Assembly (NCBI GenBank): GCA_949284575.1
Contig: CASDWO010000091.1
Span: forward strand, 1-43,601
Direction: 5' to 3'
From: an uncultured bacterium
GTDB lineage: Bacteria; Bacillota_I; Bacilli_A; RF39; UBA660
DNA: 43,601 nt
The notes under the pieces are model-generated. The model saw only the letters and a list, made by a program, of their open reading frames with translations. It searched no databases and had not been told where the DNA came from. Position numbers and translations under genes: made by a program. Shown piece by piece: positions 1 through 43,601 of the stretch (position 1 is its first letter; the number at the start of each line of letters is the position of its first letter).

Positions 1-329
1 AAAACTTAAAATAAAAGAAGTAAGTCGTTTCCTTCTATACACACTCACTTCCACAATCTCAGATCTTAATAATTTAGAAACTAACTTTCAATTAAGATTT
101 GATGATTAAATTATACACTATTTGTTCTTTGAAATCATTACTTTTTATATATTTTTTTAACACTTTACATGGTGTCTTTTTGTCGTGATTTAAAATATAA
201 ATGTTTGGGAAGAAAAAAATAGGTAAAATTTATTTTTATCAATTTCTACCTATTTTTTATTAATTAATTATTTTTACTCTTTTTTACTGAGAACATTTTA
301 AACGTTATCTTAAATCTTCATTTCATTTA
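1..329. other. Gene-poor left edge
   Basis: No complete gene is visible here. The region holds the terminator described separately at 213-258. On the minus strand a frame with several in-frame GTG codons (around 36-48) runs off the left edge after a TATAAT-like hexamer at 110-115. It would begin with a basic, then hydrophobic N-terminus, so it may be the 5' end of a neighbouring gene, but only about 16 codons are visible. Confidence 0.4.
213..258 (-). terminator. Intrinsic terminator of the kinase-Smr-membrane protein operon
   Basis: A 12-bp perfect stem (AAAAAATAGGTA at 214-225 with TACCTATTTTTT at 247-258) closes a 21-nt loop. On the minus strand the stem is followed directly by a run of T residues. 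It lies 72 bases past the stop of the gene ending at 330 and would end the four-gene transcript coming from 4083. The A/T symmetry means it could also work on the plus strand. Confidence 0.75.
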
Positions 330-1868
330 TTACTTAGCTAAACTATATGTATAACTAGTATCTGGACTAGGTTCTGTATAAATTTCGTTAGTATTAGGAT
401 TATAAACGATATTTTCACCATTTTCCATAGCATTAACTACAACAGTTGCAACTTGTTCATTATATGATTCCATAGGATCAGTGTAACTAACACTAAGTGT
501 AGCATCAGAAACGTTAGTCATATCATAACCTAAAGCTTCAGCATTAAGATTAGGATCAGGTAAAGTTGTAGGAACTTCTTCTGTTACAGGAACTGTTTCT
601 TTTGCTTCTTCTTGAACAACAGGAACTTCTTCAATTACTTCATCTTGATTTTCTGTTTCTTGATATACTTCTTCGCTTTCAACAATATCATAACCGTTGT
701 TATTAGCATTCTCGGTAGGATCAGGTAATGTTTCTACTCCTTCATCATCGAAAGTTAAACTACCGTCAAGAATAGAATCTTCATTACCCTTAAATTCATC
801 ATCTAAAGTAATATTATCTGTTGTTAAATCTTCATCTTTAATTTCATCACCAGGATCAGGTGTTGGATTTACTTCATCTACAGCTGGTGGAGCAACATCA
901 ATAACTTGATCATAGTCTTCTTCATTATCAGGAGTAGATTCAACAGGAGTCTCTTCTTCATAAACGTCTTGATAATTATCTTCTTCTAAAGGTGGTGTTG
1001 AAGTAGGCTCTTCTGGTAATAAAACATCATCAATTGTCATATTAGGATCTTGGAAATCGCTATTTCCTTCAGTAGGTGTTGTAGGAGTATTATTAGTATT
1101 GCTAGAAGATGTATTACTAGAGCTATTAGTACTATTAGAGTTATTTGAACTAGATGAACTACTAGAGCTATTACTTGATGATCTAGTTACATTATTAGAA
1201 GATTTTTTCTTTTCTTTAGCTTTAGCTTCAGCTTCGGCTTCGGCTGCTTTTTTTGCTTCTTCCTTGGCTTTTTCTTCTTTTTCTAATTCAGTATTTAAAG
1301 TATCTTCAGCTTGAGAGCCCATTGCGGTAAGAATATCTCCTCTATTTAAATCACTAACAGCACTAATTGCTTCTTTATTAGCATTATTATCTTTAGAATT
1401 TGAAAGACTCTTAACTAGATTAAAGCCACCAATAGCAAGAGCAACACCAACAACAGATGCTACTAAAGTTTTTTTATTAAATTTAATATTTTTAATTTTT
1501 GCTAAGAATTTATCTTTTAAGTTGTCCTCTTCTTTATCCATTTCAAAAGAAAAGTTTTCATCAGTAGCAAATTCATAAGGTAATTTAAATTCAGGTAATA
1601 TATATCTTTTATAATTTTCATTTAATAAGTTTTTTAAAACTTCCTCATTTTCTAAATTTAAATTAAATTTAACATCATCAAGCAGTTTTTCTTTATTTTC
1701 TTTTGTATAGTTATTACTATTAGCATATTCTAACATTGCTTTCTTAACTAAGGATTCACTTTTAGTAAAATTATATTTAATCTTACCATTTTCCTTTGTT
1801 AGAAAACAATAAATAGTTTTACCACCTTTGGTTTTATAACCGTATACATCAATTACTTCTTTTTTCAT
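330..1868 (-). CDS. Unrecognised membrane-anchored protein with acidic/Pro extracellular stalk
   Basis: I do not recognise a family for this 512-residue protein. The N-terminal ~130 residues look soluble and charged. A single hydrophobic helix follows at about residues 134-153, then an Ala/Glu/Lys coiled-coil-like stretch (about 190-225), a Ser/Asn low-complexity linker (about 227-265), and a long acidic, Thr/Pro-rich region to the C-terminus. There is no N-terminal signal peptide, so the likely topology is N-terminus inside with a long flexible stalk outside. No LPXTG-type sorting signal is present at the C-terminus. It is last in a four-gene operon after PfkB, Smr and another anchored Ser/Asn-linker protein, and starts 12 bases after that gene's stop behind a good GGGGG-type ribosome binding site. 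Role unknown; a cell-envelope linker or stalk protein is an inference from composition only. Confidence 0.75.
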   Translation of the reverse strand: MKKEVIDVYGYKTKGGKTIYCFLTKENGKIKYNFTKSESLVKKAMLEYANSNNYTKENKEKLLDDVKFNLNLENEEVLKNLLNENYKRYILPEFKLPYEFATDENFSFEMDKEEDNLKDKFLAKIKNIKFNKKTLVASVVGVALAIGGFNLVKSLSNSKDNNANKEAISAVSDLNRGDILTAMGSQAEDTLNTELEKEEKAKEEAKKAAEAEAEAKAKEKKKSSNNVTRSSSNSSSSSSSSNNSNSTNSSSNTSSSNTNNTPTTPTEGNSDFQDPNMTIDDVLLPEEPTSTPPLEEDNYQDVYEEETPVESTPDNEEDYDQVIDVAPPAVDEVNPTPDPGDEIKDEDLTTDNITLDDEFKGNEDSILDGSLTFDDEGVETLPDPTENANNNGYDIVESEEVYQETENQDEVIEEVPVVQEEAKETVPVTEEVPTTLPDPNLNAEALGYDMTNVSDATLSVSYTDPMESYNEQVATVVVNAMENGENIVYNPNTNEIYTEPSPDTSYTYSLAK

Positions 1869-1880
1869 TTAAAATCCCCC

Positions 1881-2891
1881 CTATTTTGTATTTCCTGTAT
1901 AAGTATAACCATTATTTAATAATGATTTATCATTATAAGTACTCCATTTTATGTCAGTACTACCAGCATTAATTACAGTTCTTGTTCTATAACTATAATA
2001 ACTTACAAAACCATAAACAGGTTTACCATCTTTTGTTCCTACTTGTTGTTTAATGGTTTCAACTTGAACTTCTCTTAAACAATTAACATCAGTTTTACTA
2101 CACATAATTGAAGTATAATTATCTACATTATGAATCCAACCACTCCATCCACTCCAATTAGATAGAACTGGAGCGACTACTTTACGATATTCATACATAA
2201 CTTTTTTAGATGAATCGTTATTATTAGTAGGTGGAGCTACTGTATTATTATTTGAACTAGATCCTGATTGATTATTAGAATTATTTGCGTTATTATTAGA
2301 AGAACTATTAGAATTATTAGTATCACTTGGATTACTACCATTACTATTATTAGTAGTATCTTCTTGTTTAGTAATGTCTTCTTCTTTCTTTACTTCTTCT
2401 TTATCATCTTTAGTATTATCTTCTACTTTTCTTTCACATAATTCATTTTCACAATAATCATAAGCATTTACTTTTGTTAAAGTATAATCAGATTTCTCAT
2501 TACATTCAAGATTTACTCTAAGAGTATAATCGTTAGAGTCTTTAGTAAGTTCTACATAACTCTTTGTAACATCACATGACTTACCTTCACTATCAGTAAA
2601 AGCTTCTAATAAATTATCATTAACCATATCACGTAAAGTTATTTTATTAGAACTACCTACTTCACTAGGTATCTTATCACCAACATAGTATTTTAACGCA
2701 GCTTCTTCCATAGATGCAATGTTAGCACTAAATACTTTATCAACATTGGTTGTAACTTTACTTTCTTTAGTATCGCCAACAACTTTAGCAACTATCCAAG
2801 CAATTAAAATGATAAAAATAGCAACGATGATTACTTTTAATAAAATATCACGAAGAGGAAATTTTCCTCTTATGTTCTCCTCAGTATACAT
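1881..2891 (-). CDS. Anchored protein with pilin-like N-terminal module
   Basis: The start is set at 2891 (MYTEEN...) because an AAAGGGGG ribosome binding site sits 6-7 bases upstream of it; the ATG at 2921 has no such site. The product is 336 residues. A hydrophobic helix spans about residues 18-37, followed by a compact module at about 60-135 containing EEAALKYY, SCD, SYVELTK and a final L-E-C. The same pattern occurs in the surface protein encoded at 29260-31077. Then come an Asn/Ser/Lys linker (about 155-225) and a C-terminal domain rich in Trp, Tyr and two Cys. The single helix plus helical module with a Cys pair resembles pseudopilin-like architecture, but I cannot assign a family. It is third in the PfkB-Smr operon and is followed by another anchored stalk protein. 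Confidence 0.75.
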   Translation of the reverse strand: MYTEENIRGKFPLRDILLKVIIVAIFIILIAWIVAKVVGDTKESKVTTNVDKVFSANIASMEEAALKYYVGDKIPSEVGSSNKITLRDMVNDNLLEAFTDSEGKSCDVTKSYVELTKDSNDYTLRVNLECNEKSDYTLTKVNAYDYCENELCERKVEDNTKDDKEEVKKEEDITKQEDTTNNSNGSNPSDTNNSNSSSNNNANNSNNQSGSSSNNNTVAPPTNNNDSSKKVMYEYRKVVAPVLSNWSGWSGWIHNVDNYTSIMCSKTDVNCLREVQVETIKQQVGTKDGKPVYGFVSYYSYRTRTVINAGSTDIKWSTYNDKSLLNNGYTYTGNTK

Positions 2892-2933
2892 ATTTTTACC
2901 CCCTTTTGTTAATTTGGCCATATTATACCACTT

Positions 2934-3212
2934 TTACTTAACTTTGTCAAATTTTAATCTTACAACAGTGCAACCTGGATTCATAAAATCAAGATGAAAT
3001 TCTAAAACTCTTTTATCTTTTCTTAAATATTCACTAGTTGCTTTACTTAAAATACCACTACCAATACCATGAATTATAAGCAAATACTCATTTTCTAACT
3101 TATAACAATCATCTATAAATTCATTTATTTTAAAAAGAGCATAGTCTTTATCCATACCATGCAAATCTATTTTCGGATAACTAGATAATATCAATTTCCT
3201 CACTTCTTTCAA
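2934..3212 (-). CDS. Smr-domain protein
   Basis: A small stand-alone Smr (small MutS-related) domain of about 92 residues. The two family signatures are present: the DLHG box near residues 17-20 and an IIHGIGSG box near residues 47-54, followed by the C-terminal RLKF strand. Smr domains are nucleic-acid nicking or binding modules; stand-alone versions are common in Firmicutes. The gene overlaps the end of the PfkB kinase gene by 32 bases, implying translational coupling. The start is uncertain: the longest frame begins with TTG at 3212, but an in-frame GTG at 3203 is equally possible and neither has a clean ribosome binding site. Confidence 0.85.
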   Translation of the reverse strand: MKEVRKLILSSYPKIDLHGMDKDYALFKINEFIDDCYKLENEYLLIIHGIGSGILSKATSEYLRKDKRVLEFHLDFMNPGCTVVRLKFDKVK

Positions 3213-4083
3213 GAACGGCTTTTAATAAAGGAACGGAATTTCTTCCACCAATTCTTAAAGTAGATAAAGCTCCTGTAATATTAGCAAGTCTTAAGCTCTC
3301 TTCAAGAGAATAATTATGGCTAATAAAGTAGGTAAAAGCCCCATGAAAGATATCCCCTGCTCCTGTTGTATCTAAAGCATTAACTTTGATACTAGGAATT
3401 ATTTTATAACTATCTCCTATTTTTGTAAAGCACCCTTTAGCTTCTAAAGTAATAATAACAGTATTATTAAAATCACTAACTAGTTTTTCATGAATCTTAA
3501 TTAATTCATTTATATCGCCATTATAAGGCATATTGGTATAATCTAAGGCAAAGTTCTTAGAACATACTAAATAATCTACATATGGACATAAAGCAACGGT
3601 ATTAGGCTTAAAACTACCGGCATCTATTATTTTAATAGCATCTTTATTATTAGTTAAGACTTCTATACTTTTATCTTTTTCTTCCCCATCTACAAGGATT
3701 ACATCATATTTATTATTGTTAGTAAGACTACATCTTTTAATATCTTTACTTTCACTAGTTAAAATAGTTCTACTAGTAGTAGTTAAATTAGCAATAATAA
3801 AACTAAGCATAGTCCTATAATTAGGGTAAAGTTCTAAATAAGTAGTATCAACATTAACACTATTAAACTCTTCTTTTATTTTCTTACCATAATAGTCATC
3901 TCCAACTACTCCTTGAAAAGCAGTATCACAACCCCATAATGCTAAAAGATAAGCTGCATTACTAGCAGGACCTCCTCCACAAGCTACATAGTCTTTAACA
4001 CGCATTTTTGTGTTTTCAATAGGATAATTATTAACTGTAAATGTTACGTCATAGGAAGCATGACCAATTGTCAAATATTTCAT
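3181..4083 (-). CDS. PfkB-family carbohydrate kinase
   Basis: A 300-residue ribokinase/PfkB-family sugar kinase of normal length. The N-terminal GGGPASNAA box (about 36-44) is the substrate and lid signature, and the C-terminal DTTGAGDIFHG box (about 238-248) supplies the anion hole and the catalytic Asp (D244). The family phosphorylates sugars or nucleosides with ATP in the cytoplasm; the sequence alone does not settle the substrate, and the neighbours (Smr and two anchored proteins) give no pathway. It is the first gene of the operon: an extended -10 box lies 17 bases upstream of the ATG and a GGTGAT ribosome binding site 5 bases upstream. The gene ends in TAG, which shows that TAG is a normal stop in this genome. 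Confidence 0.9.
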   Translation of the reverse strand: MKYLTIGHASYDVTFTVNNYPIENTKMRVKDYVACGGGPASNAAYLLALWGCDTAFQGVVGDDYYGKKIKEEFNSVNVDTTYLELYPNYRTMLSFIIANLTTTSRTILTSESKDIKRCSLTNNNKYDVILVDGEEKDKSIEVLTNNKDAIKIIDAGSFKPNTVALCPYVDYLVCSKNFALDYTNMPYNGDINELIKIHEKLVSDFNNTVIITLEAKGCFTKIGDSYKIIPSIKVNALDTTGAGDIFHGAFTYFISHNYSLEESLRLANITGALSTLRIGGRNSVPLLKAVLERSEEIDII

Positions 4084-4100
4084 ATTATATCACCATAATT

Positions 4101-4109
4101 AGTATATCA
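4101..4109 (-). promoter_or_regulatory. Extended -10 promoter of PfkB operon
   Basis: The minus strand reads TGATATACT, an extended -10 (TGn + TATACT). No good -35 is visible; the upstream DNA is a homopolymer-rich A/T tract. Predicted transcription start falls about 10 bases before the ATG at 4083, so the 5' leader is barely long enough for the GGTGAT ribosome binding site. Confidence 0.6.
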
Positions 4110-4157
4110 TTTTTTTTCTTAAAAAAAAGAAAAAAGACAGATTTTAATGTAAAGATA

Positions 4158-4166
4158 TGTTATAAT
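4158..4166 (+). promoter_or_regulatory. Extended -10 promoter of small anchored protein
   Basis: TGTTATAAT, a perfect extended -10 box. Translation probably starts at the TTG at 4183, preceded by GGTGAT at 4173-4178, so the predicted transcription start coincides with the ribosome binding site. It is divergent from, and about 50 bases from, the PfkB promoter. Confidence 0.65.
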
Positions 4167-4182
4167 TTATCTGGTGATAAGT

Positions 4183-4809
4183 TTGAAAAAAGAAAAAAAG
4201 AAGAAAGAAACAAAAAAACTAACTAAAAAACAAATTATTGGTCTTATAATAATTACGATTATTTTAGGAATTATCTGTTATTTTATCTCTACTGAAATAA
4301 CTAAGTCGATCATTGATTATAATACTTTAAAAAAACAAGAAGAAAGTGAAGACTTTAGTGATTTAATTGAAGCTGACACTATTTCCAATATAACTCTTAA
4401 TGATCTTTTAAATAATTATAATGATATTAGTAATGAAGATATTAAGATTACTGATATAAAGGATAATAGAATAGTTATTGATGATATAGAAATTATCTTT
4501 GATATAGATAGTGATAATGTTAATATTGTAAGTATTAATTTTAAAAAGAAAAATACTAATGCTAAAGAGATAATAAGTAATATGATTATAGCAAGTAATC
4601 CTGATATAACAGAAGATACTACTACTTTAATTTATGATAAGGTATTTGAAACTTTAGGTAATACTACTACAGATAATTCAAAGACATCAGAATTCTTCCA
4701 ATACCAAGGCTTAGAATTTAGTTTAAAAGAATATGATGATGAAGAATATAAATATAGTTTTAGAATTGGAAGAATTATTGAAGAGGAAGAAGAAACAAAA
4801 GAAGAATGA
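4183..4809 (+). CDS. Small single-pass membrane protein, unrecognised
   Basis: One of only two plus-strand genes. The start is placed at TTG 4183 because GGTGAT lies 4 bases upstream; an in-frame GTG at 4174 overlaps that site and is less likely. The 208-residue product has a Lys-rich cytoplasmic N-terminus, a transmembrane helix at about residues 18-38, and an acidic extracellular region rich in Asp, Asn and Ile that ends in a run of Glu. No family is recognised. The gene stands alone between its own promoter and a terminator shared with the convergent nuclease gene. Confidence 0.75.
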   Translation: MKKEKKKKETKKLTKKQIIGLIIITIILGIICYFISTEITKSIIDYNTLKKQEESEDFSDLIEADTISNITLNDLLNNYNDISNEDIKITDIKDNRIVIDDIEIIFDIDSDNVNIVSINFKKKNTNAKEIISNMIIASNPDITEDTTTLIYDKVFETLGNTTTDNSKTSEFFQYQGLEFSLKEYDDEEYKYSFRIGRIIEEEEETKEE

Positions 4810-4832
4810 TATGTGAAATACCATTCTTTTTT
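4803..4832. terminator. Bidirectional terminator between convergent genes
   Basis: AAGAATG...CATTCTT pair with a short loop, flanked by A-rich sequence on the left and a T run on the right. The hairpin starts inside the last codons of the plus-strand gene and ends at the stop codon of the convergent minus-strand nuclease gene, so one compact structure probably serves both. Confidence 0.6.
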
Positions 4833-5655
4833 AAAGTTCACTTTTTAATTTTTCAAGTTCTGTTATACTTAGATTAGTATTTTTAGAAACTACATCTATA
4901 GGTATACCATCTTTAAGAAAGTTTTTAGCAATTAATATTTTTTCTTTTTCTCTTCCTTCTTCAATTCCTTCTACTTTAGCCGTATTTATTAATTTTTTTT
5001 GAATTATTTCTTCTTCATATAAAGCATTAAACTCATCATTTATTCCTAACTTTTCTAATTCACTCACAATATATAAGGCCTCCTTATCTTCACCTGCTAT
5101 TTTTCTTAATTCTTCATAAGACTCTCCTGTAAATAAAGAAATTAATCTAGCATCTTTACTAACTTCATTATAGCTTATTCCTTTAAATTTGTGAAGATAA
5201 ACTTCATAGTCTTTTATCCCTTCTATTACAGTTTTATATTCTATATCTCTAAAATCATATGTTAAGCAGAAAGTTCTTGGATTAATAGGACATAATGAGT
5301 TATTAAAATTTATTTGAATTACTTGCTTTTGTTTATATATTTCTCCTTCTTTAAAATTACTTCCTGCTAATCTAAATAAATAGGAATGATTTTTTATTAA
5401 GGTTGAAGTACTTGGATCTTTATTCATTTCTATTGATATTAAATCATTACCTTTTTTTAGTAGTATATCTAATCTATAATCTTTTATTTTATTTCCACTA
5501 TTCAATTCATTATCATATAAAGTATATCCTTCTATATCAACATCAACAGCATATTTAATTACTCGTCTAAAAAATGAATGAAATCTTTCATTCTTAAACA
5601 TATACTTAAATACTGAATCGGACATTAAACTTATAAATTTTTTCTCTTTTTCCAT
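4831..5655 (-). CDS. Rpn-family PD-(D/E)XK nuclease / putative transposase
   Basis: 274 residues matching the Rpn/PDDEXK_2 family (recombination-promoting nuclease, often labelled transposase). The typical opening (LMSDSVFKYMF...) is followed by the nuclease core RLDILL (D63) and IEMN (E76). The family usually has E-x-Q here, whereas this protein has E-x-N. The C-terminal half is helical and charged and ends in a family-typical repeat-like region. Rpn proteins are DNA endonucleases that spread as accessory genes in gut bacteria, and some act in phage defence. It stands alone with its own promoter and a palindromic operator-like element, and ATTAATTATCTCC on the plus strand shows a good ribosome binding site (GGAGATAAT) before the ATG. 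Confidence 0.85.
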   Translation of the reverse strand: MEKEKKFISLMSDSVFKYMFKNERFHSFFRRVIKYAVDVDIEGYTLYDNELNSGNKIKDYRLDILLKKGNDLISIEMNKDPSTSTLIKNHSYLFRLAGSNFKEGEIYKQKQVIQINFNNSLCPINPRTFCLTYDFRDIEYKTVIEGIKDYEVYLHKFKGISYNEVSKDARLISLFTGESYEELRKIAGEDKEALYIVSELEKLGINDEFNALYEEEIIQKKLINTAKVEGIEEGREKEKILIAKNFLKDGIPIDVVSKNTNLSITELEKLKSEL

Positions 5656-5677
5656 TAATTATCTCCTTTAAATAATT

Positions 5678-5697
5678 ATTACTTTTCGAAAAGTAAT
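5678..5697. promoter_or_regulatory. Perfect 20-bp palindrome at the nuclease gene start
   Basis: ATTACTTTTCGAAAAGTAAT is its own reverse complement over all 20 bases. It lies immediately downstream of the predicted -10 box and covers the predicted transcription start of the Rpn-family gene. It fits a repressor operator for a symmetric dimer; as RNA it could also form an 8-bp 5' hairpin. Confidence 0.65.
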
Positions 5698-5700
5698 TTA

Positions 5701-5730
5701 ACTTTAACATAAAGATAAAAATAATGTAAA
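5701..5730 (-). promoter_or_regulatory. Promoter of Rpn-family nuclease
   Basis: On the minus strand TTTACA (5725-5730), an 18-base spacer and TAAAGT (5701-5706) preceded by TGT, giving an extended -10. The palindrome at 5678-5697 follows directly downstream. Confidence 0.5.
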
Positions 5731-5753
5731 TTGGTGTTATTCTTAGTTCTAAA

Positions 5754-5806
5754 GAAAAAAAACTTAAAAATTAATACTCTATTAAATGAATATTTAACTT
5801 TTAAGT
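5754..5806 (-). terminator. Weak intrinsic terminator after the TasA-like pseudogene
   Basis: ACTTAAAA (5762-5769) pairs with TTTTAAGT (5799-5806), and on the minus strand the stem runs into a T tract (complement of the A run at 5754-5761). It lies about 40 bases past the stop at 5846. The long AT-rich loop makes it weak. Confidence 0.45.
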
Positions 5807-5845
5807 CTATAATATTTTGGATTAAAGAAATTAATACTTTTTATT

Positions 5846-7672
5846 TTAGGCGTTTGGGCTTATTACAAGGTTAGGAACGATGACTATACGTAATGAAGTC
5901 CCATAATATTCTTCTCCAAAACTACCTGCATCATCAAAATCAAATAAGCCTGCATTTTCACTAACATTGAAACCACCACCTTGCACAAGCCAAGGATATA
6001 TTTGATTTACCATATTATGTGAATCACTATACCATCCTGCAGTTTCTGATAAGCCATAACTTAAACATTCGCTATCATTACATGCCATATTAGCATTATC
6101 ACTTGTGTATTTATTATAATATTTAGAATCTAATACTAGTGGATTACTAAATCCAGAAGTACCGGATATATTATTATAGTTTCCCATTACATATTCCCAA
6201 GCTCCACCACTCATATCATATATTCCATAAATATTTCCTGTAGTACTTGCACCTGTTCCTCCAATATTTTGATTATATGTGTATTGACATCCATAATCTT
6301 CATTAGAATTACTTGGACTTCCATAACTACATCCTGTTATATATAAATCACTTTTATTTTGATATACTTCTTTATTCACTCCATTAAAGTTTTCATTTCC
6401 TAACTTTCCATATTTGGATTGTGAAAGATATGTTACTACCGCCCACTCGCTATTTTTCATCATATGAGTATCAACATTACTACTAAATCCATACCTATTT
6501 CCTTCATCATTCATTTTTAAACTTACATTGAAAGCATTACTTACGTTTATACTTCTCCAACTTGTTACATTTGGCTTTATCATTGGGTCAAGTTCTGTTG
6601 TATTTCCTCCTCCATTTGTTGCACTGGGGTTAGAACTACTTGTCTCAAATTTTCCTACCCATATGCCACTTAACTTTTCTTCTCCAAAGGTAAAACCATC
6701 AGGAGTATACCAATCATCATTACTTATTCCTTCACTTACTAGATATTTGGCTGTTCCTCTATCTTTAGTATCAACTGATACAAATTTTATATCTATTTCT
6801 CCTGGTAAGCCCTGCGTTGGTGTTGTATCTAAAAATGTACCTTGTTTTCCATAATAATTAGTACCATCTTCGCTACCAATAGTATAAGAGTATCTTGGTA
6901 TCCATACCCACATTGTTTCTATATCGTCCATATTTATAACTGTTCCAACATCAGCATTTAAATAATTATCTCTTGTTGATGATGATACAGTTACAGCATT
7001 GGCCCATTCTCCTAAATCATAGTTATACCAGTCTTCATTTGATGTATCTGCTTTTACCCAGTCTGTTCCATTGTATGACACTGCGATCATATTACTATCT
7101 AACACTGGAGCATTTGGTTTATTCTTATTTTCTTGACTTACTTCTACTCTTAATTTGCCACTAAATACTTGGTTAGAGTAGTTTCCATCTACATCACTAG
7201 TTATCCATAGGTTTAAGCTATAAGTATTTGTTCCTTTTGCTTCTATAGTTCCACTATCTATTACTCTATTTGGATTACTTCCTGCTGCTGTTAAAAGTGT
7301 TGCTCCCATACTAGTACCATTTTTAGTTAGATTATATTTTAAATACTTATCATCTATTCTTGTATCTGTTTCTCCTATAGTATTATCATCTAAATAGATT
7401 ATCTAATCTACTGCTGTACCACTATTATTTTTTAATTCAAAAGTTGCTGGTGATAAGTTCATACCATCTTCATCACTTAGCCCTATTGCTTTATCTAAAG
7501 TTATTCCTTCACTTGTTTCATTTAATATTAAATCTAGATCTCCTACTTTTACTATTTGTTCTTGTCCTTCTAGTCTTGTTGAAAAGAAAGCATAACTTAC
7601 TAATATTAATAATATAACAAATATTAAAACTCCAACTGCTATTGTTGTAACCTTTTTTAATCTTTCATCCAT
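5846..7672 (-). pseudogene. TasA/camelysin-like surface protein with FGE-like C-terminal domain, broken by one TAG
   Basis: The start at 7672 has a clear AAGGAGC ribosome binding site. The first 89 codons give a signal/anchor helix and the beginning of a TasA/CalY (camelysin)-like beta-sandwich. An in-frame TAG at 7400-7402 then interrupts the gene, and the same frame continues without another stop to 5846. The downstream part completes the sandwich and carries a ~400-residue domain whose GIYDMSGGAWEYVMGN stretch resembles the GN(V)WEW region of formylglycine-generating-enzyme/C-type-lectin-like folds. The paralogue at 35116-36981 has Tyr (DTDYTIYLDD) where this gene has the stop, so one base change explains it. 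TAG is a normal stop elsewhere in the window. The gene is probably inactivated, though a downstream ATG at 7309 or a low level of readthrough cannot be excluded. Normal product would be about 608 residues. Confidence 0.8.
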
Positions 7673-7788
7673 ATCTTAAGCTCCTTATTTATTATCTATT
7701 AAAATATTATCATAAAGTATTAAATAAAGCAATTAAGGAAGCACTACTATTTAGCTTAATAACATTTTATAATTATCAGTCTCTTTAT

Positions 7789-7816
7789 TGATCATTCTAA
7801 TAGATATTAGTGATCA
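7789..7816. repeat. Bulged inverted repeat in intergenic region
   Basis: TGATCA-tt-CTAAT, loop agat, then ATTAG-TGATCA: 11 paired bases with a 2-base bulge. It lies between the virD4 terminator and the TasA-like pseudogene, about 120 bases upstream of the pseudogene start. Function unknown; operator or hairpin are both possible. Confidence 0.4.
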
Positions 7817-7852
7817 TATTTACTTTTGTTCCTTTAGATTAACTGCTTTCCT

Positions 7853-7885
7853 AAAAAAAGAATAAGAGTTAATTCACTCTTATTC
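7853..7885 (-). terminator. Strong terminator closing the T4SS/Tad operon
   Basis: A 10-bp perfect stem (GAATAAGAGT at 7860-7869 with ACTCTTATTC at 7876-7885) with a 6-base loop, followed on the minus strand by seven T residues. The stem overlaps the stop codon and last codons of virD4. It marks the 3' end of the ~25-kb operon. Confidence 0.85.
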
Positions 7886-10027
7886 ATCAAAGAAATCATC
7901 AAAGAAGTTATCATCATCGTCATCATCTAAAGATAAATTAACTTCTTTTACTGGTTTTGTCTCTTTATTTTCCTTAATCTCTGTAACTTCAGGAATTGGA
8001 GAAATAACAGAAGGTTCTTCTTTCTTATTAATATTTTTTTCAATCTCAGCTTGTTTTTTCTTATTCATTTCCTCTTCTTTTTCTAATTCTGCAATCTTAG
8101 CATCTATCTTTTTTACTAATTCATCTACATCAAAAGAAGGTTTTGGTGTAGGTTTTTCTTTAGGTCTATTAGATTCCATTTCCATAAATGGATTAGATGG
8201 CATTTTTGGCATTTGTGATACTTGATTAGGTCCTTCATTATTTCCAAATAAATTAGGTGGTAAAAAAGGATTAGGACCAAATTGTGGAGGAGTAGGATTA
8301 CTATTCATCATCTCCATTAGTTTTTCCTTTTTCTTTTCTTTAACAAAGCTCTTTATATCAAAAGTATGAACCTTTAATTTTTCTCTTTCAGGATATGTAG
8401 CTTTAGGATAGTTCTTACCCCAATCTATTTTATAATCAGGGGTAAATTTTGTTTTAAATGGTTGTTTTCTCATCCTTAAGATAATAACTTCAAATTGCTT
8501 CATTCTCTGTAAATCTGAGACAGTAACTAATGGAGTTGAGGCCGTCTTATCGTCTTTTTTCGATTTAACTTCACCACACATCTTAGATATTTCTTCAAGA
8601 GCAGCAAGTTCTGTTGATATCAAATAGATCAAATTACCACAGTTACCTCTAATAGTCTCAGCATTTTCTTTACCATAAACTTGATTTAACTGAGCATAGT
8701 TTTGGATAATCATTGTAAATCTAATCTTTCTTGAACGTGCTGCTGTTATCATAGTAGTAACATCTTTTAAAGGTGGCATATTAGCAAACTCATCAAGTAA
8801 GAAGTTAGTTCTAACAGGAAGCTCTCCCCCATTTTCTTGAGCTACATCAATTAAAGTTTCATAACACTGTTTCAAAAGAATAGTAACAAGTGAATGATAT
8901 GTCTTCTTTTCATCTTGAACAACGATAAATAAGGCTGTTTTACGTCTACCAATATCAGCTAGTTCAATATCACTATGACTTAACATTTCTGATAAATTTT
9001 CACGTGATGCAAATAATTTAATTTTTTGTCTAAAAACAGATAGAATAGATCCTTTTGTATCAGTAGGAGCATCTATTGTAGATGAAGCATTAATAACAGC
9101 AGCACTAGCAGGATCTTTAAAAGAGAAATATTCTTTAATATAAGTTGTTCCTCCAAATTTCTCTTCTCCTGCTGTTGTCATTAAACTAATACTATTAATA
9201 TTAATCTCTTCTTCTTTAGCATCTTCAAATAAACCTAAAGCAACTCCTGAAAAGTAATCAGCTGATGTTTTTTCCCAGAAAGGATCACTATTTTTACTTG
9301 TATCATCATAAAGAATATTTAAAGCTAAATCATCTAATAACTCTATCGCTTTATCTTGATTACCATTTTTATACATTCTATAAGGAAGTGATAAAGGATT
9401 CCAACTACTACCGTTTTGCGGATCACGGAAATTTAATATTTGAACATCATATCCTTTATCTCTTAACATATTAGCAGTAGATTCATAAATTTCTCCTTTA
9501 GGATCGGTTATAATCATAGATTCTCCCGCTTTAGCAAGTAATTTAACAGTTGGCTTAATAACAGTTTGAGTTTTACCAGAACCAGTTGAACCTATAACTA
9601 AAGTATGATATTCCCCATTATCAACCCAAGCTTCAGTATCTTTTAATATTAAAGGTACTCCTGCTACATCACTACTTTCCTGTTGGGGAGTAACCATTTT
9701 TAATTCTTCTTTCATCTCTTTATCTTTAGCCCATCTTGAATAACCTTTATCTTTTTTCTCTGTTGTAATACCTATTCCTTTTTCCATTTCAAAGAAATAT
9801 GATTTTACACTAACAAACATACCAATTAAAGCGGCAAAATAAATGGTTAAAGTAATCCATAAAAATCTAGGAGAAAAAGCGGGAAAGGGATTTAGACCAC
9901 TAAAATACCCTTCAGTAGCAAAACTATGTAAATTAACAATACCTATCGCTACTATATATAATAAAAATATAGCAAAAACAACAAATATTATAATATCATC
10001 TTTATCAGCTCTAAACTTTAACTTCAT
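7880..10027 (-). CDS. virD4: VirD4/TraG-type IV secretion coupling ATPase
   Basis: The second ATG (10027) is chosen because AAGAAGG lies 6 bases upstream of it, while the first ATG (10033) touches that site. The 715-residue product has two N-terminal transmembrane helices (about 16-35 and 57-77) and then the hexameric coupling ATPase: Walker A GSTGSGKT near 148-155 of the long frame, Walker B FLLDEFANMPP, and the QNYAQLNQVYG segment typical of VirD4/TraG. It would receive substrates in the cytoplasm and feed them to the VirB4/VirB6 channel. The ~170-residue C-terminal extension is Pro/Asn-rich, then Lys/Glu coiled-coil-like, and ends in a striking Asp/Phe tail. It is the last gene of the operon. 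No relaxase gene is present, so the substrate may be protein or DNA by another route. Confidence 0.93.
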   Translation of the reverse strand: MKLKFRADKDDIIIFVVFAIFLLYIVAIGIVNLHSFATEGYFSGLNPFPAFSPRFLWITLTIYFAALIGMFVSVKSYFFEMEKGIGITTEKKDKGYSRWAKDKEMKEELKMVTPQQESSDVAGVPLILKDTEAWVDNGEYHTLVIGSTGSGKTQTVIKPTVKLLAKAGESMIITDPKGEIYESTANMLRDKGYDVQILNFRDPQNGSSWNPLSLPYRMYKNGNQDKAIELLDDLALNILYDDTSKNSDPFWEKTSADYFSGVALGLFEDAKEEEININSISLMTTAGEEKFGGTTYIKEYFSFKDPASAAVINASSTIDAPTDTKGSILSVFRQKIKLFASRENLSEMLSHSDIELADIGRRKTALFIVVQDEKKTYHSLVTILLKQCYETLIDVAQENGGELPVRTNFLLDEFANMPPLKDVTTMITAARSRKIRFTMIIQNYAQLNQVYGKENAETIRGNCGNLIYLISTELAALEEISKMCGEVKSKKDDKTASTPLVTVSDLQRMKQFEVIILRMRKQPFKTKFTPDYKIDWGKNYPKATYPEREKLKVHTFDIKSFVKEKKKEKLMEMMNSNPTPPQFGPNPFLPPNLFGNNEGPNQVSQMPKMPSNPFMEMESNRPKEKPTPKPSFDVDELVKKIDAKIAELEKEEEMNKKKQAEIEKNINKKEEPSVISPIPEVTEIKENKETKPVKEVNLSLDDDDDDNFFDDFFDE

Positions 10028-10040
10028 AATCATCCTTCTT

Positions 10041-10823
10041 TCATTTGGTACAAGATTTTACTTTTTGATATTTATTTCCTACCTTTTCATACATTTCATA
10101 ACAAGTATCTCTATTACTATAATAACCACATCCAGTTATTATTTCATAATTACCATCATTATTAAGATCAATAATTTTATCTATATATAATTTACAATTA
10201 TCATACATATTCTTAATATCATCGACAGTATGGGAAATCACTGTTATTTTATCATCTTTTACTATAAAAATAAAGTTAAAAATTTTAGAAGTAAAGTTTT
10301 CTGTAAAAACATTAGAAATAGTGAAGATTTTTTCTTCTTTATTATCACTATCTATATCGTAAGTTAAAACATTAGAAGAAGTAAAATCACTTGTATTAAT
10401 GTCATAGTTTTCTAATACTTCATTTACATATTTTAATTCATCTTGTGTTATTTCTTTTTCTAAATATTCTGCTATTTTATAATCACGATTAGTTTTAATT
10501 GCTAAAAAGTTAGGACTTTCTAAGTTAATTGGAGTATTCTTATCATCGTAAAAATGCCAAGTGTCATTGAAAAGAGCGGAATAATTACCTTTATAAGTAC
10601 TATCTTCATAAAGATCAAATTTATCCCAATTATAATCTCTAATATTACTAACATCTTCCCATTTCTCATCTTCATAATGCCAATTAGCATTATTACCAAT
10701 AAGCAAAGTTATTTCTGTTTTTCTATTTATTATTTTAGGAATAATGAATAAGAAGAGCATAATAAGAAAATAGATACCTAATATTACTAATACTACTACA
10801 TACTTACGATTCTTTTTTATCAT
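10041..10823 (-). CDS. Anchored extracellular protein with EF-hand-like Asp loops
   Basis: 260 residues, not assigned to a family. A transmembrane helix at about residues 8-30 is followed by an extracellular domain. Two Asp-rich loops (YDIDSDNKEEK and IIDLNNDGNYEI) resemble the calcium-binding D-x-D/N-x-D-G loops of FG-GAP/VCBS-like repeats, and four Cys near the C-terminus could form disulfides. The gene lies between the cell-wall hydrolase and virD4 in the secretion operon, starting behind AGGGAGGT and separated by 4 and 13 bases from its neighbours. By position it could be a VirB8-like or accessory envelope subunit, but nothing in the sequence shows that fold. Confidence 0.8.
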   Translation of the reverse strand: MIKKNRKYVVVLVILGIYFLIMLFLFIIPKIINRKTEITLLIGNNANWHYEDEKWEDVSNIRDYNWDKFDLYEDSTYKGNYSALFNDTWHFYDDKNTPINLESPNFLAIKTNRDYKIAEYLEKEITQDELKYVNEVLENYDINTSDFTSSNVLTYDIDSDNKEEKIFTISNVFTENFTSKIFNFIFIVKDDKITVISHTVDDIKNMYDNCKLYIDKIIDLNNDGNYEIITGCGYYSNRDTCYEMYEKVGNKYQKVKSCTK

Positions 10824-10827
10824 TTAA

Positions 10828-13191
10828 CTACCTCCCTAAGCCTAAACTAAAACAAGCAACTTCACTCGTATTATGCCAATCATATTGTTCCCACATATTA
10901 GTAGCATCAGTAGATGGATCATGCATATAAATATTATTGCCATCAATTCTATCAACTGCTACCCAGTGATCTCCTGTATCTCCTTTTACTTCTACAGTAC
11001 AGTATTGATTACTATTAACCTTATCAGCTATAGTGTTTAGTTTTTCAGTTTTAGTTAGACCTCTTAAACTAGTCTTACCTAAGAATTGGAAGGATGGAAC
11101 TACTCTTGTAACAGCATTCCAATTTAATAAACCAATACTATCATAACCATTATTTTGATTCATCGCTTCAGCAAAAGTACCTGGATTTAGATTTTCACTT
11201 GTAAGTAATAAAGAAGATGGTGGAACATTTAAAGCATCACTTTTAGCAATTAAAATGGCAATACTAGTAGTTAAGCAACCAATCTCAGAAATAGTTCTAT
11301 TAGAAGTACCTAATTTAACACTACCCCAGTTAGGATCATTTTGTTTCCAGTTTGTATAAGAGCCACTGCTTTCTTGACAAGATGAAGATACTATTTCACT
11401 ACCAGCACCATAAAGATTTACAAGAATATCAGTATAGTCATAACCTGATGAAGACATACTAGCTATTTTTCTTTGCATTGTACTATTATAGTAAGTATTA
11501 ACTAAATTACCACTAGAGTCTACTACTATTTTACCTGTTACTTCTGATGCCCATTTACGCATTTCATCATCTTGAGGAATAGCTGTTTTATATATATTAG
11601 GATGATCAGTTCCACTATACATCATACCATACTGATCATTAGCAGGTACATCTTTACTACAACCTCGATCAGGATCACAATAAACTTGGTCACTAACACA
11701 GTTAGTTATTTGTAAAATCCATTGATCTCCTTCTTTAACGAACTCAACTCCATTCGCTCCATTCATAGTACTAGGTCTATTAAGGGAGAAAGTTCTAGCC
11801 ATAATAAGTTGTGATTTAAAAGCTTGTTCAGGGGCTTCACCAATTTCAGCATAGGCAACTCCTAAAACATATTTTTCAAAATCAACAAGTTCTTCTCCAA
11901 CCATCGGCTCTCCATAAGTACCACCACAGCTATGACCATTAACTCTTCCTGCTTGCATTAACCTAACTTTAAGATTACTAATAATTTGGCCATTAACATC
12001 ATAAACGCACATCCCTCCAAGAGATGAGGAAGAGGAATTATCTTCTCCATCATTCAAAGCTTCTACGTAGGCATTTACATAATCATAAACTTCGTTAGCC
12101 ATTTGCTGATAAACACTATCTTCCTCATCAGGAATAATATTAGAAAAATAATCAGCAAGACGTTCTTTAACATCTTCTTCACTAGATAAAGTATATGACC
12201 CTTCTTCTCCTTCTAGACTATCAAATAATAAATCTGCTACTTCTTTCATTCTACTAAGAGTCATATCTTTATATGAAAAAGAGGGATCGAAGGTTTGAAT
12301 AACTGTAAAAGTTGAAGTTACGATTTGAACAGAAAACTCTGACATTTCTTTACCTTCATTATCATATTCATTTTTTAAAGTTGATAGATTATCATAGTAT
12401 TCTCTTTCATCATCATTTACAGCAACATTATTACCATCTAAATTTTCAGATGTATTAACTAATGGCGAAAAGAAATTAACAATAGTGCCAATAAAAGCGG
12501 CAATTATAATTATAAAAAATAAAATAAGAATGGCGGGTAAGGCCAACATAATTAATTTTGATTTTAATGAACCAAAACCTAGTAAACTAAAAACACCATC
12601 ACTTTTCCCATTTTTTGAACTTAAACCTAGTCTTGATAATAAAGAAGGACTTTCATTTTCAGTAGTTTCTATAGAAGCATCGTCATCGTTATCATTACTA
12701 TTTCCTAATAAAGGATTACTTTTTTTAGGATGATTATTGTTACCTTGATTATTATCTTCATTATTAGAAGAAGCCATAGTATTTTTTCTATTAACACTAC
12801 CTGGCATAACATTATTTTTTTTATTAGCTCTATTATTATCAACCATATTTTTAAGATCACGAGCTGTCTTAACGGCTTTTAAAGTAGGATCAAAGTTAGC
12901 TCCTACATCTAAAGCGGTATTTAAAATTTTGTTTTTCATTAAAGGATTATTAGGAAGAGAACTTCTAGAATTATTAGGAGTTCTAGAAGTATTAGAAGGA
13001 CTTTCCTCTTCTTCATTATTACCTAATCTATTTTTTTTACTTTTATAAGTATCTTTATTTTCTTTAACAGTAGATCCTATATCTTTAACTGCTTTCGCAG
13101 CATCAGAAAAAGATGGCTTTGATGAAGAAATATCGTCAGCATTATTATTTATTGCTTCTTGATTATTAATATCATTATTTTCATTCATCAT
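10828..13191 (-). CDS. T4SS-associated peptidoglycan hydrolase: SpoIID-like plus C39-like domains
   Basis: 787 residues with an unusual domain order. Residues 1-205 are a disordered, Asn/Ser/Lys-rich cytoplasmic tail. One membrane helix (about 212-240) is followed by a helical segment (about 260-380). A SpoIID-like lytic transglycosylase domain spans about 430-600, with the AYAEIGEAP motif holding the likely catalytic Glu (E449). A C39/papain-like peptidase domain spans about 612-780, with Cys in IGCLTTS (C639), His in DHWVAVD (H742) and Asp in MHDPS (D758). It would be anchored in the membrane and open the wall for the channel or pilus, the job of VirB1 or CwlT in other systems, which use different catalytic folds. 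The start is either ATG 13191 or ATG 13188, behind an AAAGGTGGTGAT site. It directly follows the virB4 pair. Confidence 0.88.
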   Translation of the reverse strand: MMNENNDINNQEAINNNADDISSSKPSFSDAAKAVKDIGSTVKENKDTYKSKKNRLGNNEEEESPSNTSRTPNNSRSSLPNNPLMKNKILNTALDVGANFDPTLKAVKTARDLKNMVDNNRANKKNNVMPGSVNRKNTMASSNNEDNNQGNNNHPKKSNPLLGNSNDNDDDASIETTENESPSLLSRLGLSSKNGKSDGVFSLLGFGSLKSKLIMLALPAILILFFIIIIAAFIGTIVNFFSPLVNTSENLDGNNVAVNDDEREYYDNLSTLKNEYDNEGKEMSEFSVQIVTSTFTVIQTFDPSFSYKDMTLSRMKEVADLLFDSLEGEEGSYTLSSEEDVKERLADYFSNIIPDEEDSVYQQMANEVYDYVNAYVEALNDGEDNSSSSSLGGMCVYDVNGQIISNLKVRLMQAGRVNGHSCGGTYGEPMVGEELVDFEKYVLGVAYAEIGEAPEQAFKSQLIMARTFSLNRPSTMNGANGVEFVKEGDQWILQITNCVSDQVYCDPDRGCSKDVPANDQYGMMYSGTDHPNIYKTAIPQDDEMRKWASEVTGKIVVDSSGNLVNTYYNSTMQRKIASMSSSGYDYTDILVNLYGAGSEIVSSSCQESSGSYTNWKQNDPNWGSVKLGTSNRTISEIGCLTTSIAILIAKSDALNVPPSSLLLTSENLNPGTFAEAMNQNNGYDSIGLLNWNAVTRVVPSFQFLGKTSLRGLTKTEKLNTIADKVNSNQYCTVEVKGDTGDHWVAVDRIDGNNIYMHDPSTDATNMWEQYDWHNTSEVACFSLGLGR

Positions 13192-13221
13192 ATCACCACC
13201 TTTACTGCGTTAGATTATATT

Positions 13222-15012
13222 TTAAAATCCTCCACCACTACCAAATGTTTCTAATTCATCTTTAGTTACAACTACATTAATCCTCATACGTCTATTCCCA
13301 CAGACAAATAAAGCTTCACCTTGAGAATATCTCTTGATACTATCTTTTTCATTTTCATTTAAATCAATTAAAAGTGATAAATCTTCAACGGCTTGTTTTT
13401 TAAGACCCATTATTAAGTAATAAGATGAGTTATCAAAGATAGCTTTACCTTGAGTAATAACTCCTGGATCAGAAAAGTCACTAGGTTGTTGAGTAATAAC
13501 AATAGTACCAGTATTATACTTTCTAGCACGTCTTTGAACTTGCGCTAAGAAATCAGCACCTTGTTCGTTATTATTACTTAAAAGAACATGAGCTTCATCT
13601 ACCATTAGAATAGTATTTACATCAACATCAAGACATAATCCCCAAGCATATTTTAAGATATTAAAGAATAAAGCATTACGGATATTAGTATCGGAATTCA
13701 TAAATTCTTTTATGTTAAATACTAAGAAATCGCTATCACTAGTAATAGTAGTTTTACCATCAAAATAGAATTTTAACTCTCTAGTCAAAGGTCTTATTTT
13801 TAATTCTAGACGTTGAATAATATCTTTTTCTCTAGTTTGTTCTGTTATTGATAATAGTCTTCCTTTAACAGTAGCATAAACATCCGAAAATGTTGGATAA
13901 TCTGCAGAAGTAAAATTAGTAAAGTCAGTATTAAAGTCAATACCAAAACGTTTATAAGTATCTTGAACAATCTCACTAAACATATTTAAAACATCTTCTT
14001 CAATTGATGGATCATAGTATTTCATAAATGCTCTTAAAGATTGTAAGGTTCTAGTTAAGACAGTATATCCTAAACCTTGACTTATCTCCTCTTCATCAGC
14101 ATCAATAATGACTTCTAGAGGGTTAATAAGACCAAATTCACCACCTTTACCAATATCGATGGTATCTCCTCCAAACATTTTCGTCATTTCTTCAAGTTCA
14201 TTTTCAGGGTCAATTGCTACTATTTGACAACCATTTCTAATATGGGATCTAAGTACTAATTTAGCAGCAGTTGATTTACCAGAACCTGAAGTACCAAGAA
14301 TGATCATATTGGCATTATTTCTGTTACTTTCTTTTCTAACTTGATATAGGAATTGATTAAAGAGAATAACTCCTCCTGAAAAATCAACTCCAAGTAATAC
14401 AGAAAGTCCAGGGTCTTTAATACTATCAAAGATAAAAGGATACATTGCAGCGATTGTAGGAGAAGGAATAGGAGTACCTATTCTTTCTTCTATATCCTGT
14501 TTAGGGAATATAGGTAAAATGCTCTTTAAGACTTTCTCTTGTTCAAAACGAAGAGAAATAGCACGTAATTCCATTGCATCTAAATAGTTTTTAACATTAA
14601 CTTTTTTTAGTTCCAAGTCTTCTTTAGTATCAGCATTGATCATAATATGCATTTGAAAATCGAAGATACGTGATTGACTTGAAGCAAGCATAGATACAAA
14701 GTATTCAAGACTTTCAGCATCTTGTCTTATTCTCTCTTTAGCAGTTTGATCTTTTTCTTGACGATATTTTTCTCTTAAATCTGCAACTTGTCTATTAATC
14801 ATTTTAGACATAGTGCTAAAAGGAACAGGAATATGTTTAATAACTATTTTAATACCACTCATTGATGTTAGGGTTGATAAGTAACCTGGAGAAATATATC
14901 GTGGATAAGAAACAACTGATAAAATAGTAGCATATTTATCACTAATAAAGAAATCACTAGGATAAAATTGTAAACCTTTAGGTGCTAATTGACTTTTAAT
15001 ACTTATACTCAT
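13222..15012 (-). CDS. virB4: VirB4 ATPase, C-terminal and catalytic part
   Basis: 596 residues corresponding to most of VirB4/TrsE, the energising ATPase of type IV secretion. Residues 1-230 form the central domain that precedes the motor. Walker A is GTSGSGKS at 240-247, and Walker B is ILMVDEAHVLL in the last third, followed by the ITQQPSDF segment typical of the family. The protein lacks the usual N-terminal ~180 residues, which are supplied by the upstream ORF ending at 15009. The two genes share an ATGA overlap, so ribosomes finishing the first can start the second. Because the break falls at a domain boundary and the junction is a clean coupled overlap, I read it as a split gene rather than a sequencing error. 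Confidence 0.93.
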   Translation of the reverse strand: MSISIKSQLAPKGLQFYPSDFFISDKYATILSVVSYPRYISPGYLSTLTSMSGIKIVIKHIPVPFSTMSKMINRQVADLREKYRQEKDQTAKERIRQDAESLEYFVSMLASSQSRIFDFQMHIMINADTKEDLELKKVNVKNYLDAMELRAISLRFEQEKVLKSILPIFPKQDIEERIGTPIPSPTIAAMYPFIFDSIKDPGLSVLLGVDFSGGVILFNQFLYQVRKESNRNNANMIILGTSGSGKSTAAKLVLRSHIRNGCQIVAIDPENELEEMTKMFGGDTIDIGKGGEFGLINPLEVIIDADEEEISQGLGYTVLTRTLQSLRAFMKYYDPSIEEDVLNMFSEIVQDTYKRFGIDFNTDFTNFTSADYPTFSDVYATVKGRLLSITEQTREKDIIQRLELKIRPLTRELKFYFDGKTTITSDSDFLVFNIKEFMNSDTNIRNALFFNILKYAWGLCLDVDVNTILMVDEAHVLLSNNNEQGADFLAQVQRRARKYNTGTIVITQQPSDFSDPGVITQGKAIFDNSSYYLIMGLKKQAVEDLSLLIDLNENEKDSIKRYSQGEALFVCGNRRMRINVVVTKDELETFGSGGGF

Positions 15013-15566
15013 ACTGGCATCACCGTCCCAAAATCAGTAGAAACTCCTCCGTTTAAGAAGTTTTCCATTATTACTCTAAGATCATCATTACTAACTTGTG
15101 AAGCATTAAGTCCACAACTAGCAAGACCATTAATAAGTAATCTAATTCTTTTTTGTAGTACATCTTCTTTAGCATCTTTAAAGAGAATAAAATACTCTGT
15201 ATCAACGATATTATTAGTAGTAAAGCTATTACCTTTATCAATATCTTGTAGTATTATTTTTCTAATTGCCGGAGAAGTTGTTTCATTATAAAGAAGTTGT
15301 AACTGTGACATATAAACAGAAATATCTACAGGTCTATCAGCAACGACAAGCCAAAACTCAAAGTCTATCATATTATAGAAGTTTTTAAGACTAATAAGAA
15401 TATTATCTTGAGCTTGTTGATCAAGGATAAAGATATTCCTTGGAGCGATTTTAACTCCTGTTACTTTTTGTCTATCACTACAGATAATCATTCCATTTTG
15501 GATTCCTGTTATAGGTAACCAATCTTCAGTATACTGACTATTTATTTTCTTGGCCATCTTGAACAC
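15009..15566 (-). CDS. VirB4 N-terminal domain as a separate protein
   Basis: A protein of about 182-185 residues that matches the N-terminal, non-ATPase domain of Gram-positive VirB4/TrsE proteins (the WLPITGIQNGMI opening, then the VTGVKI strand and the DFEFWLVVADRPVD segment). It ends at 15009 in a TGA that overlaps the ATG of the catalytic VirB4 gene. The 5' end overlaps the PrgI-like gene by about 29 bases. The start is either GTG 15566 or ATG 15557; the ATG gives the more usual MAKK opening. Together with the next gene it would make up one functional VirB4 at the inner face of the membrane. Confidence 0.85.
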   Translation of the reverse strand: MFKMAKKINSQYTEDWLPITGIQNGMIICSDRQKVTGVKIAPRNIFILDQQAQDNILISLKNFYNMIDFEFWLVVADRPVDISVYMSQLQLLYNETTSPAIRKIILQDIDKGNSFTTNNIVDTEYFILFKDAKEDVLQKRIRLLINGLASCGLNASQVSNDDLRVIMENFLNGGVSTDFGTVMPV

Positions 15567-15852
15567 ACCAGCCTTTCCATATATATTTCTGTCTACTAGT
15601 TAAGAAAGTATAACATTCAATAATAATTGTTAAAATATTATGATAATTAGGAATAGGAATAACAAGAAAAGCACAGAACAAACCAGGTGTAACAACTAAA
15701 ATAACTTGCCAAGTATAACTCATAGATAAACTCATCAAAAGTATCAATGACATTAGTACTCCAGTTCCTAATAAAATCAAATCAAATGGTTTAAAAATAC
15801 CAAGTATCAACGTTCCCCTTTTTGTATTAGCAGGTATTAAATAATTATCCAC
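15538..15852 (-). CDS. PrgI/TcpE family protein (VirB3-like)
   Basis: 104 residues with the PrgI-family layout: a short polar N-terminus, two adjacent transmembrane helices (about 24-43 and 49-68), and a charged C-terminus. PrgI/TcpE proteins are the Gram-positive counterparts of VirB3 and sit in the membrane next to VirB4, and the gene is immediately upstream of the virB4 pair as expected. The start is a GTG at 15852 with AGGAG about 10 bases upstream. The end overlaps the next ORF by 29 bases. Confidence 0.88.
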   Translation of the reverse strand: MDNYLIPANTKRGTLILGIFKPFDLILLGTGVLMSLILLMSLSMSYTWQVILVVTPGLFCAFLVIPIPNYHNILTIIIECYTFLTSRQKYIWKGWCVQDGQENK

Positions 15853-15876
15853 TTATATCACACTCCTATTCTTTTA

Positions 15877-17937
15877 TTAATGATGCCGACCACCTGGAGG
15901 AGGTGCACCAACATGTCTTGCAGCAGCTCTATATCTAGAACTCTTACGACTAGCATTAATACTACGTTTTTCATTTATAGCAATACCAGCTGTACCTTTA
16001 GTTCCCTTATAGTCATAACCATCTACATTCATTTGAGCAGTTTTAGCAGCATATATATATTCTTCGACAGTACCAGCAAGTTTTTTATCATAATTTGGAT
16101 CACCAGAGGATAAACCTGCTTGCCATTTACCATATTCAATAACTGAATCTTCAAAGAAATCATTCATAACGTTTGGATCAAGAGTATCAAGATCAAAACT
16201 TTTTGTTATTGTATTTCCAGCATAATCTAAACCTGTTGCTGTTACTGTTGTTTCTCCACGGGCTCTAGCATTATTAACCATATTTTCAAAATTTGTATAA
16301 TTAAGTTTAATATAATCATTATCACCCGGACCAAAACTAAGTTTACCAGTAATTGTTTTTGATTTCCTTGCTTGATCTTCCATCATCTTTTTGTTTGCTG
16401 TAGCTTTATTTTGAAGTTCATCATAAACTTTAAGTAAAGTTTCATCATGAGAACCTGGAGCTTGACCAGTAGCAATAGCAGAAGCACCAGCATAGGCACG
16501 TCTTAATAAAGAAGCTCCCTCAGCTCTTGTAGCATTTCTTCTTTGCATGGCTGAAAATACAGCACCTGCTTGTTTTTTATCTGCATGCATTAATGCTCCA
16601 GCTCCTGCTAAAGCACCTCCACCAACACCAGCAAATGCTGATAGAGCACCCCTTAGTCTTGCCTGACGTGAACTACCACCATCTTCTAACACTTCATCTC
16701 TAGTTGCTCTATAGTTAGTTGCAGCAGATCCAGCTAGACCACCTATTAAAGCAGCTCCACCTAACATAGTACCAATTCCTCCAAAAAGACTACCATCTCC
16801 GCCTTTAATTCCAAACATATCTTTAAAGAATTTAGGTGCTTGTTTCATGAATACTAAAATACCAATAATTATAAAGATTGTCGATAAGCCACTTGTAAAC
16901 CAATTAGTACTATTTTGCCATATATCAGCACCACCTTGACTAATTTCTAGAATAACATAAATACCAAAATAAATAACAATAAGTCTTATAAATAAATCAA
17001 GATAAGTAGATGTTAAACTCTTAACCCAATTTCCAAAAGCACCGTTTTTTTCTTGACCAGGGACAATATAAGAAATAATTGGAATAGGAGCAATCAATCT
17101 AAGTACAGCTAATTTTATTGCTCTAACAGCAACATCAATTGTAAAGCCTAAAATAATAATAACCATAATAATAGATGTAACTAAACCACCTAATATTGTG
17201 TAATCATATGCATAGTTACCTGAACAACTCTCGTTAATGTTAGTGGTTATAGATTCAAAAGCATTATTAGATTGCATATATCCAGTAGAGTCTATAACAT
17301 CAGGGCAAGCAAGTGCTGCTTCAAGATCATCTTGTGATGCTATATCATCAGGATCAATATCAGGATTAAGAGCAGGAGTTATAAAGGATTCAGCAATAGT
17401 TGTAGATAACATTTCGCCAACTGAACCTATACTGTTAAGTCCAAGTCCTTCATCTTCATTCAAAGTGTCAATATTGGAAGCAAGAACTAATTTACCTAAA
17501 ATATTATCTTCAACTACGCTTTCTTGGAATTGATAAAGGAAACCAAATAAAATACCATTGCTTTGAATTTTTTCATTTAATGGATTATCATCTGCAACAT
17601 TAGCAGGTATTTGAATAGGTGCAATTAAAGTAAGAAGAACAAGAACAACTGCTATTCTCATTACTAAATTACCGGCACCTTTGTTTTTATCTTTAAAAGT
17701 ATCGGGATTAACAATTATTTGAAGAACAGCTAAAGCTAATTTAAATACCATAAAGACGCCAAGAATCAATTGAACTCTTGAATAAAAGCTATTTATCGTA
17801 TCACCTTGTAAAATATTTGCATTAGCAACAGTGAAAAAAATGTCATAAACTCCACTAAGTAAATGATATCCTAAAGTGTCTATAGTTACAAACAAACTTC
17901 TAATCAAACCAGAAAATATTCCTGTTTCACCGTTCAT
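15877..17937 (-). CDS. VirB6/TrbL-like polytopic channel protein
   Basis: 686 residues with at least six membrane helices: about 55-75 and 91-111, then several between about 245 and 385. A loop of about 130 residues separates the second and third helices and would lie outside. The C-terminal ~290 residues start with a Gly/Ala-rich stretch and continue as a charged cytoplasmic tail ending in Pro/Gly/His. This is the layout of the VirB6/TrbL/TrsL component that forms the inner-membrane pore of type IV secretion. It has its own predicted promoter (17973-18001) although it lies inside the operon, and is followed 24 bases later by the PrgI gene. Confidence 0.85.
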   Translation of the reverse strand: MNGETGIFSGLIRSLFVTIDTLGYHLLSGVYDIFFTVANANILQGDTINSFYSRVQLILGVFMVFKLALAVLQIIVNPDTFKDKNKGAGNLVMRIAVVLVLLTLIAPIQIPANVADDNPLNEKIQSNGILFGFLYQFQESVVEDNILGKLVLASNIDTLNEDEGLGLNSIGSVGEMLSTTIAESFITPALNPDIDPDDIASQDDLEAALACPDVIDSTGYMQSNNAFESITTNINESCSGNYAYDYTILGGLVTSIIMVIIILGFTIDVAVRAIKLAVLRLIAPIPIISYIVPGQEKNGAFGNWVKSLTSTYLDLFIRLIVIYFGIYVILEISQGGADIWQNSTNWFTSGLSTIFIIIGILVFMKQAPKFFKDMFGIKGGDGSLFGGIGTMLGGAALIGGLAGSAATNYRATRDEVLEDGGSSRQARLRGALSAFAGVGGGALAGAGALMHADKKQAGAVFSAMQRRNATRAEGASLLRRAYAGASAIATGQAPGSHDETLLKVYDELQNKATANKKMMEDQARKSKTITGKLSFGPGDNDYIKLNYTNFENMVNNARARGETTVTATGLDYAGNTITKSFDLDTLDPNVMNDFFEDSVIEYGKWQAGLSSGDPNYDKKLAGTVEEYIYAAKTAQMNVDGYDYKGTKGTAGIAINEKRSINASRKSSRYRAAARHVGAPPPGGRHH

Positions 17938-17972
17938 AAAATCACTTCACTTTCCCAAAAACTCTCTATATT

Positions 17973-18001
17973 ATTTTAACAAATTAAATAGTATTTAGCA
18001 A
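17973..18001 (-). promoter_or_regulatory. Internal promoter before VirB6 gene
   Basis: On the minus strand TTGCTA (17996-18001), a 17-base spacer, and TAAAAT (17973-17978) preceded by TGT. Spacing and extended -10 are consistent with a sigma-A promoter. It lies in the 86-base gap between the large VirB2-like gene and VirB6. Confidence 0.5.
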
Positions 18002-18023
18002 TGATTATAACTTAAGAAAGATA

Positions 18024-19154
18024 TTAACTAATTGGCATACAAATACTATCGCTAATAAAGCTTAGTAATACTTGAACTAAAGTTGGAATTAAGAATAATG
18101 CTAAAGCAGCAATTAATCTAATAATAAGTTTAGATTGTGCTTCTTTCATAGCTTTATCATCACTGGAAGTAATTGCTTTAATAAAATCAATAGCACTAAG
18201 TATTACTACTAAAATTGGTCCTATTACTTTTATATAATTTAGTATAGTTTGTAATAACCAACCAACAGAGCCAGGATCATCAGTAAAAATAGTCTCACAT
18301 CTAATATCCCCAGTACCTATTTCTACTCCATCAATTTGATCCCAAGAATCGTTACCATCATAATCAGAGGATGCGTTATTTCCATCATCTGGTAAAACTG
18401 TTTGAATTGTTAAAGTGTCACCATAAGAAGGATCCCCTGCTAAATGAAAAGCAGCTTCATCACACTGATTACTCCAATAAACTTCATAATCCTCTTCTCT
18501 TACTTGAAATGTATAATCGCCAACTCGACTAACTTCATTATATCTAGCTGTGGTAGAAGTACCACCTACTGTAATAGTATACTCTTTTACACCATTTTGC
18601 TCTTTAGGAGTAAATGTAATATCAACATCACCAAAATCTAATCTAGAATTTTTTGTACAATAAGTAACAGATGGTCTAGATGTACTAGAACTTGAGCCAC
18701 CCGTTATTTCAGGAGTTATAACATCACTACCTGAGCCTTGAGGAACATTAGCTCCCCCATTTAAATGAAACTCTAAAACTGGATTAGTATAAATAAATTG
18801 AATAGGAGGACAGTTTTTTCTTTCTTCATAAGCTTGATAAAATCTACCGTTTTTATCAAACATTTTAGAATAACTTAAACGAGTGCCCGATCCATCTAAA
18901 ACTGCTCCAGAACTTGGCGTAACATTTATCTCATTACCAAAAGAATCATGGCCTTTAAATTTTCTTTTACCAGTACTACCATCATCATAAATTGTAACAG
19001 TTAATTGTAAGTCACTAATGCTATTTTGTAAAAATAATTTTTCTACATCAATATCATAATTACAAACCCCAAGTGATTCTTTAGCAGATGTATCACTTGG
19101 CATTAGTAAAATAACAAAAATAAATACTACACTTAATATTTTTAACCGCTTCAT
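18024..19154 (-). CDS. VirB2-like membrane module with large ectodomain
   Basis: The start is ATG 19154 (MKRLKILS...), preceded by GGAGAA 4-8 bases upstream and followed by a signal peptide (cleavage likely near SDTSA-KE); the in-frame ATG at 19208 has no such site. After about 290 extracellular residues rich in Thr, Ser, Gly and six or more Cys, the last ~80 residues form two membrane helices joined by a basic loop, SSDDKAMKEAQSKLI. That loop is nearly the same as in the 120-residue protein encoded at 19246-19608, so the two are paralogues in this module. Two helices with a short polar cytoplasmic loop is the VirB2/TrbC pilin topology. I infer a modified pilin, perhaps tip or base, but the ectodomain is unrecognised. 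Confidence 0.8.
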   Translation of the reverse strand: MKRLKILSVVFIFVILLMPSDTSAKESLGVCNYDIDVEKLFLQNSISDLQLTVTIYDDGSTGKRKFKGHDSFGNEINVTPSSGAVLDGSGTRLSYSKMFDKNGRFYQAYEERKNCPPIQFIYTNPVLEFHLNGGANVPQGSGSDVITPEITGGSSSSTSRPSVTYCTKNSRLDFGDVDITFTPKEQNGVKEYTITVGGTSTTARYNEVSRVGDYTFQVREEDYEVYWSNQCDEAAFHLAGDPSYGDTLTIQTVLPDDGNNASSDYDGNDSWDQIDGVEIGTGDIRCETIFTDDPGSVGWLLQTILNYIKVIGPILVVILSAIDFIKAITSSDDKAMKEAQSKLIIRLIAALALFLIPTLVQVLLSFISDSICMPIS

Positions 19155-19190
19155 AACATTCTCCAATCTATATAAATTAATTTTATAATA

Positions 19191-19225
19191 AAAAGAAAAA
19201 AATAGCAATAATGAATAATGCTATT
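19191..19225 (-). terminator. Intrinsic terminator after the small VirB2-like gene
   Basis: AATAGCA (19201-19207) pairs with TGCTATT (19219-19225); on the minus strand the stem is followed by a T-rich run (complement of the A-rich 19191-19200). It lies just past the stop at 19246 and ahead of the larger VirB2-like gene, so the small pilin candidate can be transcribed as a short message. Confidence 0.7.
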
Positions 19226-19245
19226 ATTTATTTTCTAAATATTAA

Positions 19246-19608
19246 CTAGTCTATACTCCGCCAACAGTCACTCCAATTGACTAGACCTGGTGCTGTTTCT
19301 TCATCTACAAGGCTACCTACCATAGAGAATACTAAACTAACAAGGGTTACAATAAAGAATACAGCTATCGCATAGATACATCTCTTAATTAATTTAGATT
19401 GGGCTTCTTTAACTGCTTTATCATCACTAGAAATAACTGCTTTTCCTAAATCTAGAGTACCTAATACAATTAAAATAATTGGAATACCTATTTGTAAAAT
19501 AGGAAAAACACCATTTTTAATGATTCTAACAATAAATCCAAAACCTTCACAACCATCATCAAGATTAACTTCTGTTAATAATTGAAAAAAATTACTTATA
19601 TTTAACAT
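19246..19608 (-). CDS. Small VirB2-like pilin subunit (T4SS pilin type)
   Basis: 120 residues with an N-terminal amphipathic stretch, a first membrane helix at about 33-56, the polar loop SSDDKAVKEAQSKLIKR (60-76), and a second helix at about 77-98, then a short Trp/Asp tail. This matches the size and topology of VirB2/TrbC-type pilins of Gram-positive type IV systems. It carries its own consensus promoter (TTGACA/TATTAT) and its own terminator inside the larger operon, which fits a structural subunit needed in high copy. The next gene encodes a paralogue with a large ectodomain. The ribosome binding site is GAAGGAGAG before the ATG. Confidence 0.8.
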   Translation of the reverse strand: MLNISNFFQLLTEVNLDDGCEGFGFIVRIIKNGVFPILQIGIPIILIVLGTLDLGKAVISSDDKAVKEAQSKLIKRCIYAIAVFFIVTLVSLVFSMVGSLVDEETAPGLVNWSDCWRSID

Positions 19609-19631
19609 ATAAACTCTCCTTCACTACAATA

Positions 19632-19660
19632 ATAATATATAAAATATTTAGATTTGTCAA
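19632..19660 (-). promoter_or_regulatory. Near-consensus sigma-A promoter for the VirB2-like pilin
   Basis: Minus strand TTGACA (19655-19660), exact consensus; 17-base spacer; TATTAT (19632-19637), 5 of 6. It sits in the 55-base gap after the TadZ-like gene, giving a leader of about 17 bases before the ATG at 19608. Confidence 0.75.
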
Positions 19661-19663
19661 TTA

Positions 19664-20644
19664 TTATCTTTTAAATAATCCAAAAATCTTTCCACCATCT
19701 TCTTTATCTTTAGGTTTATTGATAAGTCCTATCTTTGATAGAAAATCACTAAGTACATGATTTTTAACTCTATCATTTAAAGGTGGTAAGTTATAAAAAA
19801 CTTTTGTTTTTCCTTCATATTCAAAATCCATAATATCACTATTAGATAAAAGACTTTGATTTAATATTATTTTCTTTCCTTTTAATTCATCAAAAATTCT
19901 TCTATTTCTTCGCATTAATTTATTTAATTTAATACTTGAAGGTTCTATTAAATATAATACATCATTACATATACCTTCATTTTCAGAATTATTTAAATCT
20001 ATTAAAATAATAGAAACTTCTTTATATTTTACAATCTCAGCCATTAAATCTTTATCATTTACGGATACCATATTATGACTATTAAAGTAAACAAAATCGA
20101 ATTTATTAACTTCAATTGCAACAACACTCATTCCATATGTCTGCTCTAATTCTTTTTTTAACATATAGATTAATGTTGTACTACCAGCATGATCTGTTAC
20201 ATTTTTAATTCCTATTATTCTAGAACCACCAATAACTTTCTCACTAATAGTACTAGATAGATCATTAAGCTGTTGAATATGGGCTACATCCTTATATGTA
20301 TTAGGATGATCTAAAAAATATTTTATACCATCAACATTAGTAGTAAAGTTATATATTCCCATCGAGATAATTTTTGATAAATAACCACTAGATGTAAAAG
20401 ATTCGTTATTAGGCAATAAAAGAATGATTTTATCAGCATCAAGACCAATAGAGATTTTTTGAATATTAGTAATATTATCATAATCTTTAATAGCCGTGAT
20501 ATCTAAAATCATTCTTGCATAAAAGAAGTTTTCAAACATATCGACAATCTCATCAGCGGTATGTACACCATCAACGCTTTTAATAACATCAATATCTAAA
20601 CTAGACAACATCGCTTTTGCTTCATTGGCAATAATTACGTTCAT
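19664..20644 (-). CDS. TadZ/CpaE-like protein with degenerate P-loop
   Basis: 326 residues with TadZ/CpaE layout: an N-terminal receiver-like alpha/beta domain (about 1-120) and a C-terminal MinD/ParA-like domain (about 140-310). The segment where a deviant Walker A (KGGxGKS/T) should be reads GIKNVTDHAGSTT (145-157), lacking the signature and catalytic lysines, so ATP binding or hydrolysis is doubtful. TadZ proteins place the Tad pilus machine at the pole or a focus; an inactive ATPase could still act as a localisation hub. It follows the TadE-like pilin gene in the operon and the last residues are Lys-rich and cytoplasmic. Confidence 0.7.
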   Translation of the reverse strand: MNVIIANEAKAMLSSLDIDVIKSVDGVHTADEIVDMFENFFYARMILDITAIKDYDNITNIQKISIGLDADKIILLLPNNESFTSSGYLSKIISMGIYNFTTNVDGIKYFLDHPNTYKDVAHIQQLNDLSSTISEKVIGGSRIIGIKNVTDHAGSTTLIYMLKKELEQTYGMSVVAIEVNKFDFVYFNSHNMVSVNDKDLMAEIVKYKEVSIILIDLNNSENEGICNDVLYLIEPSSIKLNKLMRRNRRIFDELKGKKIILNQSLLSNSDIMDFEYEGKTKVFYNLPPLNDRVKNHVLSDFLSKIGLINKPKDKEDGGKIFGLFKR

Positions 20645-20662
20645 GATCTCACTTCTTTCTTT

Positions 20663-21106
20663 TTAATAGATTGTTCTTGTTTCTCCTCTTACTTGTAGAA
20701 ACTCTCCTAAGCCAACAATATTATTTATAACAGGAATATCAATGCTAACAAATGATACTACTGTATAGTAATGTCCATTAATATCACTATCGCCTCCTGC
20801 CATAGTAACATCATGAGTAATAACACACCATCCATTCCAACCAGGACATTCACCACCATTTTTACCTATAAAATCTGTCATCATCCTATTTGGAACATTA
20901 TAATTAACTTGTTCAATATAAGAATTTATCTTATCTTGAGCAGCATCATTTTCATATCCTTCATATTCCTCAATAATATCAACAATGTGATTTTTAACTT
21001 GAAATGCTCTCGCATAATTTACAGAATAAGCCATATATCCATTTATTAATAATACAAATGCTAATATTATTTGTAATGTAAATACTTGTCCAATTGCATC
21101 TCTCAT
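20663..21106 (-). CDS. TadE-like minor pilin
   Basis: 147 residues. A short N-terminus (MRDAIG) leads straight into a hydrophobic helix (about 8-28), followed by a helical then beta-rich ectodomain with two Cys, the usual plan of TadE/TadF pseudopilins. The Gly just before the hydrophobic stretch could be a prepilin peptidase site, as in the neighbouring 53-residue pilin. It starts 30 bases after that pilin's stop behind AAGGATGTGAT. Confidence 0.75.
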   Translation of the reverse strand: MRDAIGQVFTLQIILAFVLLINGYMAYSVNYARAFQVKNHIVDIIEEYEGYENDAAQDKINSYIEQVNYNVPNRMMTDFIGKNGGECPGWNGWCVITHDVTMAGGDSDINGHYYTVVSFVSIDIPVINNIVGLGEFLQVRGETRTIY

Positions 21107-21135
21107 TAAATATCACATCCTTATTTTTTTATTTA

Positions 21136-21297
21136 TTATTTTATAGTATCTGTTTGTGAAGTTACATTATCTTCCCAAGTATCTTCGATTGCAGGTTGTA
21201 TTACATTTGGCCAAAAGATTGCAAAAAATGCTGCAATAACACCAATTAAGACAATTGTTACTACAGTCATATTTAACTCTCCTGTCGCTTCTTTCAT
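21136..21297 (-). CDS. Flp-like major pilin candidate (53 residues)
   Basis: A very short gene with a full AAAGGAGAG ribosome binding site 8 bases before the ATG at 21297 and a TAA at 21136-21138. The product starts MKEATGELNM, then a hydrophobic helix to about residue 29 (FFAIFW), and ends in a short acidic, Thr-rich tail. The short charged leader ending in Gly, a Glu next to it, and then a single helix is the layout of Flp/TadE-class prepilins cut by a TadV-type peptidase after Gly6. Its position, between tadC and the TadE-like gene, and its own promoter inside an inverted repeat support a major pilin role. No peptidase gene is in the window. Assignment to the Flp family rests on architecture, not on sequence identity. 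Confidence 0.75.
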   Translation of the reverse strand: MKEATGELNMTVVTIVLIGVIAAFFAIFWPNVIQPAIEDTWEDNVTSQTDTIK

Positions 21298-21320
21298 GTA
21301 AGCATCTCTCCTTTCTTATC

Positions 21321-21358
21321 TTACAAAATAATTATAACAAATAAATAATATTTTGTAA
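21321..21358. repeat. Perfect inverted repeat spanning the pilin promoter
   Basis: TTACAAAATA (21321-21330) and TATTTTGTAA (21349-21358) are exact reverse complements separated by 18 bases. The arms cover the -35 region and the predicted transcription start of the 53-residue pilin gene, and the -10 lies between them. There is no T run, so it is not a usual terminator; an operator dyad or an mRNA-stabilising hairpin for upstream transcripts would fit. Confidence 0.65.
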
Positions 21359-21359
21359 C
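21331..21359 (-). promoter_or_regulatory. Promoter of the Flp-like pilin gene
   Basis: Minus strand GTTACA (21354-21359, 4 of 6 to consensus), 17-base spacer, TATAAT (21331-21336) preceded by TGT: an extended -10 with perfect hexamer. Predicted start is about 27 bases before the ATG. Confidence 0.65.
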
Positions 21360-21375
21360 TATATTTTTCATTATT

Positions 21376-22155
21376 TTATCCAATCATCGTCAACATAGAA
21401 GAAAGAATTACTATCATAACACTAACACCTGTTACTACAAGCATGATCATAGTTTGGTTACCCATATAATCTAATCTTTCTTTATATTTTGTTTCTCTTG
21501 CTTTCGCTTGTAAGTTAGAAACTGTTCTTGAAAACATTAAGAGTCTTTCTTGTTTTTTCTCTTGACCACCTATACCTAAACGATATAAAAGTCTCATCAT
21601 ACGCATTGAATCTCTAACTGGATAAGTATTAGCAAAATCCATATAAGGATTTATACTAGAATCTCCTGAATTAATCTTTTCAATTAATTCTCTAAGTCCA
21701 GGTTTAAAAATATCAGGAGCATCATTAATACTTTTACCTATTGCTACAGGAACAGTATAATGTTGGATTAATATTTCTAAACTCTTTAAATAGTATGGCA
21801 ACATTATATCGATTTGATGTAAATGTTTTTTATAATGTGATTTTAACTGTGAATATGGCATCTTAAAAACTCCAACAGATACTAATACTGCTAATATAAT
21901 ATTTATAAGACTTACATCATTTATAAAAACAAACATAAAAATAAAGAAAACTAGAATAGCATTAGTAAATCTTTTTTGAAATAATACATCAGGAATTGCT
22001 GTATCTCCATATTTAGCATAAACTAAGAAGTCATAATCATCCTCTCTTAAAATCTCAAAATACTTTTTGTTATCTGCGATAAATTTATTTTTATCAATAG
22101 TTCTATTATAAACTAAGATAAATAGTATAATTATTGCAACGAAAATTATTTCCAT
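21376..22155 (-). CDS. tadC: TadC-like pilus platform protein
   Basis: 259 residues of the GspF/T2SSF fold. One N-terminal helix (about 1-15), a pair of helices at about 65-100, a cytoplasmic helical domain, and a C-terminal membrane helix pair ending at residue 259. It is paired with the TadB-like protein encoded 2 bases upstream. TadB and TadC form the inner-membrane platform on which TadA polymerises Flp pilin. The segment with RMMRLLYRLGIGGQEKK is the usual cytoplasmic contact region in this family. Confidence 0.85.
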   Translation of the reverse strand: MEIIFVAIIILFILVYNRTIDKNKFIADNKKYFEILREDDYDFLVYAKYGDTAIPDVLFQKRFTNAILVFFIFMFVFINDVSLINIILAVLVSVGVFKMPYSQLKSHYKKHLHQIDIMLPYYLKSLEILIQHYTVPVAIGKSINDAPDIFKPGLRELIEKINSGDSSINPYMDFANTYPVRDSMRMMRLLYRLGIGGQEKKQERLLMFSRTVSNLQAKARETKYKERLDYMGNQTMIMLVVTGVSVMIVILSSMLTMIG

Positions 22156-22157
22156 CT

Positions 22158-23051
22158 CTACTCAACCCCTACATTCTCATTATAATATTTTTCTCCTTTT
22201 AAAAGGAAGTAACTATTAAAAACAATAATTCCATGTAAGATAATTTGTACATATATTTGCTTGATCAATTCTATATAGCTTTCATTTCCCAACATATATT
22301 GTACAAGCATAACTAATAGGAACAACATAATACCATAACGTAAGAATTTCTTATGAAATGTTGCTCTATCCATTCTATCACGATAGACACTTTCAACAAG
22401 GGTATCAATATCTAGCTGCATATTTTCTAAACTTTCTCCTGTATCTTTCGCTCCTTCTTTAGTTATTTGTAAGAATAATTGATGCATGTTTTTAACGATA
22501 TAGTATGGATATTTATCACTCATGAAGTTTAATGCTCCATCAATTGAACCATCTTGATAAGCCATATCTATCATTCTATTAACATCAGAAAGTACAGGAT
22601 CATCTAAAATTCCTGAGTCTCTAACTCCCTCTAAGGATTTAACAAAACTTTGGGTTGTTGCAAATTCCATAATAACGTTAGTTGTATATACTTGAATTTG
22701 CTCAAAGATAAATTCACTATATACTCTTTTACATCTTAAAAATGATAGATAAGGTATAAAGGAAATAGCTATTATAATATAAATAATTGAAACAACTAAA
22801 TTATAAAAGTATAGATATGTTACAATACCAGCAAATCCTCCCATTATTAAGACTTGAATTAAGTACTGTCTTGCTGTATATTCTTGACCTAGTTCTTTAG
22901 TTTTCTCTCTTACTACTTTATATGAATAAGGAGCAAATCTATCATAAACAGCTTGTACTTGTTCTGTTATAAATTTTGAAACATTCTGTCCTTTATAATT
23001 TCTATATAAAATTATTCCAAAGCCAATTATAAGTAATAAAAATAGAACCAT
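22158..23051 (-). CDS. tadB: TadB-like pilus platform protein
   Basis: 297 residues of the GspF/T2SSF fold: an N-terminal helix (about 1-14), two helices at about 66-105, a helical cytoplasmic domain (about 110-230) and C-terminal helices at about 236-285. It follows tadA by 14 bases with a strong AAAGGAGG ribosome binding site and is followed almost directly by tadC, the conserved tadA-tadB-tadC order. Confidence 0.88.
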   Translation of the reverse strand: MVLFLLLIIGFGIILYRNYKGQNVSKFITEQVQAVYDRFAPYSYKVVREKTKELGQEYTARQYLIQVLIMGGFAGIVTYLYFYNLVVSIIYIIIAISFIPYLSFLRCKRVYSEFIFEQIQVYTTNVIMEFATTQSFVKSLEGVRDSGILDDPVLSDVNRMIDMAYQDGSIDGALNFMSDKYPYYIVKNMHQLFLQITKEGAKDTGESLENMQLDIDTLVESVYRDRMDRATFHKKFLRYGIMLFLLVMLVQYMLGNESYIELIKQIYVQIILHGIIVFNSYFLLKGEKYYNENVGVE

Positions 23052-23065
23052 AACTTCCTCCTTTC

Positions 23066-24310
23066 TTAATTATTATCAAAAGGAATTTCTATCGATGGTA
23101 AGGAATTATTATTATTAATATCAAAATTAGGGCTGATAATCTCACTAACACTCTCTTCAATTATGGGATCTTCAGTAGCAGTGTTAACATTTGGAGTATT
23201 AAGAGTATTAGTATTATTAACTTCATCTATTTCTTTAGAGATATTATCCATTGAATCACCCTTAGTAAAGAGATTATCAATAAAGATATTTTGATTTTCA
23301 AGGTACTCTTTTAAATGGGGACTAGGCATATTTTGAACTGGAGCTTTACCAAATGTCTTTTGGTAAAGGATATGACTCTTTGGTTTATTATCATCATCAA
23401 CATAAAATTCTACAACTTCATCTACTTCACGATGAAATTTTCCATATTCTTTACTATAATATGCTTTAATATGGACACCTAATTGAATATAACGATAGAT
23501 TGTATTTAAAAATTGATCTACATCTATATCACTTTCAAGTAAAGAGTACATACGGTAAGGTATAGCACTAGCTTTATCGGCATGGATTGTAGACAAAATA
23601 TTATGCCCAGATGAAATTGAGTTACGAACAGCAGTAACAGCTTCGGCACTACGTACTTCTGATAGTAATATCCATTTAGGATTTTGACGCATACAAGTAA
23701 CTAATACTTCAGTGTAACTTGCAACGTTATTAGTTTTCATAGCAACAATATCACGATGTGGAAAGATTTTATCAAGATGAAGCTCTAAGGTATCTTCTAT
23801 TGTTATAATTTTTTCATTTTCTTTTGTATGACTAGCTAAATATTTAACAAATTCTGTTTTTCCAGAACCAGTTTCTCCACTTACTATGATATTACAATGT
23901 CCTTCAACGCATTTCATTAAGATATCATGGATATTAGCAGTAAAATAGTCTTCACTAATTAACTTTTCTTTATTTAACCTAATTTTAGCTGGAGTCTTAC
24001 GAATAACTACGGCAATACCATTAGTAGCAATAGATTGATGAACAAAGTTAAGACGTAGTTCTGTAGATTCTGCGTCAAGAAAAGGTTTAGCATTATTAAA
24101 GGTTGTTCCCATAACATTAGAGCATTGAAAAGCTAGTTTTTCGACAAAGGCATCGTTTAAACCAGCTATTTCTACTCTTTTAGATCCTTCTGTTAATGAT
24201 CTAATCCAAATCTGTCCATGATTACAGTAAGATATATCAGTAATATCATCATTATCAATTAAGGGTTTAAATAAGCCGAAATCTAACTTATCAAAAATGG
24301 AATCAGTCAT
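23066..24310 (-). CDS. tadA: TadA/CpaF-type pilus assembly ATPase
   Basis: 414 residues of the secretion ATPase family. Walker A GETGSGKT at 145-152; Walker B ILLSEVR (214-220, Glu218); the His box HNILSTIHAD at 236-245. The N-terminal domain (about 10-110) contains the family's ELRLNFVHQSIA region. The core ends near residue 350, and the last ~65 residues are a disordered Asn/Thr/Glu tail not needed for the fold. It powers pilin polymerisation on the TadB/TadC platform. It follows cpaB by 16 bases. Confidence 0.93.
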   Translation of the reverse strand: MTDSIFDKLDFGLFKPLIDNDDITDISYCNHGQIWIRSLTEGSKRVEIAGLNDAFVEKLAFQCSNVMGTTFNNAKPFLDAESTELRLNFVHQSIATNGIAVVIRKTPAKIRLNKEKLISEDYFTANIHDILMKCVEGHCNIIVSGETGSGKTEFVKYLASHTKENEKIITIEDTLELHLDKIFPHRDIVAMKTNNVASYTEVLVTCMRQNPKWILLSEVRSAEAVTAVRNSISSGHNILSTIHADKASAIPYRMYSLLESDIDVDQFLNTIYRYIQLGVHIKAYYSKEYGKFHREVDEVVEFYVDDDNKPKSHILYQKTFGKAPVQNMPSPHLKEYLENQNIFIDNLFTKGDSMDNISKEIDEVNNTNTLNTPNVNTATEDPIIEESVSEIISPNFDINNNNSLPSIEIPFDNN

Positions 24311-24326
24311 TTAATTCACCACCCTT

Positions 24327-25154
24327 TTATTGATTTTGAGTAGCAGCAATATCTTGTTCAGTCATCGCAGTTACATTATTAATAAAGTTTTGTAAATCTG
24401 TGCTTGATAATGTTACATCTCCTGGTTCATCTTCTAGAGATTCAGCAGTAGGAACAGGAATAATCTCTGATTCATAAGCTCTTAAGAAACTAGCTTTACG
24501 AAGTAAGATATGATATTCTTCAGGTACAGCAAAGATAATTTGCGCAGGTTCTGTTTTCTCTTCAACATTAGCAAAAACATTATTACCATTGCTATCATAT
24601 ACTGCTAAAACTTTAACATTTTCAAGTAATTTTCCAACCATAATTCTATCATCAGTAACTGTACCAGTTTGATTATCAGATACATTTTGAACTTTTAAAT
24701 ATATATCAATATAATTACCTGGATAGATTGAATTACTATAAGTACTAGCCATATCAACATCTAAGTTATATAAAACATATCCCTTTGGATAATCTAGGAT
24801 AATACTTCCTGGTAGTTGATCTGCAGATACAACTGTTCTTTTATAGAATAAACTACCTTCTGGTATTATACTATCACCACTAGCATACATGTCAATAACA
24901 TCAGCACTGTTAGTAATAATATTATTATTAACCATAGATTGTGGTATTTCCATTGTTCCAATCATATCTTCAGTTATTTGTGTTCTTGGATTTATATCTT
25001 CAAGAGCATAAGGAACAGTAACTGGAGTAATGGCTTGATTGATTCGCATATTATATCCTACATAAAGAATAATAATTGCAATGAGTACACCTACAACTGT
25101 TACTGTATTCTTATTTGTAAAAAACTTTTTAATTCCAACAACTAAATTATTCAT
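24327..25154 (-). CDS. cpaB: CpaB/RcpC-like SAF-domain protein
   Basis: 275 residues with an N-terminal membrane helix (about 16-34), a SAF domain (about 40-110, with DINPRTQITEDMIGTMEIP), and a second beta-rich domain to about 230. CpaB/RcpC is the periplasmic or wall-side partner of the Tad pilus that in Gram-negatives contacts the secretin. A wall-side role here is inferred, since a Gram-positive cell has no secretin and none is encoded. The C-terminus is acidic and helical. It lies directly before tadA, the usual place. Confidence 0.88.
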   Translation of the reverse strand: MNNLVVGIKKFFTNKNTVTVVGVLIAIIILYVGYNMRINQAITPVTVPYALEDINPRTQITEDMIGTMEIPQSMVNNNIITNSADVIDMYASGDSIIPEGSLFYKRTVVSADQLPGSIILDYPKGYVLYNLDVDMASTYSNSIYPGNYIDIYLKVQNVSDNQTGTVTDDRIMVGKLLENVKVLAVYDSNGNNVFANVEEKTEPAQIIFAVPEEYHILLRKASFLRAYESEIIPVPTAESLEDEPGDVTLSSTDLQNFINNVTAMTEQDIAATQNQ

Positions 25155-25172
25155 ATTTCCTCCTTCTTATTC

Positions 25173-25634
25173 TTATTTATCAACATCACTGTAATCTAAT
25201 TTACCACTACGTGTTTCTTTTGTAACATAAGTATTAGAATAGTAATTTGACTCTAAAATAGCATCTACTCTATTAGAAAAACTAACATTTTCTCCTCCTA
25301 CAGAAGTTAGTGTTTCTGAATTAACTAAAATGCTAACTTTAGGAGGTGTTTCATTAATATCATAAAATTTAATGTCATATGTTCTACTATTAGAAACATT
25401 TTGGGAAAAACGTCTAACAAAGCTTTCGACAAATTTTTCCTTATCAATTCTTAATAGACCGCTTAAGCGGTAATAACCAACATCAACTGCATCAGTCATT
25501 GCCGCTTCGGTTGTTTCTCTTAAAAGATAATAATCTAACTCATTACCGGTCTGATAATTTGATACTATATTAACAACCCCGAAAGTAATAATAGCTAATA
25601 AAATTATACCAACGACCGTCATAGCTTTACTCAT
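25173..25634 (-). CDS. TadE/TadF-like minor pilin
   Basis: 153 residues with the hydrophobic helix right at the N-terminus (about 4-25) after MSKAM, then a helical stretch with charged residues and a beta-rich C-terminal domain. This fits minor pseudopilins of Tad systems, although no family signature is strong. It lies between the large Cys-rich surface protein and cpaB. The ribosome binding site AAAGGAG lies about 12 bases upstream and overlaps the previous stop region. Confidence 0.65.
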   Translation of the reverse strand: MSKAMTVVGIILLAIITFGVVNIVSNYQTGNELDYYLLRETTEAAMTDAVDVGYYRLSGLLRIDKEKFVESFVRRFSQNVSNSRTYDIKFYDINETPPKVSILVNSETLTSVGGENVSFSNRVDAILESNYYSNTYVTKETRSGKLDYSDVDK

Positions 25635-25637
25635 ATA

Positions 25638-28475
25638 TTAATTTACTCCTTTCAAGATTGCACTTTCTGCTTGATATTCACGATAACAACTTGTTGAAGT
25701 ATCTATAGTGTTAATACACTGTCCATTAGTTTCATTGTTACAGCCAATTACACCGCTTTTTACTAATTCTGTTCCTTTATTTAGAACACGATGTAAAAGA
25801 TAGCTACGATATACAGTGATACCTGCTGTTTTACTATTACCAGCAACTAAAACTTCTGAACTATTATCATTAGATGGTTCTGTATAACTATCGAACTGTT
25901 TATTGTAGTTTCTAACTTTCTTCATAGTTTCAGGTGTCAAGACGATATGATAATCAACATAAGAATCATCTTCATAAATACTATCGCCTAATCTTTCAAT
26001 GGTGTTCTTTAAGGTTACTGGTTGGATTAGATAATCTTCGTTCTCTAAGTTAGTTGCTTCACAAGACCAGTTAAAGCCAGGTTCTCTTGTTGCTGAGTCT
26101 GCTACTAATGTTGCAGATTTATTATTACGTAGTGTTTCTACTTCATTAATTAAGTTTGAAGCTACGATGTTTTTGCTATTATCGCTTGTATTAGAAACGT
26201 TAGTATCAGGGAATAAATTATCTAGTGTTATTGGTCTAAATTTATAATCTGTTACAATAGTTTCATCAGGCGGATTTTTTTCATCAGTAGGTGGTGTCTC
26301 TACACTATCACAGTTTGGATAATCTGGATCTGTTGGTGGACAACTAGCATCACAATTTGGATAATCTGGATCACTAGGATCACAATCATCATTTGGTTTA
26401 TCTAGAGCGTAGAAACATTCTACATCGAAATTCCAACCAAAGTAACCATAGTTATCGATTGATCCTTTAATATTCATATCTAATGATGAAGTAATTTCTT
26501 GTTTTTCACTATCTGTTAGAACGCTACTATCGCCATTTTGATTTACTTTCCAATAATACCATGCTGTATTAACAGGAAGAGAATTTAATTTTGTACAGAA
26601 TTCATTACCTGCATATGTATAGAAATCTTCATAACCTTCTTTAATTGAATGGGTTGTTTGACCAGTCTTATTATTAATCCAAATACCTGGGAATGTTATG
26701 ATGTTGTGATAGTCCCAACTTCCATTTTGACTATTACCGGTTTCACATAGCCCATCTACTAGAGTAACCATATCTGGAAATTTACCTGTTACTTTATCAC
26801 TATTCATTTTTTGATTTGAAGTAAAGGTTTCACGCCAGTCACTCTTATCTTTATCATTTTTATTATCATTACTATCTAAGTTATCTACTGTTATTGTATA
26901 AGTTGCTGTATTGTTTGAGCAAGTAGATCCTTTACCTTCACAGGCAGCTTTAGCAGCTTCATATTCTTGCATAGCTTTTTCATATTCTTCTGTTGCTTGA
27001 CTAGGTGTTAAAACAGTATTGCTACCACAGTTATTAATCCAATTACAAGTATCAGTACACCAGTTTTCATAACCTTGATACATACATCTAGTTAAGAAAC
27101 CATTAGTACCTTCACAGTATTGTTTACGACCATCTTGATCAACATATAAACCATGTACTTCTTGAACTGTTAATTTTGTTTTCTCAAAACTCTTGAAATA
27201 GAACTGTGCAATAGAACTAGAACATCCTGAATTACTTGGAACCCAACGATTACCTACATATTTACCACCTGGGTCTCTTTGGTGTTGTTCATATAAAGCT
27301 CTAATTTGATTATCATCATATGGTGATACTGTTGCTGGAGTTAAACATCCATTAGCTAATTTAGAAGCTTGTGATGAAGCACTACCACCCATAGCATTAA
27401 AGGTTAAAATATCAGTTTTAGCTTCAAATGCTGTTTGAGTATTTACTTTATCTGTATATGTTTCGTTTTCTTCATATACTTTAGTATAACATTTATCAAT
27501 ACAAGATTGAGTATATTCACCACCATCACATTCATTTACGCAAGCATCAAACTCTTCTGTTGGTCCTCCTTTATCACTTTCAAAACCATTACTAGATACA
27601 CAGTGAGCTGTTGGAATACAAACAGTTGGTAATGAAGGCATAGGTGCTGTATATCTATTTTCACAAGTAACTTTAGATTTGATTTCGATTAAATATTCGA
27701 AACACATACCAGCTTGAGTTGCTACAGGGTCACTAAAGTTTACTTCAACATCTTCACGACAAGTTGTTGTACAGTTATCAGATGTTGTTGATTCAACATG
27801 ACTAAATTTTCGCATAGTCTCATAATTACTATTACTAAATGCATCACAAGTTAATTTTCCAGTATTTTTAACATTATCTACATTAGTAGCAGGATCTTTA
27901 TCAATAGTTGGAGCATTTGCTTGTGATTCATATAATGATTCAGCTCTTGATATCCACCCACTTACTTCTTCATATGAGTATTGTACAGAAGTTTCTTCTT
28001 CAAAACAGTAAGAAACAGCTTCTTTCATTGTACTATTCTTAGACCATTTATTACGATAATTTACACAAAGAGCATTATCATATAATTGGTTTCTACTTGA
28101 TGCATTCATATAAACAGTATTATTACCAACTTCTTTATTAGCATCACAAGTACCATCAGATTCTGCTAAATAGAAATGTACTTCTAGACGCTCTTCTAAC
28201 TTATCTTCAGGTATTGTAATAGAGAAATTACCATTAGCATCGGCAGGATACTTTGTAGTATCAAAGTTTGTTGAATATAGAAGTCCTTTAGCTCCTGTAT
28301 AATTTACAACATTACCTGAAATACTATAGCCGATTTTATTGATATAGTTTTCTCTTGTGTAATCGGTCGAACATTCATTATTAGCTGCAGTAACACTAGA
28401 TGTATTTGTAAATATTACTAGTCCTACAGCTAAAAATATAACAATTATTGGAATGATTACTTTAAACTTCTTCAT
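25638..28475 (-). CDS. Large Cys-rich secreted surface protein
   Basis: The ATG at 28475 is chosen (MKKFK...) because AAGGTG lies 6 bases upstream; a GTG at 28484 lies inside that site. The ~945-residue product has a signal or anchor helix at about 5-28 (cleavage possible near VTAAN), and then about 910 extracellular residues with roughly 35 Cys, several as C-x3-C and C-x4-C clusters. A short coiled-coil-like segment and two tandem DPDYPNCD repeats near residue 700 are visible. There is no LPXTG-type signal at the C-terminus, and no known adhesin family is recognised. It overlaps the sortase gene by 14 bases, so the two are translationally coupled. I infer an adhesin or tip protein of the pilus or channel whose disulfides stabilise it outside the cell. 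Confidence 0.8.
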   Translation of the reverse strand: MKKFKVIIPIIVIFLAVGLVIFTNTSSVTAANNECSTDYTRENYINKIGYSISGNVVNYTGAKGLLYSTNFDTTKYPADANGNFSITIPEDKLEERLEVHFYLAESDGTCDANKEVGNNTVYMNASSRNQLYDNALCVNYRNKWSKNSTMKEAVSYCFEEETSVQYSYEEVSGWISRAESLYESQANAPTIDKDPATNVDNVKNTGKLTCDAFSNSNYETMRKFSHVESTTSDNCTTTCREDVEVNFSDPVATQAGMCFEYLIEIKSKVTCENRYTAPMPSLPTVCIPTAHCVSSNGFESDKGGPTEEFDACVNECDGGEYTQSCIDKCYTKVYEENETYTDKVNTQTAFEAKTDILTFNAMGGSASSQASKLANGCLTPATVSPYDDNQIRALYEQHQRDPGGKYVGNRWVPSNSGCSSSIAQFYFKSFEKTKLTVQEVHGLYVDQDGRKQYCEGTNGFLTRCMYQGYENWCTDTCNWINNCGSNTVLTPSQATEEYEKAMQEYEAAKAACEGKGSTCSNNTATYTITVDNLDSNDNKNDKDKSDWRETFTSNQKMNSDKVTGKFPDMVTLVDGLCETGNSQNGSWDYHNIITFPGIWINNKTGQTTHSIKEGYEDFYTYAGNEFCTKLNSLPVNTAWYYWKVNQNGDSSVLTDSEKQEITSSLDMNIKGSIDNYGYFGWNFDVECFYALDKPNDDCDPSDPDYPNCDASCPPTDPDYPNCDSVETPPTDEKNPPDETIVTDYKFRPITLDNLFPDTNVSNTSDNSKNIVASNLINEVETLRNNKSATLVADSATREPGFNWSCEATNLENEDYLIQPVTLKNTIERLGDSIYEDDSYVDYHIVLTPETMKKVRNYNKQFDSYTEPSNDNSSEVLVAGNSKTAGITVYRSYLLHRVLNKGTELVKSGVIGCNNETNGQCINTIDTSTSCYREYQAESAILKGVN
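26297..26392 (-). repeat. Tandem DPDYPNCD-encoding repeat
   Basis: Within the large Cys-rich protein gene, two near-identical copies of a stretch encoding DPDYPNCD lie a few dozen bases apart, separated by a Cys/Pro/Ser linker. The copies differ at few bases, so this is a recent internal duplication that could vary in copy number. Confidence 0.6.
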
Positions 28476-29244
28476 TCTCGTCACCTTCTTCCATCCTTTC
28501 TTTTATTACTTCATAATTTTCATTAGGTGTTATTTTAGCATATATTTTCTCTTCTTCTTTTCTTAACTCTCTAGCATCTACTCTAAAAGAGTAATTAGTA
28601 GAAGATCCATAAAACCTAGTACAGGTAAAGAGTGTCAAAAGTAAGTCATCTTCATTAACATCGGTATCGATATCATACATGCTTTCTTTTTTTACTCTTT
28701 TAATATAACTTTGTTGTTCTTTCTTACTATAAGTATCACTATAAGAAGAATTTTGATCATCATCTAGAAGAGCAACTCCATAAATACGATATAAAGAAGT
28801 CTTACCTTCACTATTTGTATATTCAATAAACTGATTTTCTTCAATAAAGGAAGGATAGATAAAGGACATTAGTTGTTCAAAACGACTCATCGTATCATCA
28901 CCGATAATAGGATTCCTTGAAACATTACGGATATTATGAGATATGAATGCTGGTCTATTACTTTTCTGATCAGGGAAAGAGTTAGTCCAAGCAAAGTCAT
29001 AATCTCCTTTAATCAAGTTAGTATCCTCATCAACAGTAATTAGAGCCATATCAATGTTAGTTCCTTCAACTCTAAGCCAGCCTCTAACATCATCACCAAA
29101 TTCTTTTGCTTTTGCAATATTACTACTTTCATCTTTCGTAGAAAACGTACTAACTTTAGTATGTAAATTACGATACCATAATGTAAGAGCAATAACAATC
29201 GCTAAAGTAATTAGTGCTATTATTACAAATAACTTCGTTTTCAT
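28462..29244 (-). CDS. Class B-like sortase
   Basis: 260 residues with an N-terminal membrane helix (about 5-23) and a sortase domain. Catalytic residues can be placed: His103 in AFISHNI, Cys208 in LLLTLFTCTR (TLxTC box), and Arg in YSFRVDARELR (R221 or R225). The long insertion before the Cys and the GWLRVEGTNIDMALI opening resemble SrtB. Sortases cleave a C-terminal sorting signal and join the protein to peptidoglycan or to another pilin. No partner in the window ends in LPXTG or NPQTN, so its substrate is not evident. It is coupled to the large Cys-rich protein gene by a 14-base overlap and follows the 605-residue surface protein by 15 bases. Confidence 0.9.
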   Translation of the reverse strand: MKTKLFVIIALITLAIVIALTLWYRNLHTKVSTFSTKDESSNIAKAKEFGDDVRGWLRVEGTNIDMALITVDEDTNLIKGDYDFAWTNSFPDQKSNRPAFISHNIRNVSRNPIIGDDTMSRFEQLMSFIYPSFIEENQFIEYTNSEGKTSLYRIYGVALLDDDQNSSYSDTYSKKEQQSYIKRVKKESMYDIDTDVNEDDLLLTLFTCTRFYGSSTNYSFRVDARELRKEEEKIYAKITPNENYEVIKERMEEGDENEEV

Positions 29245-29259
29245 TTTACTTCTCCTCTA

Positions 29260-31077
29260 TTAATTACTTATAGTATAAGGATTTTGTTTAGTACCACTGC
29301 CATCAGTTATAATAACATCGTTTTTCAAATAAGCCTTTACTTTTACTCCTGCTGTTCTTTCATCAGTAACAGCTGTGTAATTTACTGTTCCTATAGGATT
29401 CATAACAGTTTTTACATTATCTTCATTAGAAGAATCAATATACCAATAACCCCCATCACTTGTCTCTTCACCTTTAGCACTAAATATATCAAATACGGAT
29501 GGAATTGTAATTATATTATTGTATGTTTTGGTAGATTTCTTTCCTTTATAGGTAACATTACTATTATAGATTGGTACTTCTACTTTTGTCTTTGCAAAAA
29601 GATCAGTAGAAATATATTTAGTAAGTTCATTCACAATTTGATAACCGATATTACCTTTCTGATTAGGATTATAAACCTTCTTCCCGTCATTATTATAACC
29701 TATATTTAGCTCAATGTCATCATTTTTTAACACATCTGTCATAATTATCGTTACATTTTCATTATCTTTGCTAGCTATTCGCCAAGTATAGCCTGAATAA
29801 TTTATGTATTCACCAACTTCACGCTCATTTATATTACTGTTTTTTCGTCCTTTTGAAGTTTCTATTAAGATATATGGATTATTAACAGTTCCATCTCCTG
29901 ATAATACTTTTGTATTTTTCTTTAAAGTAAGAGCAGGTCTTACATTGAATAGGTATTCTTGGTTCATAGGTTCTGCTTTTAGAGGATAATCATATAAACT
30001 AGTAAGTGTCCATGGTTTATTATCATCCCCCATATTAGCATACCAAGTAAGAGCTCTTGAATCTAAATAACTCATATTATTATCTAAGGTATTGTTATAG
30101 TCTTGAATTGATAAGATACCTACTTTTATTTTTTCACTTCTTCTACTACATTCAGTAGCACTATAATTATCACTTGCAAGTTTATCATCACACCAGGTAG
30201 AAGAAGTTATTAAGTTTTGATATTTTTTTTCTAAAAGATTATAGAAATAATCATTAAGCCAAGTATCTAGAGAACTACCAGCAAATCTACCATTATTAGT
30301 ATAATCAACACTAGAAAGAGATTCATTACTTACAATAGTAACTGTATCATCATCATTTACTTTAACGATTCTAAATAACATATTATTGAACATTACATAG
30401 TTATTATCACTAAGACCTTTATAATAATTATTAGTGTTACTAGTGGCACTTTTTACAACAGATGCTAAAGCTTCTTCAACGATTACAGTTCTAGTTACAG
30501 TTGTTTTATTATTTAAGCTATCATTAATAGTATAAGTAATTTTATATTCACCAACTTTACTAGAATCAACTTCTCCTGATATTTTAACATCTTCTATTTT
30601 CATAGAGCCATCAGTATCATCAATGACACTTTTTATGCCTTCTTCTTTATATTCATCGCCTCTATTTAAATGAACTTTAGTATTACCATTAAGAGTAATT
30701 ACAGGTCCTTCATGATCAATATTTGATTCATATCTACCACATTTTAAATATGTATAGTATTGATATTCTCCATCTTTTTTTATTACTTTAACTGTTGAAT
30801 TCTCTAAATCACAAACTTTATTAGAATATGGTATTTTTAAATCATCCAAATAATCTTGTCTAATTAAAGTTCCAAGAGATACAGCTAAAACTCTTCCTTC
30901 TTGGTCAGGTAAATAATTTTGATTTATTTGATAATATCTTTTACCTGCTTCATCAAAAGTAGCTTCGTTATTTTTAAAGACCTGTCTTGGATAAAAATAA
31001 GCGAAGAAAACTATTAGTATAACTATTATTACTACTAAAACTATTACCCCAATTTTTATTATCTTTTTTCTTGTCAT
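29260..31077 (-). CDS. Surface protein: pilin-like module, Ig-like DUF5011 domain, two DUF6273-like repeats
   Basis: 605 residues. Membrane helix at about 7-29; a short module at about 38-118 with EAGKRYYQ, a CD pair and a final L-K-C, matching the module in the protein encoded at 1881-2891; an Ig-like HYR/DUF5011 domain at about 124-200 (GPVITLNG ... TRTVIV); then two related ~190-residue repeats, each with an F/WRI strand and a closing pattern of G(D/S)GT..NPY. The same repeats occur in the surface protein at 35116-36981 and resemble DUF6273/FGE-like lectin folds. The protein is likely anchored at its N-terminus and fully extracellular; an adhesive role is inferred. It is second in the operon, behind AAGGAGAT. 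Confidence 0.8.
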   Translation of the reverse strand: MTRKKIIKIGVIVLVVIIVILIVFFAYFYPRQVFKNNEATFDEAGKRYYQINQNYLPDQEGRVLAVSLGTLIRQDYLDDLKIPYSNKVCDLENSTVKVIKKDGEYQYYTYLKCGRYESNIDHEGPVITLNGNTKVHLNRGDEYKEEGIKSVIDDTDGSMKIEDVKISGEVDSSKVGEYKITYTINDSLNNKTTVTRTVIVEEALASVVKSATSNTNNYYKGLSDNNYVMFNNMLFRIVKVNDDDTVTIVSNESLSSVDYTNNGRFAGSSLDTWLNDYFYNLLEKKYQNLITSSTWCDDKLASDNYSATECSRRSEKIKVGILSIQDYNNTLDNNMSYLDSRALTWYANMGDDNKPWTLTSLYDYPLKAEPMNQEYLFNVRPALTLKKNTKVLSGDGTVNNPYILIETSKGRKNSNINEREVGEYINYSGYTWRIASKDNENVTIIMTDVLKNDDIELNIGYNNDGKKVYNPNQKGNIGYQIVNELTKYISTDLFAKTKVEVPIYNSNVTYKGKKSTKTYNNIITIPSVFDIFSAKGEETSDGGYWYIDSSNEDNVKTVMNPIGTVNYTAVTDERTAGVKVKAYLKNDVIITDGSGTKQNPYTISN

Positions 31078-31092
31078 TTTAAATCTCCTTCT

Positions 31093-32637
31093 CTAAATTA
31101 AATGATATATATATCTTTGATCTCTAAAAGTAAAGATGATATCTACTTTACTATTAGGAGCAATATCACTAGGAATTCTAAAGTATGCATAGTTACCAAA
31201 ATACTCTTGATTAACTATATTTGTTGTTGTTATTCTTTTTGTTTTACCGTTAGTATCTTCATATTTTATTCTAGCATAAATAGAAGAAAAGTCAACAAAA
31301 CTTTCACCATCAAAGTTATTACTAGCAAATGATAATTCTAATATTTGGCCTTTACTAACTGATAGCGGCAAATCTTTAGTACCACAACTATTTCCGGCAC
31401 AACTATAAGCACCATAGGTAGTAGATGTTGTTAGGCGGGCACTTGTAATTGTTAATTTATCTTTTGTTGGTAAAGATAATTGTTCGTTTAAATTAACTTC
31501 TTTTACGGTTTTTACATCTCTTACATCTTTAACAGATAATTTTGTCTTTTTAAGTAAAATATTATTAGTAACATCATGATAATATAAGACGTATTTATTA
31601 GGATCCATGTCTTTTGGAACTTTATATACAAGAATAAAGGTTACTTCATCTCCAGTTTCTAGTTCCTTATTTTTGTCATAACTTCGACCTAAATCTTTAA
31701 AGTAGGCATATTCTTTTGTCGAATATCTAAATTGTTCTGATTTATTCATGACTCTAAATCTATCAATGTTGATATTACGTCTTGAAGCATTATTTTTAAC
31801 GGTTAGATTAATGATTAAATAGTTATTATTAGAGTCTTTATTTATATAAGCACCATTACTCTCTCTTTCTGTTAAATAACTGCTATTAATTGTAATATCA
31901 TAGTAATTAGCACTAAAGGTATTACCTTCTTTGTAGGTTCTATGTAATACTCCAAAATAGTAATAAGTATATCCTGATAAAGAGACTACTGCAATAATGA
32001 TAAGGGTATTACAGATTAATTTATGTTCAGCATAGACATATTTAACATTTCGCCAAAACTTCTTTAATAATCTAGTAATTTTATCTTTGTCAAATTCAAT
32101 ATTTATTTCAAATTCTTCTCTATCTTCTTCGTTTATATCAAGATATTCTTCATCTTCTTTAAAACCGAAGCGCTTAAGATCTATACCTAAAAATCTTATT
32201 CCAAATAAAATAAAGATTAAAAATTGCGGAAAATATACGATAGTTAAGAGATCTCCTGCAGCCATTATTCCTGTTAATTCTGATAGTTCATTATATCTAT
32301 TAAAGTAACTTGTAATATAGATTAAAAGACCAATCGTGAAGATATATTCAATAACTGGTAATAGATATATTTTCCATGGTTTCTTTTTATATATTAATAA
32401 GACTATTAGAACGATCGATATTATGATAACTGCTAAAAGAGCGATAAAAAAAGGGAGATTTATATAATTACTAATAGGCTCATAATAGGCGTTATAGCTT
32501 TCTGTATTAATAAAGTCTCTAACAAATCCTTGTAAGATAGAGAATTTATAAAATATATAGGCACTAATTAATATTAATAATAAATGTATACGTTGAAAAT
32601 ATCTAATTAATAATGCATACGGTTTTCTTAAGACCAT
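31093..32637 (-). CDS. Polytopic membrane protein with C-terminal beta domains, first in the operon
   Basis: 514 residues, unrecognised. Four N-terminal helices (about 17-37, 58-83, 91-111 and 130-152), an acidic cytoplasmic segment (about 155-195), a fifth helix near 208-228, and about 285 residues outside that look like two beta-sandwich domains; the first resembles the DUF4352-type fold (LIINLTVKNNASRRN). It opens the secretion operon behind its own promoter and a GGGTGGTG ribosome binding site. By position it could be an assembly factor or a sensor for the machine. Confidence 0.75.
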   Translation of the reverse strand: MVLRKPYALLIRYFQRIHLLLILISAYIFYKFSILQGFVRDFINTESYNAYYEPISNYINLPFFIALLAVIIISIVLIVLLIYKKKPWKIYLLPVIEYIFTIGLLIYITSYFNRYNELSELTGIMAAGDLLTIVYFPQFLIFILFGIRFLGIDLKRFGFKEDEEYLDINEEDREEFEINIEFDKDKITRLLKKFWRNVKYVYAEHKLICNTLIIIAVVSLSGYTYYYFGVLHRTYKEGNTFSANYYDITINSSYLTERESNGAYINKDSNNNYLIINLTVKNNASRRNINIDRFRVMNKSEQFRYSTKEYAYFKDLGRSYDKNKELETGDEVTFILVYKVPKDMDPNKYVLYYHDVTNNILLKKTKLSVKDVRDVKTVKEVNLNEQLSLPTKDKLTITSARLTTSTTYGAYSCAGNSCGTKDLPLSVSKGQILELSFASNNFDGESFVDFSSIYARIKYEDTNGKTKRITTTNIVNQEYFGNYAYFRIPSDIAPNSKVDIIFTFRDQRYIYHLI

Positions 32638-32667
32638 AGAAACACCACCCTATATTCTATATTTATT

Positions 32668-32696
32668 AGTATAGCTTAATTTTTCATTTTTGAAAA
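32668..32696 (-). promoter_or_regulatory. Main promoter of the T4SS/Tad operon
   Basis: Minus strand TTTTCA (32691-32696), 17-base spacer, TATACT (32668-32673). Predicted start is about 24 bases before the ATG at 32637. It is divergent from the lipoprotein promoter, with only 7 bases between the two -35 boxes, so one bound regulator could affect both. Confidence 0.55.
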
Positions 32697-32703
32697 GTGT
32701 TTA

Positions 32704-32732
32704 TTGTATTTAATTTTATTTATTGCTATAAT
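32704..32732 (+). promoter_or_regulatory. Promoter of thioredoxin-fold lipoprotein
   Basis: TTGTAT (32704-32709), 17-base spacer, TATAAT (32727-32732) preceded by TGC, an extended -10. Predicted start lies at the GAGGTG ribosome binding site (32739-32744), giving a leader of about 13 bases. Confidence 0.7.
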
Positions 32733-32751
32733 TAGAATGAGGTGTTTAGTA

Positions 32752-33171
32752 ATGAAGAAAGTATTTGTTTTAGCTTTAGTTATAGGATGTTTATTTTTAA
32801 CAGGCTGTAGCAATGGAAATAGTGATGTTATAACGGAAATAGATTATAGTCGTCTTGAAGATTTAATAGATAATAAAGAGAAATTTATCTTAGAAGTAAT
32901 TCAAACAGGTTGTAGTCACTGCGAAGAGTTTTCACCAAGATTTAAAGCTGTTTTAAAGACGAATGATTTAACAGCATATTCTTTAAATCTTTATAATTTA
33001 ACAGAAGGAGAGGAAGAAAAATTTGATGAAATTGCTAGTGTTTCTGGTACTCCTACTGTTTTATTCTTTGAAGATGGTAAAGAAGTTAAGGATTATCGTA
33101 TTAGCGGTGCTGTATCTAATTCTTTAATTGAAATGCATTTAGAGAATGCCGGTTATAAAATAAATGATTAA
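32752..33171 (+). CDS. Thioredoxin-fold lipoprotein
   Basis: The start at 32752 is set by GAGGTG 7 bases upstream and by the signal sequence; the frame extends upstream into the promoter and should not be used. The 139-residue product starts with a lipoprotein signal (LTGC, lipid Cys19) and carries a thioredoxin fold with CSHC at 54-57 and a GTPT cis-Pro loop. It would sit on the outer face of the membrane and exchange disulfides. It is next to, and divergent from, an operon whose surface proteins are very rich in Cys, so it may help fold or protect them; this is an inference. Confidence 0.88.
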   Translation: MKKVFVLALVIGCLFLTGCSNGNSDVITEIDYSRLEDLIDNKEKFILEVIQTGCSHCEEFSPRFKAVLKTNDLTAYSLNLYNLTEGEEEKFDEIASVSGTPTVLFFEDGKEVKDYRISGAVSNSLIEMHLENAGYKIND

Positions 33172-33180
33172 ATGATTAAA

Positions 33181-33213
33181 AAAAATCGCTTCAAAAATTG
33201 AAGCGGTTTTTTA
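33181..33213. terminator. Bidirectional terminator between lipoprotein and typA
   Basis: CGCTTCAA pairs with TTGAAGCG across a 3-base loop, with A and T runs on either side (33181-33185 and 33207-33212). It lies just after the lipoprotein stop and overlaps the typA stop, serving both convergent genes. Confidence 0.85.
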
Positions 33214-35025
33214 TTTGTTTTTCTTAGCGTCACTTTTCTTTCTTTCTTCGGTATTTAAAATTCTTTTTCTAAGTCTAATGTTATGTGGTGTAACTTCAAC
33301 AAGTTCATCGGAATTAATGTAGTCAAGGGCATATTCTAAAGTAATAGGACGAGGTCTTTTTAAGACAACAGTGTGATCACTTCCAGCAGCACGCATATTA
33401 GTTAGTTGTTTTCCTTTAACTACGTTAACTGCAAGGTCATTATCACGATTACATTCACCAATTATCATACCTTCATATACTTCTGTACCAGGTTCAATAA
33501 ACATTGTTCCACGGTCTTCAAGATTACCAATTGCATAGGCAGTAGAGTTACCATTTTCTACTGATACAAGAACTCCTAGTTTACGTTCACCAATATCAAC
33601 GTTTTCATATGGTTTATAAGAACTAAAGGTATGATTCATTATTCCATATCCTTTAGTCATAGTCATAAAGTCTGTAGAAAAACCGATAAGACCACGAGAA
33701 GGTATTGTATAGTTAAGACGAACTTGGTTTTCAAAGTTAGTCATATTAGACATAACACCACCACGTGTACCTAAGTGTTCAATAACACTACCAACAACGT
33801 CTTCTGGTACTTCTATTTGTAAATCTTCCCAAGGTTCACATTTAACTCCATCGATTTCTTTAATGATTACTTTTGGTTTAGATACTTCAAGTTCAAAACC
33901 TTCACGACGCATATTTTCTATTAATATTCCTAGATGTAATTCTCCACGACCTGAGACAAGAAAACTATCACTACCGGCAGGTTCTACTTTTAAGGAAACA
34001 TCTTTTTGAGTCTCACGAATTAATCTTTCTTCGATCTTACGAGATGTTAAAATCTTACCATCACGACCAACAAAAGGACTACTATTAGTTCCAAATGTCA
34101 TTTGTAGAGTTGGTTCATCTATATGTAAAACAGGTAAAGGTAAATTATCTCCCATATTACAGATAGTTTCCCCTACTGATATATCAGCAAGACCTGCAAT
34201 AGCAACAATATCTCCTGCTTCAGCTTTATTAATTTCAATACGATTATAGCCATAGTATCCAAATAGTTTTTGAATTCTAAAGTTCTTAACAGATCCATCT
34301 AGTCTTAGACAACTAACCATTTCTCCTGTTTTAATGATTCCATTATGGACACGACCAATTCCAATACGACCAACAAATTCATTATAATCAAGTAAGGCAG
34401 GTTGAAATTGTAATGGTTTAGTATTATCTCCAGTTGGGGCAGGAATTTTATCAATTATTAAGTCAAGTAATGGTTCAAAACCTTTTTCTTGCGTAGTAAT
34501 ATCATCACTTAAGCTACAAGTCTCATTTAAAGCACTAGCATAAACGACAGGGAAATCAAGTTGTTCTTCATCAGCACCAAGTTCAATAAATAGATCAAGT
34601 ACTTCATCAACAACAGCACTACATCTTGCACTAGGTTTATCAACTTTATTAATTACAACGATAGGTTTAACACCTGCTTCAAAAGCTTTCTTTAAAACGA
34701 ATCTAGTCTGAGGCATAGCACCTTCATAAGCATCTACAACAAGAATAACGCCATCTACCATATTCATAATACGCTCAACTTCGCCACCAAAATCAGCATG
34801 TCCTGGGGTATCAAGAATATTAATACGATAGCCATTGTAATCTAAAGCTGTTGTCTTAGCAAGAATTGTAATACCACGTTCTTTTTCCAAAGCATTAGAA
34901 TCCATTGATACATTACTTACATCTTCATTATCACGAAACATACCTGATGTTTTTAAAATACCATCAACCAAAGTAGTTTTACCATGATCAACGTGAGCAA
35001 TAATTGCTACATTTCTTTTTTTCAT
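33211..35025 (-). CDS. typA: Translational GTPase TypA/BipA
   Basis: The start is ATG 35025 ([15 protein letters not shown]...); GGAG lies 9 bases upstream, and a TTG 15 bases further up is inside that site. The 604-residue product is full length for the family: G1 [10 protein letters not shown]3 [15 protein letters not shown]4 NKVDK, and the C-terminal domain with [12 protein letters not shown] and the [11 protein letters not shown] region. TypA binds the 70S ribosome and supports 50S assembly and stress adaptation. It has its own extended -10 promoter and sits between two terminators. Confidence 0.97.
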
Positions 35026-35052
35026 ACTATCACACTCCAAAATACGTTCTAA

Positions 35053-35061
35053 ATTATAACA
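35053..35061 (-). promoter_or_regulatory. Extended -10 promoter of typA
   Basis: Minus strand TGTTATAAT, a perfect extended -10. It begins right after the T run of the terminator at 35062-35100, with no recognisable -35. Confidence 0.6.
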
Positions 35062-35100
35062 TAAAAAAAAAGAAAATACTAGAGTTTTCTAATATTTTCT
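35062..35100 (-). terminator. Strong terminator after the TasA-like surface protein gene
   Basis: A 13-bp stem (35071-35083 with 35088-35100, one G-T pair) with a 4-base loop, followed on the minus strand by nine T residues. It lies 16 bases past the stop at 35116. Confidence 0.85.
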
Positions 35101-35115
35101 TAAGGTATGGAAAGA

Positions 35116-36981
35116 TTAACTAGCAAGTTCCAAGATGAAAGGATCTGATTTAGTTCCTGTTCCAGAGGTTATTATAACGTTAGATTTTAGATTAAGGGAT
35201 GGCTGCAAACCAATTACATTCGATGGAGAATAGCTAAAGCTTGCTGAACCACTTTCACCCACAACCCACATAGCATACATACTACTAGCTGTTAAAAGCC
35301 AATAATTACTTGAAATATTTTCAATTGAATTATATTCTGTAAATTTGCCTGTCATTAATTCCCCATATCTCAATAGTCCTACTTTTGCTGTAGTTGTACT
35401 TGATGTTAATGTATTACCAGTTTCATCTTTATATTTGGCTAATTTATATGATATACCATTTTCTACTATCCCAAGATACCATGTTGTATTATCTTCTATC
35501 ATATCACTATACTCTTCTAAAACATAACTTGTTAAATATTCTCCATTTAAAAATGCACCTATAGTATTACTACTTGAGAATGTTGTATTATCTCCAAAAA
35601 CCATTGTTTTAAATGTCCCTGAATCTTTTAGCGATTCAGCGCTTGTTATTTTTGTTAATCCTTCTGTTTCATGACTTACTATTCTATATAGATTATTTTC
35701 ATCATTTCCAAATCTTATATATTCTCCACTGTATCTACTTGAAAGGAGTGTTCCTGAAAGGTCTGTATCATTATCTCCTTCTAAACGATAAGGATTATCT
35801 ACTGTTCCATCTCCATCTACGATACGAACGTTAGATTTTAAATTTAGGGATGGGCGAACACCGAACGCATTCATCAAATCATTACTACCTACTTGACCAC
35901 TAATCCCCACACCCCAAATATTAGACATACTATATGGCGTTAAAGTAAACCAACTAAGTCCATTATTTAAATAACCATCTGTTCCACCATTATTACTTGA
36001 CTGATATTCATACATATTTAAAAGTCCAACAGCATCTGTTACTACACTTATTCCGTTTGGTCTTGCTATACTTCCTAAGTCATTAGCATCAAGTGTGGCA
36101 TCCCATTCTGCATCGGTTACAATAAATTTATCAGGTTCTCTTAAATTACCTAAAAAGCCATCTACTGTTGTATCATTTAACCATGATTCCATATAACTTC
36201 CTGCAAAATTAGTTTGATTTTCTAGATTATATTGGATAACACTCATATTCCACTGAGTTACTAATTTAGTTGTCTTAGCTTCATTATTAACACTAACAGC
36301 TCTCCATAATTTACCACTATACCATATATAATTATTGGGATCAGTTCCTGTAATAAACGTATCAACTCCATCATCATATTGATTTTCTAAAGGTATATTT
36401 TCTAACAATACTGTTGATACTTCTTCTCCTACAGGTTGAGTTGCTACTACTCTTAGTTTTCCTTTAAATGTTTTACCTCCTGCTTCTTCCTTAGTGGCAT
36501 TATAATCTATCCATATTCTTAAAGTATAGTTTACTGTTTCATCTACTCCTATTGTTCCAAAGTATACTCTTCTATTTGGATCACTTCCCATAGTTGTTAA
36601 ACTCTTTGGTCCTATTACTTCATCATTTCTTGTTAAGCTATATCTAATGGCACTATCAGGAATTCTACTTTCTCCTTCATCTAATGCTAGATCATCTAAA
36701 TAAATAGTATAATCTGTATCAATATTACCTTCATTTGTTAAAGAGAAACTAAAACCATTTAAGATAGCTCCTTCACTATCTTCTATAGGAATTTGCCTTT
36801 CAAGGGTTAATTCATTATCTTCAGTTAGTATTAAATTTAAAGTCCCTGCTCTTATTACATAATCTTTTTGTCCTTCTAAAGTTGTTCTAAGATATGCATA
36901 AGCTATTCCTAAAGCTATTAAAATTACTAATAAAATACTTCCTAATATTATGATCTTTTTCTTATCACTTGTATCTTTCAT
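35116..36981 (-). CDS. TasA/camelysin-like surface protein with two DUF6273-like repeats
   Basis: 621 residues. A signal or anchor helix (about 9-31) leads into a TasA/CalY-like beta-sandwich (about 35-190), closely matching the opening of the interrupted gene at 5846-7672. Two repeats follow, at about 200-400 and 405-621. Each closes with a pattern of WLLT/WFTLT, then an R/QPSLNLKSNV box and a GxGT..(N/D)P(Y/F) ending. The same repeat type occurs in the protein encoded at 29260-31077. It is probably an exposed adhesive or matrix protein. It stands alone between terminators, with an extended -10 promoter at 37021. Confidence 0.82.
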   Translation of the reverse strand: MKDTSDKKKIIILGSILLVILIALGIAYAYLRTTLEGQKDYVIRAGTLNLILTEDNELTLERQIPIEDSEGAILNGFSFSLTNEGNIDTDYTIYLDDLALDEGESRIPDSAIRYSLTRNDEVIGPKSLTTMGSDPNRRVYFGTIGVDETVNYTLRIWIDYNATKEEAGGKTFKGKLRVVATQPVGEEVSTVLLENIPLENQYDDGVDTFITGTDPNNYIWYSGKLWRAVSVNNEAKTTKLVTQWNMSVIQYNLENQTNFAGSYMESWLNDTTVDGFLGNLREPDKFIVTDAEWDATLDANDLGSIARPNGISVVTDAVGLLNMYEYQSSNNGGTDGYLNNGLSWFTLTPYSMSNIWGVGISGQVGSNDLMNAFGVRPSLNLKSNVRIVDGDGTVDNPYRLEGDNDTDLSGTLLSSRYSGEYIRFGNDENNLYRIVSHETEGLTKITSAESLKDSGTFKTMVFGDNTTFSSSNTIGAFLNGEYLTSYVLEEYSDMIEDNTTWYLGIVENGISYKLAKYKDETGNTLTSSTTTAKVGLLRYGELMTGKFTEYNSIENISSNYWLLTASSMYAMWVVGESGSASFSYSPSNVIGLQPSLNLKSNVIITSGTGTKSDPFILELAS

Positions 36982-37020
36982 AAATATTCACTATCTTTCT
37001 TTATCATAAAATCTAAATAA

Positions 37021-37029
37021 ATAATAACA
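37021..37029 (-). promoter_or_regulatory. Extended -10 promoter of TasA-like surface protein
   Basis: Minus strand TGTTATTAT, an extended -10 with 5 of 6 to consensus, 39 bases before the ATG at 36981. No good -35 is visible. Confidence 0.5.
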
Positions 37030-37040
37030 TATAATTTTTC

Positions 37041-37074
37041 AAAAAAAAGACTAATATCATAATAGATACTAATC
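37041..37074 (-). terminator. Terminator after tsf
   Basis: A 10-bp stem (37049-37058 with 37065-37074, two G-T pairs) with a 6-base loop and eight T residues on the minus strand, just after the tsf stop at 37087. It ends the infC-to-tsf cluster. Confidence 0.85.
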
Positions 37075-37086
37075 TCTCTTAACATA

Positions 37087-37965
37087 CTATTTAGCTGCAT
37101 TAATTTGACTCATTACTTCATCAGCAAAGTTTTCTTCTTTTTTCTCAATTCCTTCACCAACAGCATAACGAATCATTGATACAATAGAACCTCCATTATT
37201 CTTAACATAAGAATCTACTGTAAGATTAGAATCTTTAATAAATGCTTGTTCTTCTAAACAAATCTCTTTATAGAATTTATTTAATCTACCTGTAACCATC
37301 TTTTCAGCTATATCTGCAGGTTTACCTTCATTCATAACTTGTTCTTTAATTACTTTAGATTCATGTTCTACCATATCACTTGGTACACTATTTCTATCTA
37401 TACAAACAGGTGCCATTGCTGCAACATGCATTGCAACGTCTTTAGCAACTTCCTCTTTAGTATTATCAAGTACTACTAAAGCACCAATCTTACCACCCAT
37501 ATGTAAATAACTTCCAAATACCTCGCTATCAGTTTTTTCAACTAATTCATGTCTTCTAAAAGATATTTTCTCTCCTATTTTAGCAGTTAAACTAACTAGC
37601 TTAGCTTCTACAGTCTCACCATTATCATTAAATGATAATACCTCTTCATGAGTCTTTAAATTATTATTAATAATTGTATTTGCTAAATAATCAACAAACT
37701 TAGTAAACTCTTCATTTTTAGCGACAAAGTCAGTTTCTGAATTAACTTCTAAAATAACTGCTTTATTATCTTTAACTAAAGTTTTACATAATCCTTCTGC
37801 AGCAATACGAGATTCTTTCTTTGCAGCTTTACTGATACCTTTTTCTCTTAACCAATCAACTGCTTCTTCCATATTACCATTACAAGCTTCTAATGCTTTT
37901 TTACAATCAAGCATTCCTGCTCCAGTTTTATCTCTTAATTCTTTTACATCACTTGCTTTAAACAT
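37087..37965 (-). CDS. tsf: Elongation factor Ts
   Basis: 292 residues from ATG 37965 (MFKASDVKELR...), chosen because AAAGGA lies 8 bases upstream. The N-terminal UBA-like helix bundle has the LRDKTGAGMLDCKKAL signature and the core has SETDFVAKNEEF, the segment that enters EF-Tu to release GDP. Length is normal for Firmicutes. It follows rpsB as usual, but a strong hairpin lies in between. Confidence 0.97.
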   Translation of the reverse strand: MFKASDVKELRDKTGAGMLDCKKALEACNGNMEEAVDWLREKGISKAAKKESRIAAEGLCKTLVKDNKAVILEVNSETDFVAKNEEFTKFVDYLANTIINNNLKTHEEVLSFNDNGETVEAKLVSLTAKIGEKISFRRHELVEKTDSEVFGSYLHMGGKIGALVVLDNTKEEVAKDVAMHVAAMAPVCIDRNSVPSDMVEHESKVIKEQVMNEGKPADIAEKMVTGRLNKFYKEICLEEQAFIKDSNLTVDSYVKNNGGSIVSMIRYAVGEGIEKKEENFADEVMSQINAAK

Positions 37966-37991
37966 AATATTCATCCTTTCTTAATTTATCG

Positions 37992-38016
37992 AAAAAGGAA
38001 GGGCTTAGCCCTCCCT
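37992..38016 (-). terminator. GC-rich hairpin between rpsB and tsf
   Basis: AGGAAGGGC (37996-38004) pairs with GCCCTCCCT (38008-38016) around a 3-base loop, with five T residues after it on the minus strand. It is the most GC-rich feature of the window and looks like an intrinsic terminator, perhaps partial, which would lower tsf relative to rpsB. Confidence 0.75.
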
Positions 38017-38034
38017 CCTTCCTTATTTGTTTTT

Positions 38035-38970
38035 TTATTTATTTAATGCTTCTATTATTTCTGCTTTTTTTAAACCTGTAGTTGCAATATTTTTCTCTTT
38101 AGCAATTTCTTTAAGTTCTGCAACTGTCATTTTACTATAATCTTTAGTTTCTTCTTTTTTAGGTTCTTCTTTAACTTCCTCTTTTATTTCTTCTTTCTTT
38201 ACTTCTTTTTTAATTTCTTTTTTTACTTTTTTATTATCTTTTTTAGCTTTATTTTCTTTATCTTCTTCACTTATATAGTCAATTACTTCATTACCATTAA
38301 CTTCTGCAATAGCATTAGTTAAAGCACCAATTAAAAGCTTAACACTTCTTACTGCATCATCATTACCAGGAATAACATAATCAACCATATCAGGATCACA
38401 GTTAGTGTCAACTACTCCAAATACAGGAATATTTAAGATTCTTGCTTCTTTAATAGCAATCTCTTCTTTTTTAGGATCAACAATAACTAAAGCTTGAGGA
38501 AGTCTTTTCATTTCTCTAATTCCTCTTAAGTTTTTATTTAATTTTTCATATTCTTTCTTTAGACCAATTACTTCTTTTTTAGGTAATAAATCGAAAGTAC
38601 CGTTTTCTTCCATCTTTTCGATATTTTCCATTCTTTTAATTCTTGATCTAATAGTCTTGAAGTTAGTTAAAGTACCACCTAACCATCTTTCATTAACAAA
38701 ATACATATTAGTTCTTAAAGCACTCTCTTCAGCTGCTTCCATAGCTTGTTTTTTAGTTCCTACAAATAGAACTTTACCACCATCTTCAACTATTTTCTTT
38801 AAAGCTTCATAAGCTTTATCTAAACATTTAGATGTCTTTTGTAAATCGATAATATAAATATCATCTCTAGTTGTATAGATGTATTCCTTCATCTTAGGAT
38901 TCCATCTTCTTTTTTGGTGTCCAAAATGTACACCTGCTTCTAATAAATAATTCATTGATACTACGCTCAT
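38035..38970 (-). CDS. rpsB: Ribosomal protein S2 with SAP/Rho-N-like C-terminal tail
   Basis: 311 residues from ATG 38970 ([19 protein letters not shown]...), with AAGGAG 8 bases upstream. The first ~235 residues are ordinary S2 ([37 protein letters not shown]). A Lys/Glu-rich linker (about 240-275) leads to a 35-residue C-terminal module, [18 protein letters not shown]..., resembling SAP, HeH or Rho N-terminal nucleic-acid-binding helices. The same module ends L20 in this window. S2 is usually about 230-260 residues, so the tail is an addition. Confidence 0.96.
38078..38139 (-). repeat. 62-base near-identical repeat, rpsB copy
   Basis: This segment encodes most of the S2 tail module and is identical at 61 of 62 bases to 39122-39183 in rplT. 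Flanking tail sequence is similar but less so. Confidence 0.9.
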
Positions 38971-39010
38971 AATCAAATCTCCTTTTCGTTTTAATCTTCT
39001 ATTTTGTTCA

Positions 39011-39035
39011 AAAAATTATCACTGTCTAATAACTT
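39011..39035 (-). terminator. Hairpin with T run between rplT and rpsB
   Basis: On the minus strand AAAGTTATTA pairs with TGATAATTTT (two G-T pairs) around a 5-base loop, and the T run continues past the stem. It probably ends, or attenuates, the infC-rpmI-rplT message before rpsB. The rest of the 100-base gap shows no clear promoter. Confidence 0.55.
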
Positions 39036-39078
39036 TAATAGTTTTAGCAGCACTAGATAATTAAATTCCAAAATATGT

Positions 39079-39675
39079 TTATTTATTTAATAATTCTATA
39101 ATTTCAGCTTTCTTTAATCCAGTAGTTGCAATATTTTTCTCTTTAGCAATTTCTTTAAGTTCTGAAACTGTCATTTTACTATAGTCAGTATTTTCTTTTT
39201 TAGTATTATCATCTTTCTTTGGTGTTTCTTTCTTTTCAGTAGCTTTTACTTCACTTTTACTAGATGTGTTCTTAACAGTTACTTCTTTACTTTCTTTAAC
39301 TTCAGTTGCTTTTATTTTTCCTTCTTTACCTTTTTTAGCAACTTCAACTAATTCAGTAAAGGCTTTAGGATCATTAATAGCAATTTCACTTAACATTTTA
39401 CGGTTAACTTCTACACCTGCTTTATTTAATCCTTCTATAAATCTAGAATAACTAATACCATTTTCTCTACATGCTGCATTAATTCTAGTTATCCATAATT
39501 TTCTAAATTCACGTTTTTTTGCTTTTCTATCTCTAAATGCATATTGACCTGAATGCATTAATTGTTCTTTTGCACTTTTATAAAGTCTATGTTTACTACC
39601 AAAGTATCCTTTAGTTTGTTTTAATACTTTTTTATGACGAGCTTTTGTAACTGCTCCATTCTTAACTCTTGCCAT
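39079..39675 (-). CDS. rplT: Ribosomal protein L20 with SAP/Rho-N-like C-terminal tail
   Basis: 198 residues. The first ~118 are ordinary L20 ([19 protein letters not shown]..., then [17 protein letters not shown]), followed by a Lys/Glu/Thr linker and the module [18 protein letters not shown]..., 33 of 35 residues identical to the tail of S2. L20 is normally about 115-120 residues. It is third in the infC-rpmI-rplT order conserved in Bacilli. Confidence 0.96.
39122..39183 (-). repeat. 62-base near-identical repeat, rplT copy
   Basis: Partner of 38078-38139, one mismatch in 62 bases. Both copies are in the same orientation about 1.04 kb apart, so recombination between them could delete or fuse parts of rplT and rpsB. 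Confidence 0.9.
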
Positions 39676-39696
39676 CTTTACATCCTCCTTCTTTTA

Positions 39697-39882
39697 TTAA
39701 ATAATGTTCTTTAAACGATTTTGATCTGCTTTAGATAAAGTAGATGCACTTCTTTTCTTTCTATTTACTTTTCTTGATTTGTATCCAGTATTATGTCTAC
39801 TTCCTGGATGTCCTATTTTATAATCATTTTTTCTTTTCTTAAATACTTTTTTACTACCTTTATGTGTTTTTAATTTAGGCAT
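39697..39882 (-). CDS. rpmI: Ribosomal protein L35
   Basis: 61 residues, very basic, starting MPKLKTHKGSKKVFKKRKND as expected for L35, with an AGGAGG-type ribosome binding site. It lies between infC (14 bases) and rplT (21 bases). Confidence 0.96.
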   Translation of the reverse strand: MPKLKTHKGSKKVFKKRKNDYKIGHPGSRHNTGYKSRKVNRKKRSASTLSKADQNRLKNII

Positions 39883-39896
39883 TATAATTCCTCCTT

Positions 39897-40430
39897 CTAT
39901 TTTTCTTTAATTGGCACTAAAAACATTGTCATAGTTTTGCCATCTAGCTTTGGATGTTGTTCAATTGTTGCATATTCTAGAGTCCTACTAGCAAATTTTT
40001 CAAGTACTTCGCGACCAAGTTCTGTGTGAGCCATTTGTCTTCCTTTAAAGCGAATTGTAAGTTTTATCTTATCACCTTTTTGAAGATATTTAATAACATT
40101 TTTTAGTTTTGTCTCAAAATCTCCTACATCAATAACAGGTGATAATCTAAATTCTTTTAATTCAGCTTGAGAAGCTCTTTGTTTCTTTAAGGCTTCCTTT
40201 TCTTTCTTTTGTCTTTCATAACGGTATTTATTATAATCCATTACTTTACAAACAGGTGGAGTTCCATTAGGATTCATTAAAACTAAATCTAAATTAGCAT
40301 ATCTTGCTAGAGTTCTTGCATCTTCAATTGATTTAATTCCTACCTGTTCACCATTAGGCCCTATAACTAGTACTTCCTTAGCGGTTATTTGCTCATTAAT
40401 TAATTGACTCTTATTATCTTTTGCTATAAT
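39897..40430 (-). CDS. infC: Translation initiation factor IF-3, probable AUU start
   Basis: About 177 residues of IF-3: the N-terminal INEQI and GPNGEQVGIKS signatures, the PPVCKVMDYNKYRYE linker region, then the C-terminal KGDKIKLTIRFKGRQMAHTELG domain. A frame open to ATG 40442 exists, but that ATG abuts the GGAGGTG ribosome binding site and cannot be used with it. The codons at a proper distance are ATT (40430, 5 bases after GGAGG) and ATA (40427, 8 bases). A rare AUU start is known for infC in other bacteria, where IF-3 discriminates against it and so controls its own synthesis. I set the start at ATT. It is preceded by a ~160-base leader. Confidence 0.93.
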   Translation of the reverse strand: MIAKDNKSQLINEQITAKEVLVIGPNGEQVGIKSIEDARTLARYANLDLVLMNPNGTPPVCKVMDYNKYRYERQKKEKEALKKQRASQAELKEFRLSPVIDVGDFETKLKNVIKYLQKGDKIKLTIRFKGRQMAHTELGREVLEKFASRTLEYATIEQHPKLDGKTMTMFLVPIKEK

Positions 40431-40442
40431 TAACACCTCCAT

Positions 40443-40596
40443 AAATTAAGAAAAGTGGATATATTATACCCACTTAAAAACCAAAATAATATTATATTAT
40501 TTATCTCTATCTTGGCTTTTTACCTATTGACATAGTTATCAATCAGGTGGTGGGGTATATTAATAAAAGACCCATCTCTTTCCTTTTCTTCAACTA
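40443..40596 (-). promoter_or_regulatory. infC-rpmI-rplT leader with attenuator-like hairpin
   Basis: About 150 bases lie between the promoter and infC. On the minus strand AAGTGG and CCACTT (40470-40475 and 40453-40458) form a hairpin followed by TTTTCTTAATTT just before the ribosome binding site, and there is C/A-rich sequence (ACCCCACCACC) further up. In Bacilli this operon is controlled by L20 binding to its leader with premature termination; a similar element here is inferred, not shown. Confidence 0.5.
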
Positions 40597-40624
40597 TTTT
40601 ATGCTAAAAGTCTAGGTTTGTCAA
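40596..40624 (-). promoter_or_regulatory. Sigma-A promoter of infC operon
   Basis: Minus strand TTGACA (40619-40624), 17-base spacer, TAAAAT (40596-40601). It is flanked by an imperfect inverted repeat (TTTTATGC at 40597-40604 and GCATAAAA at 40636-40643) that overlaps the -10 and the end of the Fic gene. Confidence 0.8.
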
Positions 40625-40643
40625 CAGTTTTTTTTGCATAAAA

Positions 40644-41294
40644 TTAAACACCGTCTATACAATTTTCATAAATCCACTCTTTTAACTTAGTATTATCTCC
40701 CGTCTCATAGTATTCAATTAACTTAGTTAAATAGTTACCAATTTCTTCAACAGGTACTGCTATTATACCCTGACCATTTTTAATCATTTCTTTATTAGCA
40801 ACTAAATTTGATACTCTTTTATTACCATCTAAAAACATTTGAGACCTTTGAAGCCAACAGAATAAATCAATGCACCTATCCAATTTATTTTTATTACTTA
40901 AAATCTCTTTTAATTCTTCATCATAATCACATTCACTAGGAAGTTTTGGTCTCCAAGAAGTACCAGTTATTCCAACACCTTTATCTCTAAACTCGCCTAA
41001 AGGATATATATTTTGTCCTTTACATACTTCAAAGTGTATTTTCTTAATAAAATCTATAGTAAGTTCTTCATTAACATGATTAATTACATATTCCCATCCA
41101 TCTTTTAAGCCTTTAAGTTTTAACATATCATCAACAGAAATATTACCTGTGTTAACATTATTCATAAAAGCATAAGTATCAGCAAAAGTTACAGCAATTC
41201 CTTCTAGATTAGCACTCTTATAAATATTGTCTACAAGTTTTCTTTTAGCAAAAAATATATTATCTTCTAAAGACATATTGTACTTATCCTTCAT
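40644..41294 (-). CDS. Fic-family protein with atypical active site
   Basis: 216 residues, cytoplasmic. The Fic core motif H-x-F-x-D/E-G-N-x-R-x-x-R reads SQMFLDGNKRVSN at 151-163: Gln152 replaces the catalytic His, and Asn replaces the last Arg. The F, DGNKR and the flap region (GEFRDKGVGITGT, 100-112) are intact, so nucleotide or phosphate binding is likely. An N-terminal S27-x-x-x-E31-G32 matches the inhibitory-helix motif [ST]xxxE[GN]. Fic enzymes transfer AMP or another phosphate group to proteins. With Gln at the active site, standard AMPylation is doubtful; related Gln-type Fic proteins occur in Firmicutes. No antitoxin gene is adjacent; an unrecognised protein lies upstream. Confidence 0.85.
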   Translation of the reverse strand: MKDKYNMSLEDNIFFAKRKLVDNIYKSANLEGIAVTFADTYAFMNNVNTGNISVDDMLKLKGLKDGWEYVINHVNEELTIDFIKKIHFEVCKGQNIYPLGEFRDKGVGITGTSWRPKLPSECDYDEELKEILSNKNKLDRCIDLFCWLQRSQMFLDGNKRVSNLVANKEMIKNGQGIIAVPVEEIGNYLTKLIEYYETGDNTKLKEWIYENCIDGV

Positions 41295-41337
41295 ATGCTA
41301 CTTCTCCTTCCTGTAATATCCATCACTTATTAAAATA

Positions 41338-42105
41338 TTAATATTCTTTATTTTTTTGTTTGGCATTTTTGTTGTTAGATGCTCTTTTTATATTTGTTTT
41401 AATAACACTACAAATAGTATCTACTTCTTCATTAATCATATCAACTACATCTTCAGCAGTTAATATACTATTAGAATTAAAGTTAATCATTCCAATATTA
41501 TCTTTATTAGAAAACTCTGCATAAATAGCTTTATCTTTGTTGTAAATTATCTCTATTTCATGATTTTCAAAATCTTCAAAACTATTTAATTGTCTACATT
41601 TCTCAACTAATAAAGAATTATCTTTTAGACTCTTATAACTTTTAAAATTAGCTTTACAGTTTATTCCTTTTAGACTAATAGAAACATCTTGAACTACAAT
41701 ATCTTTTTCCTTAAAAATATCATCACTTGGGTTAGTAGTAACTAAATATTGTAACCATGATTTCTTTTCTTGTTTCATAGTAATATTAATAAGAGGCTCT
41801 TCATCATAAGATGAAAATATTGAAGTTTGGTTAATTGTTCTTTCTTTACCATTAGTTCCTTCTTCTTTATAGGTAATTATACTAGATAACATAATTAAAT
41901 CATTATCATAAATAATTTCATGAGCCATTATTCTAGAAAGTTGATAATATTCTTTTATAAGATCAAGGGAAAAGCCCATTTTATCAACCATTTTTAAGAT
42001 TTCACTTAATTCTATTTCATCTTCAATTATTCTTGATGATTTAATACTATTTCTTACACTTTTTTCTATTACTTCAACAAATTTTTCATAAGCATTTATT
42101 GCCAT
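41338..42105 (-). CDS. Unrecognised cytoplasmic protein
   Basis: 255 residues, no membrane helix, no family recognised. The N-terminal ~80 residues are helical and charged; the middle is beta-rich; the C-terminal ~60 are helical again and end in a Lys/Asn tail. It starts behind a strong AGGAGG site, 11 bases after the amidotransferase-like gene, and is 43 bases before the Fic gene. Possible partner of the Fic protein by position only. Confidence 0.65.
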   Translation of the reverse strand: MAINAYEKFVEVIEKSVRNSIKSSRIIEDEIELSEILKMVDKMGFSLDLIKEYYQLSRIMAHEIIYDNDLIMLSSIITYKEEGTNGKERTINQTSIFSSYDEEPLINITMKQEKKSWLQYLVTTNPSDDIFKEKDIVVQDVSISLKGINCKANFKSYKSLKDNSLLVEKCRQLNSFEDFENHEIEIIYNKDKAIYAEFSNKDNIGMINFNSNSILTAEDVVDMINEEVDTICSVIKTNIKRASNNKNAKQKNKEY

Positions 42106-42116
42106 ACCAATACCTC

Positions 42117-42836
42117 CTACTTATTAAAGCTCTTTTCTTTATTTCTACTTTCAGCTTTCTTTAAGAAATATGCAAATATCTTTTTAGAATTAATATCATC
42201 ACTAATAGTAACTTCAGGGTGCCACTGTACTCCTAAACAAAAGTCATAATTTTTAAGTTCTACAGCTTCAATTACTCCATCAGTGCTTTTTGCTATAACA
42301 TTACATTCTTTTGTATAATCTACACATCTTAAATGATGAGAATTAACCATTATCTCTTCTTTACCTAATATTTGATATAAAAGACTATTTTTATCTATCA
42401 CAACTGAATGAGCTTGTTCTTTATAATCTTCTTTAAAATGAACTTCTTTATTAGGAACATCTAAAAGTTTAAAGTTATCTATTTTATAATTAGCGATCAT
42501 CTGCATACCTAAACATACTCCAAGTATTGGTATATTTCTTTTAAGACAAAAATTTATAACATAGTAATCATATTTAGTAATCTTATCGCCACCAGGAATA
42601 AATAATCCATCTAATAATTCTATTTGATATAAAATCATTTCTTGTTCCATTAAAGTTAAATCAGGAGCTTCACTACTTTTAGTAGTAAAATAATCTATAT
42701 CTTGCGGAGGTGTTAACATAAGAGGAAGTCCACCTGATCTAATAATTGCTCTTCTTGTACTTTCCATACAGTACTCTATAGGTCTACCATTTTCATTAAG
42801 ACCACTTCTTGTTAAGATACCAATAACAGGTCTCAT
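42117..42836 (-). CDS. Class I glutamine-amidotransferase-like hydrolase (peptidase C26, PuuD-like)
   Basis: 239 residues with the triad of class I amidotransferase-like hydrolases: Cys108 in GVCLGMQ, His206 and Glu208 in GVQWHPE; the FIPGGDK loop at 79-85 is also typical. The family (PuuD and relatives) hydrolyses gamma-glutamyl compounds such as gamma-glutamyl-GABA; the substrate here is unknown and no puu pathway is nearby. Its ATG overlaps the stop of the glycyl-tRNA synthetase gene by one base (TAATG), so the two are coupled. Confidence 0.88.
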   Translation of the reverse strand: MRPVIGILTRSGLNENGRPIEYCMESTRRAIIRSGGLPLMLTPPQDIDYFTTKSSEAPDLTLMEQEMILYQIELLDGLFIPGGDKITKYDYYVINFCLKRNIPILGVCLGMQMIANYKIDNFKLLDVPNKEVHFKEDYKEQAHSVVIDKNSLLYQILGKEEIMVNSHHLRCVDYTKECNVIAKSTDGVIEAVELKNYDFCLGVQWHPEVTISDDINSKKIFAYFLKKAESRNKEKSFNK

Positions 42837-43601
42837 TAAAATTTAATCCTCTTTTCAATATAAGGAATAACTTCATCAATTTTTAATGTTATTTGCTCCA
42901 TTGTATCACGGTCTCTTAAAGTAACTGTATTATTTTCAATTGTATTATCATCAACAGTTAAGCAGTAAGGAGTTCCAATAGCATCACTTCTTCTATATCT
43001 TTTACCAATAGATCCTGCTTCATCATAACTAACCATAAAGTTTTTAGATAATAAATTATATATTTCATTAGCTTTTTCACTATGTTTTTTCTTAATTAAA
43101 GGTAGAACTGCTACTTTATAAGGTGCTAAAAATGGTTTAATCTTTAATACTTCTCTTTCACTTCCATCTTCTAAAGTCTCTTTTCTATAAGCTTCTGCAA
43201 TTATTGCTAAAGTAAGTCTATCAGCACCAACAGTTGACTCTATTATATAAGGAATATATTTCTCATTAGTAGTAGGGTCTAAATATTCTTCACTAACAGA
43301 AGAGTATTCTTGGTGTCTTGATAAATCATAATTAGTACGATTATGAGTACCATTTATCTCGCCCCAACCAAAAGGAAATAAATATTCTATATCACAAGCT
43401 TCTTTTGCATAGTGAGCTAACTTCTCATGATCATGAAATCTAAGGTTTTCTTCTTTTAACCCTAAATCCATAAAATATTTTTTAGCATATTCTTTAAAAT
43501 ATTTATATAATTCACTATCTTCTCCTTCTTTACAGAAAGTTTGATATTCCATTTGTTCAAATTCAATAGTTCTAAAAGTAAAATTACCAGGAGTTATTTC
43601 A
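42836..43601 (-). CDS. glyS: Glycyl-tRNA synthetase, C-terminal part (5' end outside window)
   Basis: At least 254 residues are visible; the reading frame continues past 43601 without a break (EITPGNFTFRTIEFEQ precedes the internal Met at 43552), so the gene is truncated only by the window. It matches the single-chain (eukaryote/archaea-like, homodimeric) bacterial GlyRS: the WGEINGTHNRTNYDLSRHQ block, the class II motif 3 region STVGADRLTLAI, and the C-terminal anticodon-binding domain (YKVAVLPLIKKKHS ... RRSDAIGTPYCLTVD). It charges tRNA-Gly in the cytoplasm. Confidence 0.96.
   Translation of the reverse strand, partial: EITPGNFTFRTIEFEQMEYQTFCKEGEDSELYKYFKEYAKKYFMDLGLKEENLRFHDHEKLAHYAKEACDIEYLFPFGWGEINGTHNRTNYDLSRHQEYSSVSEEYLDPTTNEKYIPYIIESTVGADRLTLAIIAEAYRKETLEDGSEREVLKIKPFLAPYKVAVLPLIKKKHSEKANEIYNLLSKNFMVSYDEAGSIGKRYRRSDAIGTPYCLTVDDNTIENNTVTLRDRDTMEQITLKIDEVIPYIEKRIKF

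Follow-up and report, generated by a model that had tools for sequence, protein, structure and literature searches.

A conserved candidate prepilin gene with a predicted internal promoter in a chromosomal Tad-like and type IV secretion gene cluster of uncultured gut Bacilli

Introduction

The pilins of Flp/Tad (type IVc) systems are proteins of about 50 to 60 residues with a short leader ending in glycine and one long hydrophobic helix, and their genes sit among tadA/B/C/E genes. Flp pilins are recognized by the motif GXXXXEY (PMC10934763, PMC3244431), and the TadE motif is GXXXXEF (PMC10934763). Flp-like proteins of Gram-positive bacteria that lack the tyrosine at +6 have been described, and some Gram-positive tad-like loci were reported without a recognizable prepilin (PMC3244431). 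The archaeal Epd-type pili have short pilins and two platform genes adjoining the ATPase gene (PMC6668835). For type IV secretion systems (T4SSs), a review states that Gram-positive systems lack VirB11 homologs (PMC12857230); a paper on plasmid pLS20 states that they appear to lack pili, and the same paper names a pLS20 virB11 (PMC11730352).

Here, we describe a gene cluster in a 43,601-nucleotide stretch of DNA (the window) from Candidatus Onthousia (Bacilli), a genus of uncultured gut Bacilli, in which Tad-like and T4SS genes lie together. No paper describing the Onthousia Tad-T4SS locus was found in the literature searched. The genus was assigned from named relatives at 85 to 95% identity in the CpaF-like ATPase, and the relatives compared below are nearly all metagenome-assembled genomes.

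Results

A chromosomal cluster of Tad-like and T4SS genes

Synteny of the neighboring genes typA, tsf, and rpsB in relatives places the cluster on the chromosome. Its genes, in the direction of transcription, are as follows.

28462..29244, minus: class B sortase-like protein (TIGR03064, E 6e-13, below cut-off)
25173..25634, minus: DUF5411 protein (PF17424, E 3e-49; pLS20-type plasmid counterpart, HHalign E 2e-5)
24327..25154, minus: CpaB/RcpC-like protein (PF16976, E 3e-7)
23066..24310, minus: CpaF/TadA/VirB11 ATPase (PF00437, E 2e-28; phmmer matches to FlaI and CpaF structures)
22158..23051, minus: TadB-like platform protein, by position
21376..22155, minus: TadC-like platform protein (HHalign to the protein in the TadC position of pLS20-type plasmids, E 5e-7)
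21136..21297, minus: 53-residue candidate prepilin (leader MKEATG, one hydrophobic helix, variable C-terminus)
20663..21106, minus: TadE-like pseudopilin (leader MRDAIG; HHalign to the pLS20-type protein, E 3e-4)
19664..20644, minus: putative TadZ-like protein (position; degenerate P-loop-like stretch)
19246..19608, minus: small multi-helix protein, VirB2-like by position
18024..19208, minus: protein whose C-terminal domain resembles T4SS pilins (PF18895, E 0.0015, under the Pfam threshold)
15877..17937, minus: VirB6/TrbL-like protein (PF19597, E 6e-10; NF045848; HHalign to the pLS20-type protein, E 2e-8)
15538..15852, minus: putative PrgI/VirB3-like protein, by position and size
13222..15566, minus: VirB4, in two open reading frames (NF045975, E 7e-104)
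10828..13191, minus: SpoIID and C39-like peptidase protein, VirB1-like by position
7880..10033, minus: VirD4 coupling protein of the CD1115 family (NF045973, E 4e-91; PF02534)

The ATPase expected of a Tad system was identified by both Pfam and phmmer, and two membrane proteins stand where the platform pair would be expected. Neither gave a Pfam T2SSF match in the present family, and the TadB of pLS20-type plasmids matches T2SSF weakly (E 0.19). The identities of TadB and TadC are thus proposed from position rather than from T2SSF; TadC has in addition a single profile match, to a plasmid protein that is itself just as unproven. In the structural model of the TadE-like protein, a 47-residue helix at the N-terminus leads into a small domain, and fold comparison of this model gave no significant match; the protein sequence has no glutamate at +5 or phenylalanine at +6, so that the TadE motif is absent.

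VirB4, VirB6, and VirD4, the set expected of a conjugative T4SS, are all present. The Tad-like and T4SS modules are present or absent together: in the 14 genomes tested, a VirD4 ortholog (58 to 86% identity) was found in 10/10 genomes with the pilin locus and in 0/4 without tadC and the pilin gene, one of these four (G006) giving only distant partial VirD4 matches. No PF03432 relaxase was found in the genome and no relaxase was recognized in the window, and Mob_Pre relaxases occur on other contigs only; DNA transfer is therefore only one possibility, and protein secretion or contact with neighboring cells are other possible roles.

Several further features of the window were recorded. The two open reading frames of virB4 are joined by an ATGA overlap at 15009-15012, and a relative has virB4 divided in the same way (L106, near 9310). 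The stretch at 18024-19246 and its counterparts, between the small VirB2-like gene and virB6, vary strongly in length among members of the genus, and in several assemblies the sequence breaks off between tadC and this region. Two large surface-type proteins (29260-31077 and 35116-36981), with about 25 to 28% mutual similarity in cross-matches, flank typA, and a 948-residue Cys-rich secreted-type protein adjoins the sortase-like gene. The ribosomal proteins S2 (38035-38976) and L20 (39079-39675) have a nearly identical C-terminal SAP/Rho_N-like domain (Pfam SAP, E about 1e-8 in both).

Comparison with pLS20-type conjugative plasmids

The cluster was compared with the pLS20-type plasmids pNARUSE of Bacillus subtilis and a plasmid of Paraclostridium bifermentans. 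The plasmids share the order DUF5411-like, CpaF, TadB-like, TadC-like, TadE-like, and a tiny single-helix protein, followed by the T4SS genes. Homology was detected for CpaF (tblastn, E 8e-41 and 2e-46), VirD4, and VirB4, and by HHalign for TadC, TadE, DUF5411, and VirB6. Unlike the plasmids, the present cluster is chromosomal, has no recognized relaxase in the window, and adds CpaB and the sortase; its T4SS gene order also differs, and the tiny gene precedes the TadE-like gene here whereas it follows it in the plasmids.

In the place of the pilin, the plasmids carry a 47-residue single-helix protein in tandem copies (L103, 14400-14881; L104, 15196-15599), and in L103 a third similar, unlisted frame seems to lie just upstream. 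No sequence similarity was detectable between this protein and the pilin, and a direct search of the plasmids with the pilin gave no match. A relationship of the two as sequence homologs was accordingly rejected.

A small gene under purifying selection

An earlier reading of this DNA from its sequence only had described a gene for a 53-residue Flp-like pilin, and its statements about the open reading frame, the ribosome binding site, the extended -10 element, and the exact arms of an inverted repeat all hold. The gene starts with ATG, encodes 53 residues (translation MKEATGELNMTVVTIVLIGVIAAFFAIFWPNVIQPAIEDTWEDNVTSQTDTIK), is present in a single copy in its own genome, and is preceded by the following signal.

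21308..21314, minus: ribosome binding site AAAGGAG, 10 nt ahead of the pilin ATG

This site is kept in 26/26 pilin promoters of the genus. Conservation of the gene in relatives, which that reading had made a test of its claim, was found: homologs occur in 20/25 genus genomes, and the five without a match either also lack tadC (G002, G006, and G020) or have a contig edge near tadC (G005 and G019). In 80 loci retrieved by a search with the CpaF-like ATPase, the gene follows tadC and precedes the TadE-like gene in nearly all that reach past tadC. The exceptions are a few loci with intervening genes or tandem pilin copies (e.g., L100), one with short, apparently frameshifted copies (L064), and L093 and some others that show none. 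The tandem genes at L100 (10901-11430) and L089 (11086-11600) differ in their Cys-rich tails.

Single-base codon differences between pairs of the 26 genus pilin sequences were synonymous in 2,693 cases and nonsynonymous in 363; these are pairwise counts, not independent events. The pattern indicates that the frame is under strong purifying selection. In an alignment of 38 members, M1, K2, A4, G6, E7, and T11 are invariant; the N-terminus is almost invariant (MK[EA]A[TS]GE) and the C-terminus is variable, Cys-rich tails included, as expected for pilins. In the bacterial family of the window, a profile of these members matched 17/19 sampled genomes; outside that family it found no convincing match in a 392-genome sample of the phylum, so that restriction to one bacterial family is the best reading. 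With its conserved place beside tadC, selection, and near-invariant N-terminus, the 53-residue gene is real. Comparative evidence places the frame and its predicted promoter, not the inverted repeat, far beyond chance.

Leader, helix, and relation to known pilins

The leader of the predicted prepilin resembles a class III leader.

21280..21297, minus: leader codons MKEATG, predicted cut after Gly6

The leader of the TadE-like neighbors, M[RK]x[AS]xG, is of similar type. Their leaders and that of the pilin have the same length and end in an invariant glycine, which suggests that one processing enzyme serves both. Unlike Flp/Tad systems, the locus has no recognized prepilin peptidase gene. The only A24 prepilin peptidase gene of the genome belongs to a different operon, where it neighbors a PilC-like gene, and A24 peptidases occur in 13/14 relatives as well, some of them without the locus; processing of the pilin by this enzyme is therefore an assumption.

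The AlphaFold2 model of the 53-residue protein is one helix spanning residues 10 to 52 (mean pLDDT, 84). In size (about 50 to 65 residues in the Flp class), in its N-terminal hydrophobic helix, in its glycine-ending leader, and in its location with tadA (by Pfam), tadB (by position), and tadC (by position and HHalign) alongside, it resembles Flp pilins. The residues after Gly6 in the window, G|ELNMTV, contain neither glutamate at +5 nor tyrosine at +6; the +5 residue is threonine in 64/65 members. The Gram-positive Flp-like proteins described previously lack the tyrosine (PMC3244431), and the present pilin is without the glutamate as well. It also differs from Flp pilins in having no match to the Pfam Flp family and in its confinement to one bacterial family. 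Formal Flp membership therefore fails on the missing GXXXXEY motif, and the predicted anatomy is that of a Flp-like pilin; the description as Flp-like applies to architecture, not to the defining motif.

Other comparisons gave limited hints. Pfam archaeal Pilin_N resembles 8/38 members weakly (best E, 0.0022), a likeness to Epd-type pili that goes with the short pilin and the paired platform genes; unlike those pili, the present system belongs to a bacterial host and its locus is linked to a T4SS. A PDB profile search gave nothing significant (a geopilin chain at E 1.1 does not count as evidence), and fold comparison of the single helix gave no match. The lack of a significant match to any pilin family is what would be expected if the frame encoded a small membrane protein unrelated to pilins, such as an assembly factor. 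We regard this as very improbable, given the tight link to tadC and tadE, the leader shared in kind with the TadE-like protein, and the helix ending in a variable tail.

An internal promoter ahead of the candidate prepilin gene

The candidate prepilin gene is preceded by predicted promoter elements.

21354..21359, minus: -35 element GTTACA (start, 21359; spacer, 17 nt)
21331..21339, minus: extended -10 element TGTTATAAT, pattern TGNTATAAY

TGNTATAAY was found 15 to 85 nt upstream of the pilin gene in all 25 loci of the genus and in 25 of 38 other loci, and hardly ever upstream of other tad genes (tadC, 0/77; tadB, 0/74; tadA, 0/80; tadE, 1/62; tadZ, 0/60). All 26 distinct promoters of the genus have TTACAA, without variation, 19 nt ahead of the TG of the extended -10, the position of a -35 element. 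The comparative evidence for an internal promoter of the pilin gene is thus strong, and this predicted promoter is well supported. Within the genus, the extended -10 also precedes the sortase gene (10/25) and the DUF5411 gene (13/27), and the cluster thus has internal promoters besides that of the pilin gene.

The sequence-only reading had proposed that the gene is separately transcribed, and this stands in part. No terminator-like site was detected between 17900 and 31500, and the gap between the pilin gene and tadE is only 29 nt; read-through from tadC into the pilin gene, and on into tadE, is therefore likely, and the promoter would feed the downstream genes. An RNA element at the pilin leader was considered and rejected, as Rfam gave no match in the window and the predicted 5′ leader of the transcript folds no better than shuffled sequences.

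The inverted repeat around the promoter

Two exact 10-base arms, separated by an 18-nt loop, lie around the extended -10.

21349..21358, plus-strand sequence TATTTTGTAA: arm adjoining tadC and overlapping the -35 element (left arm)
21321..21330, plus-strand sequence TTACAAAATA: arm over the predicted transcription start (right arm)

An operator, at which a dimeric regulator bound to both arms would cover the -35 element and the transcription start, had been suggested from this arrangement and would be compatible with the pilin reading. Besides the exact arms, the operator would account for the 7-bp arms intact in 16/26 genus promoters and for the uniqueness of the combination, as TTACAAA-N17-25-TTTGTAA occurs once in the 1.48-Mb genome. 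A repeat with exactly such arms and loop occurs only here in the window, with 0.05 expected. However, the window (29% G+C) has 10 inverted repeats with perfect 10-bp arms and a loop of at most 30 nt, compared with 5.0 ± 3.1 in dinucleotide shuffles, so a 10-bp repeat is in itself not unusual.

The comparison among relatives also speaks against an operator. The right arm is altered in 8/26 and the left in 2/26 genus promoters with no compensating change, the inner arm bases are not kept, and the spacing of the arms varies by 1 nt. The repeat is absent outside the genus, where the extended -10 persists. The left arm with an extended -10 is found at the pilin gene and at 0 to 2 scattered sites per genus genome, which form no obvious regulon. 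We therefore rejected the operator as the leading explanation and consider it improbable; a dimeric regulator is not supported. The left arm is explained by the -35 element, and the repeat is best described as this element together with an initially transcribed region that is conserved in part, rather than as a proven operator. It is mostly an ordinary -35 plus coincidence, although a repeat unique in the genome could have a role.

Discussion

In a surface machine of hybrid Tad-T4SS type, the 53-residue protein is probably the prepilin of the main structural subunit. Its designation as the major pilin, made previously from the sequence, is likely rather than proven, and draws on its place beside tadC, its glycine-ending leader, its one long helix, and its own predicted promoter. 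Against this assignment stand the missing residues at +5 and +6, the lack of a Flp family match, the platform proteins without a T2SSF match, and the VirB2-like candidates encoded in the locus, one of which could be the fiber subunit. In a different arrangement, the main subunits would be the TadE-like or VirB2-like proteins, and the 53-residue protein would have a minor or pseudopilus role in the T4SS (as a piston or platform partner), with no long fiber formed. The two VirB2-like proteins, the TadE-like protein with the same kind of leader, and the missing glutamate would fit such an arrangement. We nevertheless hold it to be rather unlikely, since the pilin gene is the only one of the tad genes with a dedicated conserved promoter, which fits a subunit made in high copy, and the pilin is the shortest and most N-terminally invariant of the leader-bearing proteins of the cluster.

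For the main prepilin, we infer cleavage, filament formation, the transcription start, and the biological role along the following lines. The A24 peptidase would cut the prepilin after Gly6, and CpaF with the TadB/TadC-like platform would polymerize the 47-residue mature subunit into a thin fiber. The internal promoter would supply the excess of subunit needed, with read-through also feeding tadE and the T4SS genes, and the fiber would bring about attachment to the cell that the T4SS targets, or contact with it.

The finding provides a candidate fiber subunit for a Tad-like module tied to a monoderm T4SS in uncultured gut Bacilli. It is tentatively suggested that the present chromosomal family and the pLS20-type plasmids belong to one class of monoderm T4SSs with a built-in Tad-like pilus motor and its own tiny pilin lacking the glutamate at +5. 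If true, a class with a Tad-like motor would run contrary to the statements that Gram-positive T4SSs lack VirB11 homologs (PMC12857230) and appear to lack pili (PMC11730352), and the tandem 47-residue gene of the tractable B. subtilis plasmid pLS20 offers a testable counterpart. The result may also bear on the Gram-positive tad-like loci without a recognizable prepilin, as short genes whose leaders lack this glutamate can escape both annotation and motif rules.
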